Source: Candidatus Shapirobacteria bacterium GW2011_GWF2_37_20 (GTDB taxonomy: Bacteria; Patescibacteriota; Microgenomatia; UBA12405). Taken from it: a DNA stretch of 32,329 nt. The notes below the pieces were generated by a model that ran no database searches, was not told the origin of the DNA, and saw only the letters and a program-made list of their open reading frames with translations. Every line of letters begins with the position of its first letter. Within the stretch, counting starts at the first letter, position 1. The stretch covers positions 1 through 32,329 of the forward strand of contig LBTB01000007.1 of NCBI GenBank assembly GCA_000989305.1, read 5' to 3'. Position numbers and translations under genes: made by a program. This document shows positions 1-32,329 of this stretch, piece by piece.

Positions 1-18
1 TCAAAGCAAAAAGGTAGT

Positions 19-141
19 TTAAGGCTTCAGAATCATTTCTTTTCCACAACAGACCAAGGTTCCACCGCCAACCCGAGTTACGCTCACTTCATTTTTGCAA
101 ACCGTACAAAAATATTTTTCTCCAATTTTTTTTACTGCCAT
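19..141 (-). CDS. Desulforedoxin-like 40-aa protein
   Basis: Read from the minus strand: MAVKKIGEKYFCTVCKNEVSVTRVGGGTLVCCGKEMILKP*. CxxC...GGGxLxCCGxxM matches the desulforedoxin pattern. Too short for the supplied ORF track. Confidence 0.75.
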   Translation of the reverse strand: MAVKKIGEKYFCTVCKNEVSVTRVGGGTLVCCGKEMILKP

Positions 142-169
142 AATCAATTATAACCCGTATAATACTAAT

Positions 170-316
170 ATGAGTGAAACCCAACCAATGTCCGATTCCG
201 CCAAGGCCGAAGCTATTAAAAAGTTAATCAATAAGATTCAGGGTATGGATGACACAAACACTCCCACCGTTGAACCAACTGCACCAACTACTCCCTTAAG
301 CCCTATCGATAAGTAA
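170..316 (+). CDS. Small hypothetical protein, 48 aa (MSETQPMSDSAKAEAIKKLINK...)
   Basis: Internal ATG at 170, six nt after TATAAT (158-163). Start preferred over the ORF-track start at 95. Confidence 0.45.
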   Translation: MSETQPMSDSAKAEAIKKLINKIQGMDDTNTPTVEPTAPTTPLSPIDK

Positions 317-905
317 AAAATTCTTTTTCCAACTCCCTTATCTCTTTTTTATCTAATTTAAAATCTTCCCTTGTCTTGCCAAAGTTTCCCGGGGAGGTGG
401 ATCGCTGTCTGTCAACCTCGTACATTAATATTGCCGCAGTCACAGATATGTTCAAGCTCTGCACCATTCCTTTCATGGGGATATATACTTTCACATCCGC
501 CCCTTTAATTGCTTCTTCTGATAAGCCCCGATGTTCGTTTCCCAGCACTATCGCTATCTTTTTCCCTAAATATCTATTGTCGGAAATCTTTTTCGCTTCT
601 TTGTCCAATACCGTTGCATAAATTTTGTATCCGTCTTTTTTCAATTCCTGATAGCACTCGTCAATATTTTTAAATATTTTAAAGCTCAACCACTTATTAG
701 CACTACTCGATGAAGCCTTGCCAATCCTTTTTGGGTTAATTATTTTCTCTTTAGAGTAAACCAAATATATTTTTTGAAAACCAAAAGCATCTGCTGTCCT
801 CCATACTGCGGCTGCATTATGTGGATCAGCAATATTCTCCAAAACAATCACCCCCTCCTGTCTATTATTTATTATTTTTTTAATTTTTTCCTGTCTTGTT
901 GTCAT
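303..905 (-). CDS. TrmH/SpoU-family RNA 2'-O-methyltransferase
   Basis: VLENIADPHNAAAVWRTADAFGF, IAIVLGNEHRGLSEEA and YIPMKGMVQSLNISVTAAILMYE are SpoU motifs. Start refined to ATG at 905 (MTTRQEK). Confidence 0.9.
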   Translation of the reverse strand: MTTRQEKIKKIINNRQEGVIVLENIADPHNAAAVWRTADAFGFQKIYLVYSKEKIINPKRIGKASSSSANKWLSFKIFKNIDECYQELKKDGYKIYATVLDKEAKKISDNRYLGKKIAIVLGNEHRGLSEEAIKGADVKVYIPMKGMVQSLNISVTAAILMYEVDRQRSTSPGNFGKTREDFKLDKKEIRELEKEFFTYR

Positions 906-910
906 TTTTA

Positions 911-1156
911 TTAATAAAGCATAAGGGCGTTTATGTCCGTCCACGTATGAGCTTCATTTGTTGATATTTTTCTAACGACTATCTCCGCCGTATGTCCTAG
1001 ATATTCATTATGGCTTTCGACAGTATTCAAAGCCACTCTTCTGTAAATTCCGGTCATTTCTTCTGCCGGTGTTTTATATAAAATTTTTTCGCACTCAGGA
1101 CAGAAGACTAAAAATCTGACATTATTCTCAATTTCTATAGTTATAAATTTTGTCAC
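911..1156 (-). CDS. Hypothetical 81-aa protein
   Basis: GTG start directly abuts the TAA of the upstream DUF4342 ORF, suggesting coupling. Confidence 0.5.
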   Translation of the reverse strand: MTKFITIEIENNVRFLVFCPECEKILYKTPAEEMTGIYRRVALNTVESHNEYLGHTAEIVVRKISTNEAHTWTDINALMLY

Positions 1157-1411
1157 TTATGTTCTTTTAACCCTAAGCGTACATTCAGTCAGAAGTGCCG
1201 CAATGGCACCTACTGCCGCCAAAGGGGGGAGCAGGGCCGCTCCAATAATTCCCACTGTCAGTGGTAGTACCAAGATTACTTTCCCTTTTTTGTTTTCAAT
1301 CGTAATTTCTCGGACATTACCCTCCTTGATCAACTCCTTAATTTTTTTAAGTAATTCCTCTCCACTAACCTTAAAAGAATCTTCCTTGACCTTTTTAGTT
1401 TTTGTTTTCAT
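1157..1411 (-). CDS. DUF4342-like protein
   Basis: EDSFKVSGEELLKKIKELIKEGNVREITIENKKGKVILVLPLTVGIIGAALLPPLAAVGAIAAL resembles DUF4342. Confidence 0.75.
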   Translation of the reverse strand: MKTKTKKVKEDSFKVSGEELLKKIKELIKEGNVREITIENKKGKVILVLPLTVGIIGAALLPPLAAVGAIAALLTECTLRVKRT

Positions 1412-1453
1412 GGTCTATTTTACCTCTAAAATCTAAAATCACCTTTCCTGTCT

Positions 1454-1978
1454 CTACTTTCCATATTTTTCCTCATACCTTTCCTTCATCGAATACACAC
1501 ACCCACAAAAAAACTGTTTATAAAATCCGCTGGTTTTCAAATCACAACATATTTCTTTTGGCTTCCAAAACTTTACCTTATATTTTTTAGCTATATTTTC
1601 GGCAATTTTTTCTATTTTTTCCTGATCCTGATATTCGCTTGTTACCAGTGTTGAGGAAAAAGTGTCAAAACCCTTTTCTGCCGCATATTTTCCCGTCGCC
1701 CCCAGTCTTAAATTCCAACATTTTATACATCTGTTTGGTTTTTGTGTATCATCACCGACTTTCTCGAAATACTCTCTTGGTTTCCAGTTAGGAATGATAA
1801 TTTTAATTCCACTCTCTGACGCTACTTTCTGCATCGCCTTCAGCCTGGTACTATATTCTGCCCTTGGGTGAATATTGGGGTTGTAATAAAAGATAGTTAC
1901 CTCAAAATAATTTTCCCTTGCTGATTCCAAAAATTTTAGGGCACAATCTGCACAACAAGCGTGTAGTAATAATTTCAT
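1454..1978 (-). CDS. queH: Epoxyqueuosine reductase QueH-like (DUF208)
   Basis: LLLHACCADCALKFLE, YYNPNIHPRAEYSTRL, and conserved Cys (NRCIKCWNLRL; FFCGCVYS). Confidence 0.85.
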   Translation of the reverse strand: MKLLLHACCADCALKFLESARENYFEVTIFYYNPNIHPRAEYSTRLKAMQKVASESGIKIIIPNWKPREYFEKVGDDTQKPNRCIKCWNLRLGATGKYAAEKGFDTFSSTLVTSEYQDQEKIEKIAENIAKKYKVKFWKPKEICCDLKTSGFYKQFFCGCVYSMKERYEEKYGK

Positions 1979-1982
1979 AGTC

Positions 1983-1988
1983 TATAAT
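1983..1988 (+). promoter_or_regulatory. -10 box (TATAAT) 6 nt upstream of ATG 1995
   Basis: Perfect TATAAT followed by tgattcATG; spacing implies a leaderless mRNA. Confidence 0.5.
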
Positions 1989-1994
1989 TGATTC

Positions 1995-2288
1995 ATGAAG
2001 AAAAAAACAAAAAAAATAGCTACCCCCTATACCAGAAAAGACATACTGGCAGTGGGTTTAATCATCTTTTTTTCTTTGCTTATTCTATCAGCTTTGGCTT
2101 ATTGGAAAATTTCCCCCTCAACTTACCGTGAATTTGACACTACTTGTCAACACTTCTCTTATGAAGATTGCATGCGTTGGTTTTATAACACCAAACCCTA
2201 TTTCACTAAAGTCTCCCTTGGCGGTCTCATCCTGGCTGTTCTTGCTTTAATCACTACCCTGGTTTTCTATTTTCGAAAAAAGAAATAA
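1995..2288 (+). CDS. Small membrane protein with two predicted TM segments
   Basis: 97-aa ORF with two hydrophobic stretches. Confidence 0.6.
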   Translation: MKKKTKKIATPYTRKDILAVGLIIFFSLLILSALAYWKISPSTYREFDTTCQHFSYEDCMRWFYNTKPYFTKVSLGGLILAVLALITTLVFYFRKKK

Positions 2289-2290
2289 AT

Positions 2291-2377
2291 TGGCGGAGGG
2301 TAGAGGATTTGAACCTCTGCGGGATTGCTCCCACACGCTTTCGAAGCGAGCGCCATAAACCACTCGGCCAACCCTCC
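2291..2377 (-). tRNA. tRNA-Ser(CGA), CCA encoded
   Basis: Reverse complement GGAGGGTTGGCCGAGTGG...TTCGAAA...GGTTCAAATCC...ACCCTCCGCCA; acceptor GGAGGGT/ACCCTCC. Confidence 0.9.
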
Positions 2378-2389
2378 ATTGAAAAATGT

Positions 2390-2460
2390 GCGCCTACTGA
2401 GAATCGAACTCAGATCAACGGTTCCGCAAACCGCTATTCTATCCGTTAAACTATGGGCGC
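2390..2460 (-). tRNA. tRNA-Arg(GCG), CCA not encoded
   Basis: Reverse complement GCGCCCATAGTTTAACGGATAGAATAGCGGTTTGCGGAACCGTTGATCTGAGTTCGATTCTCAGTAGGCGC. Cloverleaf folds with anticodon loop TTGCGGA and one C:A acceptor mismatch. Confidence 0.85.
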
Positions 2461-2478
2461 AAGCTGTTGAATTATACC

Positions 2479-3027
2479 TTAATTACCCTTTTTTGTCCCT
2501 TCGCGATCCTCAAGGGGCAAACGGGCGGCAAACCACTTCGTTAATCTGTCCACAAAAGTCGGAGATGATTCCAACATGGGAATTCTCTTAATCACAATTT
2601 CTTTTAATTTCTCCTGATCTTTAGGATCGATAACCAGAGAAATTTGTTGAGGAAAACGCAAGCTGGTTCCAAAACAAATTGTTTCGTTTGACAAAGATTT
2701 TTTAAACCAAAATCTTTTTAAAACTGCCCATTCATAACGCAATTCACCAAAATACAGTCCTCTGTTCGTTAATTTATTTTTCACGGTTCCCGGAGGCACC
2801 GAAGACAAAGCATAGGCTAAAAATAATACAGAAATTAAGGCCATTATTAAAAAAAATTCTTTAATGAAGATTAAAATCACTGAAACCAAAATTAAAATAG
2901 CTACCGCTGTTACCCAAAAATCTTTGGTTTTTCTTTGATAAGCTCTCTCCGGGGCACTCCACTCAAAAAGAACCTTTTCTTCGTTTAAATCCACTGACTC
3001 ATTTTCTGGTATTTTGTCCACTTCCAT
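2479..3027 (-). CDS. Hypothetical membrane protein, two TM helices
   Basis: 182-aa ORF with a long central hydrophobic region. Confidence 0.65.
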   Translation of the reverse strand: MEVDKIPENESVDLNEEKVLFEWSAPERAYQRKTKDFWVTAVAILILVSVILIFIKEFFLIMALISVLFLAYALSSVPPGTVKNKLTNRGLYFGELRYEWAVLKRFWFKKSLSNETICFGTSLRFPQQISLVIDPKDQEKLKEIVIKRIPMLESSPTFVDRLTKWFAARLPLEDREGTKKGN

Positions 3028-3081
3028 TGAAATAATGATAAAGCATTTGGTTTAAATTTGATATACTTGTGGAGTCTTTTT

Positions 3082-3169
3082 GGAAGGGTGCGCCGAATGG
3101 TAAGGCACGGGTTTGCTAAACCCGCGTCTCGTAAGAGGCATGGGGGTTCGACTCCCCCCCCTTCCGCCA
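3082..3169 (+). tRNA. tRNA-Ser(GCU), CCA encoded; integration target
   Basis: GGAAGGG...CGGGTTTGCTAAACCCG...GGGGGTTCGACTCCCCC CCCTTCC G CCA; anticodon GCT, long variable arm. Confidence 0.93.
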
Positions 3170-3273
3170 AAGGGTCAAAGTTCTAGACGACCCCAGTGGT
3201 ATACCATATTTTCTCTAACCTACCTTAATTTATTCTTAATTTTCAACATTTTTCGCTAAAATAGCCTGTAATA
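3163..3273 (+). repeat. Left boundary repeat (attL-like)
   Basis: 23-bp identical core, then about 85 bp of diverged similarity to 22565-22650, including gtggtata and tagcctRtaata. Confidence 0.75.
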
Positions 3274-3376
3274 AAGAAAAACAAAGATGGTCTAAAAATA
3301 TAATTAATTAGCGAATTAATTTAAGTTAACAACCTGTAAATAGAGGTTTAATTGAGTCCAGAGCGAAGAGCCATCA

Positions 3377-3661
3377 TTATTTTTTACACCAAGTTGTATC
3401 CATATAATTTGAAGCAACACACTTACAATATCTAAACATTTCCCAATTTTCATCTTGATTCATTTGGATATGTCCAGCAAAAAATACTTCGGACCTTTGG
3501 TTTAAACAATCCTCAAATTTAACTCTTTCATTCACCACTTCTCTTTGTAAATTTACCCAATATTTTATATTGTCACCACCATAGGTCAAATATCCTGATA
3601 GCTGTAAAAATAAGTATGTAATAATGATACCGCTTATAAAACTAATAAATATTTTTTTCAT
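3377..3661 (-). CDS. Small membrane-anchored or secreted Cys-containing protein
   Basis: N-terminal hydrophobic segment; good Shine-Dalgarno (AAAGGAG-7nt-ATG) on the minus strand. Confidence 0.6.
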   Translation of the reverse strand: MKKIFISFISGIIITYLFLQLSGYLTYGGDNIKYWVNLQREVVNERVKFEDCLNQRSEVFFAGHIQMNQDENWEMFRYCKCVASNYMDTTWCKK

Positions 3662-3767
3662 TTGTTTACTCCTTTTTTGGTTTTTTTATAAAATATTAAT
3701 AAGTTACTCTCAGTTAACAAAATTGAATGATTATATTATTATGAACTATTTTGAAAAGATGTTTACT

Positions 3768-5093
3768 CTAATTCTTGATACTAAGTACCTTGTTATGAAG
3801 TAAAAACCTAGTTTTAATTGCCAACAGAATTTTTATCCTATCTTCAGCCGATCCCGCCTTAAGAACATGGAGTAAATATTCTTTAGCTGTATTTCGATCA
3901 AGAGGATCTTTTTGAGGATAGTCGAATTGATTTAAATTTCCAGCTAAAAATTCTTGATGAAGCACCTCACCCCTAAGGGAGTGAAATCTTTCAATTTCAT
4001 CCTTTAGTTGGCTAGTTAATAATTTTTCGTCTAATTTAATTTCATCAATATGAGCTATCAATTGTTGGATTAAATCTTCCTCGGTAATATATGGTTCGTC
4101 GCAGTCATAATCGACATGTCTACCACAGTGGTAGTAGATATATTTTCGAACACTACCGTATTTTGATTTTTTATATTTTTCTTCCGCCGTTATCCATTCT
4201 CCACAACTGCCGCATTTACATAACCCCCTAAAAGGAAATAGTTTTTTATTCCATTCCTTTGGTGGAACGTATAGTTGTTTTTGAGCTTTCTCAAAAATTT
4301 CCCTAGTAATTAATGGCTCATGATTTCCGTGGTAAATTGTTCCCCCAAATTCAAACTCTCCGTAATAATAGGTATTTTTTAATAGTTTATAAATTTTACT
4401 TAATGCCAGTGGTTTACCAGATCTAGTGGTAAAACCAATTTTATCCAGCCATATTTTTATTACTCTGCCACTTTGACCTTTATTGGCCACTCGATCAAAT
4501 ATCTGTTTAACAATTGGTGACCTTTCCTTATCAATTTCGACATAACTAATCCGGTTGTAACTCATAACATTTAAATATCCCAGTGGTGCAATATTTGGTC
4601 TCCATCCAGCTTCGCATTTGGCTTTCATGCCTCTTTTAACATTGATACCCCGGTTATCATTTTCCAGTTTAGCTTGAGAACAGAGAATCATGAGTAAAAA
4701 TTTTTCATTGGGATTGTTGGAAAAAGATTGAGAATATGTCCTAATCGTTTGTAATTTTCCCTGATCCATCAAATCGACCAGAGTACCCAGGTCGCCAGCA
4801 TTTCGACTTAATCTGTCAGGGGCCCAGGTAAGAATGGCGTTGAAAATACCATTTTTAATATCTATTAATAGTTGATTAAAAACTGGCCTTAGCCCTGAAG
4901 ATTTAGCAGAGTGACTTTCTTGGCGGATTTCTTTAATAAATAAAGTCTCTCTTTCTGCCAGGGTTTTCATCTCATTTATTTGAGATTCGATTGACATGGC
5001 TTGCCGTTCGTCAGATTCCGATGATTTTCGGGCGTAAAGACAATAGACAATATCATCTTTTTGCTGGACAGTTCCACTCTTTTTATTAGTCAT
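3768..5093 (-). CDS. Large serine recombinase / site-specific integrase
   Basis: YARKSSESDERQAMSIESQI (resolvase N-terminus with Ser), WAPDRLSRNAGDLGTLVDLMD, LLKNTYYYGEFEFGGTIYHGNHEPLI (recombinase domain), and zinc ribbon CKCGSCGEWITAEEK...YYHCGRHVDYDCDE. Confidence 0.93.
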   Translation of the reverse strand: MTNKKSGTVQQKDDIVYCLYARKSSESDERQAMSIESQINEMKTLAERETLFIKEIRQESHSAKSSGLRPVFNQLLIDIKNGIFNAILTWAPDRLSRNAGDLGTLVDLMDQGKLQTIRTYSQSFSNNPNEKFLLMILCSQAKLENDNRGINVKRGMKAKCEAGWRPNIAPLGYLNVMSYNRISYVEIDKERSPIVKQIFDRVANKGQSGRVIKIWLDKIGFTTRSGKPLALSKIYKLLKNTYYYGEFEFGGTIYHGNHEPLITREIFEKAQKQLYVPPKEWNKKLFPFRGLCKCGSCGEWITAEEKYKKSKYGSVRKYIYYHCGRHVDYDCDEPYITEEDLIQQLIAHIDEIKLDEKLLTSQLKDEIERFHSLRGEVLHQEFLAGNLNQFDYPQKDPLDRNTAKEYLLHVLKAGSAEDRIKILLAIKTRFLLHNKVLSIKN

Positions 5094-5138
5094 TGGTAAT
5101 GACTATACCGCAGTTTTGACTAAAGTCCAGATGATGAA

Positions 5139-5516
5139 TTATTCGGTTATCATTTTATCCCCCGGTTTAGGATTTTCGTTTAATATAAAATTAACACCAA
5201 AAGGTACTTTTGAAGATTCGTGAGAGGAAGTATTTATAATGATATTTTTTTCTCTATAAGCCTGATGGTGATGTTTAAGCCAAAAAATTATGGCCGTTAA
5301 ATTTCCCTCTTTAATTTTTTTTATTAATTGAGATTCAGCTAAATCATTTATAAAATTAGTTCCATTGCCCAATACAACATTGGATTTTTTTCTAAATTTT
5401 TCATTTTCTTTTCGCCAGCGGTAGTAGGTTGCTCGACTAATACCAGCCTGTTGGCAAGCAATTTGAACTATGGGTGTAGTTTTTAAGCATTTAATTACTT
5501 TTCTTTTATTTCTCAT
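5139..5516 (-). CDS. HTH protein resembling phBC6A51-type small terminase subunits
   Basis: IACQQAGISRATYYRWRKENEKF HTH followed by AIIFWLKHHHQAYREK. Confidence 0.6.
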   Translation of the reverse strand: MRNKRKVIKCLKTTPIVQIACQQAGISRATYYRWRKENEKFRKKSNVVLGNGTNFINDLAESQLIKKIKEGNLTAIIFWLKHHHQAYREKNIIINTSSHESSKVPFGVNFILNENPKPGDKMITE

Positions 5517-6843
5517 CTAATATTGCCTTAAACCCAGTTAAATTTTCCCAGCGTTTTTTAATAACTTCGACGTAAGCTGGACATTTTTCCATAACAAAGC
5601 AACGCCGTTTCATTTTGGTGGCGGCAATTAAGGTGCTGCCACTACCACCAAAAGGTTCAATGATTAAATCACTCCTTTTGGTTAAGACTTTTATATAGGG
5701 GATTAGTATTTCAAGGGGCTTTGTTCCAAAAACTACTCCCTGTCCGGAACTGGCCTCGTCCGAAGCTTTATATTCGATAAAGTCTGTCGGCTGATACTTT
5801 TTACCCTTGTCATATCCTTCCCATTGAGGACTTCCTTTAATAGCAAAAAGGGCGGTTTCATATTCCTCCTGAAGACCTTCTGTTTCCTCCTCTAAATTAA
5901 ACTCAATATCGGTGTCCGGAGAGGCTCCGACCATGGCAATGTCGTGTTTTGAGAAAAATTTGTATTTGGCAGAAAAGCCCTGGCTGCGGTTTGGAAGATG
6001 CCAAACGAGCATATTTTTTACTCGCCAATACTTCTCCATTTCGGCCCAAATGATTCTGAGGTTTTTCCAGTTTTCATAAACGATTATGGAGAAGTTTTCC
6101 TTTTGAATTTTGGCAATATTAGCCATCCATAATTCAGTGAAATTTTCGGGGAGTGAATCGGTGCCAAGGTATTTACGGTTTTGTTTTTGACCAAAGCCTT
6201 TTGTTGGTTGTCCATCCCTCTTTTTATCTTTTAGATAATTCAAAAGATAAGGTGGGTCGGTAAAGCACATATCGGCTTTTTCATCACTCATTAATTTCAA
6301 AACATCCTCTTCTTTGGTTGAGTCGCCAACCATGAGCTTGGAATCACCTAATAGCCAAATGTCACCCTCTTTGGTATTAACTTCGTCAACTCCTGCTTTC
6401 TCTAAAGCTTTTTTTAAATTAAATTCTTCGGGAATATCTTCGATGTTAAAAATTTCGTCAAGATCTTCGGAATTAAAGCCGATATCTTTTAAAATATTTT
6501 CATCAAATTCTGCCAGTAACTTTAAATCAAATTCACCGGTGTTTTTATTTAAACGAAGATTTAGCTCTTTTTCCTTGTCGATGTCCGGGATATCAACATA
6601 AATTACCGGGACTTCCATAAAACCCAACTGTTTGGCAGCAAATAATCTGAAGTTACCGCCAATGATAATATTTTTTCTTTCAGGAGCAGAATTGGCAATA
6701 ATCGGATCAACTAATCCAAACCGTTTAATACTCTCCTTAAGATTGTTGGTCTGTTCCTTCGACCAACGCCTGGGGTTGTAATCGGGGGAAATTAAATCAT
6801 TAACACTTACTTTTACTGTTTTTATTTCATTTGAGTCAATCAT
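5506..6843 (-). CDS. ParB-like N-terminal domain fused to DNA N4/N6 methyltransferase
   Basis: PDYNPRRWSKEQTNNLKESIKRFGLVDPIIAN...IIIGGNFRLFAAKQLG (ParB-like), CFTDPPYLLNY (motif IV), IIEPFGGSGSTLIAATKMKRRCFVME (motif I). Start refined to ATG 6843 downstream of TTTAGGAG. Confidence 0.88.
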   Translation of the reverse strand: MIDSNEIKTVKVSVNDLISPDYNPRRWSKEQTNNLKESIKRFGLVDPIIANSAPERKNIIIGGNFRLFAAKQLGFMEVPVIYVDIPDIDKEKELNLRLNKNTGEFDLKLLAEFDENILKDIGFNSEDLDEIFNIEDIPEEFNLKKALEKAGVDEVNTKEGDIWLLGDSKLMVGDSTKEEDVLKLMSDEKADMCFTDPPYLLNYLKDKKRDGQPTKGFGQKQNRKYLGTDSLPENFTELWMANIAKIQKENFSIIVYENWKNLRIIWAEMEKYWRVKNMLVWHLPNRSQGFSAKYKFFSKHDIAMVGASPDTDIEFNLEEETEGLQEEYETALFAIKGSPQWEGYDKGKKYQPTDFIEYKASDEASSGQGVVFGTKPLEILIPYIKVLTKRSDLIIEPFGGSGSTLIAATKMKRRCFVMEKCPAYVEVIKKRWENLTGFKAILDEK

Positions 6844-6850
6844 AAAAAAA

Positions 6851-6904
6851 CTCCTAAATTTATAATCTGCCGACTGACTATCGGTAGTTACCATTTTTTA
6901 GGAG
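6851..6904 (-). promoter_or_regulatory. Structured 5' leader that may sequester the RBS of the ParB-MTase gene
   Basis: On the minus strand CTCCTAAA (6904-6897) can pair with TTTAGGAG (6858-6851), the latter containing the SD. An inner hairpin CCGA..TCGG lies between, and seven T precede the ATG. Confidence 0.45.
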
Positions 6905-7103
6905 CCGTAACATTTTTGACTCATCTCTCATAAGAGACAAGATAATAATAGCATAAGGAAAATATAAATCAAGCGGTAAATTCCATTATAAGTGATAACC
7001 CTTATAATCTTTTTGACAATATTTTGAATATTTTGCCTATTAAAAGAGTAAATATTTAATCCAATATTTTTTCTTTGTTTCAAGATTTTTATCTTTCGGG
7101 CGG

Positions 7104-7109
7104 TATAAT
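7104..7109 (+). promoter_or_regulatory. -10 box of hsdM, leaderless architecture
   Basis: TATAAT 8 nt before ATG 7118; no SD seen in the gap. Confidence 0.5.
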
Positions 7110-7117
7110 CAAAATAT

Positions 7118-8695
7118 ATGTCAGAAGAACAAAAAAGACTCCTCGAAAAACAATTATGGGCTGTAGCAAATATTCTTCGTGGCAAAATGAATGCAGACGA
7201 GTATCGAAACTACATTTTGGGGTTTATTTTTTATAAATACCTTTCGGAAAAGTTAGAACGGTACATCAACGAAAAACTTTTAAATCGGGAAGGTTTTACT
7301 TTTGCCGATATTAAAGAAGACACAAAACAAGGGAAAGCGATCTTGAATGAGGTAAAAAAAGCATGTGTTATTCATTTGGGTTTCTTTTTAAAACCTTCAA
7401 GTTTGTTTGACTATCTTGTTAAAAAAGGAAATGGAGAAATCGAAGGTCAAGACACCTTTATACTCGAGGATTTAAAAAATGTGCTCAATGCAATTGAGCA
7501 AACATCTATGGGCACCGCCAGCGAGGATGATTTTAAAGGCTTGTTTGATGACGTAGTTCTCACATCTCCCAAACTTGGTAAAACTGAACATAAAAAAAAC
7601 GAAGTCATAGTTGAAGTACTCTCCAAGTTAAGTGAGATAGATTTCAAATTGGAGGATTCAAAAAGCGATTTACTGGGTGACGCGTATGAATATCTAATCG
7701 GTGAGTTTGCTGCCGGTGCTGGTAAAAAAGGTGGCGAATTTTATACACCTGCTCAGGTGTCTAGATTGTTGGCTATGATCGTGACCGATGGTAAGAAACG
7801 AATAAAATCTGTTTACGATCCTACTTGTGGCTCTGGATCTCTCTTGCTCAGAATTGGTGATTACACCAATGTGTCGATGTATCTGGGGCAAGAGCTTAAT
7901 CCTACAACTTACAATCTCGCCCGCATGAATATGATTCTTCATGGAGTGCACTTTGACAATTTCAGCATTCGTCAAGGGGACACTCTAGTTGATGATATGC
8001 ACTTAGATTTACAGGCGGAAGCGGTAGTAGCCAATCCTCCATTTTCAGCGAAATGGAAAGGTGATAGTGATCCCGTTTTGGCTGCTGATGAACGTTTTAC
8101 TCAATACGGTAGATTAGCGCCCAAGGGTGCAGCTGACTTTGCCTTCGTAACCCACATGTTGTATCACCTTGCAGATAATGGGGTAATGGCCGTAGTGCTA
8201 CCTCATGGGGCACTTTTTCGCTCTGGAGCAGAAGAACATATCAGAAAATATATTATTGAAAAACAAAATTATCTCGATGCGGTAATAGGATTGCCCGCCG
8301 ATCTCTTTTACGGAACAGGAATTCCAGCAACAGTTCTTGTTTTTAAAAAATGTCGTAAAGACAATGAAGATATTTTATTCATTGATGCCTCAAAAGAGTT
8401 TGAAAGAGGTAAGAGTCAAACTAGACTAACCGGCGAAAATATTGAAAAAATATTCAGCACATACAAAGAAAGAAAAGAAATTGAAAGGTATTCTCATAAA
8501 GCAACAATAGAAGAGGTTAGAGAAAATGAATACAACTTAAATATTCCAAGATACGTAGATACTTTTGAGGAAGAGTTAGAAATTGACATAAAGCAAATTT
8601 CACAAGACTTTAAAGAAGTTTATAAAAAAGAGAAAATTTTGCACGACAAGATATCTAAGTTTTGTGATGAGTTAAAAATAGATAAGCCTTTTTGA
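7118..8695 (+). CDS. hsdM: Type I restriction-modification DNA methyltransferase (M subunit)
   Basis: GGEFYTPAQVSRLLAMI, YDPTCGSGSLLLRI, AVVANPPFSAKW. Confidence 0.96.
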   Translation: MSEEQKRLLEKQLWAVANILRGKMNADEYRNYILGFIFYKYLSEKLERYINEKLLNREGFTFADIKEDTKQGKAILNEVKKACVIHLGFFLKPSSLFDYLVKKGNGEIEGQDTFILEDLKNVLNAIEQTSMGTASEDDFKGLFDDVVLTSPKLGKTEHKKNEVIVEVLSKLSEIDFKLEDSKSDLLGDAYEYLIGEFAAGAGKKGGEFYTPAQVSRLLAMIVTDGKKRIKSVYDPTCGSGSLLLRIGDYTNVSMYLGQELNPTTYNLARMNMILHGVHFDNFSIRQGDTLVDDMHLDLQAEAVVANPPFSAKWKGDSDPVLAADERFTQYGRLAPKGAADFAFVTHMLYHLADNGVMAVVLPHGALFRSGAEEHIRKYIIEKQNYLDAVIGLPADLFYGTGIPATVLVFKKCRKDNEDILFIDASKEFERGKSQTRLTGENIEKIFSTYKERKEIERYSHKATIEEVRENEYNLNIPRYVDTFEEELEIDIKQISQDFKEVYKKEKILHDKISKFCDELKIDKPF

Positions 8696-8697
8696 AT

Positions 8698-9915
8698 ATG
8701 ATTACTTCACGAACAAAAAAAATACAACAACAAGATATACCAAAGCTTCGTTTTAAAAATTTTGACGACACTTGGAATGAAAAAGAATTAGGTGATTTAT
8801 TTATTGAAAGATCAGAGAGAGGTGGTGGTGAAAAATACAATCTTCTGTCAATAACATTAAGAGATGGCATAAAAAAACAAGAATCTTCTAACAAAACTGA
8901 TAATTCTAGTGAAGATAAAAGCAACTATAAAATTGTTCGTGTCGGTGATATTGCGTACAACACAATGAGAATGTGGCAGGGAGCATCTGGGGTCTCTGAT
9001 TTAGAAGGAATTGTAAGTCCCGCATATACTGTCGTTAAACTAAAAAGTGGTTGTGTTGATTTCTATAAATATCTTTTTAAAAAACCACGCACAATATTTG
9101 ATTTTTATCGTTATTCTCAAGGACTTACATCTGATACCTGGAATTTGAAGTATAAACATTTTTCAGAAGTTGCGGTAAAGATACCTGATAAACAAGAGCA
9201 AGAAAAAATCGCTTCTTTTTTAGAGTCGGTAGATAAGTTTATTGAAAATCTACAAACACATAAAGAATATTTGCTTGAATATAAAAAAGGAATGATGCAA
9301 AAAATTTTCTCCAAAGAAATTTGTTTCAGAGATGAGAAAGAAAATCTGTATCCAGATTGGAAGAAGAAGAAACTGAGTGACTTTTTGATTGAAAGAAATG
9401 AACAAGTTCCTAAAAGTGACCAGTATCCTTTAATGGCCTTTGTGGCATATAAGGGAGTGACACCCAAAGGAGAAAGATACAATCGGGAGTTTCTAGTTAA
9501 TGATAATGAAAACAAAAAATACAAACGAACAGAATATGGTGATTTTATTTATAGTTCAAATAACCTTGAAACTGGCTCTATAGGTCTAAATTGTTTTGGT
9601 TTCGCAAGCATTTCACCTGTTTACAGTATTTTTAAGATTACAGAATCGTGTGACCACAAATTTATGGGTAGTTATTTAGTTCGTAAAAGCTTTATAAATA
9701 AAATGATTAGATACAGACAAGGTGTAGTATATGGACAATGGAAAATTCACGAATCAGATTTTTTAAGGATCGAAGAGAAGATTCCCTCTATAGAAGAGCA
9801 ACAAAAAATCGCTGATTTTTTGTCAGCTATTGATGAATTAATCTCGATTAAACGTGAGCAGATAACCAATGCCGAGCAGTGGAAAAAGGGATTATTACAA
9901 CAAATGTTTGTCTAA
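8698..9915 (+). CDS. hsdS: Type I R-M specificity subunit
   Basis: Two TRD/conserved-helix repeats: IPDKQEQEKIASFLESVDKFIENLQTHKEYLLEYKKGMMQKIF and IPSIEEQQKIADFLSAIDELISIKREQITNAEQWKKGLLQQMF. ATG 8698; an in-frame TTG at 8692 overlaps the hsdM stop. Confidence 0.95.
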   Translation: MITSRTKKIQQQDIPKLRFKNFDDTWNEKELGDLFIERSERGGGEKYNLLSITLRDGIKKQESSNKTDNSSEDKSNYKIVRVGDIAYNTMRMWQGASGVSDLEGIVSPAYTVVKLKSGCVDFYKYLFKKPRTIFDFYRYSQGLTSDTWNLKYKHFSEVAVKIPDKQEQEKIASFLESVDKFIENLQTHKEYLLEYKKGMMQKIFSKEICFRDEKENLYPDWKKKKLSDFLIERNEQVPKSDQYPLMAFVAYKGVTPKGERYNREFLVNDNENKKYKRTEYGDFIYSSNNLETGSIGLNCFGFASISPVYSIFKITESCDHKFMGSYLVRKSFINKMIRYRQGVVYGQWKIHESDFLRIEEKIPSIEEQQKIADFLSAIDELISIKREQITNAEQWKKGLLQQMFV

Positions 9916-9919
9916 CACT

Positions 9920-12715
9920 ATGCCACAATCAGAACTTCAACTAGAAAAAGAGTTAATCGAACAACTAACCACATTAGGTTTTGAGAAAGTTGCATTACCC
10001 GACAATGTAACACTTGAGACAAATTTACGTTCCCAGCTTGAAAAATTTAATGGGATTAAGCTTACCGACAACGAATTCGCTCGGATTATTAATCACCTTC
10101 AAAAAGGTGATCGCTTTCAAAAAGCTAAGACGCTTAGGGACCGTTATTTACTTGCTCGCGATGACGAAAGCACTGTATATATTCGTTTTTTTAACATGGA
10201 CAAATGGTGTAAAAACGAATATCAAGTTACTCACCAACTCACTCAGGCAGGTAAATACGAGAATCGTTATGATGTAACACTACTCATTAATGGCTTGCCA
10301 CTGGTCCAAATTGAACTCAAGCGACGTGGTATGGAAATGAAAGAGGCATTTAATCAGATTCAGCGCTATCACCGCCACTCTTTTACAGGTACCTTATTTG
10401 AATATATTCAAATATTTGTCATTTCTAATGGAGTTAACACTAAATATTTTTCTAATAACCCCAAACAATCATTTGAGCAAACCTTTTTCTGGACTGACGA
10501 AGCGAATCAAAAGATAACCCAACTCAGCGAATTTGCTGACGCATTCTTAGAGAAATGTAAGGTCTCAAGTATGATTGCCGAATACATAATATTAGCTGAG
10601 TCACTGCAGATCCCAATGGTCCTTCGTCCATATCAATACTTTGCGGTCAAAGCTATTGAAAAAAAAGTTAGGGAATCAAATAAAAACGGCTATATTTGGC
10701 ATACAACTGGATCGGGTAAAACTCTTACATCCTACAAAGCAAGCCAAATTCTCTCCCAAATGCCAGAAATCAAAAAGGTTTTATTTGTGGTAGACAGAAA
10801 AGATTTAGACATTCAAACTACCAAAGAATTCAACTCGTTTTCCGATGGTTCAGTTGACGGTACAGATAATACACGCAATTTGGTCAAACAGCTCAAAGAC
10901 CCAAATAGAAAACTAATTGTAACTACGATTCAAAAACTGGATATAGCGATCTCCAGAGCATCATATCTAAGTCAATTCCAATCACTTCTTGATGGTAAAG
11001 TGGTAATAATTTTTGACGAATGTCACCGAAGCCAGTTTGGTTTAACACATGCTCGTATTACTAGTGCCTTCAAAAACGCCCAGTTGTTTGGTTTTACTGG
11101 TACACCCATCTTTGCAGATAATAATATCGGTGGAGTAACCACAGCTGATGTTTTTGGAGAATGTTTACACAAATACATCATCACCCATGCTATAGATGAC
11201 AATAACGTTCTAGGTTTCGCGGTTGAATATGTAGGTAAATACACCCAAAAAGATGCCAATACACTCGACGCCGATATCTTTGCTGAAACACTAGTAGAAG
11301 GTATTGACACTAAGGAGGTACTTGAAAGCGATGAACGGCTGAATAAGATTGCTGATTATGTGTTGGCTGATTGGAAACGCAAGACCAAGAACGGAAAGTT
11401 TAACGCACTCTTTGCTACTCCAAATATTGAAGTTCTCAAAAAATATTACACATTGCTTAAGCAGAAAAAAACAGACGATTTTAAAATGGCCACTATCTTC
11501 ACCTATCAAGCCAATGAAGACGACAGCACCGACATGCTCGATGTAGATATTTTTGCTGGAGAAGGAACTGTTGGTAACCAGCACTCTCGTGATTTTTTGG
11601 AAGGATGTATTTCTGACTATAATGCCCTGTACGGTACCAATTATTCAACAGAGCGTTTTTACGATTATTATCGCAACCTACAACAACGGATTAAAGATAA
11701 AGAGGTCGATTTAGTGCTTGTCGTCAATATGTTTTTAACTGGATTTGACAGCCCAAGACTTAATACCTTATATGTCGACAAAAATTTACGTTATCACGGA
11801 TTGATTCAGGCTTATTCTAGAACGAATCGACTTTTAAACTCTGACAAACCACACGGCAATATTATTTCATTTAGAAATCTCAAACTCAACACCGACAAAG
11901 CGCTAGCATTATTTGGGGACGAAAATGCCAAAGAAATTGTTTTTAAAAAACCATATGAGGAACAAAAAAAGGATTTTAAGGAAAAGTTAACCCAGTTACG
12001 AGAAAAGGTCCCAACAGTTGACTCCGTAGATAGTTTGCAGGGAGAAGAAGAAAAGGCCGTTTTCGTCAAGACTTTTCGTGATTTACTCCGAATTAAATCT
12101 TCACTCGAGACCTTTGCTGGTTTTTCCTTTAATGATTTAGATATTTCTGAGCAAGAGTTTTATGACTATCAGAGCAAGTATTTGGACATTCACGAAGAAC
12201 GAAAAAATCATGACACAGACATTGAATCTATATTAGACCAAATCGACTTTGAACTTGAATTGACGGTACGCGATATTATTGATTTTGATTATATAATTCA
12301 GCTAATAATCGGGCTAAAAGATATAAGTTCTGAGATAATACGTCAGAAAAAGACCGAAGACATTCTCAAACTTTTTGATAGAGACGTGAAGCTTCGTAAG
12401 AAAAAAGACTTGATACGTAAATTTATTGAGGAAAATTTGCCAAAAATTGATAAGGGAGAAAGTGTTGGAAATGCATTTGAAGAGTTCTGGTCGAGTGAAC
12501 GTTCGACTGCTTTGAAAGAGGTCGCTCAATCTGAGAGTATTCCTCTTGAAAAATTCCAGAATGTCATTGGTGAGTATCTTTATACCCAAAAGTTACCCCA
12601 CGACCAAGATATAGTCGATTTATTACCAGAATCTCCAAGAATTATGGAGCGTCAGGGAATTGTTGACCGTATCAAAAATGCAATAGAAAAAATTATTGAT
12701 ATTTTTGAATGGTAA
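9920..12715 (+). CDS. hsdR: Type I R-M restriction subunit
   Basis: QIELKRRGMEMKEAF (nuclease domain), GYIWHTTGSGKTLTSYKA (Walker A), IIFDECHRSQFG, FTGTPIF. Start refined to MPQSELQ at 9920. Confidence 0.96.
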   Translation: MPQSELQLEKELIEQLTTLGFEKVALPDNVTLETNLRSQLEKFNGIKLTDNEFARIINHLQKGDRFQKAKTLRDRYLLARDDESTVYIRFFNMDKWCKNEYQVTHQLTQAGKYENRYDVTLLINGLPLVQIELKRRGMEMKEAFNQIQRYHRHSFTGTLFEYIQIFVISNGVNTKYFSNNPKQSFEQTFFWTDEANQKITQLSEFADAFLEKCKVSSMIAEYIILAESLQIPMVLRPYQYFAVKAIEKKVRESNKNGYIWHTTGSGKTLTSYKASQILSQMPEIKKVLFVVDRKDLDIQTTKEFNSFSDGSVDGTDNTRNLVKQLKDPNRKLIVTTIQKLDIAISRASYLSQFQSLLDGKVVIIFDECHRSQFGLTHARITSAFKNAQLFGFTGTPIFADNNIGGVTTADVFGECLHKYIITHAIDDNNVLGFAVEYVGKYTQKDANTLDADIFAETLVEGIDTKEVLESDERLNKIADYVLADWKRKTKNGKFNALFATPNIEVLKKYYTLLKQKKTDDFKMATIFTYQANEDDSTDMLDVDIFAGEGTVGNQHSRDFLEGCISDYNALYGTNYSTERFYDYYRNLQQRIKDKEVDLVLVVNMFLTGFDSPRLNTLYVDKNLRYHGLIQAYSRTNRLLNSDKPHGNIISFRNLKLNTDKALALFGDENAKEIVFKKPYEEQKKDFKEKLTQLREKVPTVDSVDSLQGEEEKAVFVKTFRDLLRIKSSLETFAGFSFNDLDISEQEFYDYQSKYLDIHEERKNHDTDIESILDQIDFELELTVRDIIDFDYIIQLIIGLKDISSEIIRQKKTEDILKLFDRDVKLRKKKDLIRKFIEENLPKIDKGESVGNAFEEFWSSERSTALKEVAQSESIPLEKFQNVIGEYLYTQKLPHDQDIVDLLPESPRIMERQGIVDRIKNAIEKIIDIFEW

Positions 12716-12727
12716 AAAAAATTAATT

Positions 12728-15286
12728 ATGAAAACTGATCAACAAATACTGAATGAATTGTTGTCCCAAGTGAATTCTGATCCATTCAAAATTATTGAAG
12801 ATACCTTAATAATAAAGCCTAATTTTTCAAGAGAGTCAGTGATTAAATATCTTTCCGAGTTTTCCAATAGAATAAGTGGAGTAGGATTCTTGTCGAATGA
12901 AATAGTAGACCTAATAGTCAGACTGGGTAAGCTATATAAGCCTGGTTCTATATTAGATCCAGCCTGTGGAATGTGTCAGATATTATCAAGGATTGACTAT
13001 TGTAAAGATATAAATGGTTTCGAGTTAAATAGTAAGCTTGCAAAAATTTCTAAAGCACTTAACCCAGACATAAAAATAAAAGCTAATAATTTTTTAAATG
13101 ATGACATTAGAGAAAAATACGATCAAATAATCCTAGTGCCACCATTTGGGATGCGATTACAGATTCTCAATAAGCACGAAACATCAGAAAGCGCGTTTAT
13201 AAAGAAATCATTAAACTTACTTAATAGTAACGGAAGTCTAATTGCTTTAGTTCCTAATGGGTTTTTATTTTCTCCTCGATTTGAGGTTTTAAGGAAATCA
13301 ATTCTTACGGAATATTATTTAGAAGCTGTGATAGAACTTAATTCTGGGGTATTCAAAAATACAGGTATATTAACATCTGTTCTCGTTATAAAAAAAGACA
13401 ATCCCATACATAAAGAAAAAGTATATTTTGGTCAATATAAAAATGATTCACAAACCATCGTTAATAATTTTCAAGAACAAACTGGAGATTTTTGGATAGA
13501 CAGATCTAGACTTAATAATAGAATTGATAGAAGTTTTTTCAACCCTGAATTTGATGATATTGATAAACAATTGTCGGGGATAGAGGTTAAAAAACTAGAA
13601 GAGATTGCTAAATTAATTAGGGGTCCTTATATACCAAGAGAGGAATTGTATGATTCTGGAAATTATTTAGTAATGAGTGGAAAAAATATAAAAGACGGAA
13701 AACTCAATCTAACATCAAACGACAAATATATAAAAGAATACAGTCCACGTCAGGAAAAAGCGTTATTAAGAAAAGGCGACATTGTTGTAAGTCTTATTTT
13801 TAGCGAAAACAAAATTTACATTCACAATTCAGAAGAAAAAATAATTGCCAACAACAATTGTGCAATTATTAGGTCCACAAACCTGGGACCATATCTATCT
13901 TCATATATATCCTCTGTACAAGGCAACCTTTTAATAAAAAAACAGATGGATAGAAAGCGTCATGGTGATGTGATTCCTAGCATCAACATCAGTGACCTTA
14001 GACAATTAATAATTCCGATCGTTTCTATAGATGATCCGAATAGGATTGTCGATCAGAATATTTCTGCCAGTGAAAGATATGCACTAATCGAGTCACTTCT
14101 AGAAGATCAACTTGTAAAGAAAGGTTGGGATGTAAGAGACGAGAGTGGTCCTCCCCATATTTCCTTAGATTTAGGTCTTTATATTAATGGAGAACTGGCT
14201 AGTTTTGTAGAAGTTAAATCTCCTAGAGTAAATCTGGAAAGAGTTGGTACACAAGTTTCCTATGTCATGAACGAAGTAGGAGTAACGACAGCTTTTGTTG
14301 TAAGGGGTAACAATTTATATCGCTTTTCGTTGGGAAAATTTATAGAAATCGATGAGTTTCCTACAGCGACAGAGTTTAATAATATTACCCAGAATAAGGT
14401 TAGCTCCGGTGAAAAATATAATGAATCAATCTCGAATCTTGAAAAAATGGTTAGCCAGCTACTTTCTCAGAACAAAGAACTTATCGAAAGAACAAAAAGA
14501 ATCGAGACTACGGTTAATGAAATAAAGGACATATTAGTCTCACTGCAAAATGACTTTAAGGAAATTAAAAAAGAAGATCGTAAAGAAGAGGAAAAGCTTG
14601 TTTTGCTATATAAAAAAATTGATAAAAGACTGGATGAGAAAAATGAAGAACTGAAAGAAGAAATAGACGCTTATACAGACATTGCTAAATCACTCATAAC
14701 AAATTGGAATAAACTTGAACCCTTGAGTAAGGAATATTATCCTCTTGCTGAGTATTTATATTCCAAACTACAATCCCTGCCCGATATAGATTTTTCACCC
14801 GTTATTCTTCAATACTGTAGAACTATTGAGAACGAACTATTAAGGAAGCTGTTTATTAAATTTACTAAATTTCTGCTAAACAAATATGATCCTCTTGAAG
14901 ACTTTTTAGTTGATGATTTATCTAAAGATGGAAAAGGGAAAGACAAGCCAATAAAACAATTTGCACATATGATCATCCAGTGTAGAGACAAAAATGACGA
15001 CGAAATAAAATACACCTTAGGAACTATGCATTTTATTCTAAATTATGCGGCTTCTCAAAAAAATAAAGAAACGAGTCCTTTAATTAAGGAGTTTGTTGAC
15101 TATATTGAAGATAAATTTGATAGTAAAATCGTACTTTCGACAAATTATTTAAAAGAAATAAAAGATATTATTGACGATTTTAGAAACAAGTGTGCTCACC
15201 CTTCTAAATTAAGTTTTAACGAAGCGAGAGAATGCAAAAAACGAATGCCGATGGATATAAATACTTTTATAGATTGTCAAAAATAA
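12728..15286 (+). CDS. Fusion: degenerate N6-MTase (HsdM-like), TRD-like region, PD-(D/E)XK-like (HSDR_N-like) domain, coiled coil, C-terminal HEPN-like motif
   Basis: LDPACGMCQIL (motif I-like); IILVPPFGM replaces NPPF; KLEEIAKLIRGPYIPREEL..GNYLVMSGKNI (TRD-like); LDLGLYINGELASFVEVKSPR (D..EVK); long charged helix; FRNKCAHP (R-x4-H). Confidence 0.7.
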   Translation: MKTDQQILNELLSQVNSDPFKIIEDTLIIKPNFSRESVIKYLSEFSNRISGVGFLSNEIVDLIVRLGKLYKPGSILDPACGMCQILSRIDYCKDINGFELNSKLAKISKALNPDIKIKANNFLNDDIREKYDQIILVPPFGMRLQILNKHETSESAFIKKSLNLLNSNGSLIALVPNGFLFSPRFEVLRKSILTEYYLEAVIELNSGVFKNTGILTSVLVIKKDNPIHKEKVYFGQYKNDSQTIVNNFQEQTGDFWIDRSRLNNRIDRSFFNPEFDDIDKQLSGIEVKKLEEIAKLIRGPYIPREELYDSGNYLVMSGKNIKDGKLNLTSNDKYIKEYSPRQEKALLRKGDIVVSLIFSENKIYIHNSEEKIIANNNCAIIRSTNLGPYLSSYISSVQGNLLIKKQMDRKRHGDVIPSINISDLRQLIIPIVSIDDPNRIVDQNISASERYALIESLLEDQLVKKGWDVRDESGPPHISLDLGLYINGELASFVEVKSPRVNLERVGTQVSYVMNEVGVTTAFVVRGNNLYRFSLGKFIEIDEFPTATEFNNITQNKVSSGEKYNESISNLEKMVSQLLSQNKELIERTKRIETTVNEIKDILVSLQNDFKEIKKEDRKEEEKLVLLYKKIDKRLDEKNEELKEEIDAYTDIAKSLITNWNKLEPLSKEYYPLAEYLYSKLQSLPDIDFSPVILQYCRTIENELLRKLFIKFTKFLLNKYDPLEDFLVDDLSKDGKGKDKPIKQFAHMIIQCRDKNDDEIKYTLGTMHFILNYAASQKNKETSPLIKEFVDYIEDKFDSKIVLSTNYLKEIKDIIDDFRNKCAHPSKLSFNEARECKKRMPMDINTFIDCQK

Positions 15287-15293
15287 TAACAAC

Positions 15294-15962
15294 ATGTATA
15301 AATTATCGCCTTCTGATTTTGCTTATCTTTATGAAGAATGTAAGCATTGTTATTATCTAAAAATAAAATATGGCATTACTCAGCCAAGCATGCCGATGCC
15401 AGGGGTGTTTTCGGCTTTAAATACCAGAATTCAGGGTTCTTTAGTTGGAAAAAACTTTAACGTTTTATCCCCTAGTTTGCCCGACTGTCAGGTTATTTTC
15501 CAGGAAGGATTTGTTGAATCAATTCCTATTCCCGACACTTCTTGTTTTATTAAAGGTAAGTATGATCTTCTATGTCAGAATTCAGATAGTACTTATACTT
15601 TAGTTGATTTGAAAATAAGCCAAGCGGATGTGGGTAAAATTGAAAAATATAAAACCCAATTAACGGCATATAAATACGCCATGGAGAATCCAAAAAGTAG
15701 TAATCCAATTAAGATTACTAAAATGGGATTATTAATTTTTTATCCCAACACAGTTTCTTTTGAAAATGAGAGTGCTAAGGTTGATTTTCCGCCCAAATGG
15801 TTAGAAATACCCGCCGATGAAGCTGCTTTTGTGAATTTTATTAAAGAAGTTGATAAACTTTTAGCTGGTCCGCTTCCAGCAGATAATCCGGAATGTAAAT
15901 GGTGCAAATATCTTAAGGAGAATAAAGAATCAATGGGTGATCAAGAGAAATTCCCATTTTGA
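15294..15962 (+). CDS. PD-(D/E)XK nuclease, Cas4/RecB-like, with paired Cys
   Basis: FIKGKYDLLCQNSDSTYTLVDLKIS...KYKTQLTAYKYAME core; CKHC at N-terminus and CKWC at C-terminus suggest an Fe-S cluster. Confidence 0.75.
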   Translation: MYKLSPSDFAYLYEECKHCYYLKIKYGITQPSMPMPGVFSALNTRIQGSLVGKNFNVLSPSLPDCQVIFQEGFVESIPIPDTSCFIKGKYDLLCQNSDSTYTLVDLKISQADVGKIEKYKTQLTAYKYAMENPKSSNPIKITKMGLLIFYPNTVSFENESAKVDFPPKWLEIPADEAAFVNFIKEVDKLLAGPLPADNPECKWCKYLKENKESMGDQEKFPF

Positions 15963-15982
15963 TTAAATGCTAATATTGCTTA

Positions 15983-17605
15983 GTGTTGAAAAAAGCTGTT
16001 AGTTTTATTGCACCGGTTCTTTTTTTGATTTTAGCTCTTGTTGTTTCATTTCTCCTTACTTCTCCGTCTCAACCTAAATTTGTAATCGATATTCTGTTTT
16101 ATACAAAAGTATTAATATTATTTTCTCTTGTCTTTACTCTGACTTATTTTATTGATATCGCTTTTTCCGGCTTCAAAAAACCGGTAGTTAAGCTAATTAC
16201 TTTTGGGATAACCTTTATTCTTTCTTGTTTTTTATTCTTCATAGAAGACAAGATAACCAAGGACAGTCAACTGAATTTTGTTTTTCAAATATTTTTAGTG
16301 GTGATTGTGGGAGTATATGTCTTTTATTTTATCCGCTGGCCCCTAAAAGGTATTTTTTATTTAATTAAAAAAATAAAATGGAAATTTGTTCAAAGCTTTG
16401 TTGCCTATATTGAACACTTGATTGAACCAATTTATTATTTTCCCTTAAAACTAGTTACTTATTCGACTTATTATCTAATAAAATTTTTAATTAAGGTTAC
16501 GATTGAACTGATTAAAATCATTATTGATGCTGGCAAATTTACCTTTAGAAGTTTTAGAAATTTTCTAAAATCCTTATTAGTTTTCTGTCTTGGCTTATAT
16601 GTTATTGCCTCACTTTTTGTGATTGTTGATTATATTCGGACTCAATATGGTCAATACGGCAAGTTTTTTTGTTCGGCTGGAGTTAAAAATAAATTAAAAG
16701 GGACGGTGGTGAGGGTTGTGGGTGGTTATTCTGAAGGAACAGGTTTTTTTATCTCAGAAAATCAAGTGTTAACTAATTTTCATGTCATTGCTGATGAACC
16801 TAGTCCTAAAATAATTTTCCCTAATGGTAAATTTATTACTCCCATAAAAATTACTGGTGATAAAGATGCTGATTTAGCTATTTTATTTACCGAGTATGAA
16901 TACCCAGAGATGGTTATGTCACTACCTAGTAAAATTTCCATCAAGGATGAAGAACCGCTTCTGGCAACTGGTTTTGCTATGGGAACAGATTTAGCTGGTA
17001 AAGCCACTGTCTTGAAGGGTAATTTTGCTGATTTTAGGGAGTCAAAATATGAAAGTGTCAGTTATATTCAAACTAATATTTCTCTAGTGGAAGGGATGAG
17101 TGGTGGCCCACTGACAGACCAATGCGGTCAGGTGGTTGGGATAAATACTGCCGGTCTAGCGGGATTATCAATGTTTATATCCGGAAGTGAAGCCAAAAAA
17201 ATAATTCCTGATTTTTCAGATCAAGAAATTGAAAAAATTGATGTCGATCCCAGTAAATCACCGGAAGATGCAGTTACTGCCTTTTATACTTATCTTAAGG
17301 CTAGAAAAATGAAGGAGGGTTTTGATCTATTAAGCCGGGAATATCTTCAAAAGACTAATTTTGAAGAGTGGACTAGCCGATTTAAGGATATTTTGGATGT
17401 AGAAATTGTTAAATCAGAAAAAGTGGAAGATTCAAAAGATACTGTTAATGTAAAATTTGGCACTAAAAATTGGGTGACTGAAGAAACTGAATTTCACTAT
17501 TACGAGGGAACTTGGAAAACAATTTTTGAAGACGGGAAATATAAGATGCTGAAAAGTAATATTAAAGAAATTGAAGATCCTGATTTTGATTGGTTTTATG
17601 ACTAA
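15983..17605 (+). CDS. Multi-TM membrane protein with trypsin-like (HtrA/S1C-like) protease domain and C-terminal NTF2-like region
   Basis: Several TM helices; triad motifs VLTNFHVIAD (His), DADLAIL (Asp), EGMSGGPL (Ser). GTG start. Confidence 0.8.
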   Translation: MLKKAVSFIAPVLFLILALVVSFLLTSPSQPKFVIDILFYTKVLILFSLVFTLTYFIDIAFSGFKKPVVKLITFGITFILSCFLFFIEDKITKDSQLNFVFQIFLVVIVGVYVFYFIRWPLKGIFYLIKKIKWKFVQSFVAYIEHLIEPIYYFPLKLVTYSTYYLIKFLIKVTIELIKIIIDAGKFTFRSFRNFLKSLLVFCLGLYVIASLFVIVDYIRTQYGQYGKFFCSAGVKNKLKGTVVRVVGGYSEGTGFFISENQVLTNFHVIADEPSPKIIFPNGKFITPIKITGDKDADLAILFTEYEYPEMVMSLPSKISIKDEEPLLATGFAMGTDLAGKATVLKGNFADFRESKYESVSYIQTNISLVEGMSGGPLTDQCGQVVGINTAGLAGLSMFISGSEAKKIIPDFSDQEIEKIDVDPSKSPEDAVTAFYTYLKARKMKEGFDLLSREYLQKTNFEEWTSRFKDILDVEIVKSEKVEDSKDTVNVKFGTKNWVTEETEFHYYEGTWKTIFEDGKYKMLKSNIKEIEDPDFDWFYD

Positions 17606-17652
17606 TTATCCGGTATCAGTTATATTTGACACCGTAAATGATATTATGAGTT

Positions 17653-18198
17653 ATGGTCAAGATCAAAAAGATAAAAAAATCAGATGATCCTAGGGTGGGT
17701 GATAAAAACTTAATCCCAAGAAACGCCGCCATAATAGAACAAACCCTAGATTCTCTAGGAATAACCGCCAGGGTTGCCGAAGTAAACTATCGACCAAAAG
17801 ATACTGAATTTTGTCTTGAAATAGCGCTAGGTACGCCACTCGAAAGCATTACCAAGCTACATAAGGATGTAGCCATGGCTTTAGCTTCTCCTACCGGTGA
17901 TGTTGATATTGAAGCCCCAATTCCTGGACGATCTTTGATCGCAATTAGATTGCCATTTGATAAGCAGAGGTATGAGGCGGCAATTAATGCTTTTAAATTG
18001 AGGCAGAAAGAAGAAAAAAGAAATTCCAAAAAAAGCCGTACCACTGACAAAACCAAAACTGACAGACCAGAGTTTCCTAAAACGATTCGCGACTATCTAG
18101 CTGTAGTTTTTTATATTATTGCCGGTATTTTGGATATAACTACCCAGTACCTGCGTAAGTTAGGTAATTTTATTGAAGGCAGAGATCGTCAATTTTAA
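17653..18198 (+). CDS. Stand-alone FtsK alpha-domain-like protein
   Basis: IIEQTLDSLGITARVAEVNYRPKDTEFCLEIALGTPLESITKLHKDVAMALASPTGDVDIEAPIPGRSLIAIRLP resembles the FtsK alpha domain. Confidence 0.7.
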   Translation: MVKIKKIKKSDDPRVGDKNLIPRNAAIIEQTLDSLGITARVAEVNYRPKDTEFCLEIALGTPLESITKLHKDVAMALASPTGDVDIEAPIPGRSLIAIRLPFDKQRYEAAINAFKLRQKEEKRNSKKSRTTDKTKTDRPEFPKTIRDYLAVVFYIIAGILDITTQYLRKLGNFIEGRDRQF

Positions 18199-18209
18199 TT
18201 TATATAAAC

Positions 18210-19235
18210 ATGCTGACTTATAAACCATCCCAAGAAGCCACTATAGAACGCGATGTCATGTTTGATGAGGCGGTTAAGCTAATCCAAGAAACTGGAGTCG
18301 CTTCGGCCTCGCTTATCCAAAGACGTTTAAAATTAGGTTATGCCAGATCAGCCCGACTTTTAGATGAGCTCGAACAAAGCGGAATTATTGGAGAAGTAAA
18401 TGGAGCTAAACCCAGAGATATTTTAATTCCACATAAAAACAGAGAAGGTCAAACAATTATTCCTAAAAAAGAACCGAGTCCAGTAAAAATTGAGTTTGAA
18501 GAGACATTAGCTAGTTGGAAAAAGACAAAACACGCCGACAATGTATCTGAAAATTTTAAAATTGAACTTGGAATTGATGAAAATAAAAAAGAAGTAGATT
18601 TAAATCTTGAAAAATATGGCAACTTATTAATAATCGGCTCACAATTTACCTCAACTGTTGACTTGTTAAATAATATATTAACCACTAGTATGGCTAAATA
18701 TTCACCTAATGAATTGAAATTAATTGTCATTGATGGCGTTAAAGGCGATCTGATTGTCCCCAATCAAGCTTCTCATTTATTGACGCCAATGATTGTCGAA
18801 GCAGAAAAGTCCGTTAGTGCTTTAAAATGGTGTGTCAATGAGATTGAAAGACGGATGAAACTGGATAATCTAAATCCTCAAGCTAAGGTTCTAATTTTGA
18901 TCAATTCACTTAATCAAATTCTAAATTTTTCTCCATCAGAGATTGAAGATAATATTTATCGGATCATGGTCCAGGGAAGAAAATATGGCTTCTATTTTAT
19001 TATCAGCACTGACTACGCCAATCCCAGAACAGCCAAATCAATTATAGCCAATAGTCCAGCTAAACTAGTCTTCAAGCCAACGGATAAAAAGATTGCTAGA
19101 GAGTCGGGTATACCCGAAGCCATCGAGCTTTCATCACCCGATGAGGCTATTTTAGAAACTATGTATGAAGGCAAAAGAAAACTGACAATCAATAAAGTTG
19201 ATCCAAAGAAAATCTATAGAGAAATATTTGAATAG
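18210..19235 (+). CDS. FtsK-like protein with N-terminal gamma wHTH and C-terminal motor domain lacking Walker A
   Basis: ASASLIQRRLKLGYARSARLLDELEQSGIIGEVNGAKPRDIL (gamma domain) precedes NLLIIGSQFTSTVDLLNNIL (Walker A position, no GxGKS) and LKLIVIDGVKGDL...SHLLTPMIVEAEKSVSALKWCVNEIERRM (motor signature). Confidence 0.75.
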   Translation: MLTYKPSQEATIERDVMFDEAVKLIQETGVASASLIQRRLKLGYARSARLLDELEQSGIIGEVNGAKPRDILIPHKNREGQTIIPKKEPSPVKIEFEETLASWKKTKHADNVSENFKIELGIDENKKEVDLNLEKYGNLLIIGSQFTSTVDLLNNILTTSMAKYSPNELKLIVIDGVKGDLIVPNQASHLLTPMIVEAEKSVSALKWCVNEIERRMKLDNLNPQAKVLILINSLNQILNFSPSEIEDNIYRIMVQGRKYGFYFIISTDYANPRTAKSIIANSPAKLVFKPTDKKIARESGIPEAIELSSPDEAILETMYEGKRKLTINKVDPKKIYREIFE

Positions 19236-19284
19236 TGTTTTTCTATATCTATAAATATCTAAACTTATTCCATCAAATATACGC

Positions 19285-19464
19285 TTATTTCTTTATAAAT
19301 TTTGTTGTTTCCATTAATATTTTGACTTCACCATTACTGTAAATATTTCTGTGATTTTCATTATCTTTATCCAAATTATTTAGAGCGCTGTGTACTAAGT
19401 TATATCCATTAGTAGAGAGTAATTCATTTATCTTTTTCAATAACTCTGGAGACATATTGATCAT
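19285..19464 (-). CDS. Short hypothetical ORF (59 aa)
   Basis: Minus strand: MINMSPELLKKINELLSTNGYNLVHSALNNLDKDNENHRNIYSNGEVKILMETTKFIKK*. Below the ORF-track threshold; fills a gap. Confidence 0.4.
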   Translation of the reverse strand: MINMSPELLKKINELLSTNGYNLVHSALNNLDKDNENHRNIYSNGEVKILMETTKFIKK

Positions 19465-19548
19465 TACTCAATTATATCCTGAAATATAATTAACAATAGT
19501 TTATAGGTACTCATTTAGCTTAAATAGTAATATTTTAAGAGCCTGATT

Positions 19549-19576
19549 TTGAAAAAACACCAGTGAACGATACAAT
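19549..19576 (+). promoter_or_regulatory. Promoter TTGAAA-16-TACAAT, 8 nt before ATG 19585
   Basis: -35 at 19549-19554, -10 at 19571-19576; leaderless spacing. Confidence 0.5.
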
Positions 19577-19584
19577 CCGCATAT

Positions 19585-19749
19585 ATGACAAAAGAAATTA
19601 TTTACAACATGTTGATATCTGGTATTAAGGGATTTTTTGAAGGACTATGGTCCCTGCTTGTTGCCCTTCCTTGGTGGGTAAAGATTTTAGTAATTGTTTT
19701 AGTTTTATTTCCAATTTTCTTTAATAGATATAAAGGAAAAAGATATTAA
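19585..19749 (+). CDS. Small single-TM protein (54 aa)
   Basis: MTKEIIYNMLISGIKGFFEGLWSLLVALPWWVKILVIVLVLFPIFFNRYKGKRY*. TAATG overlap with the next gene. Confidence 0.65.
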   Translation: MTKEIIYNMLISGIKGFFEGLWSLLVALPWWVKILVIVLVLFPIFFNRYKGKRY

Positions 19750-20840
19750 TGGACTACCTAAAAGACCGACAATATTATGAAGATTTATATGATTTACACA
19801 CTATCGAAATTTGTATTGATTGGGTAAAATTAGCTTTAAAAAAGTGTAAAGAAGACAAGATTTTTAGTAAATTTCCAAAAAAAGATAAGATAAGAGGTAA
19901 AAATATTTTGATTGAGTTGCCACTTTATTACCAAAAAGGTGAACGTTATAGAGATAAAGAAAAGACGATTAACGAATGGATAGAAAAAGACAAAAATAAA
20001 CAAGATAAATTTGACGACACAAGAGAACTGGACAGTATTTTTTGCCAGGAATGTAACTGGGCAATGAAATTAGAGGGAAAAAGTCTGCACGATTTTTCTG
20101 ATGAACCATTAAGAATGCTTTTCTTTTTTGAGTGTCCTAATTGTCATAAACGAAGAGGTATTTTTGATGACGGAGAAGAATATAAAAGTAAACCAAGACT
20201 CTGTCCCAAGTGCGGTGATGAGCTTAAAATCAGTTATAAAAATGAAAAAGAAGTTTCATCCTTTACTGAAAAATGTAAAAGTTGTGATTATAAACTCGAA
20301 GATAAAACCGATTTTAAACTTTATGACGAAAAACAGAAGAAGAGGGAAGAGAGAAAAGAATATTTATTAAATAAATATCGTAAAGAATGTTGTTTAACAC
20401 CTGAAAAGGGTGAGAATTATGTTTCCAGTCAAACCCAATTAATAAACTCAATCGATCGAATTAAAGAAACGGAAAGAAAAGAAGCCGATCCTATTTACCA
20501 AAAGGCCAGAGCCTTAAAGAAATTGAAAGTATTTGATATGGAAAAGTTGTTAAAAGAAACCTTGGAAAAAGAAAAATATATCGACCTTTCCTTTGATAAA
20601 CCCGAGATTACTAAGGATGTAGTAATTCCATTCTCGGTTCAGGAATCGGACACTTCAAGAAGTGATTATGACAGCCAAAATAATCTAAAAAAGTTGATTA
20701 AAAAGACCTTAGAAGATACCAATTGGCGATTAATGAGTGATGGAATTAGCCAAAGGCTTGGGATATTAAATGGTAGAATCAGGGGCTACGAAAACGAGGA
20801 TGATTTAGTAAAAATTGTAAAATATGCAAATGATCAATGA
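19749..20840 (+). CDS. Multi-zinc-ribbon hypothetical protein
   Basis: Four CxxC pairs: CQEC, CPNC, CPKC, CKSC. Confidence 0.7.
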   Translation: MDYLKDRQYYEDLYDLHTIEICIDWVKLALKKCKEDKIFSKFPKKDKIRGKNILIELPLYYQKGERYRDKEKTINEWIEKDKNKQDKFDDTRELDSIFCQECNWAMKLEGKSLHDFSDEPLRMLFFFECPNCHKRRGIFDDGEEYKSKPRLCPKCGDELKISYKNEKEVSSFTEKCKSCDYKLEDKTDFKLYDEKQKKREERKEYLLNKYRKECCLTPEKGENYVSSQTQLINSIDRIKETERKEADPIYQKARALKKLKVFDMEKLLKETLEKEKYIDLSFDKPEITKDVVIPFSVQESDTSRSDYDSQNNLKKLIKKTLEDTNWRLMSDGISQRLGILNGRIRGYENEDDLVKIVKYANDQ

Positions 20841-22389
20841 CTCTAATCTTACAAAACTCAAAACTGGACTATTATTTCTAGATTTCGACCAGATCAACAA
20901 GGAGCCAGAATATGAAGCAATGGGAAGACAGACAAAAAAGCATTCTGTAATCTCCAAAAGATACCAATATGCTCAGGATTTAGAAAGGTCATTCATCGAG
21001 GCAAAACTTACCTCCAAGCTATTGCTTGAGGTAGATAATCTAATAAATGTTGATGAAAAAATATTTGAGCCTGAAGAAATAATTTCATACTACGACGGAA
21101 TATTCCTGGAATACATTCATCAAATAAAAGACAAACTTTTCCGATTAATATGGTGGATAATTCAAAAGGATGATGTGAAGAATAAAATAGAAGAGCCTGA
21201 CTCAATCAATCTGGGAAATTTTAAATCATATAAAGACATATTACTTGTGATAGGCATTAAAAAATATTTGGAAGATTGGAACCAAGGATTATCTAGCGGA
21301 ATTGCAACTGCCTTAAGAAAACGGACACAACATCACCATTTTATTAGTAGGCTGCAATTGAACGAAGACTTTCAAAAAATCAGGATGTCAAAGTCAATGC
21401 TTTCTTCGGCTTCAATTGGGTACTTGTCTGAATACGGAAAAAATAAAATGAAACAAATTGGTGAAGAATCGTATAAAAAGTGGAGAGATGACGTAATTAA
21501 CAAACAAAAAAATACATTGGATCAAATAGAAAGTAATTTAGAAAATGTGTCTAAGAAACTCATTGAGTTTTATAAATTTCCCATTGAGCCCAAAAAACAA
21601 GCCGAAATATTTAATACATATGCAGAACAGCAAAAAAAATTTGACATTGAAAACAGCACGTCTTTAGCTAAGATCGATGGGGCAATAAAAGGTCTCATTG
21701 ACACGTTTATATTACATACAAAGTCATTTTTTAAAGAACAGTTAGTTTCAATTTACCTAGTAGGAAGTGTACCTCGCGGCGAGTTTGTTCTGGGTTCTTC
21801 AGACATTAATATCGTGATAATAACCAATAGTGACGCCTTTGACTCTTTTCCATCCAGAATGGATCCACTAATAAAAGTTAGATTTTTCAGTGAAAATAGC
21901 TTTTTAAGTGAAAACAATAAGAAATGGAGATTTATTTGTTGGTCTGACGGACTTCTTATTGAAGGTAAACAGTTTAAATTTAAAAAAGATGACTTTCCAA
22001 AGCCCGGTACGTTTTTAACATTACTTCTAAACAGCAATACTATTGATGAATTAGAAGAATTAAAACATAAAGTTGCTAATTTGAAGTCACCATCAAGAAA
22101 AATAATGCGGTTTTTCTGTTTAGAGGCAGTCAAATTAATGCTGGATTTTGGTTTTGGTGTTGCAATGGCAAACAAACCTTTTTACTCATCCAGCAGAAAA
22201 GTCAAAATTGAATACGTCAAAAAGATGTTTCCGTCGGCATTAAGACAAACAAAAACATTTGAAATTATATATAAAGGGGCAACTGTTAATCAGAAAGATT
22301 ACGTTTTCATGTTAGACACATTTCTTAAAAATGCGAGAAAAAACTACACCAAGCTTTCTGAAGTTGCCCAAAGTGCCGTAGAGGGTTAG
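20824..22389 (+). CDS. Putative HEPN-like plus MNT-type nucleotidyltransferase fusion protein
   Basis: N-terminal all-helical region with LRKRTQHHHFISRL (R-x4-H); C-terminal VGSVPRGEFVLGSSDINIVII (GS...SDxN, Pol-beta NTase-like). Overlaps the upstream ORF by 17 nt. Confidence 0.6.
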   Translation: MQMINDSNLTKLKTGLLFLDFDQINKEPEYEAMGRQTKKHSVISKRYQYAQDLERSFIEAKLTSKLLLEVDNLINVDEKIFEPEEIISYYDGIFLEYIHQIKDKLFRLIWWIIQKDDVKNKIEEPDSINLGNFKSYKDILLVIGIKKYLEDWNQGLSSGIATALRKRTQHHHFISRLQLNEDFQKIRMSKSMLSSASIGYLSEYGKNKMKQIGEESYKKWRDDVINKQKNTLDQIESNLENVSKKLIEFYKFPIEPKKQAEIFNTYAEQQKKFDIENSTSLAKIDGAIKGLIDTFILHTKSFFKEQLVSIYLVGSVPRGEFVLGSSDINIVIITNSDAFDSFPSRMDPLIKVRFFSENSFLSENNKKWRFICWSDGLLIEGKQFKFKKDDFPKPGTFLTLLLNSNTIDELEELKHKVANLKSPSRKIMRFFCLEAVKLMLDFGFGVAMANKPFYSSSRKVKIEYVKKMFPSALRQTKTFEIIYKGATVNQKDYVFMLDTFLKNARKNYTKLSEVAQSAVEG

Positions 22390-22446
22390 TTATATCATCT
22401 TGTATATCAAACAATATCACCGTTTCGGTTCATTCCTTTTTTATAG

Positions 22447-22493
22447 TGTCTCATTTGTCTCATTTAGCTTCAAATCTTTGATAGAATGAGACA
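22447..22493. repeat. TGTCTCATTT direct pair plus inverted copy AATGAGACA, composite stem-loop
   Basis: TGTCTCATTT at 22447-22456 and 22456-22465 (one shared base); AATGAGACA at 22485-22493; inner TCAAA-TC-TTTGA. Confidence 0.6.
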
Positions 22494-22541
22494 GTGGGTA
22501 AGAGGGTGTTATAGGGATAGAAAGGTTCCAGACCCCAATGC

Positions 22542-22650
22542 TCCGCCAAAGGGTCAAAGTTCTATGCGACCCCTGTGGTATAGTAACTTTTCCCCAACCT
22601 GTGTTCTTTATTTTTCAAAAGCAACATTTTTTGTTAGATAGCCTATAATA
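22542..22650 (+). repeat. Right boundary repeat (attR-like) merging into the promoter of the S66 peptidase gene
   Basis: First 23 bp identical to 3163-3185; diverged similarity continues to the TATAAT at 22644. Confidence 0.75.
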
Positions 22651-22658
22651 CGGTAAAA

Positions 22659-23711
22659 GTGGTAATATGTATTATGAATTTCGTAACCCTTCCGAAACTA
22701 AAAAATGGCGACAAGGTGGCAATCCTATCACCATCTTTTGCCGCTCCGGCCGTTTGGCCTCATGTTTACAAGCTTGGCTGCCAACGTTTACGTGATGTTT
22801 TTGGTTTAGAACCTATTGAATTTCCCACCACCAGGAAATTGGGTGCAAGCGGTGAAGAACGCATAAAGGATTTGGTTGATGCCTTTGAAAGTAAGGATAT
22901 AAAAGCAGTAATTGCTTCTCTTGGAGGCGATGACCAAATAACTTACATAAAAAAACTACCCAGGGAACCTTTTATTAATAATCCAAAACCATTTTTTGGC
23001 TATAGCGACAATACTCATTTCATTAACCACCTCTGGTTGAATGGTATTCCCTCATTTTATGGCGGTTGTTTGTTTACTGAATTTGCCATGCAAGTAAAAA
23101 TGGACGAATTTACCGTTGATTATTTAAACCATGCTTTTTTTGATAATGGTTTTTTTGATTTAAAGTCCAGTCCGACATTTAATGATATTGGCCTTAACTG
23201 GAACGACCCATCAACAATAAACACAAGAAGGAAACATCAACAAAATCCATTTTGGTCATGGGATTCTCTAAATAATTCTCAGGGCATTACCTGGGGTGGT
23301 TGTGTAGAATCAATTGATGATATGTTGCGCCACGGCGCCACTATTCCCAACCTTAACGATTTTAAAAATATTGTTTTATTTTTAGAAACTTCAGAAGAAA
23401 TTCCTGATCATTTTTATTTCCGTCGTGTTTTGCGTGCTTTAGGTGAACGGGGGATTCTAAGTAATGTTCAGGGTCTGCTTATTGGGCGACCCAAGGCGTG
23501 GGAGTTTAATAAACAAAAGACAGATAAAGAAAAAATTATCTATAAAAAAGCCCAACAAGAAATGGTTTTAGAGGTTACTAGGAAATATAATGAAGATATT
23601 CCTATAATTCAAAACATAGATATTGGTCATACTGCCCCCCAAATTCCCTTGCCGGTTGGCAAAAAAATAAAAATAGACTCTTCAACTAAATCTATTCAAA
23701 TGGAATTTTAA
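22659..23711 (+). CDS. S66-family peptidase, LD-carboxypeptidase / MccF-like
   Basis: GDKVAILSPSFAAP, IKAVIASLGGDDQ, FFGYSDNTHF (Ser), IVLFLETSEE, GHTAPQIPLPVGKKI (His). GTG start at 22659 or ATG at 22674. Confidence 0.85.
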   Translation: MVICIMNFVTLPKLKNGDKVAILSPSFAAPAVWPHVYKLGCQRLRDVFGLEPIEFPTTRKLGASGEERIKDLVDAFESKDIKAVIASLGGDDQITYIKKLPREPFINNPKPFFGYSDNTHFINHLWLNGIPSFYGGCLFTEFAMQVKMDEFTVDYLNHAFFDNGFFDLKSSPTFNDIGLNWNDPSTINTRRKHQQNPFWSWDSLNNSQGITWGGCVESIDDMLRHGATIPNLNDFKNIVLFLETSEEIPDHFYFRRVLRALGERGILSNVQGLLIGRPKAWEFNKQKTDKEKIIYKKAQQEMVLEVTRKYNEDIPIIQNIDIGHTAPQIPLPVGKKIKIDSSTKSIQMEF

Positions 23712-23769
23712 TTAATAGATATTTTTTACATTGGAATTATCATCTTTAGCCTGTTTTAGTGAAAAATAG

Positions 23770-23797
23770 TTGAAATATCTGATAAAAATAGTATCAT
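23770..23797 (+). promoter_or_regulatory. Promoter TTGAAA-16-TATCAT, 7 nt upstream of ATG 23805
   Basis: -35 at 23770-23775, -10 at 23792-23797. Confidence 0.5.
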
Positions 23798-23804
23798 ACC
23801 CTGA

Positions 23805-23996
23805 ATGAGCCATTTTAAACCAGAATTCGAAACACTTATTGTTCCCGGTTTTAAGCCCTTGATAATTAATAATGGAAATGAAGAAGGGGCGTCAACTACA
23901 GACAAAAACCCACAAAAAACAGTTATTGAAACCAGAGTATTTACACAGGCCTTTACAAAAAATAGTGAGAATAAAACAATACCAACCATGCAATAA
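23805..23996 (+). CDS. Small orphan peptide (63 aa)
   Basis: ORF immediately after a good promoter, same strand and 27 bp before the amidohydrolase gene. Confidence 0.5.
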   Translation: MSHFKPEFETLIVPGFKPLIINNGNEEGASTTDKNPQKTVIETRVFTQAFTKNSENKTIPTMQ

Positions 23997-24023
23997 GGGA
24001 AACTATGGTTTAAATGAAACATT

Positions 24024-25013
24024 ATGGTAACAGAATCTTTTAGAAAAATTGACGCTCATAGTCATTTTGGTAAATCATATTTCGGCCCAGATAGTATTCC
24101 GCAAGACTATCTTAATAACGCTAGAAGCTTAAACATAATCGCTTCGGTCATTTCACCGGCTCCAACACCAGAAATAAAGAACAATGAATTGATTTTTAGA
24201 CCCTGTATCTGGAAACCGCGAGAATCACCAAACCAAGTTCAGTATGTATCACAGGAAGAAAACACCTTAACAGGTGAAACTATTGAAAATTCGGTTCAAA
24301 GAAATCCATATTTTGAGACCAATGAAAAATTAATTAATTTTGTCCGTGAAACAAATTATATCTCATCAAGCCCAAGACTAATGGTCATGCCCACTTATCA
24401 CCCTCTCTTAGATGATTTAAAAAAATTTACCCTATTGCTGGATCAACCCGAGGTTGTCGCCATTAAGATTCATGGAATAGCCACTTTTACAGGACCAGAA
24501 TCAATATCAAGACAAGCAGTAAAAGAAATTCAACGCCGCCAGTTGCCGGTTGTTGTCCATACCGACATGTACAAGGGGGAAATTACTAACCAACTAGACT
24601 TCGCGAGAGAAATGAATCACCCTCGAAAATGGGCCCGATGGTCTATAGAAAACTCAATTCCTATACTTTTGACACATGGTGCCCGTCTTGACATCGAAAC
24701 TATGAAAATTATTAGAAATAAAAAAAACATTTTTGTAGGCTGCTCTCCTGATTTATATCTTTTTGAAGAAAGAACCCATTCTTTGGCTGTTCCGACAAAC
24801 AATTTTCTTTCAGACCTGTTCAATCTTACCTGTCCCGAACAATTAGTTTTTGACATTGATTTCGGCTGGAACTTAAAAAACACAAAAACAGGGTTCGAAA
24901 AAGATTGGGACATGGACAAAAGGATAGAGCTTAACGCTAAAAACAAAAAAATTATTAGACGGGATCTAGAAAACATATATTTTAACAATGCCTCTAATTT
25001 TTATAAAATATAG
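24024..25013 (+). CDS. Amidohydrolase-family protein
   Basis: RKIDAHSHFGKS (HxH), VVAIKIHGIA, LPVVVHTDMYKGE, ILLTHGARL. Confidence 0.8.
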   Translation: MVTESFRKIDAHSHFGKSYFGPDSIPQDYLNNARSLNIIASVISPAPTPEIKNNELIFRPCIWKPRESPNQVQYVSQEENTLTGETIENSVQRNPYFETNEKLINFVRETNYISSSPRLMVMPTYHPLLDDLKKFTLLLDQPEVVAIKIHGIATFTGPESISRQAVKEIQRRQLPVVVHTDMYKGEITNQLDFAREMNHPRKWARWSIENSIPILLTHGARLDIETMKIIRNKKNIFVGCSPDLYLFEERTHSLAVPTNNFLSDLFNLTCPEQLVFDIDFGWNLKNTKTGFEKDWDMDKRIELNAKNKKIIRRDLENIYFNNASNFYKI

Positions 25014-25028
25014 ATAATTTAGAAAAAT

Positions 25029-26135
25029 ATGAAAGAAATTATTGATAAAATCGGCGACAAATTCTCTTTAAACGATTTGGTTTCAGCTAAGCTACAGCCC
25101 TCTGACTCACAACTTTTGCTTTCCGAAATGTACCGACATCAAGTCGAGCGCATTAGCCCCCCAGAACTTTTAAAAAAATATCAAGACAATAAGTTTATTA
25201 TCAGCGCGTCCATTCCCCAGTCCGAAGCGATTAAGTTGGACGAAAAGTGTTTTTCTTGTTTACCAAGTGAATTTGAGAGTGTTGAGTTTTCACCAGTTGC
25301 CCCTCTGGGTTTAAATAGTGTTTTGTCAAACTTAAGTCAAAACATTATCATGTCTTGCGTTAGAAATGTAGAAGTAATGGCTGATCCAACAACGGCGATG
25401 GCCTTGGAGTGTTCTTCCAGAAGAAGGCAAGATTCCACTAAACAGTATAATCTTGCGACCACCATGAGATGTTTACGGTTGCAACCTTTTGAAAAAGAAA
25501 CCGGCTTCACTTCTCATTTTAGAGTTTTCGCTTTGGGCTCTTCAGATAGATACTCAAAAGATATCTCCAGTACCCTGCTGTTAAAGCAACTTAACTCAAC
25601 TCTAAAAATCATTGATGAAATGAGTTGCTTTACTGAAAGTCCAGTTCAAAAGTCAGTTTATATCTCAAATATTTCTCTTACAGAACAAATAATTAGTAAA
25701 TTGTCTGCAGATAGGGCCTCAATTGGAAAGCACACTCAGGATAAAAACTTCGATTTATTTAAATATTTATCAATTGACAATCCTTCTCAGGTGAATTCAA
25801 TAAACCAGAGTGAAAACTCGTATTTATTAAATAACTTTCCCCAAGAAATGGAAAAGCTCCGCAACTTTGAAAGCAATTTTTTGCCAAGTCTCAAGGCGAA
25901 ATATCCTGAAATCAACTTTATATTTGACCTGAGTCGAATTGCTGGAATTGGCTATTACAATGGTGTCTGTTATAAGGTTCTTTGTACAAATCAGGACAAC
26001 CTGACTGTCCCCATAGCCGATGGCGGTTCTTCGGATTGGGTGTCCCGACTATTATCAGACAATAAAGAATGTTATTTTTCTACCGGAATCGGAACAGAGT
26101 TATTTTACAAGTGCTTTAATAATCGCCAACATTAA
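25029..26135 (+). CDS. HisRS/HisZ-like class II aaRS paralog
   Basis: FDLSRIAGIGYYNGVCYKV...IADGGSSDWVSRLL...FSTGIGTELFYK mirrors HisRS RGLxYYTG and C-terminal core motifs. Confidence 0.6.
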   Translation: MKEIIDKIGDKFSLNDLVSAKLQPSDSQLLLSEMYRHQVERISPPELLKKYQDNKFIISASIPQSEAIKLDEKCFSCLPSEFESVEFSPVAPLGLNSVLSNLSQNIIMSCVRNVEVMADPTTAMALECSSRRRQDSTKQYNLATTMRCLRLQPFEKETGFTSHFRVFALGSSDRYSKDISSTLLLKQLNSTLKIIDEMSCFTESPVQKSVYISNISLTEQIISKLSADRASIGKHTQDKNFDLFKYLSIDNPSQVNSINQSENSYLLNNFPQEMEKLRNFESNFLPSLKAKYPEINFIFDLSRIAGIGYYNGVCYKVLCTNQDNLTVPIADGGSSDWVSRLLSDNKECYFSTGIGTELFYKCFNNRQH

Positions 26136-26172
26136 TATATTTTTATATATATTCATTATAATAAACAAATAC

Positions 26173-27015
26173 ATGCCAACACAAAGGTTTAAATCATTTT
26201 TTAAAGATTATTCAACTAATGTTGACCAGGCTGATAATCAATATTTCTGGAAACTTTCGGACGATATCATTCAATCAATTATTGAAAAAAATATTGGTAA
26301 TCAGATAAACAAAAACACAACTATTTTAGATGCAGGTGGTGGGACGGGAAGGTGGATTCTTAAGTTTTCCAAAAAATATCAATGTAACTTTATACTTTAT
26401 GATTTATCAACTTCCATGCTTGAAGTTGCGAAAAATAAAGATTCAATAAAAAAGCTCGGCGACAAAATCAGAATTGTAAATGGTGATTTAGAAAATATGT
26501 CAGCCATCAAAGACGCCTCAATAGACTACGTTACTAGTATTTATAACCCGATTAGTTTTGTTAAAAATGTTGAAAAAGTATTCTCAGAGTTCAATAGAAT
26601 ACTAAAAAAAGACGGTTTAATTATGGTCATGGGACAGGGTTACTATAACGCCCTTTATTCAAAAATAAATAATTATGTTGCTGATACAAAAGAGCTTGAA
26701 GAGTTGTTGGGCAAAAGTCTCGTCTCGTGGAACAAAAGCGTTCCCAAACTTAAAGTTTTTACAAAAGAAACGCTTGAAAAATTAGCTACATCCAATAATT
26801 TATATCCGGTTAAAACGTATGGAATACCAATTTTTGCTCAGCCACAGTTTGAAGATTTTGATTCTGAAAATAAACAAAAGAGTCCTTTGTCAAACAAGTT
26901 AGAAATAGATAATAAATTCTATAAAGCAGTTTTTGAAATCGAAATGGCTTTCAATTCTCAAGATTCAGTTGTCAATAGGGGAATGAATCTTATGATTGTC
27001 GCCAAAAAGAAATAA
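26173..27015 (+). CDS. Class I SAM-dependent methyltransferase
   Basis: TTILDAGGGTGRWILKFSKKYQCNFILYDLSTSMLEVA. Start refined to MPTQRF at 26173. Confidence 0.85.
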   Translation: MPTQRFKSFFKDYSTNVDQADNQYFWKLSDDIIQSIIEKNIGNQINKNTTILDAGGGTGRWILKFSKKYQCNFILYDLSTSMLEVAKNKDSIKKLGDKIRIVNGDLENMSAIKDASIDYVTSIYNPISFVKNVEKVFSEFNRILKKDGLIMVMGQGYYNALYSKINNYVADTKELEELLGKSLVSWNKSVPKLKVFTKETLEKLATSNNLYPVKTYGIPIFAQPQFEDFDSENKQKSPLSNKLEIDNKFYKAVFEIEMAFNSQDSVVNRGMNLMIVAKKK

Positions 27016-27018
27016 TTC

Positions 27019-28032
27019 TTAAAACGCAGATTCAATGCCGTTAAACCTCGGCAATAATTGGCAATCTCTAATATCATCGTGTTTTAGCAACCAAAGAATA
27101 AACCTCTCGATTCCCATTCCGAATCCAGATGTCTGTATGGGATATTTTTCCTTCATATATATGTACCATTCATAGGGTTTTTTATCCACATCGTGAATAT
27201 TCAAAGCTTTTTTCACCTCCTCTCCGTTGGAGTGTCTTTGGCCAGACCCAATCGTTTCACCTATTCCCATGAGGAGGTCTGCGTTCAAGGCCTTAGTTTC
27301 ATCTTTTGGATCAAACTTTTGATAGAAGGGTACTGCCATGTGATCAAAATTCGTCAACCAGACGTAGCCATTAAAATGGCCTATTAGTTGTTTTTCACCC
27401 GCCGAATTTATTGTCCTGAACATGCCATTATCTGTTACGTACAAAGGACTGTTGTCTAATATTTTTACCGCTTCATCAAAAGTACACCTGGGAATAGATT
27501 TAGCAATTTCTAAAAAATTTGTCAGATGATTTACATCTCCCGCAATATCAACTATTTCCTTCTCGCATTTTGACAACAAATGGTTGACTAAATATGATAA
27601 ATAATTTTGACACAATTCTATTACGTCATCTAACCCGCCGGGTATCTCCGCCTCTGAGTGGAGGAACTGCGACAAATGTCTTTTATCAGCCTTTTCTCCT
27701 CGAAACGACGGAGCAATGTAATATGCCCCCTCCTTGTTTAGCCTACAAGCATATTCCAAAAAAAATTGCATTGAGTCCGCTAAATACGTCTCTACCCCAT
27801 CAATTTGTATTTTAACCGGAGTTGAATCACTTCCTAGCCCCATTGGGCTGGAGATTGAGCCGGTTGTAATCGGAAAATGAAAAAATCTAATTCCCTTTTC
27901 CCTGTAAAAATCTGACGTTGCCCTAGTAAATTCATCCTGAATTATACATAAACTTTTATACCACCTACTTTCCAACACCTTCTGGTAATGGCTATCTAAA
28001 TTTGTCCATGATCTCGGTGCTTTTACTGTCAT
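27019..28032 (-). CDS. Truncated AsnRS/AspRS-like class II core protein without OB-fold
   Basis: SFRGEKADKRHLSQFLHSEAEI (motif 2), SGFGMGIERFILWLL (motif 3), TTGSISSPMGLGSD; 337 aa, no N-terminal anticodon-binding domain. Confidence 0.8.
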   Translation of the reverse strand: MTVKAPRSWTNLDSHYQKVLESRWYKSLCIIQDEFTRATSDFYREKGIRFFHFPITTGSISSPMGLGSDSTPVKIQIDGVETYLADSMQFFLEYACRLNKEGAYYIAPSFRGEKADKRHLSQFLHSEAEIPGGLDDVIELCQNYLSYLVNHLLSKCEKEIVDIAGDVNHLTNFLEIAKSIPRCTFDEAVKILDNSPLYVTDNGMFRTINSAGEKQLIGHFNGYVWLTNFDHMAVPFYQKFDPKDETKALNADLLMGIGETIGSGQRHSNGEEVKKALNIHDVDKKPYEWYIYMKEKYPIQTSGFGMGIERFILWLLKHDDIRDCQLLPRFNGIESAF

Positions 28033-28133
28033 ATCTTTAAAAATTGTGTCTTATTATACGTTATAATTTTAAAAAATTATACTCTCAAAATTAATAATTT
28101 TGAATAAAATCCGGTATTTAATTTATACCAGTA

Positions 28134-28162
28134 TTGAAATTTCCCATCTTTCGGTATAAAAT
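28134..28162 (+). promoter_or_regulatory. Promoter TTGAAA-17-TAAAAT, 5 nt before ATG 28168
   Basis: -35 at 28134-28139, -10 at 28157-28162. Confidence 0.45.
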
Positions 28163-28167
28163 ATCAC

Positions 28168-29985
28168 ATGTATCCGGAAATACTAAAAAGCGGTGAATCC
28201 ATTGATGGGATTAATTTTGCTTCAGAGAATCTTGTTCGGGCTTATAATATTGCCTCAAAATCACACGAAGGCCAGCTCCGTAAATCCGGTGAACCATACT
28301 TTAATCACTGCGTCGAGGTACTTAAAATAATCAAAAACGAGTTTGGAATAAATAATGAAAAATACCTCATTGCCGCTCTCCTACACGACACCATAGAAGA
28401 CACCCCCTTAACACTTAAGCAGGTTAAACAACAATTTGGCCAGGAAGTGGTTGAGTTGATTGAGGGGGTAACCAAGCTTGAGAATGGCGACGACAAGGAC
28501 ACTCTTTCTAAAGTTTTGGACAAAAGTTATCTTAATCCCGGAGTCGCTGTTATTAAATTGGCCGACAGACTCCATAACATGAGAACTTTGGCTTTCATGA
28601 AACCGGAAAAGCAATATATAAAATCCAAAGAAACCATGGAAGTTTACACTAAATTAGCCGAATCATTAGGTATGTGGGAAGTTAAAACTGAACTGGAAGA
28701 TTTAAGCTACCAATATCTTAGTCCCAAGGATTATTTAAAAACCAAAAATCAAATTGACAACGACCCTCGACGGAATCCGCTCTTCTTAGCTCACATAAAA
28801 AGCGGTTTGGAACAACTTCTCGAAGAAAAATCCTATCAGGGAAGTATTGAAAGTAGGTTCAATGGTTATTGGGCCTTAAAACACAAACAGAAAAAAGATG
28901 CCATGCGGGGTGTGTGTGACCCAAACAATTTTTCAGGCATAAATGATCTTGTCAGTTTCCGCATTAATTTATCTACCCTTGATAATTGTTATTCTTTTCT
29001 AAAAAATTTACATGAAAAGTTCGGTGAAATGGTCGACTATGACCGTTTTGACGAGTTTATTGGCGCTAATGGACGTATAAATGGTTATCAAGCCATTCAA
29101 ACGACAATAAATTTCTATCAGGGGCCGGTAGAAATTGCCCTGGTCACTCCGGCGATGGAAGAATTTAATAACCACGGAGTACTTTCTCTAATTAAAAATA
29201 ACCAGCAATCAGAATTAAAAAAATATGTTTTGAAACTGGTCTTTACCCCCACTGGTGGTATTAGATTTTTGCCCAAAAATGGCACTGGCGTTGACTTTGC
29301 TGCTCTAATCAACCACCGCCTCTTGGCTGATGCCGAAAAAATCTCTGTCGATGGCTTAGAAATGCCCATTTCTGCTATCATCCCCAACGCCAGTACCGTC
29401 GAGGTAATTACTGGACACGAATCCAGACGTGCCCCTCTTGCTGATTTGGAGGAATTTTGTGATCTTCCTGAAACCCGAAAAATCATTTCAGAACAAAGAA
29501 AATTGGCCATAAGAGACAAATTTATCAATCAGGGTAAAGAAATTATGGAAAAGATGCTCTCTCCCCGCGGTCTTCTTGACCTTTCTGATCTGGGAGACAC
29601 TATCAACCCAATCCTTTACAATTTTGGTTGTCAGGGTTGTGATGAACTTTATTTTTTGCTTGGAAACGGTGCTCTCGATGTTAATGAATTAAAACAAGAG
29701 TTAAATCACTATAAAATCAACAAAAAAAACCTTCAAATGACTTCAATTAAATTAAGTGGTCGCGATCAACCAAAAATTTTGATTGATGTCATCAAATTAA
29801 TCAGCGACATGGATGCAAACATAATTCATATTAGCCAGGAAAATCAGGATAATATTTTTAATCTTAGAATTATTGTCAAAGGATTGGTCCCCTCGGATAC
29901 GGAAGAAAGTGTAATAGACAAAGAAAAGGAATTTAGGGAAATATTAAAGGGGGATTCCCGTTTCACTTCCTGCTACGTTGTCTAA
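28168..29985 (+). CDS. RelA/SpoT homolog: HD, degenerate synthetase region, TGS, C-terminal ACT-like
   Basis: LIAALLHDTIEDTPLT and VIKLADRLHNMRTL (intact HD); VFTPTGGIRFLPKNGTGVDFAALIN (TGS); synthetase motifs altered. Confidence 0.85.
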   Translation: MYPEILKSGESIDGINFASENLVRAYNIASKSHEGQLRKSGEPYFNHCVEVLKIIKNEFGINNEKYLIAALLHDTIEDTPLTLKQVKQQFGQEVVELIEGVTKLENGDDKDTLSKVLDKSYLNPGVAVIKLADRLHNMRTLAFMKPEKQYIKSKETMEVYTKLAESLGMWEVKTELEDLSYQYLSPKDYLKTKNQIDNDPRRNPLFLAHIKSGLEQLLEEKSYQGSIESRFNGYWALKHKQKKDAMRGVCDPNNFSGINDLVSFRINLSTLDNCYSFLKNLHEKFGEMVDYDRFDEFIGANGRINGYQAIQTTINFYQGPVEIALVTPAMEEFNNHGVLSLIKNNQQSELKKYVLKLVFTPTGGIRFLPKNGTGVDFAALINHRLLADAEKISVDGLEMPISAIIPNASTVEVITGHESRRAPLADLEEFCDLPETRKIISEQRKLAIRDKFINQGKEIMEKMLSPRGLLDLSDLGDTINPILYNFGCQGCDELYFLLGNGALDVNELKQELNHYKINKKNLQMTSIKLSGRDQPKILIDVIKLISDMDANIIHISQENQDNIFNLRIIVKGLVPSDTEESVIDKEKEFREILKGDSRFTSCYVV

Positions 29986-30282
29986 ACAACCTTCTCTTGC
30001 CAAAGTTGAGTCTTACGTTTTACAAAGAACTCTCAAAAGTTTGTATCCATCCCCGCCATTTTTCATTGTCCACTTGTATTTCCCATATTCTCTTCATCGC
30101 ATATATTATAAAAATAAGAATTGTACAGCAAGCTTTCCAAAACCTTAAAAACAACTGCCAATAAATTTTTCCGTTGTAGAGAAGTACTTGAAACGTTGGG
30201 CTAAACTAAAATAGTAGGTATTTGTAATATATCCTATATTGTGATAAAATCCCGCAATGTCTATTAAGGAGGTAGTTCGTGA

Positions 30283-31317
30283 TGTCTAAAGAACTGTCAA
30301 TACTGTTTCATGCAGACTTATGGCATGACTCCTAAGAATTCAGAAATTATAGCCGAGCCCAAAGAAGCCATTGCTCAACTGCTATCCTCAGCAACCTATC
30401 ATCCTGATTCTGTTGTTATGTTGGCCAGCGAAACAGATGCCTTCATGAACAAAAAAAATACTGAATATTTCAAGAGATTAATTAACGAGTGGACAAATAG
30501 CAAAATACCCAATCCCATCGCCATGGTAACCAAATGCCACATACCTGACGATTTTATTAAATTTGCCCAAGAATCCGAAGCAAAAATAATCTTCTATTTA
30601 AGTTATTCCGGTTTAACCAAACCCATCGAACCAACTACCAGAATCGAAGATTTGAAAAATAACTTTATCAGATTAAAAAATGCAAACTTACCAGTCATTC
30701 ACTATTGGCGACCATTTTTACCTCAAAATTCTTCACCTGAAATTATTAATGAAGTGGCCAAAAATGTTGTTCCCTATGCAGACTGTTCCATGATAAATGG
30801 GTTAAAAATAAACGACGGAATTATCGAAAGACTAAAAACATATTGGCCAGAAATTGAAAAATTCAAAGGTATTGACGAACAAATTGGTTCGGTTTGGCCC
30901 AAAGGTACGAGAGAATATCTTAAAGACTTTATGTCTGCTGAGTATCCAAACTATCCAATATATTGGACAAATTCATGCGCCGTTTCTCACCAGCTTAATA
31001 GGCCTGACTTTAATGCCTTTTTTGGTACTGTTTACTGTGGAAATTCCAATTGTCCTCCCAAACAAAGAGACCTCTGCAAAAAAAATGATATCCCGGTTGC
31101 ATCACGCGAACCTGAACTTAAACTAGCGCTGGATAAACTTAATATCAAAAATGACTACAAAATCACCGGAAACTCAGTTGTTATGGAAGGTTCTTTAAAC
31201 CATGCACAAATAGTTTATTTACGTCAAAGAGTAAATTCTCCAATCATTGCCCCAAAATATATCTGTACCAATGAATGGAGTGGAATGGTCCTGCAAAGAC
31301 CAGATATAGAAATTTAA
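30283..31317 (+). CDS. Radical-SAM-like protein; N-terminal region not in frame with the apparent start
   Basis: Upstream extension of the 30310 ORF reads CLKNCQYCFMQTYGMTP (CX3CX2C) directly after an in-frame TGA at 30280-30282; the RBS and GTG/ATG (30279/30282) are in another frame. Confidence 0.6.
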   Translation, partial: CLKNCQYCFMQTYGMTPKNSEIIAEPKEAIAQLLSSATYHPDSVVMLASETDAFMNKKNTEYFKRLINEWTNSKIPNPIAMVTKCHIPDDFIKFAQESEAKIIFYLSYSGLTKPIEPTTRIEDLKNNFIRLKNANLPVIHYWRPFLPQNSSPEIINEVAKNVVPYADCSMINGLKINDGIIERLKTYWPEIEKFKGIDEQIGSVWPKGTREYLKDFMSAEYPNYPIYWTNSCAVSHQLNRPDFNAFFGTVYCGNSNCPPKQRDLCKKNDIPVASREPELKLALDKLNIKNDYKITGNSVVMEGSLNHAQIVYLRQRVNSPIIAPKYICTNEWSGMVLQRPDIEI

Positions 31318-31324
31318 ATAATAT

Positions 31325-32329
31325 ATGAACCAAGTCAAAGAAATATTTAACCAAACACTCTTCGTCAAAGAAAAATTCAAAAAAATAGAAACTAAAGAAT
31401 GGTCTACCAAAGAGTTTGGCACAGAACTAATGGTTCAGACGGGACATCTTAGCGATATTCTTTTGCGTCAGGGTTTCAAACATAACCCATACAACATTGA
31501 CGAAAACAACAAACATCTTGGCGACGAAATGTCAGATATTCTTTTAAACACTTTTTCGATTATAGACACCACAGGCATAAGTCCTGAATCCTTAACCAGA
31601 AGCATTCAAAATGAAATTAGTTCAGGCACTTTAGTCGAGTCGCTAGATTGGAAGCAAGTCGGGGATTTTGGAATCGAACAAAGCCGACAAGAGTCTCCGG
31701 AAAAGCCAATTGACCAATCTCTTTTTGAAAAAATTATTAAACATTCAAGTGAAATGTTTTTCCTTACCAGAAATGAAGAATTAGTCTTAGAAGATATTTT
31801 AAACACTGCCACCAAACTAACCATCAATACTTTTGCTCTTGGTAAATATATGGAACTGAACCTACCCGGTTATTTTGACAAGATGACTGTCGAATCAGAA
31901 GCTTTTGTTGATCAAAAATATCTTAAAAATATCGAATCTTATCCGTATAAAGTCGCTCCCATCAATCTGGTAATTGAAGAATCAGCTCTACCTTTTCTTG
32001 AAAAGCCACCGGCAATTAAATTGCCAAATGTTGAGCCATTACCCTTCCTATTATTGAGATCAAGTGGACTTTCTTGGGCTGACTTCACTCGAGAAAAAAT
32101 ACAAGAAGGCGGCTTTTCCATTGATCATGAAAGGGAAGTTACCGACTTTGAGGTATTAGCCAGACATCTTTATCCCGCTTTTGCCGATAAAGAAGAAACC
32201 TATCTTTGGTTTCTAATTTCCAGAAAAGCCTTTCCCGAGAATTATAATATCGGCCACGCCTTTGTTCTTTCGGAAAAAGACGCCGAAAGATATGCAGAAA
32301 TTGACTCATTAAAAAGAAAAATCAGGTCC
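31325..32329 (+). CDS. MazG-like nucleotide pyrophosphohydrolase domain protein (partial, runs off window)
   Basis: EFGTELMVQTGHLSDILLRQGF...NKHLGDEMSDILLNTFSI resembles MazG helices; frame open to 32329. Confidence 0.5.
   Translation, partial: MNQVKEIFNQTLFVKEKFKKIETKEWSTKEFGTELMVQTGHLSDILLRQGFKHNPYNIDENNKHLGDEMSDILLNTFSIIDTTGISPESLTRSIQNEISSGTLVESLDWKQVGDFGIEQSRQESPEKPIDQSLFEKIIKHSSEMFFLTRNEELVLEDILNTATKLTINTFALGKYMELNLPGYFDKMTVESEAFVDQKYLKNIESYPYKVAPINLVIEESALPFLEKPPAIKLPNVEPLPFLLLRSSGLSWADFTREKIQEGGFSIDHEREVTDFEVLARHLYPAFADKEETYLWFLISRKAFPENYNIGHAFVLSEKDAERYAEIDSLKRKIRS

What the first reader, a model, noticed from the sequence alone, without database searches (positions are those of the whole stretch)
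12728..15286. 852-aa fusion: catalytically degenerate methyltransferase + target recognition + nuclease + HEPN-like tail
It lies directly downstream of hsdMSR. The N-terminus resembles HsdM, but motif IV is LVPPFG (13133-13150) instead of NPPF and motif I is DPACGMC. A TRD-like segment follows, then LDLGLYINGELASFVEVKSPR (about 14165-14226, D...EVK), a charged coiled coil, and FRNKCAHP (R-x4-H, 15182-15199). Established: HEPN R-x4-6-H domains are often RNases in defence, and type I R-M loci can host anticodon-nuclease guards such as PrrC. Inference: a non-methylating DNA reader that senses unmodified sites or R-M failure and triggers DNA and/or RNA cleavage. I do not know of a described protein with this exact domain order.
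Basis: partly seen in the sequence, partly recalled or inferred. Interest (0 to 1): 0.82.

Follow-up and report, generated by a model that had tools for sequence, protein, structure and literature searches.

The report
Inactive DNA-methylase fused to putative nucleases
Directly behind a complete bacterial restriction-modification operon lies a gene for a protein that looks like a DNA-reading methyltransferase which has lost its catalytic residue and gained a DNA-cutting-like domain and a probable RNA-cutting tail, and it may act as a back-up immune effector against phages.

Summary
ORF 12728-15286 (852 aa) is intact and starts 12 nt after the stop of a complete hsdMSR operon. Pfam finds N6_Mtase (39-244) and Methylase_S (284-441); motif IV reads VPPF instead of NPPF. 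Residues 447-541 carry D481...E495-V-K497 in register with HsdR's nuclease (weak sequence statistics, fold search inconclusive). A coiled coil and an all-helical tail with RNKCAH follow (HEPN probable, not proven). A close sister hsdMSR operon (HsdM/HsdR 78% identical) lacks the gene, so it is an accessory. No full-length relative was found. New here: MTase-TRD fusions that lost the same Asn recur on plasmids (13 of 17 readable fusions versus 0 of 11 HsdM), several beside hsdMSR; one carries a C-terminal Schlafen AlbA_2 domain and one is followed by a Swt1-HEPN gene. Best reading: a catalytically dead, sequence-specific DNA reader carrying DNase and RNase effectors, a PrrC-like back-up to the R-M system. 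Which sites it reads, what protects the host and whether the effectors work are unknown; its TRD does not resemble the neighbouring HsdS. New variant of a known kind, pending bench tests.

The parts
12728..15286 (+). 852-aa protein P0001: pseudo-methyltransferase, TRD, HsdR-like nuclease, coiled coil, HEPN-like tail
12842..13459 (+). N6_Mtase domain, residues 39-244 (no HsdM_N domain found)
   Evidence: Pfam PF02384 E 8.3e-16
12956..12976 (+). motif I DPACGMC (SAM site), near canonical
13133..13150 (+). degenerate motif IV LVPPFG; Asn replaced by Val
13577..14050 (+). target recognition domain, residues 284-441 (single TRD)
   Evidence: Pfam PF01420 E 1.1e-9
14066..14350 (+). HsdR-like PD-(D/E)XK candidate, residues 447-541, D481, E495, K497
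   Evidence: predicted order helix-strand-strand-helix-strand-strand-strand; no significant fold match
14408..14707 (+). charged coiled-coil segment, residues about 561-660
   Evidence: long helices in a low-confidence model; 44% charged over residues 560-660
14681..15283 (+). HEPN-like tail, residues 652-852
   Evidence: Abi_2 E 0.0044-0.0069, below cut-off; remote match to C-term of Priestia protein P0016
15182..15199 (+). RNKCAH, R-x4-H motif, residues 819-824
7118..8695 (+). hsdM, intact NPPF
   Evidence: TIGR00497 above cut-off
8692..9915 (+). hsdS, TTG start as listed
   Evidence: PF01420, two stretches
9869..12715 (+). hsdR
   Evidence: TIGR00348 above cut-off; HSDR_N, EcoR124_C

Best explanation
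P0001 is a catalytically dead, sequence-specific DNA reader coupled to effectors and linked to the type I R-M operon in front of it. Shown: MTase and TRD domains, loss of the motif IV Asn, the place behind hsdMSR, the accessory (variable) nature. Probable from weak homology and motif register: an HsdR-type PD-(D/E)XK domain and a HEPN-like tail. Inferred: the MTase-TRD half binds SAM and one type of half-site, dimerises through the coiled coil, and cannot methylate; on foreign DNA, or when the HsdMSR complex is missing or inhibited, it is released or stays bound long enough to let the HsdR-like domain cut DNA and the HEPN tail cut RNA, stopping the phage or the cell. It would work like PrrC, the tRNase silenced by its neighbouring type I enzyme, but with its own DNA-reading half.
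For: Domains. Motif IV VPPF in P0001 against NPPF in the adjacent HsdM; among 17 readable MTase-TRD-type fusions 13 lack N/D/S at this place, 0 of 11 HsdM do. Not a recent copy of the neighbouring hsdM: 28% best identity, and HsdM_WIN groups with HsdM of G014 instead. Sister genome G014 has hsdM and hsdR 78% identical but no P0001 behind hsdR. Effector swap elsewhere: Pseudoalteromonas 783-aa fusion with motif FPPI has SLFN_AlbA_2 at 623-766 (E 1e-15) before hsdM and hsdS; Synechococcus fusion (CPPW) is followed by a Swt1-HEPN gene (E 5e-12). D481...EVK lines up with HsdR ..DLGLFINGLPVATVELK..; top of 501 sequences including 500 shuffles, but by a small margin. R-N-x3-H with a polar residue after R fits the HEPN rule and PrrC precedent described in PMC3710099 (passages).
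Against: TRD not detectably similar to either HsdS TRD (E 1.9), so no evidence that HsdMS protects its sites; what protects the host is unexplained. HEPN and nuclease matches are below curated cut-offs. Structure models low confidence and fold search without significant hit. Nuclease BLASTP against a named HsdR finds nothing. No second protein with this architecture, so no conservation test of the catalytic residues was possible. 4 of 17 fusions keep N or D in motif IV, so loss is not universal.
Confidence: 0.45

Rival explanations
1. A permuted type IIG-like restriction enzyme: the dead MTase-TRD only positions the HsdR-like nuclease at its site, a separate methyltransferase (HsdMS or the ParB-MTase fusion at 5506-6894) protects the host, and the tail is a dimerisation or folding domain without RNase activity.
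For: The same three modules with intact MTase occur in another order in the Acinetobacter plasmid protein L023:5152-7419 (HSDR_N 18-91 E 7.9e-8, N6_Mtase, then a TRD-like end). DNA MTase genes lie nearby.
Against: Type IIG enzymes as reviewed have N-terminal cleavage domains and active MTases (PMC3874165, passages); here the nuclease is C-terminal and the MTase dead. HsdS TRDs differ. The tail motif would be unexplained.
Confidence: 0.25
2. A regulatory or specificity-altering partner of HsdM/HsdS/HsdR: the pseudo-M plus single TRD joins the M2S complex in place of an M or S and changes site choice or restrains the operon; the C-terminal part is structural.
For: Related pseudo-M/S fusions without any extra effector domain sit next to hsdM, hsdS and hsdR in Lactococcus, L. 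amylovorus, Sulfuricurvum and Aromatoleum. Two-M type I enzymes exist (PacII M1M2S, PMC9613975, passages).
Against: Does not explain the HsdR-like D...EVK or RNKCAH. No HsdM_N domain was found in P0001.
Confidence: 0.18
3. A decaying relic of an M-S-R fusion with no function.
For: Only one copy known; close sister operon works without it.
Against: 852 codons open, junctions tight (12 nt after hsdR stop, 7 nt before the next gene), TRD and candidate active-site residues kept.
Confidence: 0.12

Closest known systems
PrrC anticodon nuclease guarding a type I R-M system (PrrI)
   Same: RNase-type effector encoded with hsdMSR; HEPN-type R-x4-6-H logic; second line of defence (PMC3710099 passages; PMC2610378 listing abstract)
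   Different: PrrC has ABC-type NTPase domains; P0001 has none found and instead a pseudo-MTase, TRD and nuclease
Type IIG R-M enzymes and the Acinetobacter HSDR_N-MTase-TRD protein L023:5152-7419
   Same: nuclease, gamma-MTase and TRD in one chain
   Different: domain order permuted, MTase dead, extra coiled coil and HEPN-like tail
Type 1 1/2 MTases and M/S fusions (single TRD)
   Same: MTase plus one TRD
   Different: motif IV Asn lost, effector domains added
HEPN-REase fusions of R-M loci (PMC3710099)
   Same: HEPN with REase-fold DNase in R-M context
   Different: that paper says HEPN fuses to nucleases, helicases and ATPases but not to methylases (passage); here a dead methylase is part of the chain
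Pseudoalteromonas nigrifaciens 783-aa fusion (WP_089369358.1)
   Same: motif IV FPPI pseudo-MTase beside hsdM, hsdS and hsdR, with C-terminal effector-like domain
   Different: effector is SLFN_AlbA_2; no nuclease or HEPN tail seen; Pfam did not call a TRD in it

Membership tests
Active gamma-class N6 DNA methyltransferase (HsdM/type IIG) | motif IV NPP(Y/F/W) | tested here: not met
   VPPF in P0001; definition from PMC3874165 passage
Active gamma-class N6 DNA methyltransferase (HsdM/type IIG) | N6_Mtase fold with SAM motif I | tested here: met
   PF02384 E 8e-16; DPACGMC
HsdM subunit | HsdM_N domain and TIGR00497 | tested here: not met
   neither reported for P0001; both found for the neighbouring HsdM
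HsdS-type specificity | Methylase_S domain | tested here: met
   PF01420 E 1.1e-9, one copy
Type IIG R-M enzyme | N-terminal cleavage domain on an active MTase | tested here: not met
   candidate nuclease is C-terminal to the TRD, MTase motif IV degenerate
PD-(D/E)XK nuclease, HsdR N-terminal type | D...(D/E)xK in HSDR_N register | tested here: inconclusive
   residues present (D481, E495, K497); HSDR_N E 0.045, below cut-off; hhalign P 0.0025, probability 12%
PD-(D/E)XK nuclease, HsdR N-terminal type | fold | tested here: inconclusive
   single-sequence model pLDDT 67 with compatible strand order; no significant PDB match
HEPN superfamily | Rx4-6H with polar residue after R in an all-helical domain | tested here: inconclusive
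   RNKCAH present; Abi_2 E 0.0044, below cut-off; helical but low-confidence model
HEPN superfamily | RNase activity | not testable with these tools
   needs a bench assay
PrrC | ABC NTPase domains | tested here: not met
   none found by Pfam, NCBIfam or PADLOC
MADS (methylation-associated defence system) | MAD2 and MAD5 equivalogs | tested here: not met
   28.5 and 32.1 bits against cut-offs 720 and 400

The most novel reading that the evidence does not exclude
A class of R-M-linked immune sensors in which a catalytically dead methyltransferase-TRD module is a general DNA reader with interchangeable effectors, in cis or in trans: HsdR-like DNase plus HEPN here, Schlafen AlbA_2 in Pseudoalteromonas, a separate Swt1-HEPN gene in Synechococcus, and bare readers elsewhere.
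Probability: 0.33. Interest if true: 0.85.

Novelty: new variant of a known kind. Interest (0 to 1): 0.62.

Why it matters
If true, type I R-M operons recurrently carry a non-methylating copy of their own DNA-reading machinery as a second line of defence. That would turn a group of genes now annotated simply as N-6 DNA methylase or subunit M/S into candidate sensors. It would also qualify the published generalisation that HEPN domains in R-M loci do not fuse to methylases, since the methylase here is dead. It makes a testable question out of how a cell notices that its R-M system has failed.

Tried and rejected
MADS, BREX PglX and type IIG membership were considered and not upheld. P0002 (Cas4-like PD-(D/E)XK) and P0003 (trypsin-like) were considered as partners because nuclease-protease pairs are reported in immunity (PMC12799240, passages), but that nuclease is of the MBL fold, and a P0003 relative with a PD-(D/E)XK gene next to it occurs in another genome (G036) in the absence of R-M genes in the part read; I count them as outside the system. 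RptR, a repressor near type I R-M, is a small unrelated protein (PMC12255303, abstract and passages).

Searches without a relative of the whole protein: own-family and other relatives, 9 of 95 genomes matched, all but the window's own partial; class, 19 of 373 matched at E 1e-6, all but its own partial, and the three opened (L035, L005, L032) are intact NPPF/NPPY enzymes; C-terminal half in phylum, 2 of 379, the other a match in a different gene family read from its ORFs; tail at E 0.1, 15 of 379, 14 besides its own, two opened and unconvincing; tail profile, 5 of 379, the four others not opened. Genome sets overlap. Genome contigs: 1 locus of 45 pattern matches. Viral contigs: none in four scans. 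Plasmids: no match for the C-terminal half at E 1; phages: 2 records, MTase part only. The Priestia match to the tail has E 8 in the search and 1e-6 only as a chosen pair; I use it as a lead. The other two records of that search (Rhizobium) and the nuclease hits were set aside as chance; for the Rhizobium locus I looked at the ORFs.

Structure: residues 440-852 gave mean pLDDT 47.9 and were not searched. Residues 442-555 gave 67.2; Foldseek had no match at E 0.001 (an HsdR fragment, 3h1t, ranks sixth at E 0.25), and the second look had best Z 5.2 to an unrelated fold: no support, and no evidence against. PDB sequence searches: MTase hits only for the whole protein, none for the nuclease, Focal adhesion kinase at E 0.8-1.6 for the tail, taken as chance, none for the tail profile. 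In the shuffle test the nuclease scored 5.6 bits and the best of 500 shuffles 5.0, so the margin is thin.

The M/S survey is not random: I opened 19 loci with single-ORF hits from lists and dropped the others in those lists. Of 19 fusion rows two (Roseomonas, Roseovarius) are split into two genes and my translation across them is not readable, so 17 were counted. Two short M proteins without TRD (L024, L028; motif IV with D) were kept apart from both counts, and one further locus (L081) was fetched and not used. The tree needs at least three label changes, so the fusions are not one clade, and the place of P0001 is weakly supported (67/70). Papers: listings; no paper describing this architecture was seen, but subscription journals and preprints are mostly not held.

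Full report
Observation. The window is a whole contig (C7) of a 0.81 Mb, 17-contig genome; the size suggests a reduced, Patescibacteria-like lineage (inference, no name is given). Genes 7118-8695, 8692-9915 and 9869-12715 are hsdM, hsdS and hsdR. The next gene starts 12 nt after the hsdR stop and runs 852 codons to 15286; the gene after it starts 7 nt later.

N-terminal half. Pfam places N6_Mtase at 39-244 and Methylase_S at 284-441, both above cut-off. No HsdM_N domain was reported, unlike for the neighbouring HsdM. Aligned with HsdM, motif I is DPACGMC (HsdM DPTCGSG) and the acidic residue of motif II is kept (GFELN), so SAM binding is plausible; motif IV is VPPF instead of NPPF. Motif IV NPP(Y/F/W) forms the catalytic site of gamma-class MTases (PMC3874165, passage), and in PacII a double mutant of this Asn and the Phe affects catalysis (PMC9613975, passages). 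P0001 is therefore very probably unable to methylate; this is inference from motif, not shown.

Middle. Residues 447-541 read helix, strand, strand, helix, then three strands in a single-sequence model with mean pLDDT 67 (model residue 1 is residue 442). D481, E495 and K497 lie on ISLDLGLYINGELASFVEVKSPR, which lines up with the catalytic stretch of HsdR proteins, for example IDLGLFINGLPVATVELKTD of the Roseovarius plasmid HsdR. Pfam HSDR_N aligns in the same register but at E 0.045; a local HsdR profile gives hhalign P 0.0025 with 12% probability, and a score of 5.6 bits against at most 5.0 in 500 shuffles. PDB fold searches gave nothing significant and BLASTP against one HsdR nothing. I call it a probable, unproven HsdR-like PD-(D/E)XK domain.

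Tail. After a charged coiled coil comes a helical region ending in FRNKCAHP. R-N-x3-H with a polar residue after R is the published HEPN pattern (PMC3710099, passage). Abi_2, which that paper places in the Abi2/Swt1 group of HEPN domains, matches the last part of its profile (151-182 of 184) at the motif, at E 0.0044 to 0.0069, below its cut-off. A Priestia plasmid protein (P0016) matches 92% of the tail query at E 8 in the search and 1e-6 as a chosen pair, with ENEL, LGxxHF and RNKxAH in the same order. HEPN is probable, not proven. The model of 440-852 is of low confidence (47.9).

Accessory status. Genome G014 of the same family has hsdM and hsdR 78% identical to the window's and an hsdS of different specificity (30%), but the genes after hsdR are unrelated and no relative of the C-terminal half is there. 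P0001 is thus an optional addition. The genes behind it, a Cas4-like protein and a membrane-anchored trypsin-like protease, have an adjacent counterpart pair in G036, with no R-M gene in the ORFs listed there, so the R-M island most likely ends at 15286.

A wider pattern. The MTase-TRD half is similar to fusions on plasmids and in one Bacillus genome. I opened 19 fusion loci; 17 could be read through one ORF. In 13 of the 17, the window included, the motif IV Asn is V, H, F, I or C; 4 keep N or D. All 11 HsdM proteins taken from these loci, the window and G014 keep N (Fisher p 7e-5; rows are related and chosen, so this is descriptive). Of the 13, annotated hsdM and hsdS genes lie beside the fusion in 6: the window, Lactococcus, L. 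amylovorus, Aromatoleum, Sulfuricurvum and Pseudoalteromonas; in the remaining 7 the stretch shows an HsdR alone (Oscillatoria), an MTase gene alone (Cyanobacterium) or neither by name. Two Asn-keeping fusions, Bacillus and Salimicrobium, also sit beside such genes. Pfam calls both domains in the window protein and in the Lactococcus, Sulfuricurvum and Aromatoleum proteins; in the Paenibacillus, Annamia, Synechococcus and Pseudoalteromonas proteins it calls the MTase only, and the rest of the fusion claim there rests on BLAST coverage.

Effectors. The Pseudoalteromonas fusion (783 aa, motif IV FPPI) ends in SLFN_AlbA_2 (E 1e-15), and a second AlbA_2 protein lies between hsdS and hsdR. The Synechococcus fusion (CPPW) is followed by a Swt1-type HEPN gene (E 5e-12) with the motif RNRSAH. 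Most fusions carry no such domain. So pseudo-MTase-TRD proteins have met RNase-like domains in at least three ways, which favours a reader-plus-effector reading but is only three cases.

Mechanism. I think it most likely that P0001 is a non-methylating DNA reader with DNase and RNase effectors that backs up the R-M system, working like PrrC but not a member of it, as no ABC domains were found. The weak point is self-protection. The TRD is not like either HsdS TRD, so the HsdMS mark may not be what it reads. Control by protein contact with the HsdMSR complex, as for PrrC, is the alternative that I prefer. Rivals are a permuted type IIG-like nuclease, a specificity or regulatory partner, and a relic.

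Relation to known work. PMC3710099 states that HEPN domains in R-M systems fuse to endonucleases, helicases and ATPases but not to methylases (passage). P0001, if its tail is HEPN, is a case where a methylase is in the chain but dead, beside a nuclease domain. The Acinetobacter plasmid protein L023:5152-7419 shows the same HSDR_N, MTase and TRD modules in another order with N kept in motif IV. Searches of the literature showed no description of this architecture.

Noticed in passing
window 17653-18198 and 18210-19235: FtsK alpha domain as its own small gene, followed by a gene with FtsK gamma in front of a motor domain whose Walker A looks degenerate: an unusual permuted, split FtsK.
   Followed up: no
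window 15294-17605: Cas4-like PD-(D/E)XK gene followed by a membrane-anchored trypsin-like protease; an adjacent counterpart pair occurs in G036 contig C92.
   Followed up: partly
window 5506-6894: ParB-like domain fused to a DNA methyltransferase, next to a transposase-type HTH gene and a serine recombinase (3768-5093) beside tRNA-Ser (3082-3169): likely edge of a mobile island.
   Followed up: no
L022:5274-5573, L027:4897-5400, L077:5021-5263: DUF4258 genes lie directly in front of the degenerate M/S fusions in Aromatoleum, Oscillatoria and Roseomonas; other loci (L074, L076, L078, L079) have a small hypothetical gene there.
   Followed up: no
L024:5959-7320: Lactobacilli plasmids carry a second short M protein (DPPY motif IV) before hsdM, hsdS and hsdR, possibly a two-M type I system.
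   Followed up: no
window 20824-22389: 521-aa protein with a weak nucleotidyltransferase match, next to a zinc-ribbon protein (19749-20840).
   Followed up: no

Follow-up and report, generated by a model that had tools for sequence, protein, structure and literature searches.

Three overlapping genes in a Shapirobacteria genome lie at the right tip of an integrated, probably phage-satellite-like element

Three tightly packed genes on contig LBTB01000007.1 of Candidatus Shapirobacteria bacterium GW2011_GWF2_37_20 raise the question of whether they form a unit of their own or belong to something larger. The window analyzed here is the whole stretch of 32,329 nucleotides, and the genes follow one another on its plus strand: P0001 (19585–19749), a 54-aa ORF with a single transmembrane (TM) segment; P0002 (19749–20840), a 363-aa double zinc-ribbon protein; and P0003 (20824–22389), a 521-aa protein with a degenerate NTase domain. 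As read from the sequence, P0001 and P0002 meet in TAATG and P0002 overlaps P0003 by 17 nt. The ORFs and junctions are thus as given in a preliminary description of this DNA, and the overlaps bear out the tight packing noted there. That description took the trio for a self-contained cargo module at the right end of an element. Its observation of an overlapping three-gene arrangement is partly confirmed and its interpretation partly supported: the trio is the right-hand tip of a larger integrated element and not a conserved unit.

A search for conserved triplets of these families, the check proposed in the preliminary description, returned no second trio within the searches made. These covered 96 related genomes and then a larger sample of about 374 from the class, which also sets the scope of the P0003 search. 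P0002-family matches were obtained in 20 of the 374 genomes (18 substantial). Substantial P0003-family matches came from the window, G262 and G046 only, besides a fragment in G085 and NTase-only matches, and the two other genomes with the P0003 family lack P0002. The window alone, among the approximately 374 class genomes, carries both, and P0003 was found beside P0002 in none of the other loci among 62 P0002-family loci. The trio as a conserved module was rejected, as the two families share a locus only in the window among the neighborhoods read, and no TM ORF directly precedes the other P0002 homologues in the cases checked. P0001 and P0003 are neighbors or cargo beside P0002.

These results bear on the idea that the trio is a self-contained defense or toxin–antitoxin operon composed of a TM effector, a zinc-ribbon sensor and an NTase regulator. 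The tight overlaps, the location beside restriction-modification genes and a weak PADLOC match of P0003 to PDC-S09 (E = 5.5e-5) would fit such an operon, but it is strongly weakened by the finding of the trio nowhere else and of each family apart, and we regard it as very unlikely. P0003 itself adds to this. The HEPN half of its earlier HEPN-NTase label fell away, since the profile libraries searched gave no HEPN match and the sole trace is an R-x4-H (R167–H172) conserved in three sequences. The NTase half survives in weakened form: P0003 matches PF01909 (NTP_transf_2) below the cut-off (E = 0.0053) and one homologue matches above it (E = 3e-5), but the motif, GS..RGE..SDIN, is degenerate, having Asn at a position that is Asp in a Vibrio relative, and the second Asp is replaced by Asn in all three P0003 homologues. 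A HEPN-MNT toxin–antitoxin pair is not supported, on these two grounds. Phage and plasmid collections searched with P0002 and P0003 yielded only Vibrio NTase-domain matches, and neither single-protein scans of viral contigs nor a scan with the P0003 alignment gave a match. P0003 is variable cargo.

The same holds for P0001. This ORF is strongly hydrophobic: of the window's 87 ORFs of 40–80 aa, no other reaches a Kyte-Doolittle mean of 2.4 over 19 residues. A single genome of the same family contains a weak relative (36%, E = 1.5e-5; only E = 0.004 by local tblastn). Its expression is putative, and possible. The TTGAAA-16-TACAAT promoter proposed for it is present as a sequence at 19549–19576 and matches the consensus well, but it does not rise above chance and would leave almost no 5′ leader; promoter-like sites in the region number 11, fewer than the 16.4 (sd 4.4) in its shuffles.

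What, then, is the trio the tip of? The window holds an element of roughly 19 kb spanning about 3186–22564, with an integrase and attachment sites. A tRNA-Ser (GCT) gene at 3082–3169 on the plus strand (ARAGORN) provides the integration site at its 3′ end. The left attachment repeat (3163–3203; identical over 23 bp, 93% over 41 bp, and with a weaker likeness over about 150 bp) recurs at 22542–22582, beyond which the sequence matches the chromosome of G004, a congeneric genome (L075) that has the same site without the element. The G004 site aligns with the joined flanks in 168 of 199 columns and with the left junction alone in 163 of 205; because the flanks resemble each other, this alignment supports the exact break point and is not by itself proof of it. 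The right repeat starts 153 bp past the stop codon of P0003, which corroborates the right-end position assigned earlier to the trio. Between lies a 30-bp conserved motif (22437–22466, plus strand) with the consensus CTTTTTATAGTGTCTCATTTGTCTCATTTA, from which the window copy differs by one mismatch. A tRNA T-arm-like stretch, GGTTCCAGACCC, is also seen at the right end (22510–22545) and is common to several elements.

The left part of the element is read from the minus strand. It encodes a 441-aa large serine recombinase (3768–5093; Pfam resolvase, recombinase and zinc-ribbon domains; phrog_95 integrase, E = 1.7e-62), a 125-aa HTH protein resembling the terminase small subunit, TerS (5139–5516; phrog_309, E = 1.2e-10; HTH_Tnp_1_2), and a 462-aa fusion of ParB and an N6/N4 DNA methyltransferase (MTase) (5506–6894; Pfam; phrog_498, E = 6.7e-77). 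The terminase large subunit, TerL, is absent from this copy. Cargo follows on the plus strand: type I restriction-modification genes for HsdM, HsdS and HsdR (7118–12715; Pfam, PADLOC), an 852-aa fusion of an N6-MTase and a specificity domain (12728–15286; Pfam, PADLOC), a PD-(D/E)XK nuclease-like protein (15294–15962; Pfam) and a trypsin-like protease with a hydrophobic N-terminal half (15983–17605; Pfam Trypsin_2, E = 8.9e-20). A relative of this protease (L049, 4624–5715) lies directly upstream of the P0002 homologue of G183; the two proteases form a cluster of two, and their pairing was read from sequence position. Two plus-strand FtsK ORFs (17653–19235; Pfam) stand before the trio; FtsK is here split and rearranged, with the alpha domain in the first ORF (17653–18198) and gamma preceding a partial motor in the second (18210–19235). 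The Walker A region of the partial motor reads GSQFTST, without the usual Lys.

The element is not solitary. The layout that recurs is serine recombinase, TerL (in some), TerS, ParB-MTase, variable cargo (in many cases restriction-modification), frequently a P0002-family gene, and then the 30-bp motif; records carrying it include Woese-, Shapiro-, Roizman-, Pace- and Saccharibacteria, among others. Nine class genomes have the TerS-like HTH and ParB-MTase genes on one strand and cargo and P0002 on the other; the recombinase joins the former strand where the contig reaches, and most have the motif. Clustering of 20 neighborhood stretches, of which two had been included for P0003, recovered P0002 from 18 genomes; a related recombinase was present in 14, ParB-MTase in 11, TerS in 9 and TerL in 7. 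In a set of 70 loci, ParB-MTase was present in 31, TerS and the motif in 23 each, the recombinase in 21 and TerL in 16. The motif had 51 sites at up to seven mismatches in 3.55 Mb of loci, not all of them independent because the loci partly overlap, vs. none in a shuffle. Attachment repeats are clear in the window only: among other elements, a 15-bp candidate was found in L108 and none in five others.

When the search was begun from TerL, 33 of the 374 class genomes matched, and only eight of these also have P0002, which is therefore not essential. Many TerL genomes lacking P0002 have the same layout, several with the motif. P0002 as an essential core gene was thus rejected, and the recombinase–terminase–methyltransferase block together with the motif defines the family better. 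P0002 is a recurrent, non-universal right-end gene of this family. Scanning a genome collection with the P0002 family turned up 66 loci, most of them in Patescibacteria. Some carry other labels: MAGs assigned to Omnitrophota, Bacteroidetes, Bacilli and Woesearchaeota, perhaps through misbinning, and one isolate, Chitinophaga niastensis. The relative in C. niastensis DSM 24859 (30%; L150, 9761–10867) is a possible culturable handle. A core element gene occurs within the available flank in 27 of 52 P0002 loci, and about half show none.

The zinc-ribbon call for P0002 is well founded. Its eight Cys residues form two ribbons (99/102/129/132 and 152/155/176/179); seven are invariant across 42 aligned sequences and C132 is conserved in at least 90%, and Pfam DZR matches just above the cut-off. 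The fold is predicted with confidence (very high mean per-residue score, good overall score), and comparison with PDB and viral structures gave no match at E ≤ 0.001. The best PDB matches are to ribosomal eS24 (E = 0.009) and, ranking below it, to the FtsK motor; each extends over some 90 residues, and they are a hint only. Weak DUF1233 excisionase matches (E about 0.06) were not relied on. Long forms of the family have a predicted C-terminal zinc finger and HTH-wing, both missing from the short form in the window. The ribbons and the wing-type C-terminus predicted for the long form suggest that P0002 probably binds nucleic acid.

No capsid or portal gene was found in the window element or the small elements examined, as judged from the size and arrangement of the genes and from a small number of profile searches; the small elements have few genes and no recognized structural gene. 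Could they be decayed prophages that lost these genes independently? Phage-type packaging genes, and the missing TerL of the window copy, are what such decay might leave, but one gene order and one right-end motif recur across many genera, and the TerLs of the relatives, assigned at E = 1e-81 to 1e-84, keep intact Walker A, Walker B and nuclease Asp motifs. In IMG/VR, a serine recombinase occurs in 34 of 80 loci of TerL relatives. The closest TerLs there commonly adjoin one, and after those farther removed come portal, head protease and major head protein genes, as profile-checked in three contigs. In the TerL tree, made by a quick method with SH-aLRT as the only support, 72 entries (51 with recombinase) separate from 36 phage-type entries by branches with an SH-aLRT of 100; three exceptions were labeled portal by a gene-size rule alone. 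The element TerLs are thus a lineage apart from portal-linked ones. Taken together, the TerL motifs, IMG/VR neighbors and tree favor an old satellite-like family, and independent decay appears quite unlikely. Two tandem TerL genes lie beside a serine recombinase in five IMG/VR contigs (L231, L235, L239, L242 and L300).

In PICIs, TerS usually occurs alone, and cfPICIs usually have a capsid set. Judged against the definitions of phage satellites (PICI, cfPICI, P4-like, PLE and PICMI; PMC13376191, PMC11389934), the present elements share a size of roughly 10–26 kb, an integrase, attachment repeats (clear in the window), a phage-type packaging gene and defense cargo, with no structural genes found. 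They differ in that many relatives carry TerL and TerS without capsid genes and that no replication module was recognized in them; repressor-like and HTH regulators were seen in relatives. The PLE of Vibrio cholerae is a satellite-type island also excised by a large serine recombinase, but the part of its description consulted does not mention a ParB-MTase/TerS/TerL block (PMC6002521). Tailed-phage contigs of IMG/VR (L254, L277 and L283) have related TerLs, 38–43% identical to an element TerL, and two of them (L277 and L283) also have TerL beside ParB-MTase; in these phages TerL is followed by portal and head genes, a place commonly taken in the elements by the serine recombinase.

We consider it probable that the genes at 19585–22389 are the right tip of an integrated, phage-satellite-like element that would work as follows. 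Integration and excision at the 3′ end of tRNA-Ser would be the work of the serine recombinase; the terminase module (TerS in the window, TerS and TerL in many relatives) would bring element DNA into the heads of another phage; and the ParB-methyltransferase may mark that DNA. The middle would carry exchangeable cargo, often restriction-modification, and P0002 would be read together with whatever cargo adjoins, P0001 and P0003 being such neighbors. Mobility, helper-dependent packaging and the role of P0002 are here proposed, and for P0001 and P0003 no function has support. A different kind of integrative element, whose terminase-like proteins serve another role such as DNA processing for transfer, would suit the FtsK-like genes of the window copy, since both the helper and the terminase activity of the satellite reading are presumed; we hold it unlikely, as TerL has kept the motifs for ATPase and for nuclease and occurs together with TerS.

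A study reporting genomic islands and prophages in Patescibacteria uses neither the word terminase nor the word satellite (PMC12455944). We did not find this element family in the open-access literature searched, where it appears undescribed; no paper there paired a satellite term with Patescibacteria or Candidate Phyla Radiation, which is not proof of novelty. A broader and more tentative proposal, which we would put somewhat short of even, is that Patescibacteria harbor widespread elements with a complete terminase (TerL and TerS), no capsid, serine-recombinase integration and a common end motif, which may ferry defense systems between ultra-small bacteria in the heads of other phages. The exchange of defense genes among these tiny-genome bacteria is poorly understood, and a family with a terminase and no particle genes offers testable markers for tracking it: the recombinase, TerL and the end motif. 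If the satellite reading is true, the range of phage satellites would be widened.
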